DNA of 64,000 bases from Roseomonas gilardii subsp. gilardii (GTDB lineage: Bacteria > Pseudomonadota > Alphaproteobacteria > Acetobacterales > Acetobacteraceae): positions 1,724,501 through 1,788,500 of the forward strand of contig NZ_CP095554.1 in the NCBI RefSeq assembly GCF_023078375.1, written 5' to 3'. The position numbers and the translations under genes are program-made. Position 1 is the first letter of the stretch. Every line of letters starts with the position of its first letter. Positions 1 through 64,000 of this stretch are shown here, one piece after another. The notes under the pieces are model-generated. The model searched no databases. It had not been told where the DNA came from and saw nothing but the letters and a program-made list of their open reading frames with translations.

Positions 1-852
1 GCAACAGCTCGAACCAGCCGGCCCCGGCGGCGGCACGCTGCTGCGCCGCGCCGAGGACCTCGCCGCGCCTGGCGATCCGCTCGGCGGCCCAGTCCTCCAG
101 CCCATGCGCGCGCAGTTCCGTGGCGGCGGCCAGCAGGGTGGCCAGCTCCTCCTTCAGCTCAGCCTGCCGGCGGCACGCTGGGCCTCCCGCCCGCGTTCCG
201 CCAGATGCATGGACAGGCGCCGCGCGACGGCGACGGTCAGACCCAGCGCCAGGGCCGCCGCCAGAGCAGGGCCGGTTCCAGCCAGGAGGAGCAGCGCCGT
301 GCCCGAGAGCAGCGAGGCCCAGAGCCCCCAGCGCGCGGAACGGCGCACCAGATCGGCCTCCAGCGCATCCACATCGCCCACCACCCGCGCCGTGGCCTCG
401 CCGGTGGACAGCGCCAGGGCGGTGGCGGGGGAGGCGGCCAGGGCGCGGAACAGGGCCGGGCGCAGGCGGGCCAGGGCACGCAGCGCGGCATCGTGCCCGA
501 CCAGCCTTTCGCCATAGCGCCCGCCGGTGCGCAGGATGGCGAGCAGGCGGATGGCGGCGCTGGGCAGCATGTAGTTGAAGCCCTGCGCCACCGCTGGCCC
601 GCCCAGCCCCGCCAGGGCGGCGGCGGTGATGAACCAGCCGGACAGGCCCAGCAGCGTCACCGAGGCGGCCGCGACCAGGGCGGCGAGGAAGCCGGCCAGC
701 AGCAGACGGGGCCGCTGCCGCCGGCATTCCGTGCCGAGGATCGCCCGGAGCGGGCTGCCCGCGATGGACGGGGCGGAAGCCGGCTCAGGGTGCGGCACCA
801 CGGAGGCCGTTGCGGCGGCTTCGCCGGGCGGCAGGGCATGGAGCTTGGTCAT
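1..852 (-). pseudogene. cydC: Thiol reductant ABC exporter CydC, N-terminal part, frameshifted, cut by window edge
   Basis: CydC is half of the CydDC heterodimer, an inner-membrane ABC exporter of glutathione and cysteine needed to assemble cytochrome bd. The visible part is the N-terminal membrane domain: helices lie near residues 50-65 and 70-90 and again near residues 190-215. The frame starting at 852 stops at 154. The next frame then continues the protein to the window edge without a stop (AELKEELATLLAAATELRAH...), which is the expected CydC connector helix. One missing base near 155-172 explains the break. The start is 7 bases after the cydD stop, so cydDC is one operon. The ATPase domain lies outside the window. 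Either the gene is damaged or the sequence has an indel; the family call is firm from context. Confidence 0.8.
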
Positions 853-859
853 GGCGGGC

Positions 860-2554
860 TCAGCTCAGGCGCAGCACGCGGTCGGCGATGGCCGCCAGGC
901 GCTCGGAATGGGTGGCGATCAGGGTGGTGCGGCCGCCCTTGGCGGTGACCCGCCGGATGGTTTCGATCAGCGCCGCCTCCGAGGCAGCGTCGAGATGCGC
1001 GGTCGGCTCGTCCAGCAGCAGGATCGGCGCCGGCTTCAGCAGGGCGCGGGCCAGGGCGATGCGCCGCCGCTCGCCGCCGGACAGGCCGCTGCCGCGTTCG
1101 TCCAGCCGCGCCTCCAGCCCGCCCTCGCGCCGGGACAGGAGTGTGCCGAGCCCGGCCTGTTCCGCCGCCATGGCGATGGCGGGCGCCAGTTCCGATGGCG
1201 CCGCGTCCGGACGCGACAACCCCAACCGGGAGAGGGCGATGTTCCCGGCCAGGCTGCCCGGCACGATCAGCGGCGCCTGTCCCATCCAGCCAACCGAGGG
1301 GGCGAAGGAGCCAGCCTCCGAGAGCGCGAGCCCGTCCACCAGCACCTCGCCCCCGCTCAGCGGCGCCAGGCCCAGCAGCAGGTTCAGCACCGTGCTCTTG
1401 CCCGCGCCGCTCGGGCCGAGCAGCGCCACCGTCTCACCCGGCGCGATGTCCAGGCTGAAGCCGGACAGGGCCGGGCGCTCCTCGCCGGGATAATGGACTG
1501 TGACATCCTGGAAGCGGATCGCAGGAGCCCGGCGCAAGGGTGCAGCCTGGCGCGCGGGGGCCTTCGCCAGGGCCTCCAGCGCGGAAAGCCGGTCGGCGGC
1601 GACTTCGGCGGCCTGCTTCTCGTGATAGGCGGCGGCCAGGCGGCGCATCGGGGCATAGAATTCCGGCGCCAGGGCCAGGACGAAGAAGGCTTCCGCCAGG
1701 GTCAGCGTCCCCGGCACCTTCACCGGCAGCAGGCCGAGCAGGTTGAAGCCCGCATAGACCGCGACCAGCGCCACCGAGAGGGCGGCGAAGAATTCCAGCG
1801 CGCCGGAGGAGAGGAAGGCGACCCGCAGCACGCCCACGGTGCGGCGGCGCAGCTCCTCGGCGGCGCTGGCGAGGCGCGTGGCCTCGCGCTCCTCCGCCCC
1901 GAAGGCCAGCAGCACCGGCAGCGCCCGCACCCGGTCGGCGAAGATTTCCGACAGGCGCGACAAGGCGGAGAACTGCCGCCGCTGCGCATCCGCCGCGGCC
2001 CCGCCGGCCAGCGCCAGGGCCAGGATGAAGGGCGGCAGGGTGAGCAGCAGGATGCCGGCGCTGACCGGGCTGGCCCAGGCGGCGGCGAGCAGGACCAGGA
2101 AGGGCACCAGCGCCGCCGCGTGCCGCGCGGGCAGGAAACGGGCGAGGTAGCCGTCCAGCGTCTCCACCTCGTCCACCGCCGCGTTCAGCAGGGCCCCGCT
2201 GGCCGGACGCTCCCCGGCGGGGATGGCGAGGCTCGCCACCACGACGCGCCGGCGCAGCGCCGCCTTGGCCCGCCGGGCCGCCCGGGCGCCCGCCACCAGC
2301 GAGAGCAGGGCGAGCAGACCGCGCCCGAGCGCGGCGCCGAGGCCCAGCAGCAGCCAGGGGGCCGCAGCGGCGAGGCCCCGTTCCAGCGACACCAGCCCGC
2401 CCGCCAGCGCGGCGGCGAAGCCGATGGCGGCGAGGCCGTCGAGGCAGAGCAGCAGGGCGGCGAGGGCGTTCCAGCGGCCGCCCTCGCGGCTGGCGGCGCG
2501 GAGCCAGGCGCGGCGGCGGGTGGCGCTCTGCCTGTCGGGGGCGGGGTGCGGCAT
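860..2554 (-). CDS. cydD: Thiol reductant ABC exporter subunit CydD
   Basis: This 564-residue protein is the other half of the CydDC exporter, close to the usual 560-590 residues. An N-terminal six-helix membrane domain (about residues 25-300) is followed by a complete ATPase domain: Walker A GPSGAGKST near residue 375, signature LSGGERRR near 490, Walker B ILLLDEPT near 510 and a switch His in IATHSER. It pumps reduced thiols to the periplasm so that cytochrome bd haems can be inserted. The gene is divergent from cydABX and shares a 160-base control region with an FNR-type box 36 bases upstream of its start. cydC follows directly. CydD is told from generic exporters by pairing with cydC and the cyd context. 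Confidence 0.93.
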   Translation of the reverse strand: MPHPAPDRQSATRRRAWLRAASREGGRWNALAALLLCLDGLAAIGFAAALAGGLVSLERGLAAAAPWLLLGLGAALGRGLLALLSLVAGARAARRAKAALRRRVVVASLAIPAGERPASGALLNAAVDEVETLDGYLARFLPARHAAALVPFLVLLAAAWASPVSAGILLLTLPPFILALALAGGAAADAQRRQFSALSRLSEIFADRVRALPVLLAFGAEEREATRLASAAEELRRRTVGVLRVAFLSSGALEFFAALSVALVAVYAGFNLLGLLPVKVPGTLTLAEAFFVLALAPEFYAPMRRLAAAYHEKQAAEVAADRLSALEALAKAPARQAAPLRRAPAIRFQDVTVHYPGEERPALSGFSLDIAPGETVALLGPSGAGKSTVLNLLLGLAPLSGGEVLVDGLALSEAGSFAPSVGWMGQAPLIVPGSLAGNIALSRLGLSRPDAAPSELAPAIAMAAEQAGLGTLLSRREGGLEARLDERGSGLSGGERRRIALARALLKPAPILLLDEPTAHLDAASEAALIETIRRVTAKGGRTTLIATHSERLAAIADRVLRLS

Positions 2555-2589
2555 GACGCGCAGTCTCGCACGCGGCAGTCCAAGGGGCC

Positions 2590-2603
2590 TTGATCAAGGT
2601 CAA
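2590..2603. promoter_or_regulatory. FNR/FixK-type box between cydDC and cydABX
   Basis: The sequence TTGATCAAGGTCAA matches the FNR consensus TTGAT-N4-ATCAA at nine of ten positions. It is 36 bases from the cydD start and 114 bases from the cydA start, so it could control either operon. An FnrL-type regulator is encoded 3 kb away. Confidence 0.7.
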
Positions 2604-2716
2604 GGCAGATGCCCCGCCCGCCGGCCTAGGGAGCCGCATGAGGCGCACCGCGCCGCCCTTCACGGCTCCTTCCCGGAGTCCGGGCCGGGCGCGGCGCCCA
2701 AACGGCGGAGCAAGCC

Positions 2717-4285
2717 ATGGATCCGGGTGTCGTCGACCTATCGCGACTGCAATTCGCGCTGACCGCGCTGTACCACTTCCTGTTCGTGCCCCTGACGCTG
2801 GGCCTCTCCTTCATGCTGGTCATCATGGAGAGCGTCTATGTGATGACCGGGCGCCCCATCTGGCGCACCATCACCCAATTCTGGGGCCTGATCTTCGGCA
2901 TCAACTTCGTGCTCGGCGTCGCCACCGGGCTGACGATGGAATTCCAGTTCGGCACGAACTGGTCCTACTTCTCGCACTATGTGGGCGACATCTTCGGTGC
3001 GCCGCTGGCCATTGAGGGGCTGATGGCCTTCTTCCTGGAGGCCACCTTCGTCGGGCTGATGTTCTTCGGTTGGGACCGGTTGAGCCGGCTGGGGCATCTC
3101 TTCGTCACCTTCATGGTGGCGCTGGGCACCAATCTTTCGGCGCTGTGGATCCTGATCGCCAACGGCTGGATGCAGAACCCGGTCGGCGCGGCCTTCAACC
3201 CCGAGACCATGCGCATGGAAGTCGTGGACTTCATGTCGGTGCTCTTCAACCCGATCGCACAGGCCAAGTTCGTCCACACCGTTTCCGCCGGCTACGTCAT
3301 CGCCTCGGTGGTGGTGCTGGGCATCTCCGCCTTCTACCTGCTGCGCAATCGGCATGTCGGCTTCGCGCGGCGCTCCATGGCGGTGGCGGCGGCCTTCGGC
3401 CTCGCTTCCTCCCTCTCGGTCGTGGTGCTGGGCGACGAGTCCGGCTACGCGCTCACCGACAACCAGAAGATGAAGCTGGCCGCCATCGAGGCCGCCTGGC
3501 ACACCGAGGAATCGCCGGCCGGCCTCACCCTCTTCGGCCTGCCGAACTTCTCCGAGCGCCGCACCGACTATGCCGTGCAGATCCCCTGGGTGCTGGGGCT
3601 GATCGCCACCCGCAGCCTGGACAAGCAGGTGACGGGCATGTCGGAGCTGGTGCTGCTGGCGCAGGAGCGCATCGCCTCGGGGCAGATCGCCTATGGCGCC
3701 GTGCAGGTGCTGAAGCAGGACCCGCAGGATGCCGCGGCGCGCGCGGCCTTCGCGCAGCATGGGCGTGACCTGGGCTATGGGCTGCTGCTGAAGCGCTATG
3801 TGGACGATCCGCGCCAGGCGACCCCGGCGCAGGTCGAGCAGGCGGCCTGGGACACCGTGCCGAGCGTGCCGCTGATGTTCTGGAGCTTCCGCATCATGGC
3901 CGGGATCGGCTTCGCCATGATCGCGCTCTTCGCCACGGCCTTCGTGCTCTGCTCGATGCGCCGTTTCGACCAGCGCTGGTTCCTCCGGCTCTGCGTGCTG
4001 GCCATCCCGCTGCCCTGGCTGGCGGCGGAGCTGGGCTGGGTGATCGCCGAGATGGGCCGCCAGCCCTGGGCCATCGAGGGCGTGCTGCCGACCGCGCTCG
4101 GCGCCTCCTCGCTCTCCCGCGCCGCGCTCTGGACCACGATCATCGGCTTCACCCTGCTCTACGGCGCCCTGGCGGTGATCGAGGTCGGGCTGATCCTGCG
4201 CACCGTCCGCCGCGGCCCCTATGCGGGGCATGAGGACCCACAGCCCCAACCCGGCGCGCTGCCCGCGACGCCGATGACCGCCTAA
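2717..4285 (+). CDS. cydA: Cytochrome bd ubiquinol oxidase subunit I
   Basis: CydA carries haems b558, b595 and d and oxidises ubiquinol while reducing oxygen to water in the inner membrane. The 522-residue length equals the long Q-loop (E. coli type) form. Key residues are visible: haem ligands His20, His187 and Met394 (in FWSFRIMAG), Glu100 and Glu108 of the proton path, the quinol-site residues Lys253 and Glu258 in the KLAAIEAAW stretch, and the GRQPW motif at 447-451. About nine membrane helices are present. It begins the cydABX operon; cydB follows after 13 bases. The FNR-type box upstream suggests induction at low oxygen. It was separated from cyanide-insensitive CioA by the long Q-loop. 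Confidence 0.97.
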   Translation: MDPGVVDLSRLQFALTALYHFLFVPLTLGLSFMLVIMESVYVMTGRPIWRTITQFWGLIFGINFVLGVATGLTMEFQFGTNWSYFSHYVGDIFGAPLAIEGLMAFFLEATFVGLMFFGWDRLSRLGHLFVTFMVALGTNLSALWILIANGWMQNPVGAAFNPETMRMEVVDFMSVLFNPIAQAKFVHTVSAGYVIASVVVLGISAFYLLRNRHVGFARRSMAVAAAFGLASSLSVVVLGDESGYALTDNQKMKLAAIEAAWHTEESPAGLTLFGLPNFSERRTDYAVQIPWVLGLIATRSLDKQVTGMSELVLLAQERIASGQIAYGAVQVLKQDPQDAAARAAFAQHGRDLGYGLLLKRYVDDPRQATPAQVEQAAWDTVPSVPLMFWSFRIMAGIGFAMIALFATAFVLCSMRRFDQRWFLRLCVLAIPLPWLAAELGWVIAEMGRQPWAIEGVLPTALGASSLSRAALWTTIIGFTLLYGALAVIEVGLILRTVRRGPYAGHEDPQPQPGALPATPMTA

Positions 4286-4298
4286 AGGAGGACGGGTC

Positions 4299-5447
4299 AT
4301 GGAATTTCCCCTGGACTACGCGACCCTGCGGGTCATCTGGTGGGGGCTGATGGGCGTGTTGCTCATCGGCTTCGCCCTCACCGATGGCTGGGACATGGGT
4401 GTCGCCGCGCTGCTGCCCTTCGTCGCCCGCACGGATGTGGAGCGGCGGATGGTGATCAACAGCATCGGCCCGACCTGGGAGGGCAACCAGGTCTGGTTCA
4501 TCCTGGGCGGCGGCGCGATCTTCGCGGCCTGGCCCTTCGTCTATGCCGTCAGCTTCTCCGGCTTCTACCTCGCCATGTTCCTGGTGCTGGCGGCGCTGAT
4601 CCTGCGGCCCGTCGGCTTCAAGTACCGCTCCAAGCGGCCCGGTGCGGCCTGGCGGGCGCGCTGGGACTGGGCGCTGTTCATCGGCGGCTTCGTCCCGGCG
4701 CTGGTCTTCGGCGTGGCGGTGGGCAATGTGCTGCGCGGCGTGCCCTTCCGGCTGGATGGCGACCTGCGCGCCTTCTACGAAGGCAGCCTGCTCGGCCTCT
4801 TCACCCCCTTCACCCTGGTCTGCGGCCTGCTCTCGGTGGCCATGCTGGTGCTGCACGGCGCGGCCTTCCTGAGCATCAAGGTGGAGCACGGCCCGGTGCA
4901 TGACCGCGCCCGCGCCTATGGCTCGGTGGCGGCGATCGCCTCGATCCTGCTCTTCGCCGCCGGCTGGGCCTTCATCGCCCATGGCGGCATGGGCTTCCGG
5001 CTGAGCGGCGTGGTGGATCCGGCCGGCTTCTCCAACCCGTTGCGCTCCGGCACCGTCGCCGCGGCCGGCGCCTGGCTGGACAATTACAGCACCTATCCCT
5101 GGATGAAGATCGCCCCCGTGCTGGGCTTCGGCGGGGCCGCCCTGGCGCTGCTGGGCATCCGCCTGGGCTGGGAGGTGCCGGCCTTCCTCGGCTCCTCCCT
5201 CTCGGCATTGGGGATCATCAGCACGGTGGGCCTGTCGATGTTCCCCTTCATCCTGCCAAGTTCGGTGGACGCGGCCTCCAGCCTGACGGTCTGGAACGCC
5301 TCCTCCTCCCACCGGACCCTGTTCATCATGCTGGTGGTGACCGTGATCTTCCTGCCGATCGTCCTCGTCTACACCGCCTGGGTGTACCGGGTGCTCTGGG
5401 GCCGGGTGACCAGCCGGGACATCGCCGCCAACCCGCATTTCTACTGA
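4299..5447 (+). CDS. cydB: Cytochrome bd ubiquinol oxidase subunit II
   Basis: CydB is the 382-residue partner of CydA and contributes a membrane half that stabilises the haem core. The N-terminus shows the family motif with WWGLMGVLLIGFALTDGWDMG near residues 10-32, including the conserved Asp-Gly pair, and GPTWEGNQVW near residue 52. Eight or nine hydrophobic helices follow. The start has a good ribosome site (aaaggagg) 9 bases upstream, 13 bases after cydA. cydX follows 12 bases after its stop. Length and motifs are normal. Confidence 0.97.
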   Translation: MEFPLDYATLRVIWWGLMGVLLIGFALTDGWDMGVAALLPFVARTDVERRMVINSIGPTWEGNQVWFILGGGAIFAAWPFVYAVSFSGFYLAMFLVLAALILRPVGFKYRSKRPGAAWRARWDWALFIGGFVPALVFGVAVGNVLRGVPFRLDGDLRAFYEGSLLGLFTPFTLVCGLLSVAMLVLHGAAFLSIKVEHGPVHDRARAYGSVAAIASILLFAAGWAFIAHGGMGFRLSGVVDPAGFSNPLRSGTVAAAGAWLDNYSTYPWMKIAPVLGFGGAALALLGIRLGWEVPAFLGSSLSALGIISTVGLSMFPFILPSSVDAASSLTVWNASSSHRTLFIMLVVTVIFLPIVLVYTAWVYRVLWGRVTSRDIAANPHFY

Positions 5448-5459
5448 GGACGAAGATCC

Positions 5460-5579
5460 ATGTGGTATTTCGCCTGGGTGCTGGGCCTCGGCCTGGCGGT
5501 CACCTTCGGGGTGCTGAACGGCATGTGGCTGGAGTTCCACCTGCCGCGCGACGAGAGCGACACTCATACGGCCCACTGA
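5460..5579 (+). CDS. cydX: Cytochrome bd small subunit CydX
   Basis: This 39-residue protein begins MWYFAWVLGLGLAV, the hallmark of CydX (MWYFAWILG in E. coli), and has one transmembrane helix followed by a short acidic tail. CydX binds CydA and is needed for stable haem incorporation. It starts 12 bases after cydB with a gaggacgaag ribosome site. A perfect hairpin follows 6 bases after the stop, so the operon ends here. The gene is below the length most gene callers report. Confidence 0.93.
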   Translation: MWYFAWVLGLGLAVTFGVLNGMWLEFHLPRDESDTHTAH

Positions 5580-5585
5580 GGGCCC

Positions 5586-5608
5586 GAGGCGGCCGGCGAG
5601 GCCGCCTC
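5586..5608 (+). terminator. Hairpin ending the cydABX operon
   Basis: GAGGCGGCC and GGCCGCCTC form a perfect 9-base-pair stem with a 5-base loop right after the cydX stop. There is no T run, only a CTCCTTCC tail, so it may work as an intrinsic terminator of the GC-rich kind or as an mRNA 3' end stabiliser. Confidence 0.6.
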
Positions 5609-5636
5609 CGCTCCTTCCGCCGGGCCTGTGCGCCGG

Positions 5637-5678
5637 TATGGGGTGACTGCTATGGGGTGACCGCTATGGGGTAACCGC
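5637..5678. repeat. Three tandem 14-base repeats upstream of the FnrL gene
   Basis: The unit TATGGGGTGACYGC occurs three times in a row without gaps (5637-5650, 5651-5664, 5665-5678). The third copy differs by one base (TAAC for TGAC). The array lies between the cydX terminator and the regulator gene, about 90 bases before its cysteine-rich N-terminus, so it may be promoter or 5' leader sequence. Confidence 0.85.
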
Positions 5679-5769
5679 CCGGGGGCCATGCGCCCCCGGC
5701 GGGCCTTTCCTTGCCACAAGCCTTCCCGGCCCCGCTATACTGCCGTGGTCCAGCCGGGGGGCCTGCACC

Positions 5770-6480
5770 ATTCACCGTCCATGCGCCGATTGCCAGGTCC
5801 GTGACCAGTCGCTCTGCGGTTGCCTGAACGACGAGGAACTGAGCAGCCTCAATGCCATCGGCCGCCACCGGAAGCTGGAGCGGGGGCAGACCCTGCTCTG
5901 GGCGGGGGAGGAAGCGGTGCTCTGCGCCAACCTCCTGTCCGGCGTGCTCAAGCTCAGCGCCGCGACGGCGGATGGGCGGGAACAGATCGTCGGCCTGCTC
6001 TACCCGGCGGATTTCGTGGGCCGTCCCTTCGCCGAATCCGCCGAGCACAGCATCACCGCCCTGACCGATGCGGAGCTCTGCGTCTTCCCCCGCAAGCCCT
6101 TCGAGGAGACGCTGGAGGGGCATGCCCGGATGGAGCGCCTGCTCCTGCGCCGCACCCTGGCCGCGCTGGACGACGCCCGCAACCGGATGCTGCTGCTGGG
6201 CCGCAAGACGGCGGAGGAGAAGGTGGCGAGCTTCCTCCTCGACATGGCGGTGCACCTGGCTCCGGAGGGTGCCCCCAAAGATGCGCGGGGCGGGAGGGCC
6301 GTCACCTTCGACCTGCCGCTGACCCGGGCGCAGATCGCCGATGTGCTGGGCCTGACCATCGAGACTGTCAGCCGCCAGATGACTCGCCTGAAGCGCGCCG
6401 GGCTGATCGACCTGCCGGCCGGCCGCCTCGTCACCATCCGCGACCGCGAGGCGCTGGAGGAACGGGCCGAGGCCGCCTGA
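5770..6480 (+). CDS. fnrL: FnrL-type oxygen-sensing Crp/Fnr regulator (start uncertain)
   Basis: The protein has a cAMP-binding-like beta barrel (about residues 20-140) and a C-terminal helix-turn-helix with LTIETVSRQMTRLKRAG. The in-frame sequence before the first normal start (GTG at 5917) encodes TIHRPCADCQVRDQSLCGCL, the CxxC-x7-CxC pattern of FnrL proteins that hold an oxygen-labile [4Fe-4S] cluster. That N-terminus has no ATG, GTG or TTG in its frame back to the stop at 5644. A rare ATT at 5770, placed after a G-rich stretch, is used here as a provisional start. The alternative is an indel in the six-G run at 5756-5761, which would join a GTG at 5745. Starting at 5917 would remove the sensor. 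It probably controls cyd, hemN and ompW through the FNR boxes listed. Confidence 0.8.
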   Translation: MHRPCADCQVRDQSLCGCLNDEELSSLNAIGRHRKLERGQTLLWAGEEAVLCANLLSGVLKLSAATADGREQIVGLLYPADFVGRPFAESAEHSITALTDAELCVFPRKPFEETLEGHARMERLLLRRTLAALDDARNRMLLLGRKTAEEKVASFLLDMAVHLAPEGAPKDARGGRAVTFDLPLTRAQIADVLGLTIETVSRQMTRLKRAGLIDLPAGRLVTIRDREALEERAEAA

Positions 6481-6494
6481 GCCTTTCCGGCCCG

Positions 6495-7042
6495 TCAGCC
6501 CTGCGGATCGGCCTCCAGGCTGGCCGAGAGGATGGCAGCCGTGGCCGATGAGAGGCGGGCACGGGCCAGGGTCAGGATGGCCAGCTCCTCGAAGGCCAGG
6601 GCGCGGCGGTATCCGTCGAAGAAACAGCGCAGCATATAGCCCAGCGCCTCGGCATCCTCGGCATGCCCTCCGGCGCGCGCGGCCTCCAGATGCCCGCACA
6701 GATCCCGCGCATGCAGCTCGTCCAGCGCATGCTGCCCCTGATCCGGCCGAGGACGCAGCGCCCCAGCGCCGTACCGCCCGCCCTGGGAAAGAGCATGGCC
6801 AGAAGCGCCTGTTCCTGCTGCTGGTGCCGCGGCACGAGGACGCGCAGCTCGCGGCTCACGGTCTGCTTCTCCTCCATCTCCGGAAGATGCGGCAGCCGGT
6901 CCGCGATCCCTTCCAGCCGGTCACAGAGCTGGCGCAGGGCGGCATGGTCCCCGGCCAGGGCGCGGACGCGCTGGTCCAGGTCGCCCTGCCAGCGCTCGCA
7001 GAGCCGGAAGAGCTGCGCCCCTGGCTGTCTCGTCTCCACCAT
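6495..7042 (-). pseudogene. Hemerythrin-like (HHE fold) protein, frameshifted
   Basis: Read from 7042 the first frame gives about 94 residues, including DHAALRQLCDRL and LVPRHQQQEQALLAMLFPR. The neighbouring frame then continues with ALRPRPDQGQHALDELHARD and GYRRALAFEELAILTLAR to a stop at 6495. Joined, this resembles small four-helix hemerythrin-like proteins that sense or bind oxygen, NO or iron. The break is at a four-C run (plus strand 6761-6764); one extra base restores the frame. Several metal ligands of the family are replaced, for example Ala where the last helix normally has His before AFEE, so diiron binding is doubtful. It is divergent from hemN and shares its FNR-box region. The family call is inference from pattern only. 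Confidence 0.55.
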
Positions 7043-7091
7043 CTTCAGCCCTCCTGCTGGCCGGGCTTAGGGGCGGCGACGGCAAACCGCA

Positions 7092-7105
7092 TTGACCCCA
7101 ATCAA
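7092..7105. promoter_or_regulatory. FNR-type box upstream of hemN
   Basis: TTGACCCCAATCAA matches TTGAT-N4-ATCAA at nine of ten positions. It lies 50 bases from the start of the hemerythrin-like gene (minus) and about 110 bases from hemN (plus), so it could act on both. Confidence 0.7.
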
Positions 7106-7115
7106 GCCCACGACA

Positions 7116-7144
7116 TGATCTGGGCCGTGATCTGGGCCGTGATC
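7116..7144. repeat. 12-base tandem repeat in the hemN leader
   Basis: TGATCTGGGCCG occurs twice in tandem (7116-7127 and 7128-7139) and its first five bases recur at 7140, so TGATC is spaced every 12 bases. The repeat sits between the two FNR-like boxes. Confidence 0.7.
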
Positions 7145-7165
7145 CGGGGCGCCACAGAGCGCCCA

Positions 7166-7179
7166 TTGCGCTGGATCAA
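7166..7179. promoter_or_regulatory. Second, weaker FNR-like site upstream of hemN
   Basis: TTGCGCTGGATCAA has one perfect half site (ATCAA) and one partial half (TTG). It lies 23 bases before the first hemN ATG and could be a proximal repressing or weak activating site. Confidence 0.4.
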
Positions 7180-7202
7180 GGCATGCTGGCGCGCCGGGGC
7201 GC

Positions 7203-8591
7203 ATGAGGCGCGCCATGGACGGCTTCATCGACATGGCCCAGCAACTGACCCAGGATCGCGCATTGCTCGCGCTCGCGGAGGCCCGGGTGCCCCGCTACAC
7301 CAGCTATCCCACCGCCGCGCAGTTCGGGGCGCTGGAGGAAGGCCGCTACCGCGACTGGCTCCGCCAGGGCGTGCGGCCGGGCGACACACTGTCGCTCTAT
7401 GTGCATGTGCCCTTCTGCCGGGAACTCTGCTGGTACTGCGCCTGCCACACGAAGCCGACCCGGTCGGCAGCGCGCATCCGCGCCTATACGGAGGCGCTGC
7501 TGGCCGAGGCCACACTGCTGGCGGAGGCCCTGCCGCCGCATGCCGGGGTATCGCACCTGCATCTGGGCGGCGGCACCCCCTCGATCCTGGGCGCGGAGGG
7601 GCTGGGCGCCCTGCTGGCGGCGCTGCGGGAACGCTTCCATCTCCGCGGCGATGCGGAACTGGCGATCGAGCTCGACCCGCGCCTGCTGGACGAGCCCCTG
7701 GCGGATGCCCTGGCCGGGATGGGCTTCAATCGGGCAAGCCTGGGCGTGCAGGACATCGCGCCGGAGATCCAGTCCAGGATCGGCCGGCCGCAACCCGCGG
7801 AACAGGTGGCGCGCGCGGTGGAATGGCTGCGCGCGGCGGGGATCGCCGGCATCAACCTGGACCTGATGTACGGTCTGCCAGGACAGACCATCGCGCATGT
7901 GGAGGTCAGCACCCGCTTCGCCGCCTGGCTCCGCGCCGACCGGATCGCGGTCTTCGGCTATGCGCATGTGCCCTGGATGCGCCCGCACCAGCAGGCGATC
8001 AACGCCTCGCTGCTGCCCGGCGTGGTCGCGCGGCTGGGACAGGCGGAACGCGCCGAGGCCGTGCTCCGGAGCATGGGCTACGAGGCGCTGGGCCTGGACC
8101 ACTTCGCGCTGCCCGGAGACCCGCTGACGCAGGCGGCACGGGAGGGCAGCCTGCGCCGCAACTTCCAGGGCTACACCACCGATCGCGCACCGGTGCTGCT
8201 GGGTCTCGGCCCTTCCGCGATCGGCAGCCTGCCGGGTGGCCACGCGCAGAACGAGACGGATGAGCGCCGCTACCGCGATCAGGTCCTCGCCGGCCATCTG
8301 CCGGTCGCGCGCGGCGTGGCGGTGACGCGGGAGGACAGGCTGCGCGCCGCACTGATCGAGCGCCTGATGTGCGACTTCGGGCTCGACATCGATGCGCAGG
8401 AACCGGAGATGCGCGCCATCCTCGATGAAGGGCTGGAGCGGATGCTGCCGCTTTGCCGCAATGGGCTCGTGCGGCGCGAGGGCGCGTGGTTGGAGGTGCT
8501 GCCCGCCGGCCGGCGCTTCGTGCGGCAGGTCGCGGCCTGTTTCGATGCCTATCTCGCGCCCGATTCGAAGCGGCATTCCGCCGCGGTGTGA
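7203..8591 (+). CDS. hemN: Oxygen-independent coproporphyrinogen III dehydrogenase
   Basis: HemN is a cytosolic radical-SAM enzyme that converts coproporphyrinogen III to protoporphyrinogen IX when oxygen is scarce. The cluster motif is HVPFCRELCWYCAC with Cys72, Cys76 and Cys79, plus the extra Cys81 typical of true HemN. The GGGTP SAM motif is near residue 122. The 462-residue length fits HemN (about 455) rather than the shorter HemW. An ATG at 7215 has a better ribosome site (gagg) and may be the true start. The gene lies downstream of one good and one weak FNR-type box, matching haem supply to cytochrome bd use. Confidence 0.94.
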   Translation: MRRAMDGFIDMAQQLTQDRALLALAEARVPRYTSYPTAAQFGALEEGRYRDWLRQGVRPGDTLSLYVHVPFCRELCWYCACHTKPTRSAARIRAYTEALLAEATLLAEALPPHAGVSHLHLGGGTPSILGAEGLGALLAALRERFHLRGDAELAIELDPRLLDEPLADALAGMGFNRASLGVQDIAPEIQSRIGRPQPAEQVARAVEWLRAAGIAGINLDLMYGLPGQTIAHVEVSTRFAAWLRADRIAVFGYAHVPWMRPHQQAINASLLPGVVARLGQAERAEAVLRSMGYEALGLDHFALPGDPLTQAAREGSLRRNFQGYTTDRAPVLLGLGPSAIGSLPGGHAQNETDERRYRDQVLAGHLPVARGVAVTREDRLRAALIERLMCDFGLDIDAQEPEMRAILDEGLERMLPLCRNGLVRREGAWLEVLPAGRRFVRQVAACFDAYLAPDSKRHSAAV

Positions 8592-8601
8592 TCCAGATCA
8601 A
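8588..8601. promoter_or_regulatory. FNR-type box upstream of the ompW-like gene
   Basis: GTGATCCAGATCAA matches TTGAT-N4-ATCAA at nine of ten positions. It overlaps the hemN stop codon and lies 72 bases before the porin start. E. coli ompW is a known FNR target, which supports the assignment. Confidence 0.65.
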
Positions 8602-8672
8602 GGAACGCGGCGCCACGGGCGCCTATGAACAGGCCCATGCGGTGACTGCGCCGCTTCGACGCGAGAGAGACG

Positions 8673-9329
8673 ATGAACAAGACCTTTCGGATGGTGTCGG
8701 CCGTGGCGATGGCGGCGGGTCTGCTGGCCACGCCGGCCCTGGCACAGCAGGAGCCGGTGCGTGGCAAGCAGGCGGGGGATCTCGTGCTGGGTTTCGGTGC
8801 CATCGGTGTGCTGCCGGAGAAGGGCGGGCGTGTGGATGCGATCGGCGGCAAGCCGGATGCGAGCAACAGCGCCTCGCCACAGCTCGACCTGACCTATTTC
8901 TTCACGCCCTATTTCTCGCTGAACGCGATCGCCGCCACCACCCGGCATGACCTGTCCGTTCGGGGTTCTGCCATCGGCGATGTGGATCTCGGCCATGCCT
9001 GGATTCTGCCGCCGACCGTGACGGCGCAGTTCCACCCGCTGCCGGCCTCGCGCTTCAGCCCCTATATCGGCGTCGGCGTGAACTACTCGGTCTTCTATGG
9101 CGAGGGTGGCAGCCTCACCGCGCCGGTGAACAAGGTGGTGGTGAAGAATTCCTGGGGCTGGGCGCTGAATGCCGGCATCGACTATGAGCTCAGCCCGCGC
9201 TGGGTGATCAATGTCGATGCGAAGAAGCTCTTCCTCGACCCCACGGTCTCGGTGAACAGCGGTGCCATCATGGCGCGCGCGGATCTCGACCCCTGGATCG
9301 TCGGCGCCGGCATCCGCTACCGCTTCTGA
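8673..9329 (+). CDS. ompW: OmpW-family outer membrane beta-barrel protein
   Basis: The 218-residue product has a clear signal peptide (MNKTFRMVSAVAMAAGLLATPALAQ) and alternating beta strands. It ends in GAGIRYRF, with the C-terminal aromatic residue needed for barrel insertion. The central segments LDLTYFFTPYFSLNAIAATT and FSPYIGVGVNYSVFY match the eight-stranded OmpW family, small channels for hydrophobic compounds that are often induced in low oxygen. The start follows a gagagag ribosome site. It is preceded by an FNR-type box and followed by a large hairpin, so it is probably transcribed alone. Confidence 0.88.
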   Translation: MNKTFRMVSAVAMAAGLLATPALAQQEPVRGKQAGDLVLGFGAIGVLPEKGGRVDAIGGKPDASNSASPQLDLTYFFTPYFSLNAIAATTRHDLSVRGSAIGDVDLGHAWILPPTVTAQFHPLPASRFSPYIGVGVNYSVFYGEGGSLTAPVNKVVVKNSWGWALNAGIDYELSPRWVINVDAKKLFLDPTVSVNSGAIMARADLDPWIVGAGIRYRF

Positions 9330-9344
9330 CCGGCACACGCCGGC

Positions 9345-9375
9345 CCGGGGAGGGAGGTACCACCTCTCGCCCCGG
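9345..9375 (+). terminator. Hairpin after the ompW-like gene
   Basis: CCGGGG-A-GGGAGGT pairs with ACCTCTC-G-CCCCGG in a 14-position stem with one mismatch, one G-T pair and a 3-base loop, 16 bases after the stop. No T run follows. Its sequence resembles the hairpin at 63681-63709, so it may belong to a dispersed family. From here to 9674 I see no gene, only a moderately AT-rich stretch that should hold the promoter of the next gene. Confidence 0.55.
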
Positions 9376-9674
9376 ACCTCTCCACGGCAGGTTTTCGCAG
9401 GACCCTGGAAAAGAGGAAGCGTCCTGCCCGGTCCCCGGAATGGCGGCGGATGAAGCAGCGAAGCCAGGCAAATGACGGCTTTGTGGGCAGGATTCATTTT
9501 CCACAATTGCAGCCCGCCATGGAATTCCTGCGGCAGCCGATGCTCCGCTCACGAATTCGTTGACCACCCACCCATTACCGTGCAGCAATGTAGCCTGCGA
9601 CACCGCCGGTTCTGGCGGAGCGCGACGGCCCCGTCATGCCAACGAGGCAACATCGCACCACGGAGATTTACGTC

Positions 9675-11271
9675 TTGGACCGTAAAACCATCCGGCTGTC
9701 CCGCCGTGCCGTTCTTGCCATTCCGTCGGTTGCCCTGCTGAGCGGCGGTGCCTTCAAAGCCAGAGCCCAAGGCAACTCCCTGAGCCTCGCGGTCGCGGCG
9801 CCCCCCACCTCACTGGACCCGCATTACCATACCCTGTCGCCCAACAATATGGTGGCGGAACATTTCTTCGATAAGCTGGTCCACAAGGACGCGCAGTCGA
9901 AACTGATCCCGGGACTGGCGGAATCCTGGCACCTCGTTTCCGACGATACCTGGGAATTCAAGCTGCGCCGTGGCGTGAAGTTCAGCAATGGCGAGGACTT
10001 CACGGCCGAGGACGTGGCCGCCACCTTCACCCGCGTCCCGAAGGTCGTGAACAGCCCGGGACCCTTCTCCATCTACACGCGCGGCGCCAGGTCCTGGGAG
10101 ATCGTCGATCCCTACACCATCCGCTTCAAGACGGATGGCGTGTATCCGCTCCTCGCGCAGGATTTCAGCCAAGTCTACATCATCAGCAGGAGCGTGGGGG
10201 AGAACGTCTCCACCGGCGACTTCAACAACGGCAAGGCCGTCATCGGCACCGGCCCGTACAAGCTGGTCTCCTTCGCCTCGGACGACCGCGTGGTGATGGT
10301 GCGCAACGACGGGTACTGGGGCGACAAGCCCGACTGGGCCAACGTCACCTACCGCTTCATCTCGAAGGACGGCGTCCGGGTGGCGGCGCTTCTCTCCAAC
10401 GATGTCGAGGTGATCGATGTCGTGCCGCCGCCGGACATGCCGCGGCTGAAGGGCACCCCTGGTGTCAGCTTCTCCGAAATTCCGAGCCTGCGCTGCATCT
10501 ATCTGAAGCTCGACATGGCGCATGATTCCTCGCCCTATATCACTGACCATTCCGGGCGGAAGCTCGACAAGAACCCCCTGCGGGATCTGCGCGTCCGCCA
10601 GGCGCTCTCCTTCGCCATCAACCGGCAGGCCATCGTCGAACGGGTGATGCAGGGCGCCGCTGGCCACCGGCCAGATGATGCCGCCGGGCGCCAATGGCTA
10701 TGTGCCGGACCTGCCGCCGCCGCCCTTCGATCCGGACCGGGCGAAGAAGCTGCTGGCCGAGGCTGGCTATCCGAACGGATTCGCCATCGGGCTGATCGGC
10801 CCCAACAACCGCTATGTGAACGATGCGCAGATCATCCAGGCCATCGGACAGATGTGGCAGCGCGTGGGGATCAAGACGACCGTGGAGGCCCTGCCTTTCG
10901 CGGTGATCGCGCAGCGGCAGTCCCGCAACGACATGTCCACCCTGCTGATCGGCTGGGCCACCGGTGGTGAGCCCTCCACGGCGTTGCGCAGCAACCTGAT
11001 GACGCGCAACAATGAGAAGGGTTACGGCAGCACCAATTTCAGCGGCTACTCCAATGCCGAGCTGGACCGCCTGACCGAAGAAGGCCTGCGCACGGCGGAC
11101 GACGAGAAGCGCGAGGAGATCTTCAAGCAGGCGATGCGCGTCGGCATGGAGGATGTCGGGATTATCCCGCTGCACATGCAGAAGAACATCTGGGCACTCC
11201 GCGGGCCGCTGAACTACGAGGCACGGGCCGACGAGTACACCGTTGCCATGAATGTGGAGCGGAAGAAGTAG
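9675..11271 (+). pseudogene. Peptide-type (family 5) ABC solute-binding protein, frameshifted
   Basis: This is a periplasmic receptor of the DppA/OppA family. The start chosen is TTG at 9675 because GGAG lies 9 bases upstream; an ATG at 9636 has no ribosome site. A twin-arginine-like leader (LSRRAVLAIPSVALL...) is followed by PTSLDPHYHTLSPNNMVAEH, the usual lobe I opening. The frame runs to about residue 330 (AINRQAIVERVMQGAA) and then shifts: the next frame carries LATGQMMPPGANGYVPDL to the C-terminus at 11271. The break lies near 10655-10662 at GCCGCTGG and is fixed by removing one base or adding two. No permease or ATPase is adjacent, so it is an orphan receptor with an unknown ligand. Confidence 0.8.
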
Positions 11272-11293
11272 CCGGCGATTGATGCGGGCGGAG

Positions 11294-11328
11294 CCCCGGT
11301 GGGCACGGCATGCCGCCGCCCGCCGGGG
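11294..11328. terminator. Bidirectional hairpin between convergent genes
   Basis: CCCCGGTGGGC and GCCCGCCGGGG form an 11-base-pair stem (one G-T pair) around a loop containing GGCATGCC. It lies between the ends of the convergent binding protein and dehydrogenase genes. Confidence 0.6.
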
Positions 11329-11355
11329 ATTCTGCCGGCCTGGAAGCCGACGGCG

Positions 11356-12297
11356 TCAGCCGGTGACCAGCCCGTGCCGGATGGCATCGTGCAGCACCTC
11401 GGCACTGTGGCGGAGGGCCTGGTTCTCCTCGGCGTCCAGCGGAGGAAGCAACGGCACCGAGGCCCCCTGCGTGCCCAGGACATGCGGCAGCGAGATGCAG
11501 GTCTCCGGCACGCCCAAAACCTCGTCCATGAAGGTCGAGACGCTGAACAGCACATGTTCGTCGTTCAGCAGCGCGCGGGTGAGCCGCGCGATGCAGCCGC
11601 CGATGCCGAAATTCGACACGCCCTTACCTTCCTTGATGCGGTAGGCGGAGGTGCGGACCTCCTGCGCGATGGTGGCCTGCACATCGGGTGGGATGGGATG
11701 GCCCAGCTTCTCGGCGAAGAGCGTCAGCGGCATGCTGGCGACATGCGCGCCGCTCCAGTGAAGGACCTCGGAATCGCCATGCTCGCCCAGGACATAGGCA
11801 TGGACGGAACCGGGTGAGACGCCGAGATGCTGCGCCAGCCGGTCGCGGAAGCGCGCGGAATCCAGCGCGCAGCCCGTGCCGATGGCGCGGCCCCTCGGCA
11901 CACCGAAGCGCCGCACCGCGATGGCGGGCATCACATCCACCGGGTTGGTGGCGAAGAGCAGCACCGCCTCCGGCGCCACCCTTAGCACCTGCTCCAGCAC
12001 TGCCGAGACGACATGGACATTGGCGGAAAGCAGGTCCAGCCGCGTCTGCCCCGGCTTCAGGCTGGTGCCGGCGGTGATCACCACCACCTGCGCCCCGGCG
12101 AGGTCGGCATAGCCGCCCGCGCGGATCTCCGCCGTGCCGCCGAAGGCGGCGGCATGGGCGATGTCCTGCGCCTCGGATCGCGCGCGGGCCTGGTCCAGAT
12201 CGACCAGCACGATCTCCCGCACCCCGGGCGTGATGGCGAGGAGATATCCCGCCGCGGCGCCGACCAGGCCGGCGCCGATGATCCCGACCTTGCGCAT
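11356..12297 (-). CDS. Lactate/malate dehydrogenase family 2-hydroxyacid dehydrogenase
   Basis: The 313-residue protein has the NAD-binding GAGLVG motif at residues 8-13, Asp33 at the end of beta-2 for NAD preference, and the active-site LGEHGDS with catalytic His173. The substrate-loop sequence is AGTSLKPGQTRLDL. The residue that separates lactate (Gln) from malate (Arg) dehydrogenases is Leu80 here, while the catalytic Arg86 is kept. It therefore probably reduces or oxidises a different, more hydrophobic 2-oxo or 2-hydroxy acid. It starts 1 base after the stop of a DASS transporter, so the two form an uptake-and-oxidation unit. L-lactate dehydrogenase is the default database name, but the specificity is uncertain. 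Confidence 0.85.
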   Translation of the reverse strand: MRKVGIIGAGLVGAAAGYLLAITPGVREIVLVDLDQARARSEAQDIAHAAAFGGTAEIRAGGYADLAGAQVVVITAGTSLKPGQTRLDLLSANVHVVSAVLEQVLRVAPEAVLLFATNPVDVMPAIAVRRFGVPRGRAIGTGCALDSARFRDRLAQHLGVSPGSVHAYVLGEHGDSEVLHWSGAHVASMPLTLFAEKLGHPIPPDVQATIAQEVRTSAYRIKEGKGVSNFGIGGCIARLTRALLNDEHVLFSVSTFMDEVLGVPETCISLPHVLGTQGASVPLLPPLDAEENQALRHSAEVLHDAIRHGLVTG

Positions 12298-12298
12298 C

Positions 12299-13780
12299 TC
12301 ACAGCACTCCCATCATGGGCCAGAGGGTGAGGGACAGCAGCCAGATCAGTGCGAGGCCCACCACGGTCATCACCACGCCGACCTTGGCGAACTGGATCGT
12401 GCTGAAGGCACCGGTGCCGTAGCAGAGCATGTTCTGCGGCGCGTTGGTCGGCAGGATGAAGCCGAAGGACACGACGAAGCTCTGGATCAGCACGATGCCG
12501 AAGGCGGCCTGCGGGCCGAAGGGCAAGGTCTGGGCGAAGGCGATCATGATCGGGATCAGCGTGCTGGCGAGGCCGGTCGCCGAGGCGAAGCCCAGATGCA
12601 GCACCACGTTGAAGATCGAGAGTGCCAGTACCACCGTGGCGACGGTCATCCCGCCCAGGCCGAGTTGCCCCAGAGTGACCCCCGCCAGCCAGGCGGCGGC
12701 CCCGGTGCGGGACAGCAGCAGGCCCAGCGAGATGCCGGCTGCGAAGAGCACGACCGTGCCCCAGGGCACCAGCTTCTCCGCCTGCGACCAGTTCATGACG
12801 CCGATACGCGGCATGAGGAGCAGCGCGATGCCGAGCTGCGTGGTGGTGGTGGTATCGAGCGGGTGCAGCCAGCCCTCGGTGGACCAGAGGACGAGCAGCA
12901 GGAAGGCGACCAGCATCAGCCGCTTCTCCGCCGGGCTGACGGGGCCGAGCTTGTCCAGTTCCATCCGCAGCAGGCGCTGTGCCTCGCCGGCTTCGGGCAC
13001 CTGGGGCCGCAGCATCAGCAGCGCCACGAAGAACATCGCCACGCACATGCCGATGGTGAAGGGCAGGGCGGTGATGAACCAGTGTCCCCAGGAGATGTTG
13101 ACGCCGAAGGCTTTCTGCATGAAGTCCAGGCTGATCAGGTTCTGCGCCGCACCGGTCTTGATGCCGATGTTGAAGACCGAGCAGATCATGGCGGTGACGA
13201 TCATCAGCGTGGAGCCCAGGCTGCTCGCGACAGGCAGGCCGAGCGCGGTGACGATGCCCGCCATGATCGGGATCACCGCGCCGACGCGGGCGGTGGCGGA
13301 GGGGATGAAGAGCGCCAGCACGAAGCCCACCACCATCGCCCCGATGATCAGCCGCGCGGGCGAGATGCCGACCTTCGACATGACCAGCAGCGCCACGCGC
13401 CGGTCGAGACCGGTGAGCTTCAGCGCCACCGCCAGGAACAGCGCACCGGCGACCAGCAGCACGGCGGAGGAGGAATACCCCGTCAGCATCACCCCCAGGG
13501 CGCTGGAGGAGTTCATGGGCGCGCCGCCTTCGGTCAGCGGATGCCCCATCAGCCCCAGCACGGCCATGCCGGTCAGCACGATGGCGCTGGCGGCGGGGGA
13601 AACGCATTCGCTGATCCAGAGGATGATCACCAGTGCCAGCAGGCCCAGCGCCACCTGCCCGGAGGCGGTGAGGCCGGCTGGCGTCGGCAGCATCAGGATG
13701 GCCGCATAGACGGCCAGCGCGAGGGCCAGAAAGGCAAGTTTGCGGTTCGAGGTGGGCTCCGCCGGTGATGAGAGAAGCAT
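12299..13780 (-). CDS. DASS-family (SLC13) anion:sodium symporter
   Basis: This 493-residue inner-membrane carrier has about 11-12 helices and the two family signatures: IKTGAAQNL near residue 212 and the C-terminal ILPTNAPQNMLCYGTGAF, each with the SNT-like turn that binds sodium and the carboxylate. The family imports di- and tricarboxylates, sulfate or sulfonates. The adjoining dehydrogenase suggests a 2-hydroxy- or 2-oxo-acid as cargo, but the sequence does not settle which. It is the first gene of a two-gene minus-strand operon. Confidence 0.88.
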   Translation of the reverse strand: MLLSSPAEPTSNRKLAFLALALAVYAAILMLPTPAGLTASGQVALGLLALVIILWISECVSPAASAIVLTGMAVLGLMGHPLTEGGAPMNSSSALGVMLTGYSSSAVLLVAGALFLAVALKLTGLDRRVALLVMSKVGISPARLIIGAMVVGFVLALFIPSATARVGAVIPIMAGIVTALGLPVASSLGSTLMIVTAMICSVFNIGIKTGAAQNLISLDFMQKAFGVNISWGHWFITALPFTIGMCVAMFFVALLMLRPQVPEAGEAQRLLRMELDKLGPVSPAEKRLMLVAFLLLVLWSTEGWLHPLDTTTTTQLGIALLLMPRIGVMNWSQAEKLVPWGTVVLFAAGISLGLLLSRTGAAAWLAGVTLGQLGLGGMTVATVVLALSIFNVVLHLGFASATGLASTLIPIMIAFAQTLPFGPQAAFGIVLIQSFVVSFGFILPTNAPQNMLCYGTGAFSTIQFAKVGVVMTVVGLALIWLLSLTLWPMMGVL

Positions 13781-13997
13781 GAAAGACTCCCGGTCCTGTT
13801 CGGCAGGGCAATGCTGGCCTTGTGGTGGGATTGGTCAACATGACTTCGGCAATTCTGCACGGCCGTGAGGCATATTTACCATGCGGCACGGGTATTACTG
13901 GTATTTTTCCTGTGAACGATTGGATTTTGCGGAGATTGCTTGATCCAACGCAAAGACGGGACGGCACGGGCCCCGCGAGGCTGTCCCTTTCCCCGCC

Positions 13998-14057
13998 TCG
14001 GGCCGCCTGCCACCCGAGTCTTCTCCCCCGGCTTCCCCTCTTCTCCCGGCGGCCCGA
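13998..14057. repeat. Long-range inverted repeat in the M20 gene leader
   Basis: TCGGGCCGCC (13998-14007) and GGCGGCCCGA (14048-14057) are perfect 10-base inverted repeats separated by 40 bases. They lie in the 347-base gap (13781-14127) between the divergent transporter and amidohydrolase genes. The left part of the gap (13845-13945) is AT-rich with GGTATT twice (13891, 13900) and probably holds the promoters. No other gene is visible there. Confidence 0.45.
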
Positions 14058-14127
14058 AGGGAGCAGATTGCGCCTTCTCCGAACGTAACTCCCGGGGCAC
14101 TGCATCCCCGGATCATGGAATGGTGGC

Positions 14128-15558
14128 ATGATCATGCAGAACGGCGAGGACATCTGGCGTCTGGTCGAGGCGAAGCGTGACGAATTCGCCGGGCTGAGCG
14201 ACCGGGTCTGGGACACGCCCGAGCTGAACTATGCCGAGCACCGTTCCGCCGCTGCCCATGCGGAGATGCTGGAACGGCAGGGCTTCCGCCTCACGAAGGG
14301 TGTCGCGGGCATTCCGACGGCATTGATGGGGGAGGCGGGCGAGGACGGCCCGGTGATCGCCATCCTCGGCGAGTATGACGCGCTGCCCGGCCTGAGCCAG
14401 GAGGCCGGCATCGCCGAGCCGCGCCCGGTCGAGGGGCAGGAAGGCAAAGGCCATGGCTGCGGCCATAACCTGCTGGGCGCCGCCTCGCTGCTCGCCGCCA
14501 CGGCGGTGAAGGACTGGCTGGCGGAGAACGGGATCAAGGGCCGCGTGCGCTACTACGGCTGCCCGGCCGAGGAGGGCGGTTCCGCCAAGGGCTTCATGGT
14601 GCGCGGCGGTGCCTTCGACGACGTGGACATCGCCATCTGCTGGCACCCGGCGCCCTTCTCCGGTGTGACCAAGCCCGTCTCGCTGGCCTGCATGGAGATC
14701 GACTTCACCTTCGTGGGCCGTTCCTCCCATGCCGCCGCCGCGCCGGAGCTGGGCCGCTCGGCGCTGGATGCGGTGGAGCTGATGAATGTCGGCGTGAACT
14801 ACATGCGCGAGCACATGCCGGACGGCGCGCGTGTGCACTACGCGCTCCAGGATGCCGGGGGCATCGCGCCGAACGTGGTGCAGGGCAAGGCGCGCGTGCG
14901 CTACCTCGTGCGCGGCAAGACCCTGCCGGAGATGCAGACCCTGGTCGCCCGCGTCAAGAAGATCGCCGAGGGCGCCGCGCTGATGACCGAGACCACGGTC
15001 TCGCACCAGGTGCTGAGCGCCGACGCGAACCTCGTCGGCAACACGCCGCTGGAACAGGCGATGAACGCCAACTACGAGCGCCTCGGCCCGCCGCGCTTCG
15101 ACGAGGCGGACAAGGCTTTCGCGCGCGAGATCCAGAAGACCCTGACCGCGGAGGAGATCGCCGCCACCTACCGCCGCGCCGGCATTCCGCCGATCCCCGG
15201 CGAGGCGCTGTGCGAGCGCATCGTGCCGCTCGATGCACCGGAGCCCAAGAGCTTCGGCTCCACCGATGTGGGCACGGTGAGCTGGGTGGTGCCGACGGTG
15301 CAGGCACGGGGCGCCACCTATGCCGTCGGCACGCCGGGCCATTCCTGGCAGCTCACGGCACAGGGCAAGACCGCGGCGGCGCATAAGGGCCTGGAGCACG
15401 TGGCCAAGGTCATGGCCGGCACCGCCCTGGACGCGCTGCGGGACCCCACGCTGATCGAGCGGGCCAAGGCCGATCATCGGGCCCGCTTGGCGGAAACGCC
15501 CTTCGTCAACCCGATCCCCGACGACGTGCAGCCGCCCCTGGCCATGGCTGGCCACTGA
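14128..15558 (+). CDS. M20-family amidohydrolase, AbgB-like
   Basis: The 476-residue protein resembles AbgB and other M20D zinc hydrolases that split amide bonds of N-acyl amino acids or p-aminobenzoyl-glutamate. The metal-binding stretch GHGCGHNLLGAASLLAA is near residue 110 and CPAEEGGSAKG near 150 supplies the catalytic Glu pair. VGRSSHAAAAPELGRSALDAVE (near 195) marks the lid and dimerisation domain, and a late zinc-ligand region GHSWQLTAQGKTAAAHKG follows. Two ATGs (14128, 14134) are possible; the ribosome site is weak for both. It stands alone, divergent from the DASS carrier. The natural substrate is unknown. Confidence 0.87.
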   Translation: MIMQNGEDIWRLVEAKRDEFAGLSDRVWDTPELNYAEHRSAAAHAEMLERQGFRLTKGVAGIPTALMGEAGEDGPVIAILGEYDALPGLSQEAGIAEPRPVEGQEGKGHGCGHNLLGAASLLAATAVKDWLAENGIKGRVRYYGCPAEEGGSAKGFMVRGGAFDDVDIAICWHPAPFSGVTKPVSLACMEIDFTFVGRSSHAAAAPELGRSALDAVELMNVGVNYMREHMPDGARVHYALQDAGGIAPNVVQGKARVRYLVRGKTLPEMQTLVARVKKIAEGAALMTETTVSHQVLSADANLVGNTPLEQAMNANYERLGPPRFDEADKAFAREIQKTLTAEEIAATYRRAGIPPIPGEALCERIVPLDAPEPKSFGSTDVGTVSWVVPTVQARGATYAVGTPGHSWQLTAQGKTAAAHKGLEHVAKVMAGTALDALRDPTLIERAKADHRARLAETPFVNPIPDDVQPPLAMAGH

Positions 15559-15674
15559 GCGGCCCTGTGCTGGCCCGGTGCGGCGAGGAAGGTGGAGGAG
15601 GGACTGGAGGGACGGATGAGCGATCGCCTCAAGGGCTGGAAGCGGTGGGCCCGGCGCCTGCTGGGACAGGGCTG

Positions 15675-16403
15675 ATGCGGATTCAGGCCTGCCTGAACGG
15701 CGCCCGCCCGCCGGGATTCCATCCCGGCCTGCCGTTCAGCGAAGCGGAGGTGGCCCGGGACGCTGCCGCCTGTGCCGAGGCCGGGGCCGTGGCGCTGCAC
15801 CTGCATCCCCGCAACCTGCGGCTGGCGGAGAGCCTGGCCCCCGAGGTCATCGGCGGCACGGTGCGGGCGGCGCGGCTGTCCGGCCTGCCGGTCTCGGTCT
15901 CCACCGGGGCCTGGATTACGGGCGACGATGCCCGCCGGCGCGCGATGATCGCCTCCTGGGCGCTGCTGGGCGAAGGGCGGCCCGAGGAGGCTTCCGTCAA
16001 CCTGTCCGAAGCCGATGCTCCGGCGGTGATCGACGCCCTGCACGCCTCCGGCATCGGAGTGGAGGCGGGGCTGGCCTCCGTGCAGGACGCGGAGCGCTTC
16101 CTGGCGCTGGACCGGGGCTGCCGCCGGGTGCTGGTGGAGATCCCGGACCTGCCGCCGGATCAGGCCGTGGTGCTGGCGAAGGCCATCCTGGCCCGGCTGG
16201 ATGCCGCGGGCCATGGTGCAGAGCGCCAGTTGCATGGGGAAGGGCGGTCCGTCTGGCCTTGCTTCGACCTCGCCGCCGAACTGGGGTTGATGGCCCGGCT
16301 GGGCCTGGAGGATGGGGCGGAACTGCCGGATGGGCGGCGGGCCGAGGGCAATGTGGCGCTGATCCGGGCCGGCCTGGCCCGCGCTGCCGCCCATCCGGGC
16401 TGA
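15675..16403 (+). CDS. BKACE (DUF849) beta-keto acid cleavage enzyme
   Basis: This 242-residue protein belongs to the 3-keto-5-aminohexanoate cleavage family, zinc-dependent TIM-barrel enzymes that condense a beta-keto acid with acetyl-CoA. It opens IQACLNGAR, has the HLHPRN motif (residues 41-46, a zinc site in the family) and VSVSTGAWIT, but at 242 residues it is shorter than the usual 270-310. The start at 15675 follows a gggacaggg ribosome site; the open frame extends upstream to 15567, but that part has no family likeness. Its partner CoA-transferase is not nearby, so the substrate cannot be guessed. Confidence 0.78.
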   Translation: MRIQACLNGARPPGFHPGLPFSEAEVARDAAACAEAGAVALHLHPRNLRLAESLAPEVIGGTVRAARLSGLPVSVSTGAWITGDDARRRAMIASWALLGEGRPEEASVNLSEADAPAVIDALHASGIGVEAGLASVQDAERFLALDRGCRRVLVEIPDLPPDQAVVLAKAILARLDAAGHGAERQLHGEGRSVWPCFDLAAELGLMARLGLEDGAELPDGRRAEGNVALIRAGLARAAAHPG

Positions 16404-16437
16404 TGGCGGCTTCGCGCCCGGCGGAGGATCTCCCCGA

Positions 16438-16857
16438 TCATTCCCCGATCAGATGCAGCACCACCTCCCGCCGATGGGCCGCCGCGCGGTGCTCGAACAG
16501 GTAGATCCCCTGCCACATGCCCAGGACCGGCCGCCCCTCGGCCACCGGCACGGAAAGCTGGGTCTGCGTCAGCGCGGCGCGCAGATGCGCCGGCATGTCG
16601 TCGGGCCCCTCGTCGTCATGCCGGTAAAGGCCCCGCGCCTCGGGCGCGATCCGCCGGAAGAAGGCTTCCAGGTCGGCCCGCGCATCCGGCGAGGCATTCT
16701 CCTGCACCAGCAGCGATGCCGAGGTATGCCGGCACCAGATCGTGAGCAGCCCGGTCACGATCCCCTGGCTCGCCACCCAGCGGCGGATGGGGGTGGTCAT
16801 CTCGACCAGCCCGGCACCCGGCGTCTCGACCGGGAGGGTATGGAGGGCCTGTCGCAT
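16438..16857 (-). CDS. YjbQ family protein (UPF0047)
   Basis: The 139-residue product carries the YjbQ signature: WCRHTSASLLVQENASPDARADLE in the middle and GMWQGIYLFEHR near the end. Family members are small trimeric proteins named secondary thiamine-phosphate synthase enzymes from in vitro work on E. coli YjbQ; their true role is unclear. The start chosen (MRQALHTLP) has an aggcgac-type ribosome region. The open frame runs 36 codons further upstream, but those residues look non-coding. It lies 19 bases downstream of the PACE gene on the same strand. Confidence 0.88.
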   Translation of the reverse strand: MRQALHTLPVETPGAGLVEMTTPIRRWVASQGIVTGLLTIWCRHTSASLLVQENASPDARADLEAFFRRIAPEARGLYRHDDEGPDDMPAHLRAALTQTQLSVPVAEGRPVLGMWQGIYLFEHRAAAHRREVVLHLIGE

Positions 16858-16876
16858 GTCGCCTTCCTGGCGGGGG

Positions 16877-17326
16877 TCAGGCCCGGGCCGGCAGGCTGTC
16901 CGCCTGTGCCCGCCGCTCCGGGATCGGGAAGATCCGGTCATAGGCGAGATTGAAGACGAAGGCATAGGCCACGTAGAAGCCCGCGATCGCGATATCCATG
17001 ACGAAGGCTTCCATCAGGCTGATGCCGAGATACCAGGCGATGGCCGGGAGCAGCATCACCAGCAGACCGGCCTCGAACAGGATGGCGTGCAGGACGCGCA
17101 GGGGCAACGTCTTCTCCACCCGGCCCCGCAGGGCCAGCATCGCCCGGTCGAAGCCCAGATTGTAGAGGTAGTTCCAGATCGCGGCGGCGAAGACGCTGCC
17201 GACGCCGATGACCCCCATCTTCTCCACCGACAGGCCGAAGAGCCAGGAGCCGAGCGGCAGGACCAGGGCGAGGCCGACGATCTCGAACAGGATGGTATGA
17301 CGGATGCGATCCGCTGTGCTGCGCAT
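16877..17326 (-). CDS. PACE-family proton-linked efflux protein (AceI-like)
   Basis: The 149-residue membrane protein has four helices arranged as two tandem pairs. Each pair begins with the family pattern RxRHTILFE / RVLHAILFE. Glu15 in helix 1 falls at the same position as the essential Glu15 of AceI, the chlorhexidine exporter of Acinetobacter. PACE proteins export cationic biocides and perhaps short-chain diamines using the proton gradient. A divergent LysR gene 100 bases away matches the AceI/AceR arrangement. Confidence 0.88.
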   Translation of the reverse strand: MRSTADRIRHTILFEIVGLALVLPLGSWLFGLSVEKMGVIGVGSVFAAAIWNYLYNLGFDRAMLALRGRVEKTLPLRVLHAILFEAGLLVMLLPAIAWYLGISLMEAFVMDIAIAGFYVAYAFVFNLAYDRIFPIPERRAQADSLPARA

Positions 17327-17400
17327 GGATGGACCTTGTGTGCGGCTGGCGTTGTTGCGGGGTTTCTATCGCCTTTTAGCCGGTGGTAAAGTTGGATGCC

Positions 17401-17415
17401 ATCGTTTTGGACGAT
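17401..17415. promoter_or_regulatory. LysR-type operator candidate between PACE and LysR genes
   Basis: ATCGTTTTGGACGAT is a perfect 5-base inverted repeat with a 5-base spacer and ends 11 bases before the LysR start. A second pair, CTATCG at 17366-17371 and CGATAG at 17412-17417, spans 52 bases. Both suit a LysR dimer pair controlling the divergent genes. Confidence 0.5.
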
Positions 17416-17426
17416 AGATCGCCGCC

Positions 17427-18335
17427 ATGAGCGTGTCCCTCGACCAACTCCAGGCCTTCGTGGCCGCCGCCGAGACCGGCTCCTTCTCCGCCGCCGCCCG
17501 CCGCCTGCGCCGGGCGCAGTCGGTGGTCAGCACCCATGTCGCCAATCTGGAAACCGATCTCGGGCTGGAGCTCTTCCGCCGCGAGGGCCGCAATCCCAGC
17601 CTGACCCGCGCCGGCCAGCGGCTGCTGCAGGAGGCGCGGGTGGTGCTGGAGCGGCGGGAGCATCTGATCGGCGTGGCGCGCAGCCTGGAGGAAGCGGTGG
17701 AGGACCGCCTGGTCCTCGCCATCGACGAGCTCTATCCGGAAAGCGCGCTCGGCAGCCTCTTCGCCGATTTCGCCCGGCACTTCCCCTTCGTGGAGCTGGA
17801 GATCCTCTTCTCCCTGATGGAGGATGTCAGCCAGCTCGTGCTGGAGGGGAAGGCCGATCTCGGCATCCAGTGGCGGCCGGAAGTGCTGCCGACCGAGCTG
17901 GGCTTCCACACGCTGGGCTGGGTGCCGCTGAAGCTGGTCTGCGGCCGCGACCATCCGCTGGCCAAGGAGCGGGTGGAATGGGAGGAGCTGAAGCGGCACC
18001 GCCAGATCATGCTCGCCACCCGCAGCGAGAGCCGCGAGAAGAGCCGGCTCCGCGTCGCGGCCGAGGTCTGGTGGGTGGAGAGCCACTGGGTGATCCTGGA
18101 ATTCGTGAAGCACGGGATCGGCTGGGCCTTCGCCTCCGACCATGTGATCGCGGCCTCCCCGGCGGCGCCGGACCTCGTCACGCCGGAACTCCAGTTCGAC
18201 CGGGGCGACTGGCCCGTGGCGCTGGAAATGGTCTGGCACAAGCAGCGCCCCTCCGGCCCCGCCGCCGCCTGGTTGCGGCAGAGGCTGGCGGCGGAACGGA
18301 TCGGGGCAGGGGCCGGAGCAGGTGCCACGGCCTGA
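17427..18335 (+). CDS. LysR-family regulator, AceR-like position
   Basis: This 302-residue protein has a typical N-terminal winged helix-turn-helix (FVAAAETGSFSAAARRLRRAQSVVSTHVANLETDLG, residues 10-45) and a periplasmic-binding-like effector domain from about residue 90. It is divergent from the PACE exporter gene and probably activates it in the presence of the exporter's substrate. The inducer cannot be read from the sequence. Confidence 0.88.
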   Translation: MSVSLDQLQAFVAAAETGSFSAAARRLRRAQSVVSTHVANLETDLGLELFRREGRNPSLTRAGQRLLQEARVVLERREHLIGVARSLEEAVEDRLVLAIDELYPESALGSLFADFARHFPFVELEILFSLMEDVSQLVLEGKADLGIQWRPEVLPTELGFHTLGWVPLKLVCGRDHPLAKERVEWEELKRHRQIMLATRSESREKSRLRVAAEVWWVESHWVILEFVKHGIGWAFASDHVIAASPAAPDLVTPELQFDRGDWPVALEMVWHKQRPSGPAAAWLRQRLAAERIGAGAGAGATA

Positions 18336-18349
18336 TCCGGGAAGATGGG

Positions 18350-20386
18350 TCAGCCGCGCAGGAACGCCGCATGCGTGGTGGCGATCTCGGCCATCTCCCG
18401 CAGCAGCACCGCGCCGCGTTGCAGGGCATGCGCCTTCCCCATGCCGTCGCTGCCCTCCGCCGCGCGGGCCAGGCGCGAGAAGCGGCTGGCCGCCCCCCGC
18501 GCGGCACGGGCGAGCGAGACCGGATCGGCTTCCGCCAGACGCCTCAGCACGGCGGCCAGCGGCCGTTGCGCCGGCCCGATCCCCTTCGTCAGCCGCTGCA
18601 GCCGGATGGCGCCGTCACCGATGGCCAGCGCCGCCAGCACGCCGCGCAACTCGGCCTCCGCCTGTTCGGCCCGCACGATGGAGGCGGTGGCGAGGTGCCG
18701 GCCCAGCCGGTCGGCGGTGCGGCTGAGCCAGGCCTCGGGCGACCAGGCTCCGGGGCTGCGGCCGATCAGGGCGAGGTCACGCCGGATCGCCGCATGCAGG
18801 CGGCGCCGCGCGGCCAGCCGGTCCGGCGGAAAGAGCAGGGTGAAGATCGCGGTGGCGCAGGCCATCCCCAGCAGCAGGGCCACCACGCCGTTGAAGAAGC
18901 CGGATGCGGTGGCCCGCTCCGCATTCTGCGGGCCGACGAGGTCCCAGAAGAAGATGGCGAAGGCCGAGCCCTGCGCGGCGGTGCGCGGATGGCGCATGGC
19001 GATGCCGCCGGGAACCAGGAAGAACGTCATCACCAGCGCCAGCATGGCGAAGCCGGAGACCGCGGGGAGCAGCACGAAGTTGCAGAAGCCGGCGGCGAGG
19101 GCCGACCACGCCGCGCCCTTCAGGAAGCCGAGGCCGCCCGCGACCGGATTGTCGCGGGTGGCGAAGATCGCGCAGACCACGCCGACGATGGTGACGAAGC
19201 CGCTGCCCGAGGACCAGGCCGTCACGATCCAGATGCAGGCTGCCGCCAGCACGGCCAGCGTGGCGCGGATGCCGTTCTGCGCGGCGGCGACGCGGTCGAT
19301 ATGGAAGGCGAAGCGCAGGCGGGAGGGCGGCGGGTTCGGCCGGGCGAGGATTGCCTGCCGCGCCAGGGCCTGTTGCAAAGCCGCGAGCAGCGTCTCCAGC
19401 CGGTCGAGCAAGGGCAGGCCGGGGGCGGCAGGATCCTGCCGGACCTGGGATGCGAAGGCGGCGTCCACCCTGTCCCTCAACTCGCTGACCTCGGCCTGCC
19501 GCCCGCCGGGATCGGTGGTGACGCCTTCCAGCAGGGCGGCGGCCTGGGCGATCAGGCCGGCCGTATCGGCGCCGGAGGCGCGCGGCAGGTTCTCGCGGAG
19601 CGTCTGGGCGGCGGCGAGCTGCGCCAGGGTCGCGGCGGTGGCGGCGCGGACATGGCCCAGCCGGCGCCGGATCGTCGCGGAGGCCGCGGCCGCGTATTCC
19701 GCCGCCGTGTCCAGCGCCACCGCGCCGGCGAAGAGCCGGTGCAGCGCGGCGCCCGAGGCGGCTTCGCCCCGCAGCGCGCGGCCGCAGATCCCCGCCGCCT
19801 GGCGGAGATAGGAATCGAGCTTCTGCCGCGTTTCGGCCTGCGCCGCGCCGGGGGCGAAGAGCAGGCTGAACAAGGCTTCGACCAGGATGCCGAGCAGGAC
19901 ATAGGTGACGCGGGCCGTGGCGATGTCGAAGACCTGTTCCGGTGCCGCGACCGAATCCATGGCGATGATGGCGGCGGTGTAGCCCGCCAGGACGGCGCCA
20001 TAGGCCCGGAAGTTGCGCAGCGCCGAGGCGACCCCTGTGCAGAGGCCGATCCAGACCGCCAGGGCCGGTAGGAAAAGCTCCGGCGTCTGGGCGAAGCCCG
20101 CGATCAGCAGGATGGCGATGCAGGCCCCGGACAGGGTGCCCAGGGCGCGGTACCAGCTCTTGGACAGGGTCATGCCACGGCTGCCCTGCGCCACGATCCA
20201 CACCGTCATCGCGGCCCATTTCGGGCTGTCCAGATCCAGCAGGAAGGCGATGTGGAGCGCGGTCAGCGAGGCCGCGGTGTTGCGCAGGGCGAAGCCGATC
20301 CCCGACCAGGACATGCCGGGAGGAGGAGCCAGAAGCCTTGCCCAGAGCCGGGCAGGCTGGGCGGGCTGGCCGAGGGAGGCGCTCAT
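18350..20386 (-). CDS. FUSC-family aromatic acid efflux protein, AaeB-like
   Basis: The 678-residue membrane protein has the tandem FUSC layout: about five to six helices near residues 30-165, a long soluble helical region (about 180-370), a second helix cluster (about 385-530) and a soluble C-terminus. The first cluster holds LDLDSPKWAAMTVWIVAQGSRGMTLSKSWYRALGTLSGA, a strong family motif. AaeB relatives export hydroxybenzoates. The divergent LysR gene copies the aaeR-aaeB arrangement, but the adaptor AaeA and small AaeX are absent, which is unusual. Convergent with the LysR gene ending at 18335. Confidence 0.85.
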   Translation of the reverse strand: MSASLGQPAQPARLWARLLAPPPGMSWSGIGFALRNTAASLTALHIAFLLDLDSPKWAAMTVWIVAQGSRGMTLSKSWYRALGTLSGACIAILLIAGFAQTPELFLPALAVWIGLCTGVASALRNFRAYGAVLAGYTAAIIAMDSVAAPEQVFDIATARVTYVLLGILVEALFSLLFAPGAAQAETRQKLDSYLRQAAGICGRALRGEAASGAALHRLFAGAVALDTAAEYAAAASATIRRRLGHVRAATAATLAQLAAAQTLRENLPRASGADTAGLIAQAAALLEGVTTDPGGRQAEVSELRDRVDAAFASQVRQDPAAPGLPLLDRLETLLAALQQALARQAILARPNPPPSRLRFAFHIDRVAAAQNGIRATLAVLAAACIWIVTAWSSGSGFVTIVGVVCAIFATRDNPVAGGLGFLKGAAWSALAAGFCNFVLLPAVSGFAMLALVMTFFLVPGGIAMRHPRTAAQGSAFAIFFWDLVGPQNAERATASGFFNGVVALLLGMACATAIFTLLFPPDRLAARRRLHAAIRRDLALIGRSPGAWSPEAWLSRTADRLGRHLATASIVRAEQAEAELRGVLAALAIGDGAIRLQRLTKGIGPAQRPLAAVLRRLAEADPVSLARAARGAASRFSRLARAAEGSDGMGKAHALQRGAVLLREMAEIATTHAAFLRG

Positions 20387-20478
20387 CGTGCTTCGACGGT
20401 CCTGGCCGGGGGTGACATTCCATGACAGCTAGAGCTTGGCCGCCGCCAGGATAACACTTCTCCTCCGGGAAGGATTTT

Positions 20479-20492
20479 TGCCTGCCTTGGCA
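20479..20492. promoter_or_regulatory. LysR operator candidate between FUSC and LysR genes
   Basis: TGCCTGCCTTGGCA has 4-base inverted arms (TGCC/GGCA) in the 126-base divergent gap, just upstream of the GGAGGAG ribosome site of the LysR gene. It is a plausible autoregulatory site. Confidence 0.35.
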
Positions 20493-20512
20493 TAATCGGA
20501 GGAGTGTGGCCC

Positions 20513-21442
20513 ATGCCCTCGACGCTGATGACCGATCTGGACCGGCTGCGCGTTTTCCTCCGCGTCGTGGAGCGTGGCAGCTTCACCGCCGCCGCGGCGC
20601 AGCTTGGCATGCCGGTCACCAGCGCCAGCCGCAGGGTCCGGGCCCTGGAAGAGGAGCTGGGGGTGCGGCTGCTGCACCGCACGACCCGGCGCGTTTCCGT
20701 CACCGAAGCGGGGCGCGACTTCTATGAGCGCTGCGCCCGGGCCGAGGAGATCCTGGAGGAGGCCGAGGCCTCGGTCCGCGCCCTGCGCGACGAGCCGGAA
20801 GGGACGCTGCGGGTCCTGGTCTCCTACGCGCTGGGCCTCAGCGTGCTGGAGCCGGCCCTGGCCGAATTCCGACACCGCTATCCCAGGGTGCGTCTGGAAC
20901 TGACCTTCGACAACCACCCGCTCGACCTGATCAAGCATGGTTTCGACGTGGCGCTGCGGGCCGGGCCGCTGGCGGATTCCGGCTATGTCATGCGCCGCCT
21001 CGGCCGCTCCCGCGCCCGGCTGGTGGCCAGCCCCGCCTATCTCGACAGGGCCGGGCGGCCGTCAGGGCCCCAGGAACTGACCCGGCACGCGCTGCTGGCC
21101 ATCGGCACCGGGGCACAGCTCACCACCTGGCGGCTGCGCGATGCCATGGGCAATCTGGCGGAGATCACCATCCGCCCCATCCTGGCCTCGAACGAATCCC
21201 TGACCATCCTGAGCCAGGCCGGAAGCGGGGCCGGCATCACCCTGGCCGGGGCTCAGCTGATCGCCGGGCGGCTGGCGGCGGGAGAGCTCGAGACCGTCCT
21301 GCCGCAATGGCACCGGGCCGAGGATGCAGAGGTGGTGGCGCTGTTCCCGTCCCGCGCGACGCTGGACCGGAAGGTCCGCGCCTTCATCGAGTTCGCCACC
21401 GAGATCTTCGCGCCCTGGGCCGGGGAGGAACCATCCCCCTGA
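20513..21442 (+). CDS. LysR-family regulator, AaeR/CrgA-like
   Basis: The 309-residue protein has a helix-turn-helix with FLRVVERGSFTAAAAQLGMPVTSASRRVRALEEELGVRLLHRTTRRVSVTEAG and an effector domain beginning GTLRVLVSYALG. The ATG at 20513 is chosen because GGAGGAG lies 8 bases upstream; the GTG at 20504 overlaps that ribosome site. It is divergent from the FUSC exporter and likely controls it, in analogy with AaeR. Confidence 0.87.
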   Translation: MPSTLMTDLDRLRVFLRVVERGSFTAAAAQLGMPVTSASRRVRALEEELGVRLLHRTTRRVSVTEAGRDFYERCARAEEILEEAEASVRALRDEPEGTLRVLVSYALGLSVLEPALAEFRHRYPRVRLELTFDNHPLDLIKHGFDVALRAGPLADSGYVMRRLGRSRARLVASPAYLDRAGRPSGPQELTRHALLAIGTGAQLTTWRLRDAMGNLAEITIRPILASNESLTILSQAGSGAGITLAGAQLIAGRLAAGELETVLPQWHRAEDAEVVALFPSRATLDRKVRAFIEFATEIFAPWAGEEPSP

Positions 21443-21484
21443 CGATCAGGCGGGAAGCCCGGTGGCGGGGAGCCGTCCGCCCCG

Positions 21485-23116
21485 TCAGCCAGCGCCCTTG
21501 CTGACGTTCCAGAAGACCGGCACCGGGCTGGTCTGCAGCCCTTCCAGGGTCTTGCGGAAGGCGGCGCGGGAGCGGAACTGGCCCGCCGGTATATACGGCA
21601 CCACCTCATAGGCGCGGCGCTGGATCTCCTCGATCAGGGCCTGGCGGCGGGTGGGGTCGCTCTCCTCCCACCAGGCGCGGCGCAGCTCCTCCAGCTTCGC
21701 GTCGCAGGGCCAGCCGGCGAGGCCGCCCTGGCAGGGGGAGGCGAGGTAGAGGCTGGACAGCGGGTCGCCGCCATCGAGCACATTGCCCACGGTGATGAAC
21801 AGGTTCCAGCCCCCCTGCTCCACCGGCTCCCGCTTGTTGCGGCGGGCGGTCAGGGTGGCGAAGTCGCTGGCCACCTGATCCACCTTCAGGCCGATCTTGC
21901 GGAAGGCTTCCGCCATCACCGTGGTCGCGGCATGGTTGGCGGAAAGATCCGTGGCATCGAGGAAGACCACCGGCCGCCCGTCATAGCCGGACTCCTTCAG
22001 CAGCGCCCGCGCCTTGTCGGGATCGGGCTTCTCCAGCCCCTCGGCGCCTGCCTTCGTTTCCAGGGAGGTGCCGCAATAGAAGAAGGCCGGGCACCATTCC
22101 ACGCGGTCCTCCTCGGCCACGCCGATGGCATCCAGCACGTCGCGCTGGCTGATCGCATGCAGCAGGGCCTGCCGGGCGCGGGCGTCGTTGAAGGGCGGCT
22201 GCTGGTGGTTCGGCCGCAGCCAGATCTGCGAGCCGATCGGGTCGATCGCCTTCAGCCGGATCTTCGGATCGGCTTCCAGCAGCGGATAGAGGTCGGAGGG
22301 CGGCAGCTCCCAGTAGTCGATCTCGCCCGAGGTCAGGGCGGCGGCGGCGGTGGCGGCATCGGGGATGGAGCGCCATTCGATGCGGTCCACCTTCGCGACC
22401 TTGCCCCCGGCCAGCCCGTCCGCGGGTTCCGGGCGCGGCCTGTAGGCCGGGTTCCGGCGATAGATGGCGCGGTCGCCGACCCGCCACTGGTTCCGCTCGA
22501 AGATGAAGGGGCCGGAGCCGGTGGCATCGGTGATCTGGGTGGTGGCCGGCGTCTGGGCGATGCGCTCCGGCATCACGAAGAGCGCGCTGGCGGTGGGGCG
22601 GGCCAGGGCCTGCTCGATCAGCGCGAAGGGGCGGGACAGGGTGATGGTGAAGCTGCGTTCGTCCTCCACGGCGATCGCGGAGGTGGCGGCGGCCAGCGCC
22701 CGGCCCACCACGTCGCGCTGGCTCCATCGCTGGATGGAGGCCACCGCATCCGCCGCCCGCACCGGCTGCCCGTCATGGAAGCTCAGCCCCTCGCGCAGGG
22801 TGAAGCGGTGGCGCAGCCCGTCCGGAGAGGTCTCGTGGCTCTCCACCATCTGGGGACGGGGCTCGCCCCTGGAGTTCAGCGCATAGAGCTGGTCATAGAC
22901 CAGGAAGCCATGGTTGCGCGCGAAGGTCGCGGTGGAAGCGACCGGATCGATGCTCGCGAGGTCGTTGCGCAGGACGATGCGCAGCGTGCTCTCCTCGGCA
23001 TGCAGGGCGGGGGAGAGGAGCATCCCGGCCAGGGCAAGCAGCGCGCCGCCGAGCAGGCCGGCGGCGCTGCGCCGGCGCAAGGCGGGGTTGTCCTTCGGAA
23101 GCGGTGTCCGGGGCAT
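21485..23116 (-). CDS. Family 5 ABC solute-binding protein
   Basis: The 543-residue periplasmic receptor has a Tat-like leader (LRRRSAAGLLGGALLALAGMLL, ending near residue 40) and the family opening LRIVLRNDLASIDPVASTATFARNHGFLVYDQLYAL. The later segments AIPxQ-like HAISQRDVLDAIG and LLKESGYDGRPVVFL are typical of lobe II. Relatives bind peptides, nickel, opines or sugars. No transporter genes adjoin it, so it must share a permease encoded elsewhere or act alone; the ligand is unknown. It lies convergent with the LysR gene ending at 21442. Confidence 0.88.
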   Translation of the reverse strand: MPRTPLPKDNPALRRRSAAGLLGGALLALAGMLLSPALHAEESTLRIVLRNDLASIDPVASTATFARNHGFLVYDQLYALNSRGEPRPQMVESHETSPDGLRHRFTLREGLSFHDGQPVRAADAVASIQRWSQRDVVGRALAAATSAIAVEDERSFTITLSRPFALIEQALARPTASALFVMPERIAQTPATTQITDATGSGPFIFERNQWRVGDRAIYRRNPAYRPRPEPADGLAGGKVAKVDRIEWRSIPDAATAAAALTSGEIDYWELPPSDLYPLLEADPKIRLKAIDPIGSQIWLRPNHQQPPFNDARARQALLHAISQRDVLDAIGVAEEDRVEWCPAFFYCGTSLETKAGAEGLEKPDPDKARALLKESGYDGRPVVFLDATDLSANHAATTVMAEAFRKIGLKVDQVASDFATLTARRNKREPVEQGGWNLFITVGNVLDGGDPLSSLYLASPCQGGLAGWPCDAKLEELRRAWWEESDPTRRQALIEEIQRRAYEVVPYIPAGQFRSRAAFRKTLEGLQTSPVPVFWNVSKGAG

Positions 23117-23202
23117 GAATCGGTCCTCCCTGTGTCCGGCCTGCGCCTGGCGGCTTCTGGCTCTGGTGGGGCGGCCACTGCGCCGCCTCGTCGCCCCCGC
23201 AT

Positions 23203-23243
23203 ATGCGGCAGGCGGTTCCCCGGGGGCAAACCGCTTGCCGCAT
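23203..23243. repeat. Strong 15-base-pair inverted repeat in an intergenic region
   Basis: ATGCGGCAGGCGGTT (23203-23217) pairs with AACCGCTTGCCGCAT (23229-23243), with one G-T pair, around a loop holding CCCCGGGGG. It lies between the divergent binding-protein and KGG-protein genes and could be an operator or a leader hairpin of either. Confidence 0.6.
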
Positions 23244-23373
23244 GGCTGTCATCCCCGGGGGCATGGCTTCCGCCGTCCCGGGCTTCCGGGGCTGGCGACG
23301 AAGCCATCCGGCCACCGGCACGTTTCCCTGCCAGGCGCGGCTTCTTGGGGCCGCCGTATCAGGGAGAGGCAGG

Positions 23374-23700
23374 ATGGCGACGGGACGCGGCGGCAAGGAC
23401 GCTTACACCGACAAGCAGAAGCGCCAGGCCGAGCATATCGAGGAAAGCTACGAGCACCGTGGCGTGCCGGAGAAGGAGGCCGAGGCGCGCGCCTGGGCCA
23501 CGGTGAACAAGCAGGATGGCGGCGGCAAGAAGAGCGGCTCCGGCCGCGGGCACGCTGTCTCGCATGAGCCCTCGCGGAAGGGTGGCCATCTCGGCGGAGA
23601 AGCCTCGGCATCCCGGCCCGCGAGCGAACGCTCCGCCTCCGCGAGGAAGGCGGCGGAAACCCGCCGCCGTAATGCCAGCCACGGGGCGCATCACCACTGA
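23374..23700 (+). CDS. Small basic Gly/Ser-rich protein of the 'plasmid stabilization protein' family
   Basis: The 108-residue protein begins with a conserved block (DAYTDKQKRQAEHIEESYE and HRGVPEKEAEARAWATVNKQDGGGKKSGSGRG) found in many proteobacterial proteins that databases name plasmid stabilization proteins without good evidence. A low-complexity tail rich in Ser, Ala, Arg and His follows, ending HHH. It looks disordered and could bind nucleic acid. The start follows a gggagaggcagg ribosome site. A hairpin shared with the convergent ATPase gene ends it. Nothing here supports a plasmid origin. Confidence 0.75.
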   Translation: MATGRGGKDAYTDKQKRQAEHIEESYEHRGVPEKEAEARAWATVNKQDGGGKKSGSGRGHAVSHEPSRKGGHLGGEASASRPASERSASARKAAETRRRNASHGAHHH

Positions 23701-23706
23701 AGGCAC

Positions 23707-23738
23707 CATGCCGGAGCCGCGGGAGCGGCCCCGGCATG
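23707..23738. terminator. Bidirectional hairpin between convergent genes
   Basis: CATGCCGG-A-GCCGC pairs with GCGGC-C-CCGGCATG in a 14-position stem with one mismatch and a GGGA loop. It separates the small basic protein gene from the convergent GHKL ATPase gene. Confidence 0.65.
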
Positions 23739-23746
23739 ACAGTCAG

Positions 23747-25465
23747 CTACTCCACCAGGGCGGTGGCGAGCACGCTCTGGCGGAAGTTTTCCTGCGCTTC
23801 GGCGAGCCCGGCATGCACGTCGTCGGCGGCCAGGGTCAGGCTCTCCGACGAGAGCAGCACCCGCAACTGGCTGTCATTCCATTCGCGCGGGCGCCCACGC
23901 TTGGCCAGTCCATGGACCAGGGCGCGTGCCACCCGCATGACCATGCTGCGCTCGGCGATCTCGGTCGCGGCGGCCTGCACCGCCGGGGCGACATCCTCGC
24001 TGTCCTGCCCGCCATCCTGAACGCCGGTCAGCATGGCGGCCATCACCGCCACGGCCGGATAGGTCAGGTTGATGTGGAGCTGGTGGCTCTCTGGATAGTA
24101 GCAGGCGGCGCGGAAGGTCAGCCCGGCATCGGCCACCTCGGCGGCCTCGCGCAGCAGGAACAGGGCCGGCGCGGTCTCGATCACCACCGGGCGCGGGGCC
24201 GGCGGCGCCACCGGCGGGGCGGGGGGTGGCATGTCCTCCGTGCGCGGGCGGGGCGGGCGCCGGCGCGTGACGCCCAGGTTCCGCAGCAGCTCTCCCATCT
24301 CCTGCTGCGCCTCGGCCACCAGGGCGGCGGAGGGTGAACTGCCGGCCAGGATCTCCTTCAGCCAGCCCGGCTGGTGCTCGGCGATGAGGGGGGCGAAGTC
24401 GGCCAGCCGCACCTGCACCTGCGCGCCTCCACGGTAGCGCAGGAACTCCCGGTATCCCTCCGCCTGCACCGGATGGTCCCTGGGCAGTTCCACCAGGATG
24501 GAGACATGCCGCGCCCCCACCGGCACGCCGAAGCTCGGCGCCTCGCGCCGCCACTGCGCGCCGCGCATCGCCGCATAGATCTCGTCGCGGAAGACGATGC
24601 CGGCCATGCCCTCCGCATTCTCCAGACCGGAGGACTGGCTGAGATTGGTCCCCGGCTTGTCCGGGTTCGGGGCGTCATAGGCGTAGTGGATCGCGACGCC
24701 ATCCGGCAGCGCGACGCGCTCGTAATGCGGCAGGGCCGAGAGGCGCCGCTCCAGGCTTCGCAGCGCGTAGCGGGCGGTGACCGGATGGATGCCGGGCTGC
24801 AGCATCACCGCGCCACCGGGCAGGAAGCGGAAATAGCGGCCGCCGATGGTCTCGATGAGCCAGTTGGCCGGGCTGCGCGGATGGCCGTCGAAGGGATCGG
24901 CCACCGTGTCCTGCTCCGCCCGGTTGCCGAGCAGCACCACCTCGGTCCAGTCGCTTCCGGTGTCACGGCCCTCGGCCCGGGCCTGGGCGGTGACCTCGAC
25001 GATCTCGGTCAGCCGCCCGTCGGGGCCAGGCTGGTGCAGGCGCCCATAGGTGCCGCCCCGCTTGCCCAGCACCACCTCGTGCACCACCCCGTCGCGGCAG
25101 GAGCGGTAGCGCATCCCATGCTGGTTGGAGGGCAGGGAGGCCACCTTGGCGCCCATGCCGAAATTGGCATCGAGCCCGTTCACCTTGTTGATCGAGGCGG
25201 CGATGTCGCACATCCGGTAGAGTTCCGCCGCGGTCAGCCCCCGCCCGGCATTCCAAAGGGCCAGCTTGCGGGCCCCGTCGATGGTCAGGGCGGAGAATTC
25301 CACGCGCCGCTCCCCGTCCGGCGCGCTCTGGGCGGCCTCCAGCGCGTTCTGCAGCAGCTCCCGGATCATCATCGATTTCGGGCACCGCTCGATCATGGCC
25401 GCGACCAGGAAGTCTTCGTTGCCGACCCGCAGCCTCGTGATGGTGCTCATCTCAGCCATACCCAC
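23747..25465 (-). CDS. Stand-alone GHKL-type ATP-binding protein
   Basis: The 572-residue protein has an N-terminal GHKL ATPase fold like MutL, Hsp90 or MORC: N-box ELLQNALEAAQ near residue 37, a G1 box NAGRGL near residue 72 and a G2 box NFGMGAKVAS near residue 102. In G1 the usual Asp of DxGxG is Asn (WNAGRG). A middle region with IHYAYDAPNPDKPGTNLSQ and a Pro-rich linker (residues about 408-425: RRRPPRPRTEDMPPPAPP...) precede a C-terminal alpha-helical domain. No histidine-kinase, MutL or topoisomerase domain is present. The partner and role are unknown; chaperone-like or defence-related roles are possible but unsupported. Transcribed after the LysR gene on the same strand, with a 65-base gap. 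Confidence 0.75.
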   Translation of the reverse strand: MGMAEMSTITRLRVGNEDFLVAAMIERCPKSMMIRELLQNALEAAQSAPDGERRVEFSALTIDGARKLALWNAGRGLTAAELYRMCDIAASINKVNGLDANFGMGAKVASLPSNQHGMRYRSCRDGVVHEVVLGKRGGTYGRLHQPGPDGRLTEIVEVTAQARAEGRDTGSDWTEVVLLGNRAEQDTVADPFDGHPRSPANWLIETIGGRYFRFLPGGAVMLQPGIHPVTARYALRSLERRLSALPHYERVALPDGVAIHYAYDAPNPDKPGTNLSQSSGLENAEGMAGIVFRDEIYAAMRGAQWRREAPSFGVPVGARHVSILVELPRDHPVQAEGYREFLRYRGGAQVQVRLADFAPLIAEHQPGWLKEILAGSSPSAALVAEAQQEMGELLRNLGVTRRRPPRPRTEDMPPPAPPVAPPAPRPVVIETAPALFLLREAAEVADAGLTFRAACYYPESHQLHINLTYPAVAVMAAMLTGVQDGGQDSEDVAPAVQAAATEIAERSMVMRVARALVHGLAKRGRPREWNDSQLRVLLSSESLTLAADDVHAGLAEAQENFRQSVLATALVE

Positions 25466-25530
25466 CTATGGTTGCTGCGACGCATCATACACGGAAGGGT
25501 TGTGGGTATCGAGGGTTGATTCAATCCTTG

Positions 25531-26463
25531 TTAACCAATGTCCCTTGGTTGCAGAAAAACATCCCCGTCCGGTGGCAACTGGGCCAGGAAGCGCAGCTTC
25601 AGGGGCGAGGTATCGGCCGGGCGGTGCACGATGGCGAGGTCGGTATGGGCCTCGGCCTCCTTCAGCTCCAGAAGGGCCACCCCCGCCATCCCGACCCGGC
25701 GCAGGACCGCCGGCACCAGGCTGACCCCGAAGCCGGCGGCCACCAGCCCCAGGATGCTGGTGGCGTTGTTCACCCGCAACTCGATCCGGGGCGTGAACCC
25801 GGCCTCCCGGCAGAGCTGCCAGAGCCGGTGGCCCAGCCCCATGCCATGCGGGTCGCGCAGGGCAACGAAGGTCTGTTCGGCCAGTTCCGCCAAGGGCAGC
25901 GGGTGTGGCAGGCGCTCCGCCAGGGAAAGCGGCACGGCGGCCAGCAGCGCATCCCGGCTGAAATGCCGGGCGCGGTAGTCCGGGGGCAGGCTCCCCACCG
26001 GCTCCCGCACCACGGCCAGGTCGAGACGGCGCTGTTCCAGGGCCGGCAACTGGTCCTGCACCGAGATTTCCTGCAGGTCGATCCGCGCATCGGGCACGGA
26101 GCGGCGGAAGGCGGAAAGCAGGGTCGGCAGTTCCGGCCCCAGCATGGCGGTGTTCACATAGCCGATGCTGATCTCGCCGAGTTCGCCCCGGGCGGCCCGG
26201 CGAGCGACATGCACCGCCCGCGCCTCCTGCTCCAGCGCCGCCACGGCTTCGGGCAGGAAGGCTGCCCCCGCCTCGGTCAGTGCGATGCCGCGCCCGACGC
26301 GGCGCAGCAACCGCGCCCCCACCGATTGTTCCAGGGCCCGGATCTGCTGGCTGAGGGCGGGCTGGGCGATGCCGAGGCGCTCGGCGGCGCGCCCGATATG
26401 CAGATCCCGGGCGGCGGTGACGAAGCATTCGAAACGGCGGTTGGTCATCCCGGGGGCATTCAT
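25531..26463 (-). CDS. LysR-family regulator of pcaHG (PcaQ-like position)
   Basis: This 310-residue regulator has the helix-turn-helix FVTAARDLHIGRAAERLGIAQPALSQQIRALEQSVGARLLRR near residues 14-54 and an effector domain of the CatM/BenM type. It is divergent from pcaHG, so it probably activates protocatechuate cleavage in response to a pathway intermediate. The start may be the ATG at 26448 instead, because the ATG at 26463 overlaps an operator-like palindrome and lacks a ribosome site. Confidence 0.87.
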   Translation of the reverse strand: MNAPGMTNRRFECFVTAARDLHIGRAAERLGIAQPALSQQIRALEQSVGARLLRRVGRGIALTEAGAAFLPEAVAALEQEARAVHVARRAARGELGEISIGYVNTAMLGPELPTLLSAFRRSVPDARIDLQEISVQDQLPALEQRRLDLAVVREPVGSLPPDYRARHFSRDALLAAVPLSLAERLPHPLPLAELAEQTFVALRDPHGMGLGHRLWQLCREAGFTPRIELRVNNATSILGLVAAGFGVSLVPAVLRRVGMAGVALLELKEAEAHTDLAIVHRPADTSPLKLRFLAQLPPDGDVFLQPRDIG

Positions 26464-26478
26464 AACTTATAACTTATG
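26461..26478. promoter_or_regulatory. Operator candidate between the LysR gene and pcaHG
   Basis: CATAACTTATAACTTATG is an imperfect 18-base palindrome (CATAA/TTATG arms) that also holds ATAACTT twice in tandem. It is strikingly AT-rich for this genome and lies in the divergent control region, so it is the likely site for the PcaQ-like regulator. Confidence 0.5.
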
Positions 26479-26488
26479 GATTCCGTGA

Positions 26489-27382
<894 letters not shown>

Positions 27383-27387
27383 GCGCC

Positions 27388-28029
27388 ATGTTCAACGTCA
27401 ACGCCCCGGCCTCCTTCCTCCAGGAAACGCCGTCCCAGACCGCCGGCCCCTATGTGCATATCGGGCTGATCCCGCACCAGGCGGGCTTCGACATCTTCGA
27501 GAAGGACTTCAGCAACACGCTGGTGACGCCCGAGACCCAGGGCGAGCGCATCACCATCGAGGGGCGCGTCATCGACGGCACCGGCTCGATCTGCAAGGAC
27601 ATCCTGCTGGAGATCTGGCAGGCCAATGCCGCCGGCAAGTATGCCCATGAGGCCGACCAGCAGGACAAGCCGGTGGACCCGGCCTTCCGCGGCTGGGGCC
27701 GCACCGGCACCGCCTTCGACACCGGCGTCTATACCTTCGAGACGATCAAGCCCGGCAAGGTCGCCGGCCGCTCGGGCCGGGGCGATATGGCGCCGCACAT
27801 CAACTTCTGGATCGCGGCGCGCGGCATCAATATCGGCCTGAGTACCCGCATGTACTTCTCCGACGAGGAGGAGGCGAACAAGAAGGACCCGGTGCTCAAC
27901 ATCATCGAGCAGGCCGAGCGCCGGAAGACCCTGATCGCCCAGCGTTCCGAGCGTGACGGCAAGGTGGTCTATACCTTCAACATCCGCCTGCAGGGCGGCG
28001 AGGACGAGACCGTCTTCTTCGACGTCTGA
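27388..28029 (+). CDS. pcaG: Protocatechuate 3,4-dioxygenase alpha subunit
   Basis: PcaG is the structural partner of PcaH in the (alpha-beta-Fe) heteromer. The 213-residue protein has the family opening FLQETPSQTAGPYVHIGL, the WQANAAGKYAHE strand that parallels the beta subunit, and DMAPHINFWIAARGINIGLSTRMYF near the end. As expected for alpha subunits, the iron-ligand HxH is replaced (HIN). It is translationally close to pcaH and is followed by a 12-base-pair terminator hairpin. Confidence 0.95.
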   Translation: MFNVNAPASFLQETPSQTAGPYVHIGLIPHQAGFDIFEKDFSNTLVTPETQGERITIEGRVIDGTGSICKDILLEIWQANAAGKYAHEADQQDKPVDPAFRGWGRTGTAFDTGVYTFETIKPGKVAGRSGRGDMAPHINFWIAARGINIGLSTRMYFSDEEEANKKDPVLNIIEQAERRKTLIAQRSERDGKVVYTFNIRLQGGEDETVFFDV

Positions 28030-28035
28030 GGTTCC

Positions 28036-28066
28036 GGGCGGCAGGGCTCCACCGGCCCTGCCGCCC
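28036..28066. terminator. Bidirectional hairpin after pcaG
   Basis: GGGCGGCAGGGC and GCCCTGCCGCCC form a perfect 12-base-pair stem with a 7-base loop, 6 bases after pcaG and 1 base before the end of the convergent small gene. Confidence 0.7.
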
Positions 28067-28067
28067 C

Positions 28068-28280
28068 TCAGTCCTGCCGCTCCGGTCGCGTCACCGAGAG
28101 GTTCACTGCCAGGAGGCGGCCCTGCAGGTGGCGGATCGCCAGCATCGCGGCTTCCGCGACATCGTGGAACGCCATCCGAACGTGCACGATCTGGGCGGCT
28201 CCAGCCTGCTGCAAGGCTTCGTCATGAATCCTCTGCTGTGTCAGGATCGCCTGATTGAGGGTTCGGATGACCAGACGCAT
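28068..28280 (-). CDS. Hypothetical 70-residue protein
   Basis: I do not recognise this protein. It is MRLVIRTLNQAILTQQRIHD... with a basic first strand, a helical middle (DEALQQAGAAQIVHVRMAFHDVAEAAMLAIRHLQ) and the end SVTRPERQD. A GAAGAG ribosome site lies about 7 bases upstream of the ATG. The gene sits between a convergent terminator and an AT-rich upstream stretch with two hairpins, which fits a real short transcript. Possibly a small RNA-binding or regulatory protein, but nothing in the sequence proves it. Confidence 0.5.
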   Translation of the reverse strand: MRLVIRTLNQAILTQQRIHDEALQQAGAAQIVHVRMAFHDVAEAAMLAIRHLQGRLLAVNLSVTRPERQD

Positions 28281-28296
28281 CGTGTCTCTTCAGTAT

Positions 28297-28372
28297 TTCG
28301 CTGTAGCGAATGATCGCGATTTCCAGGCTCAAATCAATATAAATATGTGGGAATCGTCTCTTAAAAAGAGAC
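28297..28372. repeat. AT-rich region with two perfect hairpins
   Basis: TTCGCT-GT-AGCGAA (28297-28310) and GTCTCTT-AAA-AAGAGAC (28356-28372) are perfect inverted repeats in a stretch far more AT-rich than its surroundings. The second has outer GGGA/TCCC matches at 28349 and 28377. They lie upstream of the 70-residue gene and downstream of the aldo/keto reductase gene. They could be its promoter region, a terminator for minus-strand reading, or a small RNA. Confidence 0.5.
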
Positions 28373-28438
28373 CATCTCCCAACGAGACCGGATGGGGAAG
28401 GCCCTTGGGGAAGGCGGCGTGCCTCCCCCGGCCTATCC

Positions 28439-29389
28439 TCAGGGTGCGCTGGCCTTGTCGAGAAGCGCCACATCCTCGGCCGAGAGCTTGAGGGTGGCGG
28501 CCCTGAGCAGGTCCTCCAGCTGTTCCAGCTTCGTGGCGCTGGCGATCGGGGCGGTGACGCCGCCACGATTGGCCAGCCAGGCGATGGCGACCTGGGCCTG
28601 GGTGACGCCATGACGGGCGGAGACCTCATCCAGGGCGCGCAGCACGGCGAGGCCACGGGGGGTCAGGTACTTCTTCACGCCACCGCCGCGCGGGCTCTGC
28701 CCCAGATCCTCCTCGCTGCGGTACTTGCCGGTGAGGAAGCCGGCCGCCAGCGAGAAATAGGTGATCACGCCGATCCCCTCCTCGTAGCAGAGGGGCTGCA
28801 ATTCCTTTTCGAAGCCCTCGCGCTCCATCAGGTTGTAGTGCGGCTGCAGGCTCTCGTAGCGTGGCACGCCCAGCTCGGCGGCGGCCGTCAGGGCCTCCCG
28901 CAGCCGCGCGGCGGAGTAGTTGGAGGCGCCGACGGCGCGCACCTTGCCCTCGGCGATCAGCTCGGCATAGGCGCCCATGGTCTCGGCGAGCGGCGTGTCG
29001 GGATCGTCGAAATGCGACTGGTAGAGGTCGATGTAGTCGGTGCGCAGGCGCTTGAGCGAATGCTCCACCTCCTTCCTGATCCAGGCGCGGCCGAGTCCCT
29101 TGCCCTGGCCCGGCATCTCCCCGCCGACCTTGGTCAGGATCAGCACGTCGTCGCGCCGGCCGCGCCGCTTCAGCCACTGGCCGATGACATTCTCGGACTC
29201 GCCACCGCTATGGCCCGGCGCCCAGTGCGAATAGATGTCGGCCGTGTCGATGGCGTTGAAGCCGGCCTCCACCAGCCGGTCGAGCAGGCGGAAGGAGGTG
29301 GTCTCATCCGCCGTCCAGCCGAAGACATTGCCGCCGAAGACCAGAGGCGGGAGCGTGAGGCCGGATCGGCCGAGCGGGCGTCGTTCCAT
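28439..29389 (-). CDS. Aldo/keto reductase
   Basis: The 316-residue cytosolic oxidoreductase opens MERRPLGRSGLTLPPLVFGGNVFGW and carries the catalytic tetrad region: Asp47 and Tyr52 in NAIDTADIYSHW, a Lys near residue 85 in LTKVGG, and a His in LYQSHFD. The GASNYSAARLREAL strand and the C-terminal IASATKLEQLEDLLRA nucleotide-binding stretch fit the AKR11/YajO-like NADPH branch. The open frame continues upstream without a start that makes sense. It is isolated, so its substrate is unknown. A 260-base gap to the Bug receptor holds no gene I can support. Confidence 0.92.
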   Translation of the reverse strand: MERRPLGRSGLTLPPLVFGGNVFGWTADETTSFRLLDRLVEAGFNAIDTADIYSHWAPGHSGGESENVIGQWLKRRGRRDDVLILTKVGGEMPGQGKGLGRAWIRKEVEHSLKRLRTDYIDLYQSHFDDPDTPLAETMGAYAELIAEGKVRAVGASNYSAARLREALTAAAELGVPRYESLQPHYNLMEREGFEKELQPLCYEEGIGVITYFSLAAGFLTGKYRSEEDLGQSPRGGGVKKYLTPRGLAVLRALDEVSARHGVTQAQVAIAWLANRGGVTAPIASATKLEQLEDLLRAATLKLSAEDVALLDKASAP

Positions 29390-29649
29390 GGTCCTGTCCT
29401 TTCGTCTGCCAGCACTTCCCCACAGCGCCCGCCACCGGCATGGCGCCGTGGCGGATGCCCTGGCCTGCTGCCCCGCCCGACGGGCGCGGGGCGATCGGGG
29501 ATGGCGCGGCCCGTTCCGCGCGGGCAGGGTGCCCAGGCCGGAAGGGCCTTGCGCGCAGCATCTCCCCTGTGGGCCGGCTTGGCCAGAGCGGTTCCGGTCA
29601 CATGGGCGGGCGCCCGGGCAGGCGCCGCGCTTCCTGGGAGCGGCCGGGA

Positions 29650-30639
29650 TCAGCCTTCCAGCTTCACCCCGGTCAGCCGCACCATCTCCTGCCAGCGGGC
29701 GACCTCCTGCTTCTGGAAGGCGGCGAATTCCGCCGGTTCCTGCGGGGCGAGGGTGAAGCCGGCATTCTGCAGCTTCTCGCCCATCGACGGGTCCTGCACC
29801 ACGCCGAGCATGGCCCCGGCGATCCGCTCCACCACCGGCGCGGGGGTCTGCGCCGGGGCGAAGAGGCCGAACCAGGCATCCACGAAGGGCTCGGGCTGCC
29901 CGGTCTCCGCGGCGGTGGGGATGTCGGGGAAGTCCGGCAGGCGGGCCGGGGCGCCGATGGCCAGGGCGCGCAGCTTGCCGTCGCGCACCAGCGGCGCGAC
30001 CGATGGGAAGGTGGCGGTGTAGAAATCCACCACCCCGGTCATCGTGTCGGTCGCCGCCGGGGCGGCCCCGCGATAGGGCACGTGCACCGCCCGCATTCCC
30101 GTGCGCCGCACCAGCGTTTCGCTGATCACATGCGAGGCGGAACCGGCCTGGGAGGAGGCGTAGCTCAGCTCCTCGCGCCGCCCGCGCTCGATCAGCTCCG
30201 CCAGGCTGCGCGAGGGGGAATCCGCCCCGACGACCAGCGCGTGATGGACCGTGCCCAGCCGCGCGACGGGGGTGAAGCTCGTGATGACGTCGTAGGGCAG
30301 GTTCGGCATCATCCACTGGTTGGAGGCATGGGTCTGGTTGTGGCCCAGCACGATGGTGTTGCCGTCGGGCGCGGCGCGGGCCACGGCCTCGCTGCCGATC
30401 ACGCCGCCGGCGCCGGGCTTGTTGTCCACCACCACGACCCGGCCCAGGGCTGGATGCGCGCCCTCGGCCAGGACCCGGGCCAGGATGTCGGTCGGGCCGC
30501 CCGGTGGGGCGGGCACCACGAGATGCAACGGTGCGCCCTGGATCTTGGCCTGACCCTGGGCGCGGGCGGGGCGGGACAGGCTGGCGGCCATGGGGCCGAG
30601 GCCGGCCAGGGCCTGCAAGGTGGTGCGGCGATGGATCAT
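29650..30639 (-). CDS. Tripartite tricarboxylate transporter (Bug) receptor
   Basis: The 329-residue periplasmic receptor has a signal peptide (residues 1-27, ending RPARAQ) and the Bug signatures [49 protein letters not shown] and [17 protein letters not shown]. Bug proteins bind carboxylates or aromatic acids with two bridging waters. No TctA/TctB membrane genes are beside it, as is common for the many orphan Bug proteins in Roseomonas-like genomes. Its likely partner in transport and its ligand are unknown. Confidence 0.92.
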
Positions 30640-30841
30640 GGGACGTGTCTCCTCCGCTCCGCAACAGGCCCCCGGCCTCCGCCCGGGTCAAGCCCGGCAG
30701 GTGCCTGCCCCGGGGCGCGCCCGGGGCCGGACGGCAGGCACGGGGCTGCCTTGCGGCGGGACGGGTTACCGGCGCCGGGGGCAGTCTCTACAGGAAACGG
30801 TCCCGCATCCGTTACAACCGCCTTTCCGACGAGTTGCCGCC

Positions 30842-31795
30842 ATGTCCTCCGTCACCCGGCTCTTCCCGCTCTGGGCGGTGATCGCCGCCGCCCTGGCCTA
30901 TCTGTCCCCCTCCGTGTTCCAGCCGGTCGCGCCCTGGGTCACGCTGCTGCTGTCGCTGATCATGTTCGCCATGGGCGTCACCCTGAAGCTGGAGGATTTC
31001 CGCCGGGTGATCACCCGCCCAGCGCCGGTGCTGGCCGGGGTCGGGCTGCACTACCTGATCATGCCGCTGGCCGCCTGGGGCATCGCCCGGCTGCTGCACA
31101 TGCCGCCCGACCTGTCCGCCGGCATGGTGCTGGTGGGCAGCGTGGCGAGCGGCACGGCCTCCACCGTCATGGTCTATCTTTCCCGCGGCGACGTGGCGCT
31201 GGCGGTGACGATCAGCGCGCTCTCCACCGTGGTGGGCGTGGTGGCGACGCCGCTGCTGACCCGGCTCTACGTCTCGGCCGAGATCGCGGTGGACACGCTG
31301 GGCCTGCTGACCAGCATTCTGCAGATCGTCGCCCTGCCCATCGCCGCCGGGCTGGTGGCCAGCCATCTCGTGCCGCGCGTGGTACAGGGGGTGAAGCCGG
31401 TGCTGCCGCTGGTGTCCATGATCGCGATCCTGCTGATCATCGGCGCCGTCGTGGCGGGCACCCGCGACAGCATCGCGGCGGTGGGGCCGGTGGTGATGCT
31501 GGGCGTGGTGCTGCACAACGGCATCGGCCTGCTCGGCGGCTACTGGGGCGGGCGGCTGCTCGGCTTCGAGGAAAGCATCTGCCGCACCCTGGCGCTGGAG
31601 GTGGGGATGCAGAATTCCGGCCTCGCCGCCGCCCTGGGCAAGATCTACTTCTCGCCGCTGGCGGCGCTGCCGGGGGCGCTCTTCTCCGTGTGGCACAACC
31701 TGTCCGGCTCGCTGATCGCGGGCTTCTGGGCCGGGCGCCCGACCGGTGAGCGGGAAGACGGGCCGGACAGGCGCGCCGCCTATACCGGGCACTGA
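30842..31795 (+). CDS. Bile acid:sodium symporter family protein
   Basis: The 317-residue membrane protein has about 9-10 helices and the family motifs [15 protein letters not shown] (near residue 42), [33 protein letters not shown] (near 98-130) and [14 protein letters not shown] (near 258), which hold the two crossover sodium sites. Bacterial members move pantoate-like acids, 2-keto acids or bile acids. The start follows a weak ribosome site 202 bases from the divergent Bug gene. The cargo is not clear. Confidence 0.9.
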
Positions 31796-31824
31796 TGCTG
31801 GGACACTGACTCCGGAGGATCGGG

Positions 31825-31849
31825 GCCGGGCGGGTCTTTCCCGCCCGGC
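31825..31849. terminator. Bidirectional hairpin between convergent genes
   Basis: GCCGGGCGGG and CCCGCCCGGC form a perfect 10-base-pair stem with a TCTTT loop, between the symporter gene and the convergent small membrane-protein gene. Confidence 0.7.
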
Positions 31850-31851
31850 GT

Positions 31852-32205
31852 TCAGCCCATCCGCCAGACCTGCCAGAGCGAGCCCAGCGCGCCGGCCAGG
31901 ATCAGGATGAAGCCGCAGTTCCGGTAGAAGCGGAGCATGGTGATCTGTTCCGCCGAGGCCTGCCGCTCCGACAGGCCGGGCCGGCTGTGCCAGCGGGCGG
32001 CGAAGATGTCCCGCCCCCAGCCGGGCACATCCTGCGACAATTCGGCCCGCACGCAGATCAGGCTGGTGATCAGGCCGAGCATCAGCACGGCCGGGAAGCC
32101 CAGTCGGCGGACCAGCAGCAGGCTGGCCCCGATCAGGGCGAGGATACCGATCCAGCCCAGCCCCTGGACGAGCCCGTAAGCCAGCCTGCGCAGGGTCGGC
32201 CTCAT
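31852..32205 (-). CDS. Hypothetical membrane protein
   Basis: The 117-residue protein has two N-terminal hydrophobic helices (about residues 14-32 and 37-52), a soluble loop with RAELSQDVPGWGRDIFAARWHSRPGLSERQAS, and a third helix near 95-115. I do not recognise the family. It ends next to a shared terminator and has a reasonable ribosome site. It is transcribed alone, divergent from mmcB. Confidence 0.65.
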   Translation of the reverse strand: MRPTLRRLAYGLVQGLGWIGILALIGASLLLVRRLGFPAVLMLGLITSLICVRAELSQDVPGWGRDIFAARWHSRPGLSERQASAEQITMLRFYRNCGFILILAGALGSLWQVWRMG

Positions 32206-32353
32206 GACACGCTCCGTACTCCCATCCTCCGCCCGGCGAGGTTAAGGCGGTTCGCCGGAGGGAAGCCAGGAAAGGGCAGGTTTCCTGGCGCGTCCGTGAA
32301 GGCGTGCCACCGGGCGCTTGACTCCACCGGCGTTCTGTCCCCGATTCGTTCTC

Positions 32354-32827
32354 ATGCCGCTCGACCTGTCCGTTCCCGACCGCACTGCCCTGGTCTGCCG
32401 TTCCGCCATGCGCCATTGCGCCCGGCTGGGCTGGGCGCCTGTGCTGGAAGTGCCGATCCCCTGCGGGCGCAGGCTCGACATCATGGCCCTGACGCCGGAG
32501 GGGCAATTGAACGCCATCGAGGTGAAGAGCGGGCCACGCGATTTCCTCTCCGACGCGAAATGGCCGGAATACCTGGAATGGTGCGACCGGTTGTTCTTCG
32601 CCGTGGATTGCGACTTTCCGCATGAGCTCATCCCGGAGGAAGTCGGCCTCTGGTGCACCGACGGCTACGAGACGGCGGTGCTGCGCGAGGCGCCGCACCG
32701 TCCCCTGGCCCCGGCGCGGCGCAAGTCGCTGCTGCACCGCTATGCCGTGATCGCCGCCGGGCGCCTGGCAGCGGTCTGCGACCCGCTGGGGGCGCAGGAG
32801 ATGCGGGCGGCCCTCCGCTGCGAATGA
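32354..32827 (+). CDS. mmcB: MmcB family DNA repair protein
   Basis: The 157-residue protein matches MmcB, an alphaproteobacterial mitomycin-C-resistance factor with a PD-(D/E)xK nuclease-like fold. Acidic and basic residues fit the active site: Glu32 (LEVPIPCG), Asp42 (RRLDIMAL), Glu56 and Lys58 (AIEVKSG). The trailing motifs LIPEEVGL, LREAPHRPLAPARRKSLLHRYA are typical of the family. The ATG at 32354 is chosen; a 12-codon upstream extension looks non-coding. A hairpin follows the stop. Confidence 0.88.
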   Translation: MPLDLSVPDRTALVCRSAMRHCARLGWAPVLEVPIPCGRRLDIMALTPEGQLNAIEVKSGPRDFLSDAKWPEYLEWCDRLFFAVDCDFPHELIPEEVGLWCTDGYETAVLREAPHRPLAPARRKSLLHRYAVIAAGRLAAVCDPLGAQEMRAALRCE

Positions 32828-32833
32828 TGGGAC

Positions 32834-32855
32834 GGGCGGCCTCCGCTGGCCGCCC
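32834..32855 (+). terminator. Hairpin after mmcB
   Basis: GGGCGGCC and GGCCGCCC form a perfect 8-base-pair stem with a 6-base loop, 6 bases after the mmcB stop. Flanking GATGG/CCATC can extend it past a bulge. Confidence 0.55.
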
Positions 32856-32912
32856 CATCGGGGCGCTCCCGGCCTGCCCCTGAAACGCGCCGGGTGAGCC
32901 GGGAGCCGTCCG

Positions 32913-34846
32913 TCACATCGCCAGGACCGGGTCCGCGGCATGGCTGACGATCCGCAGCGGCACGGATGGGAGGGTGAGCCCCCCGGCCCGCTGGGCATCC
33001 CAGCCGGCCCCGGTGGCCAGGGCCGCGATCCGGTCCCAGCCGGGCGGTGCAAACGCCGCCGCCCCCCGTTCGGCCCCTCTTTCGGCCCGGACGGCGGTGG
33101 CCAGCAGGTGCCGGCCGGGCGGGAGGCGGCCGCCCAGCACGGGCACGGCGGCCTGGGGGAACATCAGGCTGGTATTGGCCATGACATCCATCGCGCCGCT
33201 CCGCCGCTGGCCGCGGGGGTCGAGGATCGCGCTCCCCACCGCGTTCCCGGCCCGCAGCAGGATGCCGCCATCCGACAGGAGGTCCAGCACGGAACCGCCC
33301 GGCCGCTTGCGGGACCGGACGCGGCAGGGGACGGCATGGCCCGATTCCAGGGTCACGACGGGATGGTCGGACCGGAGGTCGTGCAGGCGGATCTCCCACC
33401 CCTCGCTGAAGAACTGGAGCGTGGTGACCTCCACGCCCGCCAGCGGCGACCAGCCGGTCTCGATCCAAGCCCGGCCGAGGCGGCGGGTGGGGATGTCGCG
33501 GCGGATGTGCCAGTCCCGCTCATCCGTGCTGACGGCGAGGATGTTGTCGCCGCAGGCGCCGTTATGGATCCAGCGCCCCGCTTCCAGGCAGGGGCCGAGA
33601 TGCGTGGAATAGGCGAATTTCGCGTATTTCTCCGTGCCGCCGCGCATGTTGTCGTGGCTGGGCCCGGCGGGCAGGGCGGTGACGTCGCCGCCCTGCCGCT
33701 GCACCAGCATGGAGGCGCCGGGGATGAGGGTCACGCCATCCCGGTCCGGGTGCGGTGCCTCCTCGGCCCGCCAGAAGGGATGCGTGTCCGGCAGGGCGAG
33801 CGGCAGGAAGGCCTTGAAAGCCCAGTAGGGCGAGCCCTGGGAGTTGTAGTTCTCGCTCATCAGCAGGTTCGGCCAGCGGTAGCCGACGCGCATCCGCCCG
33901 GCCTCGTCCAGCATCGGCTGTTGCAGCCACCAGCGGATCTGCCGCGCCCAGAGCCCGCGGATCACGCCCCAGGGCAGCGCCTCCACCCCGGCATAGGCCA
34001 GGGCGCCCCAGAAGGCGGCGGTGGCGAAGCGGTAGGTCAGCGAGCGGCCGATCGCCAGCGTGGCGCCATCATCGCCGAACCAGTGCCGGAAGCCCTGGGC
34101 GAAAGCGGCGCCGCGGTCGCGGTAACGGGCGGCGCGCTCCGGGTCGTGCCCGCCGGCCAGGGCGGCATAGGCGAGGCCGTAGAATTGCAGCGCGAAGCCG
34201 TTGTAGTGGTCGATATGGCCGCCGGCTCCGTCGCCGTACCAGCCGTCGCGCAGGTAGAATTCCTCGATCCGCGCCAGGTGGCGGTCGCGGGAGGCCTCGT
34301 CGATCGGCAGGCCGACGCGCTGCATGCCCAGCCCGGCCATGACCGGAAAGAAGTGCCAGTTGTTGTCGGCCATGGCGACGCGCTGGATGCCGCCGAGCCA
34401 GGTGGCGAGGTTGCGCCTCGCGGTGTCCGGCAGAGGCTCCCAGAGCTGTTCCGGCACCAGGGCCAGGGCGAAGCCCAGCGCCGCCATCTCCACCGAGCGC
34501 TGGTCGTGATCGGTGACGGCCTCCCAGTACTCCGGATGGGCGGGGTCGCTGCCGCTCTCCAGCCCTTCGCGGAACAGGACCCAGCCGTCGAAATCGCCAC
34601 CCCCGCCGCGAGGGGGGCGAGGCCCCAGAGCGGGCGGGCATAGCCCTCGAACCATTCGGCCTTGCGGTCGAAATGCGCGCTGTCCAGCCCCAGCCGCACC
34701 TGCGCGCGGCCAGGGCTGAAGCAGGGGCGCAGCGGCGCGTTCAGGTCGAGCAGCAGGCGGGCGGCATCGGCGCGGCTGGCCAGCGGGTTGCCGCGGATGG
34801 CCGCATGCGGGTCCTCGTGCATCCCAGGGGGCATTCCAGGGGGCAT
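32913..34846 (-). pseudogene. DUF2264 domain protein, frameshifted
   Basis: The main frame reads from about 34600 down to 32913 and carries DFDGWVLFREGLESGSDPAHPEYW, MADNNWHFFPVMAGLGMQ and YRWPNLLMSENYNSQGSPYWAFKAFLPL, typical of DUF2264, a helical-barrel family near polysaccharide-lyase genes. The N-terminus lies in another frame starting at 34846 (MPPGMPPGMHEDPHAAIRGNPL ... PLWGLAPLAAG). Adding one base to the five-C run at 34600-34604 (plus strand) joins them into a full protein of about 645 residues. Its ATG overlaps the stop of the binding-protein gene (TGATG), so the two are coupled. It may cleave or modify an imported or surface glycan; that is inference. Confidence 0.78.
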
Positions 34847-36135
34847 CACAGGATGGCGTTCGTGTCGTTGACCAGCTTCGCGGCGGCCTGTTTCGCATCC
34901 AGCCGGCCGAAGGCGAATTCGTCGGCGGCGTTGCGCAGGAACTGGCCGAACTGCTGCGCGTTCACCGGCATGGCGGGCGGGTAGGGGCCCACCTTGTCCG
35001 CCAGGAAATTGACGTATTCCACCGTGCGGCGCTCCATCTCGTTCAGCGTCGGCAGCACCAGGTCGCGCGACGCTCTGGCCATGGGCACGCCGCGCTCGAC
35101 GCCCAGGATCTTCACCGCCTCCGGATCGTTGAGGAAGAAGTTCACGAACTCCGCCGCGAGCTGCGTGTTGCGGCCCCGGCCATAGAGGCACCAGATCAGC
35201 GCAGGCCGGTAGAAATGCCCCGGCTTTGCGCCCGGGCCGCCATGCGGGAAGGTGGTCATGCCCAGTTTGAAGGGCACGACCTCCTGCGTCGCGACGAGCT
35301 GATTGGAGAACATCAGCGCCATGCCGGCATTCTTGGTGACCAGCGGCAGGGACTGTATGGAGTTCACGTCCTGCGAGGCGATGTCGGGCGTGACACAGCC
35401 GCCCGCCTTGCGCTGTTTGTCCCAGAAGGCGAACCATTCCGCCGCCAGTTCCGGGGTGAGGCCGAGCTTCCCATCCGCCGTGAAGAGGTCGATCCCGTGC
35501 TGGCGCAGCCAGACGGTCAGCGCCTGCTGGTTGCGGCTGATATCCGCGGAGCCCCACCAGTTCTCCTGCTTCGCCGCCTTGGTCAGCTCCACCGAAAGGC
35601 GGACATAATCGTCCCAGCTCGTCTTCTCGTCCGGCGGCGTCAGGCCGGTGCGCGCGAAGACCTCGGAATCGTAGAGCATGGCGAAGGAGTTCAGGCCGAG
35701 GCCCATGCCATAGATCTTGCCGTCCACGCGGCAGAGATCGAGCATCGAGGGATCGATGCCCGACACGTCGATGGCCTTGCCCAGCATCGGCTCCAGCGGC
35801 AGGAGGGCGCCGCGCCGCGCATAATCGGACAGGCTGTTCGGTTCGAGCTGGAAGACATCCGGCCCGTTGCGGCCGGCGATCTGCGTGTTGATCTTCTGGA
35901 AGTAGTCGGTGGAGTTGCCGTACTGGCCGTTGATCTTGAGGCCGGGATGGCGCTTTTCGAAGAGCTCGATCACCGCGAAGGTGCGGCGGGCACGGTCGCT
36001 GGCACCGAACCATTGCACCGCCATCTTCGTTTCAGCCGCCCTGGCGGACCGGCCGCCGGTGAGCGGGGTGCCCAGCAGGGCTAGGCTGCCGCCCAGGGCC
36101 AGGCGACCCAGGTCGCGCCGCTTGAGATCCGCCAT
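34846..36135 (-). CDS. Sugar ABC transporter (family 1) solute-binding protein
   Basis: The 429-residue periplasmic receptor has a Tat-like leader (LKRRDLGRLALGGSLALLGTP) and family 1 features: MAVQWFGASDRARRTFAVIELFEKRHPGLKI, GRNGPDVFQLEPNSLSDYARRGALLPLEP, and the C-terminal KILGVERGVPMARASRD. It is a paralogue of the receptor at 46798, sharing the VERGVP region and the lobe layout. No permease is adjacent, so it may use the importer at 42.6-45.5 kb. The start at 36135 follows ggagg. An operator-like site lies 122 bases upstream. Confidence 0.92.
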   Translation of the reverse strand: MADLKRRDLGRLALGGSLALLGTPLTGGRSARAAETKMAVQWFGASDRARRTFAVIELFEKRHPGLKINGQYGNSTDYFQKINTQIAGRNGPDVFQLEPNSLSDYARRGALLPLEPMLGKAIDVSGIDPSMLDLCRVDGKIYGMGLGLNSFAMLYDSEVFARTGLTPPDEKTSWDDYVRLSVELTKAAKQENWWGSADISRNQQALTVWLRQHGIDLFTADGKLGLTPELAAEWFAFWDKQRKAGGCVTPDIASQDVNSIQSLPLVTKNAGMALMFSNQLVATQEVVPFKLGMTTFPHGGPGAKPGHFYRPALIWCLYGRGRNTQLAAEFVNFFLNDPEAVKILGVERGVPMARASRDLVLPTLNEMERRTVEYVNFLADKVGPYPPAMPVNAQQFGQFLRNAADEFAFGRLDAKQAAAKLVNDTNAIL

Positions 36136-36256
36136 TGCGTTGTCCTCCCTTGACCGGCGCCATCTCGTGCGTTTCCGGGGCGCCGTGGCCGTGCTGCGGG
36201 GGCCGCTTCCGGGCCATTCTGGCACCCGGCCTCCGTGTCGGCCGGCTTTTATCTCC

Positions 36257-36276
36257 TGGTAACCGGAGGGTTATTC
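36257..36276. promoter_or_regulatory. Operator candidate D (7-6-7 geometry)
   Basis: TGGTAAC-CGGAGG-GTTATTC matches the perfect site at 41747 in six of seven left-arm and four of seven right-arm bases, with the same 6-base spacer. It is upstream of the binding-protein gene (minus). Confidence 0.4.
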
Positions 36277-36355
36277 CTGTGCCATGAACTGTCAAGCAAC
36301 AACGGATGAAGGCTTGCGGATAGCTGACGGATACGGAAACCTTCATTGCCGGGCA

Positions 36356-36375
36356 ATGTAAACATTTGGTTACTT
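36356..36375. promoter_or_regulatory. Operator candidate C (7-6-7 geometry)
   Basis: ATGTAAA-CATTTG-GTTACTT matches the perfect site at 41747 in five of seven left-arm and six of seven right-arm bases, with the same spacer length. It lies 35 bases before the hydroxyacid dehydrogenase start. Confidence 0.5.
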
Positions 36376-36410
36376 TTGCTGCGATGCGGAAATGACGCTG
36401 GGGAGGAATC

Positions 36411-37421
36411 ATGAGCGGACCCGCCGCCCTGCTGGCCTATGATCCGGGCCGCAATCCCGAAACCGTCTCCATGGCGCAGCATGCCGCGCTGCGGGAGATG
36501 CTGGATGTCCTGCGGCCCGATCCCCTGCAAGGCTTCGACGATCCGGCGCTGGCGCCACTCCTGCCGAGGGTCGAGGTGCTGGTCACCGGCTGGGGCGCGC
36601 CGCGGCTGGACCGGGCAGCGCTGGAGGCCATGCCGCGCCTGCGGCTGGTGGCGCATCTCGCCGGCACGGTGAAAGGGCATCTCGCGCCCGAGGTCTGGGA
36701 ACGCGGCATCCGCGTGGTCAATGCCGCCGATGCCAATGCGCTGCCGGTGGCGGAATACACACTGGCAGCGATCCTCTTCGCCAACAAGCAGGTCTTCCGT
36801 CTCAACCGGCTGTACCGGGAGCGGCGCGACGCGCCGAAGCCCTGGAGCAACCTCGCGCCCGGCCTGGGCAATTACGGCCGGTCCGTCGGCATCGTCGGCG
36901 CCTCGCGGATCGGGCGCCGGGTGATCGAACTGCTGCGGCCCTTCGACCTGCAAGTACTGCTGCACGATCCCTTCGTGAGCGGGGAGGAGGCCGCGCGGCT
37001 CGGCGTCACCCTGCTGCCGCTGGAGGAGCTGCTTTCCCGGGCCGATCTCGTCAGCCTGCACGCACCGCTGCTGCCCGCCACGCGCGGCATGATCGGCCGG
37101 CGGCAACTGGCGCTGATGCGGGACGGCGCGGCGCTGGTGAACACGGCGCGGGGCGGGCTGGTGGACCAGGATGCGCTGGTGGAGGAGCTGCGAAGCGGGC
37201 GGATCAGCGCGGTGATCGACGTGACGGAACCCGACCTGCTCCCACCGGAGCATCCGCTCTACGACCTGCCCAACGTCTTCCTGACGCCGCATATCGCCGG
37301 GGCGGAAGGGCCGGAGACGCAGCGCATGACGGCGCTGGTCATCGAGGAGATCCGGCGCTTCCTGTCCGGCGAGCCCCTGCGCCACGAAGTCCGGGCGCAG
37401 GACCTGCCCTCCCTGGCCTGA
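36411..37421 (+). CDS. D-isomer-specific 2-hydroxyacid dehydrogenase
   Basis: The 336-residue NAD-dependent enzyme has the Rossmann motif VGIVGASRIGRRV near residue 162 and the catalytic set: Arg in VNTARGGLVD, Glu in DVTEPDLLPPEHPL and His in TPHIAGAEG. This family reduces 2-oxo acids or oxidises 3-phosphoglycerate-like substrates. The start follows ggggagg. In this catabolic island it probably handles a hydroxyacid product of sugar breakdown. Specificity cannot be read. Convergent with the Bug receptor, with only 18 bases between stops and no clear hairpin. Confidence 0.9.
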   Translation: MSGPAALLAYDPGRNPETVSMAQHAALREMLDVLRPDPLQGFDDPALAPLLPRVEVLVTGWGAPRLDRAALEAMPRLRLVAHLAGTVKGHLAPEVWERGIRVVNAADANALPVAEYTLAAILFANKQVFRLNRLYRERRDAPKPWSNLAPGLGNYGRSVGIVGASRIGRRVIELLRPFDLQVLLHDPFVSGEEAARLGVTLLPLEELLSRADLVSLHAPLLPATRGMIGRRQLALMRDGAALVNTARGGLVDQDALVEELRSGRISAVIDVTEPDLLPPEHPLYDLPNVFLTPHIAGAEGPETQRMTALVIEEIRRFLSGEPLRHEVRAQDLPSLA

Positions 37422-37439
37422 GCGGCAGGCGAGGGGCCG

Positions 37440-38437
37440 TCAGTTGACGGTGATCTTCGCCTCCTGCACCACGCGGCCCCATTTGTCGCTTTCCCGCCGG
37501 ATGATGGCGGCGAGTTCCTCGGGCGTGGAGGAGACCGCGTCCGCCCCGGCGGCGGCGAGGCGCTCCTGCGCCCCGGGCTCGGCCAGGATCTCGCGGATCG
37601 CCTGATTGTAGCGGGCGATGGCGGCGGGCGGCGTCCCGGCGGGTGCGAGGACCGCCCCCAGGAGGTCGCCTCCGCCGCCGGAAGCCCGACCTCTGCCATG
37701 GTGGGCACGTCCGGCAACAGGGCGGAACGCTTCGGGCCGGTCGTCGCCAGGGCGCGCACCGTTCCAGCCTGGACCTGGCCGATCGCCGAGGGAAGCTGGT
37801 CCAGCATGAACTGCACCGTCCCGGCCACCGTGTCGTTCAGGGCCGGGGCGCTGCCGCGATAGGGCACATGCATCGGCTGGATGCCGGCGGCGAGCCGGAA
37901 GAGTTCCGCCACCATATGGGTGGAACTGCCGGACCCCGCCGAGCCATAGCTGATGGCGCTGCCCTTCTCCCGAACCAGCGCCACGAAGTCCTGCGCCGTC
38001 CGCGCCGGGACCTTGGGATTGACGATCAGCACATGGTCCGTGCCGAAGGCCATGGAGACCGGGGCGAAGCCCTTCACCGGATCGAAGCCGAGATTGCTGT
38101 ACAGGTGCTGGTTGATACTCAGCGTCCCCATGGTCGCCATCACCAGCGTATGGCCATCGGCAGGGGAATGCGCGGCATTTTCCATGCCGAGATTGCCGCC
38201 GGAGCCGGTGCGGTTCTCCACCACCACCGGCTGGCCGAGGCGCTGCTGCAGACGCTCACCCAGCACGCGCGCCACCACATCGGTGGCGCCGCCGGCGGGG
38301 AAGGGAACCACGAAACGCACCGGATGCGTGGGCGCCCAGGCAGCGGCGTTGCTGCCCTGGGCAAGGGCCAGGGACGGAAGGGCCAGGGATGGAAAGGCCA
38401 GTCCGGCGGCCAGGAGGCCGCGTCTCGCGATGAACAT
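37440..38437 (-). pseudogene. Tripartite tricarboxylate transporter (Bug) receptor, frameshifted
   Basis: The gene begins at 38437 with a signal peptide (MFIARRGLLAAGLAFPSLALPSLALAQ) and the Bug motifs VRFVVPFPAGGATDVVARVLGE, VVVENRTGSGGNLGMENAAHSPADGHT and SYGSAGSGSSTHMVAELF. After EVGLPAAEATSWG the frame is lost. The neighbouring frame supplies the normal end (AVLAPAGTPPAAIARYNQAI ... DKWGRVVQEAKITVN, stop at 37440). Adding one base to the five-C run at 37655-37659 (plus strand) restores about 332 residues. It follows the sugar isomerase gene on the same strand. Ligand unknown. Confidence 0.82.
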
Positions 38438-38566
38438 TTCCGTTGTTTCTCCCGAACATGTTTTTTCTTGCTTGGATGGGCGCGGGCCCTGCGGTGGTCC
38501 GCACCGTGCTTCGCCGGAAAACCGGCCGCGCCCTCCGCGCCTTGCCGGCGTGAAGGGCAAAGGATG

Positions 38567-39397
38567 TCAGCAGGCGCTCTGGTGGCGCTCCTTCAGCAAA
38601 GGCAGCACCTCGTCCGGATCGCGTGCCCACCAGCGGCGGGACAGGATCTCCACCTCCGCCCCGCCGGGCCAGCCGGCCTCCTCCGCCATGGCGCGAAGGG
38701 CGGGGATGTCGATCACCCCATCGCCCGGCAGCCCGCGGTCGAAGACCGTGTCCGTGGTCGGCACCAGCCAGTCGCAGGTGTGGAAGGCGGCGATCCTTCC
38801 CTTCGCGCGCCGCATCTGCCGGGCGAGATCCGGATCCCACCAGACATGATAGACATCCAGCGCCACGCCGCTGCCGTGCCCCAGCTCCTCGCAGAGATCC
38901 AGCGCCTGCCCCAGCGTGGCCAGCACCGAGCGGTCGGCGCAGGTCATCGGGTGCAGCGGCTCCAGCGCGATGGTCACGCCGGCATCGCGGGCCTCGCCCA
39001 TGATGGCGTGCAGGCCCTCCCGCACCATCTCCCGCGCACCCGGCAGGTCCCGCGAGCCGGGCGGCAGCCCGCCGCAGACCATCACGAGGCAGGCGGCGCC
39101 GATGGCATGGGCCTCGGCGATGGCGCGGCGGTTGTCCTCGATGGCGGCGGCGCGGCCCACCGCGTCGGGGGCCGTGAACATGCCGCCGCGGCACAGGCCG
39201 GTGACGCGCAGCCCGGCATCGCGGATCTGCCGCGCCGCCTGCTCCACCCCCATGGCCTGCAGCACGTCGCGCCAGGGGGAAATGCCGGGAATGCCGTGCC
39301 GGGCGCAGCCCTCGATGCATTCCGCCAGCCCCCAGCGCTCCTTCACCGTGACGGTGTTGAGGGAGAGGGGACCGGGATCGCTCTTCGCCATGCTCAT
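38567..39397 (-). CDS. Sugar phosphate isomerase/epimerase (AP endonuclease-2 fold)
   Basis: The 276-residue TIM-barrel protein shows the metal-binding pattern of the family: Glu in ALEPLHPM, Asp and His in DVYHVWWDPDL, His in AAFHTCDW, and Glu in GGAEVEILSRRWW. Relatives isomerise keto sugars, inososes or 3-keto-glycosides. It starts inside the stop of the DUF993 gene (ATGA overlap), so the two are translationally coupled with the Gfo oxidoreductase upstream. This suggests a pathway in which a sugar is oxidised, isomerised and cleaved. Confidence 0.9.
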   Translation of the reverse strand: MSMAKSDPGPLSLNTVTVKERWGLAECIEGCARHGIPGISPWRDVLQAMGVEQAARQIRDAGLRVTGLCRGGMFTAPDAVGRAAAIEDNRRAIAEAHAIGAACLVMVCGGLPPGSRDLPGAREMVREGLHAIMGEARDAGVTIALEPLHPMTCADRSVLATLGQALDLCEELGHGSGVALDVYHVWWDPDLARQMRRAKGRIAAFHTCDWLVPTTDTVFDRGLPGDGVIDIPALRAMAEEAGWPGGAEVEILSRRWWARDPDEVLPLLKERHQSAC

Positions 39398-40566
39398 GAC
39401 ACGCCATGCACCGCGAGGATCTGCCGCATGCGCGCGGCGGCGAGATCCGGATCGCGCAGCAGCCCGGCCTTGTCGGCGAGGCGGAAGAGCTCCACGAAAT
39501 GGCCGATGGAGCGGGCTGATTGCTGGCCGCCGACCATGGTGAAGTGGTCCTGGTGCCCGTTCAGCCAGGCCATGAATACCACGCCCGTCTTGTAGAAGCG
39601 GGTAGGCGCCTTGAAGATGTGCCGGCTGAGCGGCACGGTCGGCGCCAGGATGTCGTGGAAGCCCTGAAGGTCGTCCCGCGACAGGCAGGCCAGCGCGCCG
39701 CCCACCGCCGGGGCGATCGGGTCGAAGATGCCGAGCAGCGCGTCGGAATGGCCCTCGGAATCCCCGGCGATCGTCTCGGCGTAGTTGAAGTCGTCGCCCG
39801 TGTACATCCGCACGCGGCCCTTCCCATGGGGCGGCAGGCGGCGGCGCATGGCGATCTCCTTCTCCTTGTCGAGCAGGGAGATCTTCACCCCGTCCACCTT
39901 GCCGGCATGGTCGCCGATGACCTCCAGCGCCACCTCCATGGCTTTCCAGTGGTCGGGATGGCCCCAGTAGCCCTCCAGCGCCGGATCGAACATCTCGCCC
40001 AGCCAGTGGATGATCACCGGCTCCCGCACCTGGCGCAGGATGCGGTCATAGACGCGGACATAGTCGTCCGGCCCGCGCGCCGCCCGGGCCAGGGCGCGGG
40101 AGGCCATGAGGATGATGCGGCCGCCCATGCCCTCGACGGTGGAACACTGTTCCTCATAGGCGCGGATCACGTCGTCCACCGTGACATCCGGCCCCGGCGC
40201 CAGATGATCGGTGCCGGCGCCGGAGGCCATCACCGCGCCCGGCACGTCCTTCATCGCGTCCAGGGAGCGCCGGATCAGCTCCTGCGCCCCTGCCCAGTCG
40301 AGGCCCATGCCGCGCTGCGCCGTGTCCATCGCCTCGGCCACGCCCAGGCCCAGCGACCAGAGATGGCGGCGGAAGGCGATGGTACGGTCCCAGTCGATCT
40401 TCACATCGAGCCAGGGGTCCTGCTCCGCCAGCGGATCGGCCACCAGATGCGCGGCGGCCAGGGCGATGCGCGGGAAGGGCGGCTTCGCCACGGGGAATTC
40501 CCGCGGCGTGCCGGTGGTGTAGGGCGCCAGGTGCCCGTCGGCGCCCGGCAGGGTCAGGGTCGGCAC
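39394..40566 (-). CDS. DUF993 (dihydrodipicolinate synthase-like) family protein
   Basis: The 390-residue protein matches DUF993, described as dihydrodipicolinate-synthase-like. It contains GAVMASGAGTDHLAPG near residue 115, EPVIIHWLGEMFDPALEGYWG, GKVDGVKISLLDKEKEIAMRRRLP with a candidate Schiff-base Lys, and MYTGDDFNYAETIAGD. If the Lys is active, the protein may be an aldolase that cleaves a keto sugar acid; that is inference. A GTG at 40566 is chosen as start, 5 bases after the Gfo stop, because sequence before it is out of family. The gene is coupled to the isomerase gene by ATGA. Confidence 0.82.
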   Translation of the reverse strand: MPTLTLPGADGHLAPYTTGTPREFPVAKPPFPRIALAAAHLVADPLAEQDPWLDVKIDWDRTIAFRRHLWSLGLGVAEAMDTAQRGMGLDWAGAQELIRRSLDAMKDVPGAVMASGAGTDHLAPGPDVTVDDVIRAYEEQCSTVEGMGGRIILMASRALARAARGPDDYVRVYDRILRQVREPVIIHWLGEMFDPALEGYWGHPDHWKAMEVALEVIGDHAGKVDGVKISLLDKEKEIAMRRRLPPHGKGRVRMYTGDDFNYAETIAGDSEGHSDALLGIFDPIAPAVGGALACLSRDDLQGFHDILAPTVPLSRHIFKAPTRFYKTGVVFMAWLNGHQDHFTMVGGQQSARSIGHFVELFRLADKAGLLRDPDLAAARMRQILAVHGVS

Positions 40567-40571
40567 GGGGG

Positions 40572-41726
40572 TCAGACCTCCAGCTTCGGCAGGTCGATCC
40601 AGCGGCGCTCGGCCCAGGACTTCAGCCCGGCCTCGGCGAGCTGCACGCCCTTGGCGGCGGCCAGGAGGTTCCACCTGAACTCCGGCAGCTCCCCCGCGAC
40701 ATGGCGCAGGAACAGCTCCCATTGCGCCCGGAAGCCGTTGGGATAGGCCTGCGTGTCGGGGATCTCCTCCCAGCCCTCGAAGAAGTCGATGGGCTGCGGC
40801 GTGTCGGGGCTCCAGACGGGCTTGGGCGTGTTCACCCGGCTCTGCGTCCGGCACGTCATCAGCCCGGCCACGGCGGAGCCATGCGTGCCGTCCACATGGA
40901 AGGTCACGAGATCGTCCCGCCGCACCCGCGTGACCCAGGAGGAGTTGATCTGCGCGATCACCCCGCCCTCCAGCTCGAAGGTGGCATAGGCGGCGTCGTC
41001 CGCATCGGCCTCGTAGGTCTCGCCCTTCTCGTCGATGCGGCGCGGGATATGCGTGGCGCCGAGGCAGGAGACCGCCCTGGTCTCGCCGAACAGGTTGTCC
41101 AGCACGTAGCGCCAGTGGCAGAGCATATCGAGGATGATGCCGCCGCCCTCGTCCTTCTTGTAGTTCCAGGAGGGGCGCTGGGTGGGCTGCAGGTCGCCCT
41201 CGAAGACCCAGTAGCCGAACTCGCCGCGCACCGAGAGGATCTTGCCGAAGAAGCCGCTGTCGATGGCCATCTTCAGCTTCACCAGCCCGGGCAGGAAGAG
41301 CTTGTCCTGCACCGCGCCGTTCTTCACCCCGGCCTTGCGGGCGAGGCGGGCCACGTCCAGCGCGTCCTCCAGGTTATCGGCGGTCGGCTTCTCGGTGTAG
41401 ATATGCTTGCCGGCGGCGATGGCCTTGCGGATCAGCGCGGCGCGCATCTGCGTCGTGCCGGCGTCGAAGAAGATCTCATCGTCCTTGTTGGCCAGGGCCT
41501 CGTCGAGATCGGTGCCTACGCGTTCCACCCCATGGGCCCGGGCCAGGGCCTCCAGCTTCTCGCGGTTGCGGCCGACCAGGATCGGGTCCGGCATCAGCCG
41601 GTCGCCGTTCTTCAGCGGCACCCCGCCATCCCTCCGGATGGCCGCGATCGAGCGGATCAGGTGCTGGTTCATGCCCATGCGCCCTGTCACGCCATGCATG
41701 ATCAGGCCAATGCGACGCTCTGCCAT
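40572..41726 (-). CDS. Gfo/Idh/MocA family oxidoreductase
   Basis: The 384-residue NAD(P)-dependent dehydrogenase has an N-terminal Rossmann domain and the family motif IYTEKPTADN near residue 108, whose Lys is catalytic. The C-terminal sheet domain includes WNYKKDEGGGIILDMLCHWRYVLD, with the catalytic-site Asp/His pair. The first beta strand is unusual (LIMHGVTGRMGMNQHL) and resembles the inosose/3-keto-sugar branch. It is the first gene of the minus-strand operon and has the best operator of the island 20 bases upstream. Confidence 0.92.
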   Translation of the reverse strand: MAERRIGLIMHGVTGRMGMNQHLIRSIAAIRRDGGVPLKNGDRLMPDPILVGRNREKLEALARAHGVERVGTDLDEALANKDDEIFFDAGTTQMRAALIRKAIAAGKHIYTEKPTADNLEDALDVARLARKAGVKNGAVQDKLFLPGLVKLKMAIDSGFFGKILSVRGEFGYWVFEGDLQPTQRPSWNYKKDEGGGIILDMLCHWRYVLDNLFGETRAVSCLGATHIPRRIDEKGETYEADADDAAYATFELEGGVIAQINSSWVTRVRRDDLVTFHVDGTHGSAVAGLMTCRTQSRVNTPKPVWSPDTPQPIDFFEGWEEIPDTQAYPNGFRAQWELFLRHVAGELPEFRWNLLAAAKGVQLAEAGLKSWAERRWIDLPKLEV

Positions 41727-41744
41727 GACGATTCCATCCCGTGT

Positions 41745-41768
41745 TTAGGTAACTACGTGGTTACCTAA
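41745..41768. promoter_or_regulatory. Perfect palindromic operator A for the TetR regulator
   Basis: TTAGGTAAC (41745-41753) and GTTACCTAA (41760-41768) are perfect 9-base inverted repeats separated by TACGTG. The site lies between the TetR stop and the Gfo gene start, where repressor binding would block the minus-strand operon. Confidence 0.8.
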
Positions 41769-41788
41769 GAACGGGAGGGGCTGGCCGG

Positions 41789-42427
41789 TCAAGCACGAAG
41801 ATAGCCCAGGATCACATCCACGCAGTGATCCTCGCGGAGACCCAGAGCCACCTCGGTCGACAGGTCGGTCTTGAATATGGCGGACAGGGTGTGGAGGTTG
41901 GCCACGTAGAAATGCCCGACCGCGACGATGGTCACATAGGTCTGCAACGGATCGGCGTCGCGCCGGAAGACGCCGGCCTCGGCGCCGCGCAACAGAACGT
42001 CGCGCACGGATTCGAGCAGTGGCGAGTAGAGGGCGCGCACCTGCTCGCTACGGCCGAGGTAACTGGCCCGGTGCATGTTCTCCTGGTTCAGCAGGGTGAC
42101 GAATTCCGGGTGCCGCGCCGTGTAGCGCAGGTTGAAGCGCACCAGCCGCGCCATGGCCTCCACTGGCGGCAGGTTGCCGACATCGAGTGCCCGCTCCTCC
42201 TCCCGCTTCGCGCTGTACACATGCTCCAGGACCTCGATCCAGAGCTCTTCCTTGCTGCCGAAATGCACATAGAGCATGCGCTTGTTCACGCCGGCCCGGG
42301 CTGCGATCTCGTCCACCCGGGCCCCGGCCAGGCCATTGGCGGTGAATTCGGCAACCGCGGCGTCCAGGATCTTCCGGCGGGTGGTCTCGGCGCGCTTGCT
42401 GCGCTGCGGGATGAGGATGTCCGACAT
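41789..42427 (-). CDS. TetR-family regulator of the sugar catabolic island
   Basis: The 212-residue protein has a TetR helix-turn-helix (RKILDAAVAEFTANGLAGARVDEIAARAGVNKRMLYVHFGSKEELW, residues 18-63) and a helical ligand-binding domain with a tetR_C_36-like end. It lies between two divergent catabolic operons. A perfect palindrome in front of the minus-strand operon and three weaker copies near 36.3, 36.4 and 42.5 kb are the likely binding sites, so it is probably a repressor released by a pathway sugar or acid. Confidence 0.88.
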   Translation of the reverse strand: MSDILIPQRSKRAETTRRKILDAAVAEFTANGLAGARVDEIAARAGVNKRMLYVHFGSKEELWIEVLEHVYSAKREEERALDVGNLPPVEAMARLVRFNLRYTARHPEFVTLLNQENMHRASYLGRSEQVRALYSPLLESVRDVLLRGAEAGVFRRDADPLQTYVTIVAVGHFYVANLHTLSAIFKTDLSTEVALGLREDHCVDVILGYLRA

Positions 42428-42509
42428 GATTCCACAAAATTGCCGTGGGAGCTTCGCAAGGCCAGAAGAAAGATTGCTCGCATGCGATCACGAACGATCA
42501 CATCCGTGC

Positions 42510-42558
42510 TTGACACGAAGGGAGGCGCCTCCCTAGCGTGGGAACCAACCGGTTACCT
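42510..42558 (+). promoter_or_regulatory. Promoter of the ABC operon with palindrome and operator B
   Basis: TTGACA at 42510-42515 is a consensus -35 box. It is followed by a perfect 16-base palindrome, AGGGAGGCGCCTCCCT (42519-42534), and then TGGGAAC-CAACCG-GTTACCT (42539-42558), which matches operator A at five of seven left-arm and all seven right-arm bases. The -10 box is weak (TAGCGT near 42534). Repressor bound at B would cover the start region. Confidence 0.55.
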
Positions 42559-42614
42559 GCTTGTTGAGTAGGGGCTGACGGACATGGCCGCAAGAGCCAT
42601 GGGGAGGACGACCG

Positions 42615-42665
42615 ATGACGAAACCCGGAAACGGGGCGGGGGATCATGCAGATCGCCGCCGCTGA
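42615..42665 (+). other. 16-codon leader reading frame or frame-shifted true start of the permease
   Basis: An ATG at 42615 has an excellent ribosome site (GGGGAGG, 7 bases upstream) and encodes MTKPGNGAGDHADRRR before a stop at 42665, overlapping the permease start in another frame. Removing one G from the five-G run at 42638-42642 would fuse it in frame to the permease. Either it is a coupling leader peptide or the run is miscounted. Confidence 0.4.
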
Positions 42666-43581
42666 GACGGGCTGGACCGCCGCCCGGAAGCGTAAGGCCA
42701 GCCGGAAACGCTGGGCAAGCCTGCCCGGCTATCTTTTCCTGCTGCCCTGGCTGATCGGCTTTTTCGGCCTGACGCTGGGGCCGGCCCTGGCTTCCCTGGC
42801 CCTGTCCTTCACCCATTTCGACCTGATGACCGACCCGCGCTGGGCGGGGCTGGCCAATTACCGGCGCATCCTGTTCTCGGACGTGAAGTTCTGGGAATCG
42901 CTCCGCGTCACCTTCACCTATGTGGTGCTGACCGTACCGCTGAAGCTCGCCTTCGCCCTGGGCGTGGCGATGGTGCTCAACAAGGGCATCCGCGGGCTGT
43001 CCATTTACCGAGCCATCTTCTACCTGCCCTCCCTGCTGGGGGCGAGCGTGGCCATCGCGGTGCTGTGGAGGGAGATCTTCTCCGGCACCGGCCTGCTGAA
43101 CCAGCTCCTCGCCCTGGTTGGCATCCAGGGGCCAAGCTGGATCGCCAACCCGGACACCGCGCTCTACACGCTGGTGGTGCTGGGCATCTGGCAGTTCGGT
43201 AGCCCGATGATCATCTTCCTGGCCGGGCTGCGGCAGATCCCGCAGGATCTGTATGAGGCCGCCAGCCTCGACGGCGCCTCGCCGCGCCGGCAGTTCTTCC
43301 GTATCACCCTGCCGCTGCTGACGCCGATCATCTTCTTCAATTCCATCGTGCAGGTGATCGACGCCTTCAAGGCCTTCACCCCGGCCTTCATCATCAGCGA
43401 GGGTACGGGTGGGCCGGTGAACTCGACCCTGTTCTATACCCTCTATCTGTTCCAGGAGGCCTTCAGCTTCTTCCGCATGGGCTATGCCTCTGCGCTCGCC
43501 TGGGTGCTGGTGCTGATCATCGCGGGCTTCACCGCGGTCTCCTTCCTGTCCGCGCGTTTCTGGGTGCATTACGATGAGTGA
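42646..43581 (+). CDS. Sugar ABC transporter permease 1 (MalF/UgpA type)
   Basis: The 311-residue inner-membrane protein has six helices and the EAA loop YEAASLDGASPRRQFFRITLPLLTP near residue 205, which docks the ATPase. The cytoplasmic N-terminus is basic. It overlaps permease 2 by 8 bases, and the full set permease-permease-ATPase-receptor makes this a complete importer of the carbohydrate CUT1 type. The start is uncertain because an upstream ATG in another frame has a better ribosome site. Confidence 0.93.
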   Translation: MQIAAAETGWTAARKRKASRKRWASLPGYLFLLPWLIGFFGLTLGPALASLALSFTHFDLMTDPRWAGLANYRRILFSDVKFWESLRVTFTYVVLTVPLKLAFALGVAMVLNKGIRGLSIYRAIFYLPSLLGASVAIAVLWREIFSGTGLLNQLLALVGIQGPSWIANPDTALYTLVVLGIWQFGSPMIIFLAGLRQIPQDLYEAASLDGASPRRQFFRITLPLLTPIIFFNSIVQVIDAFKAFTPAFIISEGTGGPVNSTLFYTLYLFQEAFSFFRMGYASALAWVLVLIIAGFTAVSFLSARFWVHYDE

Positions 43582-44436
43582 GGCCCTCCGCCATGGCGGC
43601 CCCCGTGCGTCGGGCGCCGGCCGGTCCGTCCTGAAGCATGCGGTGCTGATCGCCGTCGCCTTCTGCATGCTCTACCCGCTGCTTTGGATGCTCGCGAGCT
43701 CCTTCCGCAGCAGCCAGGACATCTTCTCCACCATCTCCATCATCCCGCAGAGCCTGAGCCTGGACGCCTATTTCCGGGGCTGGAACAGCCTTCAGGTCAG
43801 CTTCGGGCGGTTCTTCTGGAATTCGGCGGTGATCGCGGTGCTCTCCGTGATCGGCAACGTCGTGTCCTGCTCACTCGCGGCCTATGCCTTCGCCAGGCTG
43901 CGCTTCCGGGGCAAGAACCTCTGGTTCGCGCTGATGCTGGGCACGCTGATGATGCCCTATCACGTCACGCTGATCCCGCAATACATCCTGTTCCTGAACC
44001 TGGACTGGGTGAACACCATCCTGCCGCTGGTGGTGCCGAAATTCCTGGCCACGGATGCCTTCTTCATCTTCCTGATGGTCCAGTTCTTCCGGAACATCCC
44101 GCGCGAGCTGGACGAGGCCGCCATGATGGACGGGTGCAGCCCCTGGCGGATCTACTGGAAGATCATGCTGCCGCTCTCGCTGCCGGTGATGGCGACGGCC
44201 GCGATCTTCTCCTTCATCTGGACCTGGGACGACTTCTTCGGGCCGCTGATCTACCTGAACGACATGGACACCTACACGGCCCAGATCGGCCTGCGGTCCT
44301 TCGTGGATTCGGGCGGGGAATCCGACTGGCCCGCGCTCTTCGCCATGTCGGTCCTCGGCCTGGTTCCTGTCTTCCTGTTCTTCCTCTTCTTCCAGCGCCT
44401 GCTGATCGAAGGGATCGCCACCACGGGGATGAAACG

Positions 44437-44440
<4 letters not shown>
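43574..44440 (+). CDS. Sugar ABC transporter permease 2 (MalG/UgpE type)
   Basis: The 288-residue inner-membrane protein has six helices and the EAA loop DEAAMMDGCSPWRIYWKIMLPLSLP near residue 195. The motif ending in a C-terminal GMKR is typical of MalG-like permeases. Overlaps on both sides (8 bases with permease 1, ATGA with the ATPase) show tight translational coupling. Confidence 0.93.
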
Positions 44441-45532
<1,092 letters not shown>

Positions 45533-45543
<11 letters not shown>

Positions 45544-46765
45544 TCTCGCGCAGCATCGGATTGCGCTGGTCGGTACGGGCCATCGGGGCACCGGCATGTG
45601 GGGCAGGGAGCTGCTGTCCCGCCTCGGCCCCCAGGTGGAACTGGTCGGGCTCTGTGACATCAACGAGATGCGCGCGCATCGCTCCCAGCGGGCGATCGGC
45701 ACCAACGCGCCGGTCTTCACCGACTTCGGGGAGATGCTGGCCACGCTTCGCCCCGCCACGGTGATGGTCTGCACGCGCGACGACACGCATGACGACCTGA
45801 TCGTGCAGGCGCTGGAGGCAGGCTCCGACGTCATCACCGAGAAGCCCATGGCCACCACTGCGGCCAAGTGCCGCCGCATCCTGGAGGCGGAGGCGCGGAC
45901 CGGGCGCAAGGTGAATGTCGCCTTCAACTACCGCTACGCGCCCTTCGGCGCGAAGATCAAGGAACTGCTGATGGAGGGCGCGATCGGGGAGATCACCTCG
46001 ATCGACTTCCACTGGTATCTGGATACGCGGCACGGGGCCGACTACTTCCGTCGCTGGCATGCCTATCAGAAGAATTCCGGCAGCCTCTTCGTCCACAAGT
46101 CCACGCATCATTTCGACCTGCTGAACTGGTATGTGGCGGATGAGCCGAAGGAGATCTTCGCCCGTGGCAACCTGCGGCACTACGGGGCGAACGGCCCCTA
46201 TCGCGGCGAACGCTGCCGCGACTGCCTCCACGCGGCGGATTGCGACTTCCACCTCGACATCGCCGCCGATCCCTGGCTGGAAATGCTCTACGAGGACCCG
46301 TCGCGAGAGGATGGCTATGTCCGCGACGCCTGTGTCTTCCGCGAGGATATCGACATCTACGACACGATGAGCGCCTCGCTGGTCTATGGGAATGGCGTGC
46401 AGGTCTCCTACTCGCTGAATGCCTGCATGCCGGTCGAGGGGCATCACCTGGCCTTCAACGGGCGCAAGGGGCGGATGGAGATCCGGCACAAGGAAAACGA
46501 CCCCTTCGGCATCGGCGATCATGACGAGATCCTGCTGATGCGGAACTTCGGCCCTTCCGAGACCATCCGCATCAAGCGGGAGCATGGCGGCCATTTCGGC
46601 GGCGACAAGCGGCTCCAGGCCATGCTTTTCGATCCGGAGATGCCCGATCCGCTGCATCAGCGCGCCGGCGCACGGGCGGGGGCACTGTCCGTGCTCTGCG
46701 GCGTCGCCGCGGTGGAAAGCGTGAAGACCGGCCGGGCCGTGCCCGTGGCCGCGCAACTCGACTGA
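45533..46765 (+). CDS. Gfo/Idh/MocA family oxidoreductase with Cys-rich loop
   Basis: The 410-residue NAD-dependent dehydrogenase has GTGHRGTGMWG near residue 12, TEKPMATT near residue 104 and the substrate region FNYRYAPFGAKIKELLMEGAIGEI. A loop with RGERCRDCLHAADC near residue 228 holds a CxxC-x5-C pattern seen in a branch of this family. The C-terminal sheet domain follows. Start at 45533 follows GGGGAG; it overlaps the ATPase gene by 11 bases. Embedding in the importer operon means it probably oxidises the imported sugar or a derivative. Confidence 0.9.
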
Positions 46766-46797
46766 GCCTGAACAAGAAGAACGAAAGGGAGGGAAGC

Positions 46798-48081
46798 ATG
46801 GCGACGAGGCGGAACCTCATGCTGGGCGGGATGGCTTCGCTGGGCCTTCTCGCGGGTGGCGGCCTGGCCAGGGCCCAGGCGGCGCCGGTGCGGCTGCGCA
46901 TGACCTGGTGGGGCACCAAGGAGCGGGCGGACCGGACCACCAAGGTCAGCGCCCTCTACAGCCAGTTGCACCCGAACGTGTCGGTGGACAGCGAGAACAT
47001 GGGCTGGGGCGACTACTGGCCCAAGCTCGCCACCCAGGTCGTCGGCCGCAACGCGCCCGACCTGATCCAGATGGACTACCGCTACCTGTTCGAGTACGCG
47101 CGGCGCGGCGTGCTGCTGCCGCTCGATCCCTATGTGCCCAAGACGCTGCAGATCAGCGACTGGGACCCGAAATTCGTCGATGTCGGCAAGGCGGCCGGCA
47201 AGCTCTACGGCATCAATTTCGGGGCCAATTCGCCCTCGATGATGTTCAACCGCACGCTGCTGGAACAGTTCGGCCTGCCCGTGCCGACGCCCGACCTGAC
47301 CTGGGATGCCTATGCGAAGCTGGGCGAGGAAATCACCCGGAAGGCCAACAAGCCGGATTTCTACGGCCTCTCGGATGCGGGGCAGCAGGAGCCGATCCTG
47401 GAGATCTTCCTGCGCCAGAAGGGCAAGCTGCTCTATGCGCCGGACGACAAGCTGGGCTTCACCACCGCGGATATGGAGGAATGGTTCGGCTACTGGGACG
47501 GGCTGCGCAAGCGCAAGGCCTGCGTGCCGGCGGAGATCCAGGCCCTCTACCAGAACAGCCTGGAAACCAGCCCGCTGACCCTGGGCAAGGCGGCCATCGA
47601 CTTCGCCCATTCCAACCAGCTCGTGGCGATGCAGAAACTGAACCGCGACCGCGTCGCCATGACCATGGTGCCCACTGTCGCCCCCGACGCCCCGCCCGGC
47701 CAGTACCTGAAGCCGTCGCAGCTTCTGAGCGTCTATGGCCGCTCCCCCCGGGCCGAGGAGGCGGTGAAGCTGCTGAACTTCTACGTCACCGATGCGCGGG
47801 CGGGCGAGATCCTGGGTGTCGAGCGCGGCGTGCCCATCGCCGCGGCGCAGCGCGAGGTCATCAAGAAGGGCATGGATGATTCTAGCAAGGAGCTGGTCGC
47901 CTATATCGACATGGTCAGCACGCGGGTCGGTCCCGTGCCGCCGCCGCCGCCGAAGGGCGCAGGCGAGATCGCCAACATCCTGAAGCGGACCAACGAGGAG
48001 ATCGGCTTCGGCCGCCTCTCGCCGAAGGACGGCGCGAAGCGCTTCGTGAACGAGGCCCATGACGTGCTGGAGCGCGGCTGA
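46798..48081 (+). CDS. Sugar ABC transporter (family 1) solute-binding protein
   Basis: The 427-residue periplasmic receptor has a Tat-type leader (MATRRNLMLGGMASLGLLAGGGLARAQ) and the family features MTWWGTKERADRTTKVSALYSQLHPNVSV, GRNAPDLIQMDYRYLFEYARRGVLLPLDP and the C-terminal GEILGVERGVPIAAAQRE. It is a paralogue of the receptor at 34846. It starts 32 bases after the Gfo gene with an aaagggaggg ribosome site and is the cognate receptor for the importer encoded upstream. The aromatic residues in the first lobe suit an oligosaccharide or sugar ligand. Confidence 0.94.
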   Translation: MATRRNLMLGGMASLGLLAGGGLARAQAAPVRLRMTWWGTKERADRTTKVSALYSQLHPNVSVDSENMGWGDYWPKLATQVVGRNAPDLIQMDYRYLFEYARRGVLLPLDPYVPKTLQISDWDPKFVDVGKAAGKLYGINFGANSPSMMFNRTLLEQFGLPVPTPDLTWDAYAKLGEEITRKANKPDFYGLSDAGQQEPILEIFLRQKGKLLYAPDDKLGFTTADMEEWFGYWDGLRKRKACVPAEIQALYQNSLETSPLTLGKAAIDFAHSNQLVAMQKLNRDRVAMTMVPTVAPDAPPGQYLKPSQLLSVYGRSPRAEEAVKLLNFYVTDARAGEILGVERGVPIAAAQREVIKKGMDDSSKELVAYIDMVSTRVGPVPPPPPKGAGEIANILKRTNEEIGFGRLSPKDGAKRFVNEAHDVLERG

Positions 48082-48084
48082 GCC

Positions 48085-49113
48085 ATGGCGGCGTTCCGTT
48101 TCGCGGTCATCGGCATCAACCATGACCATATCCACGGCATGATGCGCGCGATGCGGGAAGCCGGCGGCGACTGCGCCGGCTTCCACGCGCCGGAGGACGA
48201 TCTCGCCGCCGCCTTCCAGGACCGCTACCCGGAAATCCCCCGCATCGCGGATCGCCGGCGCATCCTGGAGGCGCCGGAGATCGGCCTGATCCTCAGCGCC
48301 GCCATCCCATCCGACCGCGCCGGCATCGGCATCGAGGCGATGCGCCACGGCAAGGACGTGCTGGTGGACAAGCCCGGCATGCTCACGCTGGAGGATCTGG
48401 CGGCGGTCCGCGCGGTGCGGGCGGAAACGGGCCGCTTCTACAGCATCTTCTTCTCGGAGCATCTGGACCAGCGTTCGACGGTCCGGGCCGGGGAGCTGGT
48501 GCGCCAGGGCGCGATCGGGGAGGTCGTGAACACCGTCGGCCTCGGCCCGCACCGGCTCAGCGCCCCGAAGCGCCCGGACTGGTTCTTCGACCCGTCCCGC
48601 AACGGCGGCATCCTGGCCGACATCGCCAGCCATCAGGCGGAGCAGTTCCTCTTCTTCGCCGATGCGATAGGCCGGGGCGTGGAGGGCGAGGTCCTTTCCG
48701 CCACGGTCGGCAACCGCGCCCTGCCGGAATATCCCCGCTTCCGCGACTTCGGCGACATGCACCTGCGTGCCGGCCCCGTCACCGGCTATGTCCGGGTGGA
48801 CTGGTACACGCCCGATGCGATGCCGGTCTGGGGCGATGGAAGGCTGGTGATCCTCGGCACCGGGGGCACGATCGAGCTGCGGAAGTATTTCGACCCGGAG
48901 GGGCGCCCCGGCGGCGATCACCTCTTCCTCTCGAACCGGGACGGTGTCCGCTATATCGACTGCAACGACACGGTGCGGCCTTTCGGGCGCCTCTTTGCCA
49001 ACGACCTGCGCGACCGCACGGAAACCGCCATGCCGCAGGAACTCGGTTTCAAGGCCATGGAACTCGCCCTGACCGCCCAGGCCATGGCCGATCGCGCGTA
49101 TGGCGGGAAGTGA
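48085..49113 (+). CDS. Gfo/Idh/MocA family oxidoreductase, DKP variant
   Basis: The 342-residue protein begins FRFAVIGINHDHIHGMMRAM, a Rossmann strand with HDHIHG in place of the usual GxGxxG continuation. The catalytic motif is VDKPGMLT (Asp for Glu in EKP, Lys kept). The second domain includes FFDPSRNGGILADIASHQAEQFLFF with the usual Asp/His pair. It follows the receptor gene by 3 bases. The HDHIHG opening marks a subgroup distinct from the other three Gfo proteins of the island. Confidence 0.88.
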   Translation: MAAFRFAVIGINHDHIHGMMRAMREAGGDCAGFHAPEDDLAAAFQDRYPEIPRIADRRRILEAPEIGLILSAAIPSDRAGIGIEAMRHGKDVLVDKPGMLTLEDLAAVRAVRAETGRFYSIFFSEHLDQRSTVRAGELVRQGAIGEVVNTVGLGPHRLSAPKRPDWFFDPSRNGGILADIASHQAEQFLFFADAIGRGVEGEVLSATVGNRALPEYPRFRDFGDMHLRAGPVTGYVRVDWYTPDAMPVWGDGRLVILGTGGTIELRKYFDPEGRPGGDHLFLSNRDGVRYIDCNDTVRPFGRLFANDLRDRTETAMPQELGFKAMELALTAQAMADRAYGGK

Positions 49114-49124
49114 GGAGCCGGAGC

Positions 49125-50213
49125 ATGCCCACGAGACGCAAAGTCGCGATCATCGGCGCCGGGATCGGCCGCCGGCACATGGAGGAAGGTTACCTCCCTT
49201 ATCCGGAACTCTTCGAGGTGGTCGCGATCTGCGACATCGATCCGCAGCGCCTCGCCGGCTTCGCCGCGGATTACGGCATCCCCCGCGCCACGCCCAGCTT
49301 CGCCGAGGTGCTGGCCATGCCGGATGTGGAGATCGTGGACATCTGCACGCCACCCGGCCTGCATGGTGAGCAGATCCTCGCCACGCTGGCCGCCGGCAAG
49401 CACGCGGTCTGCGAGAAACCCCTGGTCGGCTCCCTGCGCGAGGTCGATACGGTGATCGCCGCCGAGGCCCGCTCGCCGAGCCGGGTGATGCCGATCTTCC
49501 AGTACCGCTACGGCGACGGCTTCCAGAAGGCGAAGCACCTCGTCGAAAGCGGCATCGCCGGCAAGCCCTATCTGGCGACGGTGGAGACGGCCTGGCAGCG
49601 CCTGCCGGAATACTACGCCGTGCCCTGGCGTGGCCGCTGGAGCACGGAGCTGGGTGGCACGCTGATCACCCATGCGATCCATCCGCACGACATGCTCTGC
49701 GAACTGCTGGGGCCGATCCGCGACGTCTACGCCCGGACGGCCACGCGCGTTCACCCCCATATCGAGGTGGAGGACTGCGCCGTGGCCAGCCTGACCATGG
49801 AAAGCGGCGCGCTGGTCTCGCTCGCCGCCACGGTGGGGTGCCAGGAACAGATCACGCGCCTGTATTTCTGCTTCGAGAACCTGACCTTCGAGAGCAGCCC
49901 GGGCCCCTACAACCCCGGCGAGGACCCCTGGCGCATCATCCCGCGCGACGCCACCACGGCAGCCCGGGTGGAGGAGGCGCTGCGCGGCTGGGTGCCCGTC
50001 CCGCCGCGCTTCACCGGGCAGATGCGGGATTTCCACGCCGCGCTGGAAAGCGGCGGGGAACTGCCGGTGACGCTGGCCGATGCCCGCCGTTCGCTGGAGC
50101 TGCTGACGGCGATGTACCATTCCGCGGAAACCGGCGAGGCTGTCCTCCTTCCCATCGGCCCGCAGCATCCGCGCTATGCGAGCTGGAAGCCGCTGGAGCG
50201 CGCCGCGGCCTGA
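49125..50213 (+). CDS. Gfo/Idh/MocA family oxidoreductase
   Basis: The 362-residue NAD-dependent dehydrogenase has VAIIGAGIGRRHMEEGY at the N-terminus, CEKPLVGS near residue 95, and FQYRYGDGFQKAKHLVESGIAGKPY. Its C-terminal domain contains WSTELGGTLITHAIHPHDMLCELLG, with the catalytic-site His pair. The ATG at 49125 is used because it has a ggagc ribosome site; a GTG at 49110 would overlap the previous stop. It is the last gene of the importer operon, followed by a hairpin. Confidence 0.91.
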   Translation: MPTRRKVAIIGAGIGRRHMEEGYLPYPELFEVVAICDIDPQRLAGFAADYGIPRATPSFAEVLAMPDVEIVDICTPPGLHGEQILATLAAGKHAVCEKPLVGSLREVDTVIAAEARSPSRVMPIFQYRYGDGFQKAKHLVESGIAGKPYLATVETAWQRLPEYYAVPWRGRWSTELGGTLITHAIHPHDMLCELLGPIRDVYARTATRVHPHIEVEDCAVASLTMESGALVSLAATVGCQEQITRLYFCFENLTFESSPGPYNPGEDPWRIIPRDATTAARVEEALRGWVPVPPRFTGQMRDFHAALESGGELPVTLADARRSLELLTAMYHSAETGEAVLLPIGPQHPRYASWKPLERAAA

Positions 50214-50215
50214 TG

Positions 50216-50248
50216 GCAGGAACGGGGAGGGGCGAGCCCCTCCCTGCC
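50216..50248. terminator. Bidirectional hairpin ending the importer operon
   Basis: GGGAGGGGC and GCCCCTCCC form a near-perfect stem around GA, with outer GGCAG/CTGCC matches. It lies between the importer operon and the convergent SDR gene, overlapping neither stop codon by more than a base. Confidence 0.65.
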
Positions 50249-50249
50249 G

Positions 50250-50945
50250 TCAGAACAGATCCTCCAGGCGGCAATTGACCAGCAGTTCCGCCACCACCGC
50301 CTCATCCGGCAGCAGCAGGCAGGTCTCGATCAGCCGGGCGAGATCGGCCGGCTGCGTCATCTTCTCCCTCGGCCAGCTCGTCACATGGCCGGTCATGTCG
50401 GTATTGACGAAGGAAGGGCAGACGGCGGTGGCGCGGATGCCTTGATCCCAGCCCTCGCGCCGTACCTCGTGGGTCAGCGCCACCACGGCGAACTTGCTCA
50501 TCGCATAGCCGAGATTGGCGTTCTTCACCCGCTTGCCGGACAGCGAGGCCAGGTTCACCACCCGCCCATGCCCGGCGGCCACGAGATGCGGCCAAGCGAG
50601 GCGGATGAGCCGCACCGGCCCCTTCACATTCACCCGCCAGAGCGAGTCCAGCGCCGTCTCGTCGGCATCGTGCAGGCTGGCCATGGGGTTGATCCCCGCC
50701 GCGTTCACCAGCCCATCCAGCCGCCCGTGCCGGGCCATGGTCCCGGCCACCCAGGCTTCCGCGCTGGCCAGATCCTCCGCGTCATAGCGGTGGCGGCTGA
50801 GGCCCGGATGCTCCGGCAGCGCCTCGGGGTTCCGCACCCCGGCAGAAACGGTGAAGCCACTGTCCAACAGCCGTTCCACCACCGCCCGCCCGATGCCGCG
50901 CGAGGCACCGGACACCATCACCACGCGTCCCTGGGGTTCCAGCAT
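50250..50945 (-). CDS. Short-chain dehydrogenase/reductase
   Basis: The 231-residue Rossmann-fold enzyme has SGASRGIGRAV near residue 12 for NAD(P), the NAAG motif (NAAGINPM), catalytic Ser in NLASLSGK and the YAMSK Tyr/Lys pair. It is the last gene of the minus-strand hyu operon, 16 bases after the binding-protein gene. The ATG at 50945 follows GGAGG. The substrate is unknown; in this operon it may act on a hydrolysis product of a cyclic amide. Confidence 0.9.
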   Translation of the reverse strand: MLEPQGRVVMVSGASRGIGRAVVERLLDSGFTVSAGVRNPEALPEHPGLSRHRYDAEDLASAEAWVAGTMARHGRLDGLVNAAGINPMASLHDADETALDSLWRVNVKGPVRLIRLAWPHLVAAGHGRVVNLASLSGKRVKNANLGYAMSKFAVVALTHEVRREGWDQGIRATAVCPSFVNTDMTGHVTSWPREKMTQPADLARLIETCLLLPDEAVVAELLVNCRLEDLF

Positions 50946-50961
50946 CAGATCCGCCCTCCTC

Positions 50962-52485
50962 TCATGGCAGGCTCGCCCCATCCAGCGTGGCGGGCGAGTA
51001 GAAGGTAAGCGGCCCCGGAAGATTGGCGAAGCCCTGCAGGGCCCTGGTCATGGCATAGCCCTGGGAGCGGTAGCAGAGGGCCAGGGTCGGCACATCCTCC
51101 ACCACCAGATCCTGCACCTTCGCATAGATGGCCTTGCGCTTCGGCACGTCGCTCTCGGCCCTGCCTTCGGCCAGCAACCGGTTCAGCCCGGGCGTCTCGA
51201 ACCCCGTGCTGCGCGTGTAGGAAGGCGGCAGGCTGTTGTCGATGATCGGGCTCATCCCGTCCGGATCGGCGATCTCCACCGCCGTGCCGTTCACCGCCAG
51301 GTCGTACTGGCCGCGATTGCCCAACTGGACCCGCGTGGCCCAGTCCGGCAGGTTCAGCTGCACCTGGATGCCCACGGTGGCGAGGTTCTGCTGCACCACC
51401 TCCCCCGTGTCCTTGTGCATGCCGTATTGCGCGGTGGAGAGCAGGTTGCAGGAGAAGCCATCCGGCAGGCCGGCCTTGGCCAGCAGCGCCTTGGCCTGTG
51501 CCGGGTCGTGTCGGAAGGCCTTGCCCGCGGTCTCGGAGAAATATGGGCTGTCCGGCGAGAGCGGCGCGCCATGGATGGGCGATCCGCGCCCGAAGAAGGC
51601 GCTCCTGACGATGTCCTGGCGGTTGATCGCGAAGCCGATCGCCTGCCGCACCAGCGGGTTGGCCAGCGGCCCGCTGCGCCCGTTGAAGTTCAGGTACATG
51701 AAGGGGCCGTTCTGCGTGTCCAGGCGCAGCTTGGGCTCGGATTCGATCCGGGCCATGGATTGCCAGGGCACATAGTCGATCATGTCCACATCGCCCGCGA
51801 TCAGCGCCGCGACCCGGGCGTTCTCGTCGGGATAGGCGACGATGCGGACGCCCTTCAGCTTCGGCAGGCCGGGCTTGTAGAAACCCGGGAAGGCCTCCAG
51901 GTCGATGGAGGTGCCGCGCTCCGACGCCTTCAGCACGAAAGGCCCGGCCCCCACGCCGCTGCCGCCGCGCTCGACCGAGTTCTGCGCCACGATCGGCATG
52001 AAATAGGTGGCGAGCCATTCCGGGATGGTGGTCATCGGCTGCTTCATCACCAGCCGCACGGTGCGCGCATCCGGCGTCTCGACCTGGGCCACGTTCTGGA
52101 ACTGTGGCCGCATATAGGCGGTGGACTTCTCGCCGCCCACCTGCTCGATCGACCATTTCACATCGGCCGGGGTCAGCTTCTTCCCGTTGTGGAAGGTCAC
52201 GTCGCGCAGGTGGAAGACCCAGTCCTTGCCATCCGCCTCCCAGCGCTCCGCGATCTCCCCCTGGAGCTTCCCCTGTGCATCGAAGGACAGCAGCCCGCGA
52301 TGCATCAACGTCATCACCGTCCCCGTGGCGGAGCCGGCATTGATCCAGGGCGTCAGGTTGGGTGGGTAGGAGGAAAGGCCCAGGCGCAGCACCCCGGAGG
52401 AACCCGCCGCCCGGGCGGAAAGGCCGAGCAGGGGCAGGGCCATGCCTGCCCCGAGCAGAGAGCGACGGGCAAGGCGTGGAAACAT
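50962..52485 (-). CDS. Family 5 ABC solute-binding protein of the hyu operon
   Basis: The 507-residue periplasmic receptor has a leader with LARRSLLGAGMALPLLGLSARA and the family 5 opening LRLGLSSYPPNLTPWINAGSATGTVMTLMHRGLL. Later segments GINRQDIV-like AIGFAINRQDIVRSAFFGRG and ALLAKAGLPDGF are typical. It lies 37 bases downstream of hyuB, so the cargo is probably a cyclic amide or N-acylated amino acid, yet no permease or ATPase gene follows. Confidence 0.9.
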   Translation of the reverse strand: MFPRLARRSLLGAGMALPLLGLSARAAGSSGVLRLGLSSYPPNLTPWINAGSATGTVMTLMHRGLLSFDAQGKLQGEIAERWEADGKDWVFHLRDVTFHNGKKLTPADVKWSIEQVGGEKSTAYMRPQFQNVAQVETPDARTVRLVMKQPMTTIPEWLATYFMPIVAQNSVERGGSGVGAGPFVLKASERGTSIDLEAFPGFYKPGLPKLKGVRIVAYPDENARVAALIAGDVDMIDYVPWQSMARIESEPKLRLDTQNGPFMYLNFNGRSGPLANPLVRQAIGFAINRQDIVRSAFFGRGSPIHGAPLSPDSPYFSETAGKAFRHDPAQAKALLAKAGLPDGFSCNLLSTAQYGMHKDTGEVVQQNLATVGIQVQLNLPDWATRVQLGNRGQYDLAVNGTAVEIADPDGMSPIIDNSLPPSYTRSTGFETPGLNRLLAEGRAESDVPKRKAIYAKVQDLVVEDVPTLALCYRSQGYAMTRALQGFANLPGPLTFYSPATLDGASLP

Positions 52486-52522
52486 GTTCGTCAGTCCTTC
52501 CCAGGGCCAGCAGGAGATGCAT

Positions 52523-54181
52523 TCAGGCCACGCCGTAGACCCGGCGCGCGGTTTCGGGGTCGATGCGGCGTTCCGCCACGTCGCGGGCGACCGCCTCCGC
52601 GCCGCGGCCGGAGGGTAGGCCGTAACCACCGGCGCCGGGGGTGACGATCTCCACCACCTGTCCGGGCCTGAGCACGCCGGAGCCATGGTCGAAGGGCGCC
52701 ACTCCCTCGCCATAGACGAAGCCGCCCTTGCCGCCCGGCAGGCCGCCGGCCAGCCCCCAGGGCGCGGAGCGCAGGCGGGAGCCGTCCACGCGCAGCCGGC
52801 ACTCGGCCTCGGCGCGATAGACCCGGCGCAGCCCCATGCCGCCGCGATGCGTGCCGCAGCCGCCGGAACCGTCCACTAGTTCATAGCGCAGCAGGGTGAG
52901 CGGATATTCCAGCTCCAGCGCCTCGGCCGGGAGGTTGGAGGTGTTGGTCATATGGACATGCACGCCGTCCAGCCCGTCCTTGTCGTGACGGGCGCCGGAA
53001 CCGCCGCCGATGGTTTCCAGATAGACCCAGATCTCCCCCGTGCCTGGCTGCGTACCGACGAAGGTGGCGGAGGCGACGGAGCCGTTGCAGGCGGCGATCA
53101 CCCGTTCCGGCACCACCTGGGCCAGGGCCCCGTGGATCAGGTCCACCACGCGCTGGCAGGCGGCGATGCGCCCGTTCACCGCGGCCGGGGCGGTGCAGTT
53201 GACGATACTGCTCTCCCGCGCCGTGACCGTCAGCGGCCGGGCGAGGCCGGCATTGGGCAGGATGGTCGGGTCCACCACCGTCTTCACCGCGTAATAGACG
53301 GTGGAAAGCAGTGCCGTGTAGACCATGTTCAGCCCGGCGCGGACCTGGTCCGGCGCCTCGAAATGCAGCCGCATCTCGTCGCCCGCCACGGTGATCTCGC
53401 AGGCCATCGGCAGGTCCTGGTCGATCTCAGGATTGTCGAACAGATCCTCGAAGCGGTAGGTGCCGTCGGGGATGGTGGCGATGCCCGCGCGCATCTTGCG
53501 CTCGGCATAGTCCAGCAGCGCGTCGCCCGCCGCCAGCACCGTGTCCGTGCCGTACTTTGCGCAGAGCGCCTGCATCCGCTCCACGCCTAGCCGGTTGGCC
53601 GCCATCTGCGCCCGCAGGTCCGACAGGCGCTCGCGCGGCACCTGGCAGTTCAGCAGCAGAAGCTCCTGCACGTCCTTCTGCAACTCGCCGGCGCGGTAGA
53701 GGCGGATCGGCGGGATGCGGATGCCTTCCTGGAAGATATGCGCATGGCCGCGATCGGCGAAATCAGCATGGTGGGCCGTGTTCACCGCCCAGGCGACGAT
53801 ACGGCTCCGCCCGCCATCCTCGACGAAGATCGGCTCGGCCAGCACGATGTCCGGCAGGTGCGTGCCGCCGCCCTCATAGGCGTCGTTGCCCATGAAGACA
53901 TCGCCCGGCCGCATCTCCGCAACCGGATGGCGCTTGAGGATATGCGGGATGATGCCGATGAAGCTGCCCAGATGCATCGGGATGTGCTCGGCCTGGCACA
54001 GCGTCTCCCCCGCCGTGTTGAACAGGGCCGTGGAGCAGTCCCGCCGCTCCTTGATGTTGGTGGAATAGGAGGCGCGCACCAGCGCCTCGCCCATCTCCTC
54101 GGTGATCGAGGACAGGGCGGAGGAGATCACCTCGACGGTGATGGGATCGACCGCGACGCGGTCCTGCGCGGCGGCGCTCAT
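52523..54181 (-). CDS. hyuB: Hydantoinase B / oxoprolinase family subunit
   Basis: The 552-residue protein is the B subunit of ATP-dependent hydantoinase or 5-oxoprolinase-type enzymes. It begins DPITVEVISSALSSITEEMGEALVRASYSTNIKERRDCSTALF and contains GNDAYEGGGTHLPDIVL and TAHHADFADRGH, the conserved metal-binding region, and ends with DGSGGCGTHRGGMGLRRVYR. Its ATG overlaps the hyuA stop (ATGA), which shows coupled synthesis of the two subunits. Acetone or acetophenone carboxylases share this fold, but their third subunit is missing here. Confidence 0.93.
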   Translation of the reverse strand: MSAAAQDRVAVDPITVEVISSALSSITEEMGEALVRASYSTNIKERRDCSTALFNTAGETLCQAEHIPMHLGSFIGIIPHILKRHPVAEMRPGDVFMGNDAYEGGGTHLPDIVLAEPIFVEDGGRSRIVAWAVNTAHHADFADRGHAHIFQEGIRIPPIRLYRAGELQKDVQELLLLNCQVPRERLSDLRAQMAANRLGVERMQALCAKYGTDTVLAAGDALLDYAERKMRAGIATIPDGTYRFEDLFDNPEIDQDLPMACEITVAGDEMRLHFEAPDQVRAGLNMVYTALLSTVYYAVKTVVDPTILPNAGLARPLTVTARESSIVNCTAPAAVNGRIAACQRVVDLIHGALAQVVPERVIAACNGSVASATFVGTQPGTGEIWVYLETIGGGSGARHDKDGLDGVHVHMTNTSNLPAEALELEYPLTLLRYELVDGSGGCGTHRGGMGLRRVYRAEAECRLRVDGSRLRSAPWGLAGGLPGGKGGFVYGEGVAPFDHGSGVLRPGQVVEIVTPGAGGYGLPSGRGAEAVARDVAERRIDPETARRVYGVA

Positions 54182-56229
54182 GCGGCCTCCAGGATCAGGT
54201 TCAGATAGGGTTCGACACGGGCGGCCATGGCGGGCAGCACCACGGTGGTGGTGTCCATCTGCTCGATGATGGCCGGGCCCTGAACGATGTTGCCGGGCCG
54301 CAGCTTCGCGCGGTCGTAGATGGGACAGGGGGTCCAGCCGCCGGCCTCGGGCATCCAGACCTCGCGCTCGCCGGTCCGCGCGGCGGAGGCGTCCGGCCCT
54401 TCCTCCGGCTGCGGCTGGAAGGCGGCCTTGCGCACCAGCCCTGTGGCCTCGACGCGATAGGTGACGAGCTGCACCGTCTCGCCCTCCGCCACGAAGCCAT
54501 AGCGCTGCCGGTGCGCGGCGGCGAAGCCCTCGGCCAGGGCGTCGAGCGTCGCCTGTCCGATCTCCCCTTCGGGAAGCGGGATGCTCAGCTCGTAGTTCTG
54601 CCCGGCATAGCGCATGTCCACCGTGCGCTTCAGGCGCCGCGCCTCCGGTGCGATGCCCTCCGCTTCGAACCAGCTCCCGGCCTGGGTTTCCAGCCCGGCG
54701 AAGGCCCCGCGCATCAGCGGCAGGGAGGCCTCGTCCAGCACCGCCAGCCGCGTGGAGGCGAAATCCGCCCGCAGGTCGGTCAGCAGCAGCCCGGTGGCGC
54801 AGAGGATGCCCGGCGTCAGCGGCACCAGGATGCGGGAGATGTCGAGCTCCTTCGCCAGACGCGCCGCATGCAGCGGCCCGGCGCCGCCGAAGGCAACCAG
54901 GGTGTAGTCGCGCGGGTCGTGGCCGCGCTGCACGGAGATGACGCGGATGGCGCGCGCCATGTTGGCTGTCACCACGCTGATGATGCCCTGCGCCGTGGCC
55001 ATCACGTCCAGCCCCAGCCTCTCCGCCAGACGCCCGATCGCCTCCTTCGCCAGGTCCTGCCGCACCGGCATGCGGCCGGCCAGCAGATGCGTCGGGTTCA
55101 GCGTCTGCAGCACCACATTCGCGTCGGTGGTGGAGGGCTCGGTGCTGCCCTGATCGTAGCAGACCGGCCCGGGGAAGGCGCCGCAGGAGCGCGGTCCGAC
55201 CTTCAGCAGCCCGCCGCTGTCCACATAGGCGATGGAGCCGCCGCCCGCGCCCACGGTGTGGATGTCGAGCATCGGCGCCTTGATCGGATAGCCATGCACT
55301 TCGGCCTCCGCGGTCAGGCGGCACTGGCTGTCCTTCAGCAGTGCGACATCGGTGGAGGTGCCGCCCATGTCGAAGGTGATCAGGTCGGGGATGCCGACCA
55401 TCCGCCCGATCTCCTGCGCCGCCACCACGCCGGTGGAGGGGCCGGACAGCACGGTCCGGACGGGCAGCCGCGCCGCCGCCTCGAAGCCGATGACGCCGCC
55501 ATTGCTCTGCGTGAGCTGCGGCGTGACGGCGAGGCCGAGGTCGCGCAGCCGGGCGGAGAGACGGCGGATATAGCCCTCCATCACCGGGCCCAGATAGGCG
55601 TTCACCGCCGTGGTGGAGAGCCGTTCGAACTCGCGGAACTCGGGGGCTACCTCGTGGCTGGCGCAGACGAAGGCTTCGGGAAACTCCTCCTCCACGATGC
55701 GCTTCGCGGCGGCCTCGTGCTCCGGCCGGACGAAGCCGTAGAGGAAGGAGATGGCCACGGATTTCACATCCGCCGCCTTCAGCGCCCGGGCGGCCTCGCG
55801 CACCGCCTGCTCGTCCAGCGCGGTCTCCACCCGGCCGTCATGGTGGACACGCTCCGGCACCTCCAGCCGCAGGTCGCGCGAGACCAGGATCTCGGGCTTG
55901 TCGGCCTGCAGGTCGTAGAGGTCCGGCCGCTTCTGCCGTCCGATCTCCAGCAGGTCGCGGAACCCGTCCGTGGTGATCAGCCCGGTCTTCACGCCGCGGT
56001 GCTGGATCAGCGCGTTGGTTGCCACCGTGGTGCCATGGCCCAGGAAGCCCACCTCGCCGGCCGCGACGCCGACCTGGCCGATGCCTTCCTCGAAGCCCTG
56101 CGCGATGCCGCGCGAGGGATCGTCCGGCGTGGAGGGCACCTTCCACACCGCCATCCGCCCGCTCTCCTCCTCGAAGAGGCAGACATCGGTGAAGGTGCCG
56201 CCGGAATCCACCCCGATACGCCAGACCAT
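54178..56229 (-). CDS. hyuA: Hydantoinase A / oxoprolinase family subunit
   Basis: The 683-residue A subunit has an actin-like ATPase fold: the first phosphate motif is IGVDSGGTFTDVCLFEE at residues 5-21, the second is LITFDMGGTSTDVALLKD near residue 300, and HTVGAGGGSIAYVDSGG follows. It activates the ring amide with ATP for opening by the B subunit. The ATG at 56229 follows a gaggggatcgatcgg region; an 87-codon upstream extension of the frame has no family likeness. It heads the operon hyuA-hyuB-receptor-SDR. The gap from here to 56684 is 455 bases and holds the MarR-type site but no gene I can support. Confidence 0.93.
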   Translation of the reverse strand: MVWRIGVDSGGTFTDVCLFEEESGRMAVWKVPSTPDDPSRGIAQGFEEGIGQVGVAAGEVGFLGHGTTVATNALIQHRGVKTGLITTDGFRDLLEIGRQKRPDLYDLQADKPEILVSRDLRLEVPERVHHDGRVETALDEQAVREAARALKAADVKSVAISFLYGFVRPEHEAAAKRIVEEEFPEAFVCASHEVAPEFREFERLSTTAVNAYLGPVMEGYIRRLSARLRDLGLAVTPQLTQSNGGVIGFEAAARLPVRTVLSGPSTGVVAAQEIGRMVGIPDLITFDMGGTSTDVALLKDSQCRLTAEAEVHGYPIKAPMLDIHTVGAGGGSIAYVDSGGLLKVGPRSCGAFPGPVCYDQGSTEPSTTDANVVLQTLNPTHLLAGRMPVRQDLAKEAIGRLAERLGLDVMATAQGIISVVTANMARAIRVISVQRGHDPRDYTLVAFGGAGPLHAARLAKELDISRILVPLTPGILCATGLLLTDLRADFASTRLAVLDEASLPLMRGAFAGLETQAGSWFEAEGIAPEARRLKRTVDMRYAGQNYELSIPLPEGEIGQATLDALAEGFAAAHRQRYGFVAEGETVQLVTYRVEATGLVRKAAFQPQPEEGPDASAARTGEREVWMPEAGGWTPCPIYDRAKLRPGNIVQGPAIIEQMDTTTVVLPAMAARVEPYLNLILEAA

Positions 56230-56607
56230 CCGATCGATCCCCTCATCCACTTTCGCGCCGGTCGCGTGCCCGGTTCTGTTCGTCGCCCCGATCCCGCCCC
56301 TGCCGGCGGTCCTCTTCCGGCCCGCCCGGCCGCCGCGTCCGGCACTCTCCACCCGCAATGGGATGGTGTCTTCATGCGCTGCGGCAAACCATCCGTCAGG
56401 GGTGGCTGCCCCGGCCGGAAGCAAGAGGTGGGCCAGGAACGTCCCGCCCCGGCCCGGGCCACAGGGGGCGGGACAGGCATTCCGGTACACCCGGCCGGCG
56501 GGGCATCGGCGGGAAGGCTGCTGTCCGGCTCTCCTGTATGCTGTTGGGGCTGCCCATCCGGCACGACCGTTTCCGCCGGCTGCGGCCTGATGGACCTTGA
56601 CCAGATC

Positions 56608-56625
56608 ATATCAGATGAGACATAT
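56608..56625. promoter_or_regulatory. MarR-type operator 1, upstream of the monooxygenase operon
   Basis: ATATCAGATGAGACATAT shares ATATCA-N-ATGAGAC and a final ATAT with operator 2 at 60224. It lies 59 bases before the proposed TTG start of the monooxygenase, much the same distance as operator 2 from hmgA. Confidence 0.65.
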
Positions 56626-56684
56626 TTGCCCCTGAAGCATACTGGAACGCCGGAAAGGCGTCCGTGGAAGGGAGGATCAAGGGG

Positions 56685-58409
56685 TTGCAGGAAGCCGTCT
56701 CGCCATCCGTGCCAGGTTCCGCTTCCCTGGTCACGGCCCCGGTGACCGATTACCAGGCGCTGCGCTTCGGCTACCGCCGCTCCGCCGACCAGGACGCCGC
56801 CCAGCCGGTCCGTCATCCGGTGGTGGTGGTCGGCGCCGGCCCGGTCGGGCTGGCCACCGCCATCGACCTCGCGCAATCCGGCACATCGGTGGTGGTGCTG
56901 GATGATGATGACCGCCTCGCCGGCGGCTCGCGCGCCATCTGCTTTGCCAAGCGCACGCTGGAGATCTTCGACCGCCTCGGCTGCGGGCAGCGCATGGTCG
57001 AGAAGGGCGTGGTCTGGAATCGCGGCAAGGTCTTCTTCCGCGACGAGCCCGTCTACAGCTTCGACCTGCTGCCCGAGACGGGCCATGCCCGCCCCGCCTT
57101 CATCAATCTGCAGCAATACTATGTCGAAGGCTTCCTGCTGGACCGCGCGCGGGAACTGCCGAATCTGGAGATCCGCTGGAAGAACAGCCTCGCGGGCCTG
57201 CAGGACGGCCCAGATGGCGTGCGGCTGGAGGTGGAGACGCCGGACGGGCCCTACAGCCTCCTGGCCGACTGGCTGGTTGCCGCCGATGGCGGCCGCAGCC
57301 CGACCCGCCGCCTGATGGGGCTGGAAAGCAGGGGACAGGTCTTCCGCGACCGCTTCCTGATCGCCGACGTGCGGATGGAGGCGGCCTTTCCCTCCGAGCG
57401 CTGGTTCTGGTTCGACCCGCCCTTCCACCCCAGCCAGTCCGTACTGCTGCACCGACAGCCGGACCATGTCTGGCGCATCGACTTCCAGCTCGGCTGGGAT
57501 GCCGATCCGGAGGCGGAAAAGCGTCCGGAGAACGTCATCCCCCGCGTCAGGGCGCTGCTGGGCGAGGACCGTGCCTTCACCCTGGAATGGGTCAGCGTCT
57601 ACAGCTTCGTCTGCCGCCGCATGGACCGCTTCCGCCACGGCCGTGTGCTGTTCACTGGAGACGCCGCGCATGGCGTCTCCCCCTTCGGCGCGCGCGGCGC
57701 CAACAGCGGCGTGCAGGATGCCGAGAACCTCGCCTGGAAGCTCGGCCTCGTGCTCCGCGGCGCGGCGCCGGAAAGCCTGCTCGACAGCTATGACAGCGAG
57801 CGTGTCTTCGCCGCCGACGAGAACATCCGCCACTCGACGCGCAGCACCGATTTCATCACGCCGAAGAACGAGGTCAGCCGCGCCTTCCGCGATGCCGTGC
57901 TGGATCTGGCGCGCGACTGCAACTTCGCCCGGCGCATGGTCAACAGCGGCCGCCTTTCCGTGCCGGCAGTGCTGCGCGACTCGCCGCTGAACACGCCGGA
58001 TGGCGAGTCCTTCGCCGGCGCCATGGTGCCCGGCGCGGCGGCGGCGGATGCGCCCGTGTACCGGGACGGAGCGGCGGAATGGCTGCTGCCGCATCTGGGC
58101 GGCGGCTTCACCGGCCTGCTCTTCGCCGGGGCGCCGCCATCGCCCGACCTGATGGCCGGCCTGCGCGCGCTCGGCTCCGGTGCCGTGCCGATGCGCCTCG
58201 TGATCCTGCGCCCCGCCGGCTCCACGCCCTTCGCCGTGGAGGGGGCCACGGTGCTGGAGGATGCCGAGGGCCTGGCGCGGGAGCGCTACGATGGCGGGGA
58301 GGGGGGCTTCTACCTCATCCGCCCCGACCAGCATGTCTGCGCCCGCTGGCGCGCCGCCGATCCCGCAAGGGTCCGCGCCGCGCTCGCCCGTGCCAGCGGC
58401 AATGCCTGA
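56685..58409 (+). CDS. FAD-dependent aromatic hydroxylase (candidate 3-hydroxyphenylacetate 6-hydroxylase flavoprotein)
   Basis: The 574-residue protein is a class A flavoprotein monooxygenase of the PheA/MhpA type. It has the FAD motif VVVGAGPVGLATAIDLA, the DG motif WLVAADGGRSPTRRLMGL, the GD motif RVLFTGDAAHGVSPFGARGANSGVQDAENLAWKL, and a C-terminal thioredoxin-like domain. TTG at 56685 is chosen as start because GGAGG lies 9 bases upstream; a GTG at 56664 is possible. A DUF2783 gene and an MBL-fold gene follow. A shared operator links it to the homogentisate genes, and no hppD gene is present, so it may make homogentisate from 3-hydroxyphenylacetate (MhaA role). That function is inference. 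Confidence 0.85.
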   Translation: MQEAVSPSVPGSASLVTAPVTDYQALRFGYRRSADQDAAQPVRHPVVVVGAGPVGLATAIDLAQSGTSVVVLDDDDRLAGGSRAICFAKRTLEIFDRLGCGQRMVEKGVVWNRGKVFFRDEPVYSFDLLPETGHARPAFINLQQYYVEGFLLDRARELPNLEIRWKNSLAGLQDGPDGVRLEVETPDGPYSLLADWLVAADGGRSPTRRLMGLESRGQVFRDRFLIADVRMEAAFPSERWFWFDPPFHPSQSVLLHRQPDHVWRIDFQLGWDADPEAEKRPENVIPRVRALLGEDRAFTLEWVSVYSFVCRRMDRFRHGRVLFTGDAAHGVSPFGARGANSGVQDAENLAWKLGLVLRGAAPESLLDSYDSERVFAADENIRHSTRSTDFITPKNEVSRAFRDAVLDLARDCNFARRMVNSGRLSVPAVLRDSPLNTPDGESFAGAMVPGAAAADAPVYRDGAAEWLLPHLGGGFTGLLFAGAPPSPDLMAGLRALGSGAVPMRLVILRPAGSTPFAVEGATVLEDAEGLARERYDGGEGGFYLIRPDQHVCARWRAADPARVRAALARASGNA

Positions 58410-58422
58410 AGGGATGCCCGCC

Positions 58423-58665
58423 ATGCCGCACCAGGCCACCCTGAACACCGAGCCCCATATCGAGGCGCCGGACGATTTCTACGCCGCGCTGGTCGATGCC
58501 CAGCGCGGCCTCACCCCGGCGCAGAGCCAGCAGGTGAATGCGCGGCTGATCCTGCTTCTCGCCAACCATATCGGCGATACCCGGGTGCTGGAACAGGCCC
58601 TGGCTCGCGCCCGGGCGGGCATTGTCCCCGCCGGAGCCGACGAGACCCTGCGTGCCACGCGATGA
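58423..58665 (+). CDS. DUF2783 small protein, possible coupling subunit
   Basis: The 80-residue protein matches DUF2783, with DDFYAALVDAQRGLTPAQSQQVNARLILLLANHIGDTRVLEQALARAR covering most of its length, a helical bundle with no membrane segment. It lies 13 bases after the flavoprotein gene. In the 3-hydroxyphenylacetate hydroxylase of Pseudomonas putida a small coupling protein (MhaB) accompanies the flavoprotein, and this gene is in the equivalent position; that role is inference. ATG at 58423 is chosen since GAAGGG lies about 9 bases upstream; two earlier in-frame ATGs exist. Confidence 0.8.
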   Translation: MPHQATLNTEPHIEAPDDFYAALVDAQRGLTPAQSQQVNARLILLLANHIGDTRVLEQALARARAGIVPAGADETLRATR

Positions 58666-58699
58666 AGCGTGGCACGAACCGAAGAGAGAGGACGACGCC

Positions 58700-59677
58700 A
58701 TGTCATTCGCCAGCACCAAGGATCTCGCCGAGAAGAAGGTCTCCTTCGAGGAGCTCGGCCCCGGCCTCTATGGCTACACCGCCGAGGGCGACCCCAATTC
58801 CGGCGTGGTGATCGGCGACGATTCCGTGCTGGTGGTGGATGCCCAGGCGACGCCGCGCATGGCGCAGGACGTGATCGCCCGCATCCGCACCGTGACCGAC
58901 AAGCCGGTGAAGCATGTGGTGCTCTCGCACTACCACGCCGTGCGCGTGCTTGGCGCTTCGGGCTACGAGGGCGCGGAGATCATCGCTTCCGATGTCACGC
59001 GCGACATGATCGTGGAGCGCGGCCAGCAGGACATGGACAGCGAGATCGGCCGCTTCCCGCGCCTGTTCCGGGGCAAGGAAAGCATTCCCGGCCTCACCTG
59101 GCCCGACATCACCTTCCAGAAGAAGATGACGCTCTGGCTCGGCAAGCGGGAGGTGCAGATCATCCATATCGGCCGTTCCCACACGGCGGGCGACACGGTG
59201 GTCTGGCTGCCGAAGGAGCGTGTGCTCTTCGCCGGCGACACGGTGGAATTCGGCGCCACCCCCTATTGCGGCGACGCGCATTTCACCGACTGGCCCGGCA
59301 CGCTGGCGGCGCTGAAGGCGCTGGGGCCCAAGGCGATGGTGCCGGGCCGCGGCCGCTCGCTGGTCACGGAGGCCGATATCGCGGAGGGCATCGAGGGCAC
59401 CGCCTCCTTCACCACCGACCTCTTCGCCATCGCGAAGGAAGGCGTGGCGGCCGGCAAGGAACTCGGCGAGATCTACGCGATCGCCATGGAGCGGATGCGC
59501 CCGAAATACGGCCACTGGGTGATCTTCGAGCACTGCATGCCCTTCGACGTCAGCCGCGCCTATGACGAGGCGCGCGGGCTGGACCGGCCGCAGATCTGGA
59601 CCGCCGAGCGGGACGTGGAGATGTGGCGCGCCCTGGAGGGCAGCCGCCCTGTGAAATCCGCCGAGCTGGACGGCTGA
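58700..59677 (+). CDS. MBL-fold protein with degenerate metal motif
   Basis: The 325-residue protein has the metallo-beta-lactamase fold (GVVIGDDSVLVVDAQATP strand, later GRSHTAGDTVVWLPKERVLFAGDTVEFGA). The first metal motif is SHYHAVRVLGA instead of the canonical HxHxDH: the Asp and third His are Val and Arg. The second ligand region keeps SHTAGD and FAGD. It may bind one metal or work as a hydrolase with altered chemistry. It is the third gene of the flavoprotein operon and could cleave a thioester, lactone or ring product. Convergent with the MarR gene. Confidence 0.82.
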   Translation: MSFASTKDLAEKKVSFEELGPGLYGYTAEGDPNSGVVIGDDSVLVVDAQATPRMAQDVIARIRTVTDKPVKHVVLSHYHAVRVLGASGYEGAEIIASDVTRDMIVERGQQDMDSEIGRFPRLFRGKESIPGLTWPDITFQKKMTLWLGKREVQIIHIGRSHTAGDTVVWLPKERVLFAGDTVEFGATPYCGDAHFTDWPGTLAALKALGPKAMVPGRGRSLVTEADIAEGIEGTASFTTDLFAIAKEGVAAGKELGEIYAIAMERMRPKYGHWVIFEHCMPFDVSRAYDEARGLDRPQIWTAERDVEMWRALEGSRPVKSAELDG

Positions 59678-59684
59678 TTTCCGC

Positions 59685-60164
59685 TCAGCCCGCCTCCTCA
59701 TGCCCCGCTTCCTCGCCCAGCATCTCGCGCGCCCGCGTGCCGATCTTCGCGAGGATGCCGCCGAGCTGCCGCTGCTCGGCCTCGGTCAGCGCCGAGGCCA
59801 GCGCCGCCTGCAGCGTCAGGGCCAGCGGCACGATCTGGCGATAGGTTGCCAGCCCCTGCCGCGTCAGGCTCAGGATCTGCGCCCGCTGGTCGCGCGGATG
59901 GGCGCGGCGGTCCAGCAGCCCCTTGTCGGCGAGGCGGATCACGGCGCGGCTGACCCGCACCCGGTCCATGCCGGTGCGCTCGATCACCTCCTGCGTGGTG
60001 GGCGAGCCCTGTTCGCCCACCACCGCGACCACGCGCCATTCCGGGATGCTGAGGCCGAAGCGTTCCTGGTAGCGGGTGGCGAAGAGGCTGCTCACCGCCT
60101 CCGTCACCACCGACAGGCGATAGGGAAGGAATTCCCCCAGCACCAGCGGCCGGGGGGCATCCAT
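59685..60164 (-). CDS. MarR-family regulator of aromatic catabolism (HmgR-like role)
   Basis: The 159-residue protein has a MarR winged helix: RYQERFGLSIPEWRVVAVVGEQGSPTTQEVIERTGMDRVRVSRAVIRLADKGLLDRRAHPRDQRAQILSLT, with the wing RAHPRDQRA. The start is uncertain: the ATG at 60164 has a GGAAG ribosome site, while an ATG at 60230 would overlap operator 2. It lies divergent from hmgA and convergent with the MBL gene. Two matching palindromes at 56608 and 60224 are its likely targets, so it should repress both operons until an aromatic acid binds. Confidence 0.86.
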   Translation of the reverse strand: MDAPRPLVLGEFLPYRLSVVTEAVSSLFATRYQERFGLSIPEWRVVAVVGEQGSPTTQEVIERTGMDRVRVSRAVIRLADKGLLDRRAHPRDQRAQILSLTRQGLATYRQIVPLALTLQAALASALTEAEQRQLGGILAKIGTRAREMLGEEAGHEEAG

Positions 60165-60223
60165 CTCGGCTTCCGCCGCCTTGGCCACGGATCGGGGGGC
60201 GCGGGTCACATTTCGTGCTTTCG

Positions 60224-60242
60224 ATATCATATGAGACGATAT
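60224..60242. promoter_or_regulatory. MarR-type operator 2, upstream of hmgA
   Basis: ATATCATATGAGACGATAT has ATATC/GATAT inverted arms around ATATGAGAC. It lies 56 bases before the hmgA start and just upstream of the marR coding region, fitting both autoregulation and control of hmgA-fahA-maiA. Confidence 0.7.
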
Positions 60243-60298
60243 AAAATCCTTCACCGAACCATCATAACCGGCTCTGACCCGGATCGGGAGCAAGACGC

Positions 60299-61657
60299 AT
60301 GAACCAGACCGTGAAACCCGCGCTGGCTGTGGCACCGTCCAGCGCGGTGAACCAGGTGGCCTATCTCTCCGGCTTCGGCAACGGCTTCGAGACGGAGGCC
60401 CTGCCGGGCGCCCTGCCGGTCGGGCGCAACTCGCCGCAGCGCTGCGCCTACGGGCTTTATGCCGAGCAGCTTTCGGGCTCGCCCTTCACCGCGCCGCGCG
60501 CCACCAACGAGCGCTCCTGGCTCTACCGCATCCGTCCGACCGTGGCGCATTGGGGGCAGTTCCGGAAGGCCGATGCCGGGCTCTGGCGCACGGCACCCTG
60601 CGTGGAGACCGAGATGGCCCCCGCGCCGCTGCGTTGGGACCCGGTCCCCCTGCCCGAAGGGAAGGGCACGGATTTCCTGGAAGGCATCCGCACCATCACC
60701 ACGGCCGGCGACGCGGCGGCCCAGGCAGGCATGGGCAGCCATGTCTATCTCGTCACCCGCTCCATGCGCGACGAATACTTCTACAACGCCGATGGCGAGA
60801 TGCTCTTCGTGCCGCAGCAGGGCGACCTGCGGCTCTGGACCGAGTTCGGCATCATCGACATCGAGCCGGGCGAGATCGCGGTGATCCCGCGCGGCGTGAA
60901 GATCCGTGTCGAACTGCATGACGAGCAGCCGGCGCGCGGCTATCTCTGCGAGAATTACGGCGGCGCCTTCACCCTGCCGGACCGCGGCCCGATCGGCGCC
61001 AACTGCCTCGCCAACCCGCGCGACTTCCTCACTCCTGTGGCGGCCTATGAGGACCGCGACACCCCCTCGACCCTCACCATCAAATGGGGCGGCAATCTGT
61101 GGCGCGCGGAAATCCCGCACTCGCCGCTCGACGTGGTTGCCTGGCACGGCAACTACGCCCCCTACAAATACGACCTGCGCCGCTACTCGCCGGTCGGGCC
61201 GATCCTCTTCGACCATGCCGACCCGTCGATCTTCACCGTACTGACCTCGCCCTCCGAGACGCCCGGCACGGCCAATATCGACTTCGTGATCTTCTCCGAT
61301 CGCTGGCTGGTGGCCGAGAACACCTTCCGTCCGCCCTGGTACCACATGAACGTGATGAGCGAGTTCATGGGCCTGATCTACGGCGTCTATGACGCCAAGA
61401 CCGGCGGCGGTTTCGCGCCGGGCGGCTTCTCGCTGCACAACACCATGCTGCCGCACGGGCCGGACCAGTCTTCCTTCGAGAAGGCCAGCAGCGTCGAACT
61501 GCAGCCGCACAAGCTGGAGGGCACGCTGGCCTTCATGTTCGAGACCCGCTTCCCGCAGCGCGTGACCCGCTTCGCCGCCGAGGCACCGCAACTGCAGTCC
61601 GACTATGCCGGCTACGGCCTGGGCCTGCACAAGAACTTCGACCCGAGCCACCCGTGA
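60299..61657 (+). CDS. hmgA: Homogentisate 1,2-dioxygenase
   Basis: HmgA opens the homogentisate ring with O2 and Fe(II), giving maleylacetoacetate. The 452-residue length is normal. The N-terminus has [24 protein letters not shown], a strong family marker, and the iron site is in the C-terminal part: His and Glu in [19 protein letters not shown] and His in [13 protein letters not shown]. The start follows cgggagcaag. fahA follows after 17 bases. Confidence 0.97.
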
Positions 61658-61674
61658 GCCGCGCGAGAGACACC

Positions 61675-62988
61675 ATGACCCAGACCGCCCTCGACGCCAC
61701 CCACGACCCCGCGCGCCGCTCCTGGGTGCCGGGGGCGGACGGGCATGCGGATTTCCCGATCCAGAACCTGCCCCTCGGCATCTTCTCCCCGCCGGGCCAG
61801 GGCCCGCGCGGCGGCGTGGCGATCGGCGGCCATGTGCTCGACCTCTCCGCGGCGCTGGCCGCCGGGCTCTTCGCCGGAGAGGCCGCCCGGGCGGCCGAGG
61901 CTGCCTCCGCCGGCACGCTGAACGGGTTCCTCGCCCTGGGTGCCGCGCCGCGCCGCGCCCTGCGCACCCGCCTGTCGGAGATCCTGTCCCTGGGCAGCGA
62001 CGACCGCGCCCGCGCCGAACCCTGCCTGCTGCCCCTGGCGGATTGCACCCTGCACCTGCCGGCGCGTGTGGGCGACTACACGGATTTCTACGTGGGCATC
62101 CACCACGCCACCAATATCGGCAAGGTCTTCCGCCCCGACAATCCGCTGCTGCCGAACTACAAATACGTGCCCATCGGCTATCACGGCCGCGCCTCCTCGC
62201 TCCGCGTCTCGGGCACGGATGTGCGGCGGCCGAAGGGGCAGCTGAAACCGCCGGAGGCCGAGGCGCCGCGCTTCGCGCCCTGCGAGCGGCTGGACTACGA
62301 GCTGGAGCTCGGCATCTGGGTCGGCCCCGGCAACGAACTGGGCGAGCCCGTCCCGGTGGGCGAGGCCGCCGCGCATGTCGCGGGCTACTGCCTGCTCAAC
62401 GACTGGTCGGCGCGCGATATCCAGGCCTGGGAATACCAGCCGCTCGGCCCCTTCCTGTCCAAGAACTTCGCCAGCACGCTCTCGCCCTGGGTGGTGACGC
62501 CGGAGGCCCTGGCGCCCTTCCGCATCGCCCAGCCAGCCCGGCCCGAGGGCGACCCAGCCCCGCTGCCCTATCTGCTGGACGAGGCCGACCAGCGTTCCGG
62601 CGCCCTCGACCTGGAGCTGGAGGTGCTGCTCTCCACGGCGCGGATGCGCGAACAGGGGTTGCCGCCGCACCGCCTGTCCCTGTCCAACACGAAGCACATG
62701 TACTGGACCGTGGCGCAGATGCTCGCGCATCACACCAGCAATGGCTGCAACCTGCAGCCGGGCGACCTGCTGGGCTCCGGCACCATTTCCGCACCCGATC
62801 CCACGGGCTTCGGCTCACTGCTGGAAACGACGCGCGGCGGCAAGGAGCCGGTGATGCTGCCCTCCGGCGAGAGCCGGCGCTTCCTGGAGGATGGCGACGA
62901 GGTGATCCTGCGGGCCCGGGCCCGCCGCGACGGGGCCGCCCCCATCGGCTTCGGCGAGTGCCGCGCCATCATCCTCCCGGCCCGCTGA
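61675..62988 (+). CDS. fahA: Fumarylacetoacetase
   Basis: Fumarylacetoacetase cleaves fumarylacetoacetate to fumarate and acetoacetate. The 437-residue protein has the N-terminal regulatory domain (about 1-125) and the metal site of the catalytic domain: Asp in YTDFYVGIHHATNIGKVFRP, Glu in YELELGIWVG, and Asp in LLNDWSARDIQAWEYQPLGPF. The catalytic His is in the IHHATN segment. Start at 61675 follows gcgcgagagac; a 7-codon extension is possible. maiA follows after 19 bases. Confidence 0.96.
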   Translation: MTQTALDATHDPARRSWVPGADGHADFPIQNLPLGIFSPPGQGPRGGVAIGGHVLDLSAALAAGLFAGEAARAAEAASAGTLNGFLALGAAPRRALRTRLSEILSLGSDDRARAEPCLLPLADCTLHLPARVGDYTDFYVGIHHATNIGKVFRPDNPLLPNYKYVPIGYHGRASSLRVSGTDVRRPKGQLKPPEAEAPRFAPCERLDYELELGIWVGPGNELGEPVPVGEAAAHVAGYCLLNDWSARDIQAWEYQPLGPFLSKNFASTLSPWVVTPEALAPFRIAQPARPEGDPAPLPYLLDEADQRSGALDLELEVLLSTARMREQGLPPHRLSLSNTKHMYWTVAQMLAHHTSNGCNLQPGDLLGSGTISAPDPTGFGSLLETTRGGKEPVMLPSGESRRFLEDGDEVILRARARRDGAAPIGFGECRAIILPAR

Positions 62989-63007
62989 CACGGCGAAAGG
63001 CGAAACG

Positions 63008-63640
63008 ATGCGCCTGCATGGCTATTTCCGCTCCTCCGCCGCCTGGCGCGTGCGGATCGCCCTGAACCTGAAGGGCCTCCGCCCCGACCAGGCCTTCCAC
63101 CACCTGCGCCATGGCGGGCAGCGGGCGCCGGACTATCTCCGCCTGAACCCGCAGGGTCTGGTGCCCGCCCTGGAGACGGACGAGGGCACGGTCCTCACCC
63201 AGTCCCTGGCCATCTGCGAATGGCTGGAGGAAGGCTGGCCCGAGCCACCGCTGCTGCCCTCAGGGCGCAACGACCGCGCCCGGGTCCGCGCCTTCACCCA
63301 GGCCATCGCCTGCGACATCCATCCGGTGCAGAACCTCAAGGTCCTGGCCCGGCTGCGCGGCCTGGGCCTGCCCGAGGAGGAGGTCACGGCCTGGGCGCGC
63401 TGGGCGATCGGCGATGGCCTCGCCGCCTGCGAGGCGCTGGTCCACGACCAGCCGGGTCCCTTCTGCTTCGGCACGGCGCCGACCCTGGCCGACATCGCGC
63501 TGGTGCCGCAGCTCGGCAATGCCCGCCGCTTCGGCTGCGACCTCGCCGCCCTGCCGCGCCTTCTGGCGGCGGAAGCGGCCTGCAACGCCCTCCCGGCCTT
63601 CGCCGAGGCCGCCCCGGCCCGCCAGCCGGACGCGGAATAG
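63008..63640 (+). CDS. maiA: Maleylacetoacetate isomerase
   Basis: MaiA is a zeta-class glutathione transferase that isomerises maleylacetoacetate to fumarylacetoacetate. The 210-residue protein has the zeta signature RSSAAWRVRIALNLKGL (residues 8-24), which includes the catalytic Ser, then NPQGLVPALETDEGTVLTQSLAICEWLEE and a C-terminal helical domain with DIHPVQNLKVL. The gene order hmgA-fahA-maiA and short spacings show one operon. Typical members have SSxxYRVR; Trp replaces the usual Tyr here. Confidence 0.95.
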   Translation: MRLHGYFRSSAAWRVRIALNLKGLRPDQAFHHLRHGGQRAPDYLRLNPQGLVPALETDEGTVLTQSLAICEWLEEGWPEPPLLPSGRNDRARVRAFTQAIACDIHPVQNLKVLARLRGLGLPEEEVTAWARWAIGDGLAACEALVHDQPGPFCFGTAPTLADIALVPQLGNARRFGCDLAALPRLLAAEAACNALPAFAEAAPARQPDAE

Positions 63641-63680
63641 GGCGAGCCCTGGCAGGCACGGACGTCTCCCCTGGCCACCC

Positions 63681-63709
63681 CCGGGGGAGAGGCGCCGCCT
63701 CTCCCCCGG
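63681..63709 (+). terminator. Perfect 13-base-pair hairpin after the hmgA operon
   Basis: CCGGGGGAGAGGC and GCCTCTCCCCCGG pair perfectly around a GCC loop, about 40 bases after maiA. Its sequence is similar to the hairpin at 9345-9375, so it may be a dispersed palindromic element serving as terminator. No T run follows. Confidence 0.6.
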
Positions 63710-63863
63710 AACCCCCTCACCGCCAGGACGCTGCGCGCCCTGGACCCCGGGAGTTGGCACCCACGGCCACCCTCGGCCCGCCGGTCCCATCCCGCAGGGC
63801 TGGCGGAAACAGCAGGCGCCCGAAGAATCAAGCACACCTGTCCGCGCGCGTGGCACCGGCCAT

Positions 63864-63888
63864 CGCCGGAGAGCATCGCTCTCCGGCG
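63864..63888. repeat. Perfect 11-base-pair hairpin
   Basis: CGCCGGAGAGC and GCTCTCCGGCG pair perfectly around an ATC loop, in the 360-base gene-free end of the window (63641-64000). Confidence 0.6.
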
Positions 63889-63924
63889 TGATCCAGCCGC
63901 GGCAGGTGCCAGCGAAGGGGAGGT

Positions 63925-63945
63925 CCAGGACCCTCAGGGTCCTGG
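63925..63945. repeat. Perfect 9-base-pair hairpin
   Basis: CCAGGACCC and GGGTCCTGG pair perfectly around a TCA loop. It is followed by a C/G-rich stretch (63946-64000) that looks like further palindromic repeat sequence but is cut by the window edge. Confidence 0.55.
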
Positions 63946-64000
63946 CGGATGGGGGTACGGGGGCAAGGCGGAGCCTTCCCCCGGGCCATGTGTCCCGCCG

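Follow-up and report, generated by a model that had tools for sequence, protein, structure and literature searches.

A predicted palindromic operator and a putative local TetR-family repressor at a DUF993-containing catabolic locus of Roseomonas gilardii

Local repressors of the TetR family that act on palindromic operators at the promoters of a pathway are a general type of regulator. The levoglucosan operon of Bacillus smithii and the glycoside beta-elimination operon of Agrobacterium are presented, in the excerpts of the two papers available to us, as routes of oxidation, elimination, hydration and reduction (PMC7676230, PMC10628242). For Sinorhizobium, the PhaR expression table in the excerpted text of PMC12542648 gives SMc04132 as an uncharacterised protein and SMc04133 as a putative oxidoreductase. 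The window (the whole 64-kb stretch of R. gilardii DNA that was analysed) shares with the levoglucosan and beta-elimination operons, as far as these are covered by the excerpts, an operon that combines Gfo/Idh oxidoreductases with TIM barrels of xylose-isomerase-like or sugar-phosphate-isomerase type (PMC7676230, PMC10628242).

Gene products were assigned with Pfam. The central operon, on the minus strand, encodes a Gfo/Idh/MocA oxidoreductase (IDH1, 40572..41726; PDB relative 3oqb), a DUF993 protein (39394..40569; PF06187, 602 bits against a gathering threshold of 24; PDB relative 4dnh, uncharacterised), a xylose-isomerase-like TIM barrel (SPI, 38567..39397; PDB relatives 3ju2 (SMc04130), 3qc0 and 7vpf) and a TctC (Bug-type) solute receptor (37440..38437), whose gene is in two reading frames here and intact in relatives. 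Beyond it lie a D-2-hydroxyacid dehydrogenase gene on the plus strand (HADH, 36411..37421) and, on the minus strand, genes for an ABC solute-binding protein (SBP1, 34846..36135) and, downstream of it in an order shared with locus L054, for a protein with DUF2264 and DUF2264_C domains (32913..34898, an open frame with an approximate start). On the other side, the plus strand carries two ABC permease genes (permA, 42646..43581; permB, 43574..44440; both below the NCBIfam cut-offs), a MalK-type ATPase gene (44450..45543, start approximate, within the open frame 43684-45543) and genes for three more Gfo/Idh oxidoreductases (IDH2, 45527..46765; IDH3, 48085..49113; IDH4, 49110..50213) and a second solute-binding protein (SBP2, 46798..48081). 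Between these two arms, on the minus strand, lies the gene for a TetR-family regulator of 212 aa (41789..42427), with TetR_N at 56.3 bits (gathering threshold 24) and TetR_C_29 at 137.6 bits (26.2). All 19 NCBIfam TetR equivalog models listed, including ScbR, RutR, AcrR and BetI, stayed below their curated cut-offs (ScbR 59.6 against 150 bits, RutR 55.8 against 368), and a PADLOC run on the protein gave no match. Two known pathways were rejected by scanning IDH1 and IDH2: levoglucosan degradation (62.1 and 65.8 bits against the 650-bit cut-off of NF052479) and inositol catabolism (60.1 and 101.9 bits against the 355-bit cut-off of IolG, TIGR04380).

Four 20-mers had been proposed as operators, and all four match letter for letter. 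They are predicted operators without assigned strand: A (41747..41766, 30.2 bits) precedes the Gfo/Idh-DUF993-isomerase-tctC operon, right past the tetR stop codon; B (42539..42558, 21.9 bits) lies in the gap between tetR and the ABC permease gene; C (36356..36375, 22.8 bits) precedes HADH; and D (36257..36276) precedes SBP1. The sequence of A is AGGTAACTACGTGGTTACCT, with perfect 7-nt arms, and the arms of B, C and D, read at their coordinates, are imperfect. D is weak in the window, at 15.8 bits. A matrix was built from 24 counterparts of A in other genomes, with A-D all excluded; a counterpart was accepted at no more than 3 mismatches, and 24 of 29 loci yielded one. The predicted recognition unit is the 20-bp palindrome RRGTAACYRNNYRGTTACYY. 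The initial annotation described a 7-6-7 geometry, of which the arms stand as claimed; the spacer is constrained, since its columns 8, 9, 12 and 13 are purely Y, R, Y and R, so that only the two central bases are free. All four positions of this Y/R rule are met by A, B and C, and three by D.

Within the window the matrix scored at least 6 bits at A-D and nowhere else, and 2 Mb of simulated sequence held no match of at least 12 bits. A genome-wide scan for clustering had also been proposed. It was carried out by mismatch pattern instead of matrix (RGTAACYN4RGTTACY, up to 2 mismatches) and gave nine places in the 4.62-Mb genome, four of which are A-D; the probability of at least four of nine falling within 6.3 kb is ~4e-10, or 1.4e-7 without A, an outcome that favours the proposal. 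The raw motif count is not enriched, because a reversed-pattern control, which differs from the pattern in composition, gave more matches (27 against 9 in the 4.62-Mb genome, 93 against 24 in another pattern search and, for seven genomes taken together, 40 against 24); the argument is carried by clustering and conservation. Across 80 named tetR loci, the real matrix found 77 sites of at least 18 bits, compared with a mean of 0.08 and a maximum of 3 for 50 symmetric column permutations. Conservation of B, C and D is comparable in close relatives only: B is retained in L053, L054 and R. mucosa (L172), and between the window and R. mucosa 16/20 bases are identical in C and 17/20 in D, against 132/235 in the rest of the gap between SBP1 and HADH. 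By window scan, genome clustering, permutations and conservation in R. mucosa, chance matching is ruled out for A-D, which are judged from these sequence comparisons to be genuine sites. A narrower form of the chance explanation, in which A is genuine and B, C and D are fortuitous near-matches, draws on their imperfect arms, on the low score of D and on the restricted comparison. We regard it as highly improbable: B-D lie outside the training set and are nevertheless the sole other matches in the window, the R. mucosa copy of D scores higher (22 bits), genome G102 has relatives of SBP and HADH behind an operator at a different locus, and operators of Phyllobacterium precede an ABC operon too.

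The motif follows the regulator gene across genomes. A tetR ortholog (at least 55% identity, nearly full length) was found in 29 of 200 genomes of the family (Acetobacteraceae), our own included, and split into two pieces in one more; the exact motif is present in 27 of these 30 genomes and in 5 of the 170 others (Fisher 4e-25, with our own genome counted and kinship uncorrected). Genome G011 has tetR and lacks both DUF993 and the site, and its helix-turn-helix has diverged (19/29 identical). Three genomes without tetR (G001, G062, G069) carry the exact motif, with no pathway gene recognised by tblastn with the window proteins. Paralogous TetRs of the own genome were rejected as owners of the motif: in the 12-kb stretches around three of the five further TetR matches that were checked, no site reached 12 bits, and the match adjoining a 43% paralog scored only 11.7 bits. 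The palindromes might instead be bound by another regulator that travels with the operon, with this TetR controlling something else. G064 would fit such a case, as it has the operon behind an operator (L156, 23.1 bits) and no tetR relative above ~41%, and TetR binding is a prediction; another recurring regulator gene would also escape notice, because the locus maps used window proteins only. Against this reading, which we consider very unlikely, stand four genomes (G047, G063, G127, G177) with operons ~80% identical (IDH1 77-82%) and no tetR ortholog, where the operon loci examined contain no site of 6 bits or more; four loci (L240, L244, L245, L251) with a site at tetR and no IDH1 operon within up to 6 kb on each side, the operon of Phyllobacterium (L240) lying further along; and the co-occurrence of motif and tetR, which extends to ~50% tetR identity in other groups. 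The assignment of the motif to the window TetR is retained.

A and B were said to flank tetR, which is correct as to position; A, however, follows the tetR stop codon and would serve the IDH1 operon and not tetR. Among 64 named tetR loci showing the Gfo/Idh-DUF993-isomerase operon, 62 have a site before IDH1 (no more than 1300 bp from it, and none of these sites upstream of tetR), or 41 of 43 once loci identical to those of the ortholog survey are removed; the exceptions are L249, with the operon and no site, and L246, with sites beside tetR, 3.4 kb from IDH1. Of the 80 named loci, only 9 have a site of at least 18 bits up to 400 bp upstream of tetR. A general autoregulatory role of A was rejected, since the motif goes with the operon when tetR is separate: in G024 and G160 the operon is unlinked from tetR and has the site, with none beside tetR, and L194 and L215 are further cases in which the motif goes with the operon. 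The site is absent from 12 loci that do not show the operon in the stretch examined, 11 of Acetobacteraceae and one of a Rhodospirillales MAG (L230); for one of them, L180, only 1.3 kb downstream was visible.

TTGAC boxes lie directly upstream of A, B, D and a further site of the same genome, E, and these four sites overlap or abut -10 candidates. For IDH1, a -35-like TTGACC (41787..41792, minus strand) contains the tetR stop codon, and its -10 candidate touches A; for permA, the last base of a promoter-like TTGACA-N18-TAGCGT (42510..42539, plus strand) is the start of B; and for SBP1, a -35-like TTGACA (36290..36295, minus strand) places D over the -10 region. By reading, TTGAC stands ahead of the site in 26 of 27 site-bearing tetR loci of the family, in many of them partly on account of the tetR stop codon. 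The -10 hexamers match at just 2-3 of 6 positions, which is poor, and no good -35 box was seen at C or at another distant site, F. For A, B and D, a box placed directly ahead of the site fits repression. Some TetR-family proteins activate, and C lies before a poor promoter, so that an activating or dual role could be considered; with A, B, D and E at -10 candidates, the usual position of a repressor, we hold this to be unlikely. The preferred reading is that a catabolic regulon is, very probably, repressed locally by TetR 41789-42427 acting through the palindrome; the sequence itself shows the sites, how they are conserved, that they go with this TetR and these genes, and that they lie at promoter-like boxes. 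Binding would be by a dimer covering the 20 bp over or next to the -10 region, and bound TetR would keep RNA polymerase off the promoters. A would control the Gfo/Idh-DUF993-isomerase-tctC operon, B the ABC transporter and three more Gfo/Idh genes, C the hydroxyacid dehydrogenase gene and D the SBP1-DUF2264 pair. A compound of the pathway would bind the C-terminal domain and release TetR, so that import and degradation would be switched on together.

Comparative genomics gives strong support to the idea of one repressor acting through one type of operator on several transcription units; a regulon confined to the surroundings of one TetR gene holds for the local units and is too small, as it appears to extend to unlinked loci. 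In the own genome, TetR is predicted to act also at E (C1:837706), before an operon with a TIM-barrel gene and HisQMP-type ABC genes, and at the pair F (C1:2331438 with 2331374), at an MFS transporter gene and a divergent amidase gene. Of the five among the nine genome places that lie outside the locus, two close relatives retain one and a single close relative retains a pair, and the genes behind them include transporters. In relatives, further operators precede genes for TctC-type receptors or chemoreceptors. In family genomes outside the genus that carry tetR (or in the sister genome G120), each of the eight further exact operators has a TctC receptor, as does one weaker operator (six called by Pfam, three by tblastn). 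In Telmatospirillum siberiense, tetR is separated by an operator from the gene for a 56% relative of the site-F MFS protein, and two operators accompany sCache_2 chemoreceptors; a search of our own genome for sCache_2 found none. In Phyllobacterium, tetR, the SBP2-permease operon and the IDH1-DUF993 operon each have an operator in front, and this locus contains the only two exact motif matches of the genome. The terms 'new-looking' and 'island' of the initial annotation are loose, because DUF993 is present in 47 of 200 family genomes (once as a fragment) and 11 of 16 queried window genes are grouped together in Phyllobacterium.

From the protein families, uptake, oxidation, isomerisation and cleavage of a carbohydrate may be proposed. 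TctC receptors, sCache_2 chemoreceptors, the DUF2264 protein and, in neighbouring operons, a GH88-like (sub-threshold) and an enolase-superfamily protein hint at an acidic sugar derivative as substrate. A tentative and rather doubtful extension would be an unnamed pathway for such a derivative (a uronic or aldonic acid glycoside), shared by several lineages of Alphaproteobacteria and by two Burkholderiales MAGs. Oxidation would fall to the Gfo/Idh enzymes, elimination or isomerisation to the TIM barrel and Schiff-base aldol cleavage to DUF993, while one TetR would keep its operator grammar and lineages would swap uptake and sensing modules (ABC, MFS, TctC receptors, chemoreceptors). The DUF993 protein is of a kind annotated elsewhere as dihydrodipicolinate-synthase-like; its invariant K229 (VDGVKISLLD) aligns with VVAIKIAPFN of a DHDPS-family protein in a weak hhalign match (E 0.09, probability 0.6%). 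The sources searched gave no function for DUF993 or PF06187; for 4DNH they held only a lizard gut-resistome study, judged by its title, little of relevance was found in the literature searched for SMc04130, SMc04132, SMc04133, 7VPF, 3JU2 and 3OQB, and no DUF2264 appeared among the matches listed for DUF2264 or GH154. The predicted operator code offers a precise handle on the regulator of a pathway in which the key enzyme, DUF993, has no function in those sources, although the structure of a relative (4dnh) is solved. As the operator ties transporter, amidase and chemoreceptor genes at unlinked places to the pathway, it can be used to search for the substrate.

Compared with the described systems, SPI matches 3ju2, i.e. 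SMc04130 of the Sinorhizobium SMc04130-SMc04133 group, in which we take the products of SMc04132 and SMc04133 to be DUF993 and Gfo/Idh relatives. AtOGE (8bvk) is absent from the six PDB matches of SPI at E <= 0.001, and the word 'dihydrodipicolinate' occurs 0 times in the beta-elimination paper (PMC10628242). The operator was not described among the papers listed for TetR operators and Roseomonas TetR regulons, as far as titles and the beginnings of abstracts tell. RutR and AcrR are only weak HMM relatives of the window TetR. With local TetR repressors in general, it shares the TetR_N helix-turn-helix, a C-terminal domain of ligand type, a palindromic operator near the -10 region and a gene adjacent to the pathway; unlike them, it has further operators at unlinked TctC receptor and chemoreceptor genes in relatives. 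A local TetR operator that can be traced from one bacterial order to another, with changing transporters behind it, makes a useful case of regulon evolution.

The host genome (4.62 Mb, Roseomonas group) carries the TetR-family regulator gene tetR (window 41789-42427, minus strand) at the centre of the gene set; among the best 80 of 580 named loci, Roseomonas mucosa ATCC BAA-692 has its nearest relative (97% identity). Around it lie, on the minus strand, the genes for IDH1 (Gfo/Idh oxidoreductase), DUF993, SPI (xylose-isomerase-like TIM barrel) and a TctC-type receptor, and, on the plus strand, those for an ABC transporter (permA, permB, ATPase), followed by IDH2, the solute-binding protein SBP2, IDH3 and IDH4. 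Further left, the D-2-hydroxyacid dehydrogenase gene HADH (plus strand) is divergent from the solute-binding protein gene SBP1, which has a DUF2264 gene behind it. The tctC gene (37440-38437, minus strand) is split over two frames by a shift or a sequencing error; the corresponding loci L172 (R. mucosa) and L173 have one frame of ~320 aa. The four 20-mers read as operators in the initial annotation are all present, confirming the four-site observation: A (41747-41766) before IDH1, B (42539-42558) in the tetR/permA gap, C (36356-36375) before HADH and D (36257-36276) before SBP1.

A symmetric matrix was built from the best palindrome at each of 29 tetR loci in other genomes of the family, of which the 24 with at most three mismatches were kept; sites A-D were excluded, and two of the 24 stem from strains closely related to that of the window. 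Its consensus is the 20-bp palindrome RRGTAACYRNNYRGTTACYY. Within the proposed 7-6-7 geometry, four of the six spacer positions are constrained (Y, R, Y, R in 24/24 sites); read off the sequences, A, B and C match all four and D three. The matrix scored A at 30.2, C at 22.8, B at 21.9 and D at 15.8 bits, found no other site of at least 6 bits in the 64-kb window and none of at least 12 bits in 2 Mb of third-order Markov sequence. With at most two mismatches, the pattern occurs at nine places in the genome: A-D, site E, the site pair F, and C1:1300253 and C1:3214825, which we take for chance matches. This raw count is unremarkable, because a reversed-pattern control gave 27 places. The remarkable feature is the clustering, which the initial annotation had proposed to check by a genome-wide scan: four of the nine places fall within 6.3 kb (P ~4e-10; 1.4e-7 leaving out A).

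In the set of 200 family genomes, tetR orthologs were found in 30, comprising 29 with at least 55% identity (own genome counted) and G087, whose ortholog lies in two pieces (L171 4718-5327). The exact motif occurs in 32 genomes, namely 27 of the 30 with tetR versus 5 of the 170 without (Fisher 4e-25, genomes treated without kinship correction). Two of the three exceptions with tetR, G161 and G139, each carry a near-match in the corresponding position (25.1 and 20.8 bits), and the third, G011, is devoid of operon (IDH1-DUF993-SPI) and site and has an altered helix-turn-helix. Five genomes have the motif but lack tetR. In G190 it precedes an IDH1-SPI pair adjoining a 41% TetR relative, and in G120 (80% complete, congeneric with the tetR carrier G035) it precedes a TctC gene; a search with the window proteins found no relatives near the motif in G001, G062 and G069, bar a weak ATPase match 9 kb away in G001. 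Co-occurrence thus strongly supports the assignment of the putative site to this TetR.

The best 80 of 580 confirmed named tetR loci were scanned over up to 6 kb per side (L180: 1.3 kb downstream). A site of at least 18 bits lay within 1300 bp upstream of IDH1, not upstream of tetR, in 62 of the 64 loci showing the operon, the others being L249, without a site, and L246, with sites by tetR only; omitting 24 loci identical to those of the family-genome tetR search left 41 of 43. The 16 loci without an operon in view comprised 12 without a site (11 from named Acetobacteraceae genera or the family, plus the Rhodospirillales MAG L230) and four from other groups with one. In total, the 80 loci contained 77 sites, versus a mean of 0.08 and a maximum of 3 in 50 symmetric matrix permutations, and 1.8 Mb of shuffled loci yielded none of at least 12 bits. 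Since 9 of the 80 have a site of at least 18 bits within 400 bp upstream of tetR, autoregulation may occur in a minority of loci.

Natural controls were provided by genomes in which operon and regulator lie apart or tetR is lacking. In G024 and G160, tetR stands alone, and ~42 and ~122 kb of the same contig separate it from the operon; an operator was found at the operon (L102, L104) but not next to tetR (L065, L055). DUF993 genomes without a tetR ortholog numbered 18, and DUF993 loci were fetched for 17, all but the fragment G090. Six of these have an IDH1 of 67-87%: no site of at least 6 bits was found in the DUF993 loci of G047, G063, G127 and G177, G130 has a site (21.4 bits) adjoining a 46% TetR, and G064 has operon and operator (L156 10396-10415, 23.1 bits), yet no tetR relative above ~41%. 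In the remaining 11 genomes (12 loci), DUF993 is more distant (54-66%) and IDH1 is absent; sites of at least 14 bits occur in four of the 12 loci (L153, L161, L166, L168), adjoining TetRs of 43-48% in L161 and L168. In G109 (L159), a 46% TetR separates the permease operon from DUF993-SBP-IDH4-DUF2264, and all sites there are weak (9.7-13.9 bits).

Candidate targets also lie away from the main locus. At site E (C1:837706, 27.1 bits), which is conserved in G102 and G159, the downstream genes encode a TIM barrel and ABC components of the HisQMP type. The E-type operator of G102 is followed by genes for an SBP, the TIM barrel, a HADH (51% to the window HADH) and the same ABC components, so that both strains have an SBP and a HADH downstream of the motif, at different loci. 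Both members of site pair F (C1:2331438, 27.1 bits; 2331374, 16.7 bits) are conserved in G102; the pair is flanked by an amidase gene on one side and, on the other, by an MFS transporter gene with a second amidase after it. In family genomes outside the genus, all eight further exact sites (carriers or the sister genome G120) are at the 5' end of a TctC-receptor gene, as is one weaker site (L067); TctC was called by Pfam in L103, L105, L106, L107, L108 and L116 and by tblastn at 30-31% in L072, L109 and L067. In L103 and L107 the site overlaps the first codons of the called frame, whose real start probably lies further downstream. An extra dihydrodipicolinate-synthase-family gene is the first operon gene, between operator and IDH1, in L056 (10226-11314, Pfam), and similar frames were seen by eye in L062, L067, L072 and L104.

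In Phyllobacterium sophorae, from another order, tetR, SBP2-permA-permB-IDH3-IDH4-ATPase and IDH1-DUF993-enolase-superfamily-SPI-IDH2 form one cluster in which operators precede tetR (26.1 and 17.8 bits), the SBP2 operon (19.7) and IDH1 (29.4); both exact matches in that genome are at this cluster. In Telmatospirillum siberiense, operators are found upstream of IDH1-SPI and in the gap separating tetR from an MFS gene whose identity to the one at site F is 56%. Two Telmatospirillum genomes have a further site where an sCache_2 chemoreceptor gene begins (L267 near 6551 and L268 7833-7852; 23.2 and 33.4 bits), suggesting chemotaxis to the pathway substrate; no sCache_2 protein was found in our own genome. 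In the Telmatospirillum locus L266 (6541-7911), a Glyco_hydro_88-like protein follows IDH1-SPI (21.8 bits, below the 26.6 cut-off). Seven non-family carrier genomes contain 24 places with at most one mismatch, versus 40 for the reversed control; counted by coordinates, tetR is no more than 12 kb away from 11 of the 24.

Among the 27 family loci that have both tetR and a site, 26 show, read by eye, a TTGAC in the 60 bases preceding the site, a conservation partly due to coding, because TGA is the tetR stop in many loci. In our own genome, the TTGAC boxes just upstream of the sites are TTGACC at A (41792-41787, including the tetR stop codon), TTGACA at B (42510-42515, with TAGCGT at 42534-42539), TTGACA at D (36295-36290) and TTGACC at E; no good -35 box was found at C and F, and the -10 candidates are poor. 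We infer binding, repression and an inducer; because operators A, B, D and E either cover part of the -10 candidate or abut it, TetR on the operator likely blocks transcription at target promoters sterically. The perfect 14-bp palindrome GGGAGGCGCCTCCC (42520-42533) fills most of the -35/-10-like spacer of the permease promoter, where a second regulator may possibly act through it.

The reading of one TetR with a shared operator family over several transcription units is supported by matrix, clustering and tetR/site co-occurrence and would extend beyond the four sites; the comparative case for this regulon is unusually clean. TctC receptors are of the carboxylate type, and, together with the uronide-type neighbours, they suggest an acidic sugar derivative as substrate. 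None of the ten proteins scanned reached an NCBIfam cut-off. A KISLL-type lysine is invariant in DUF993 (K229, 15/15 sequences) and falls on the DHDPS lysine in a very weak alignment. Solved relatives of IDH1 (3oqb), SPI (3ju2, 3qc0, 7vpf) and DUF993 (4dnh) come without a stated pathway. PMC10628242 and PMC7676230 place Gfo/Idh proteins with such TIM barrels in oxidation-elimination-hydration-reduction operons.
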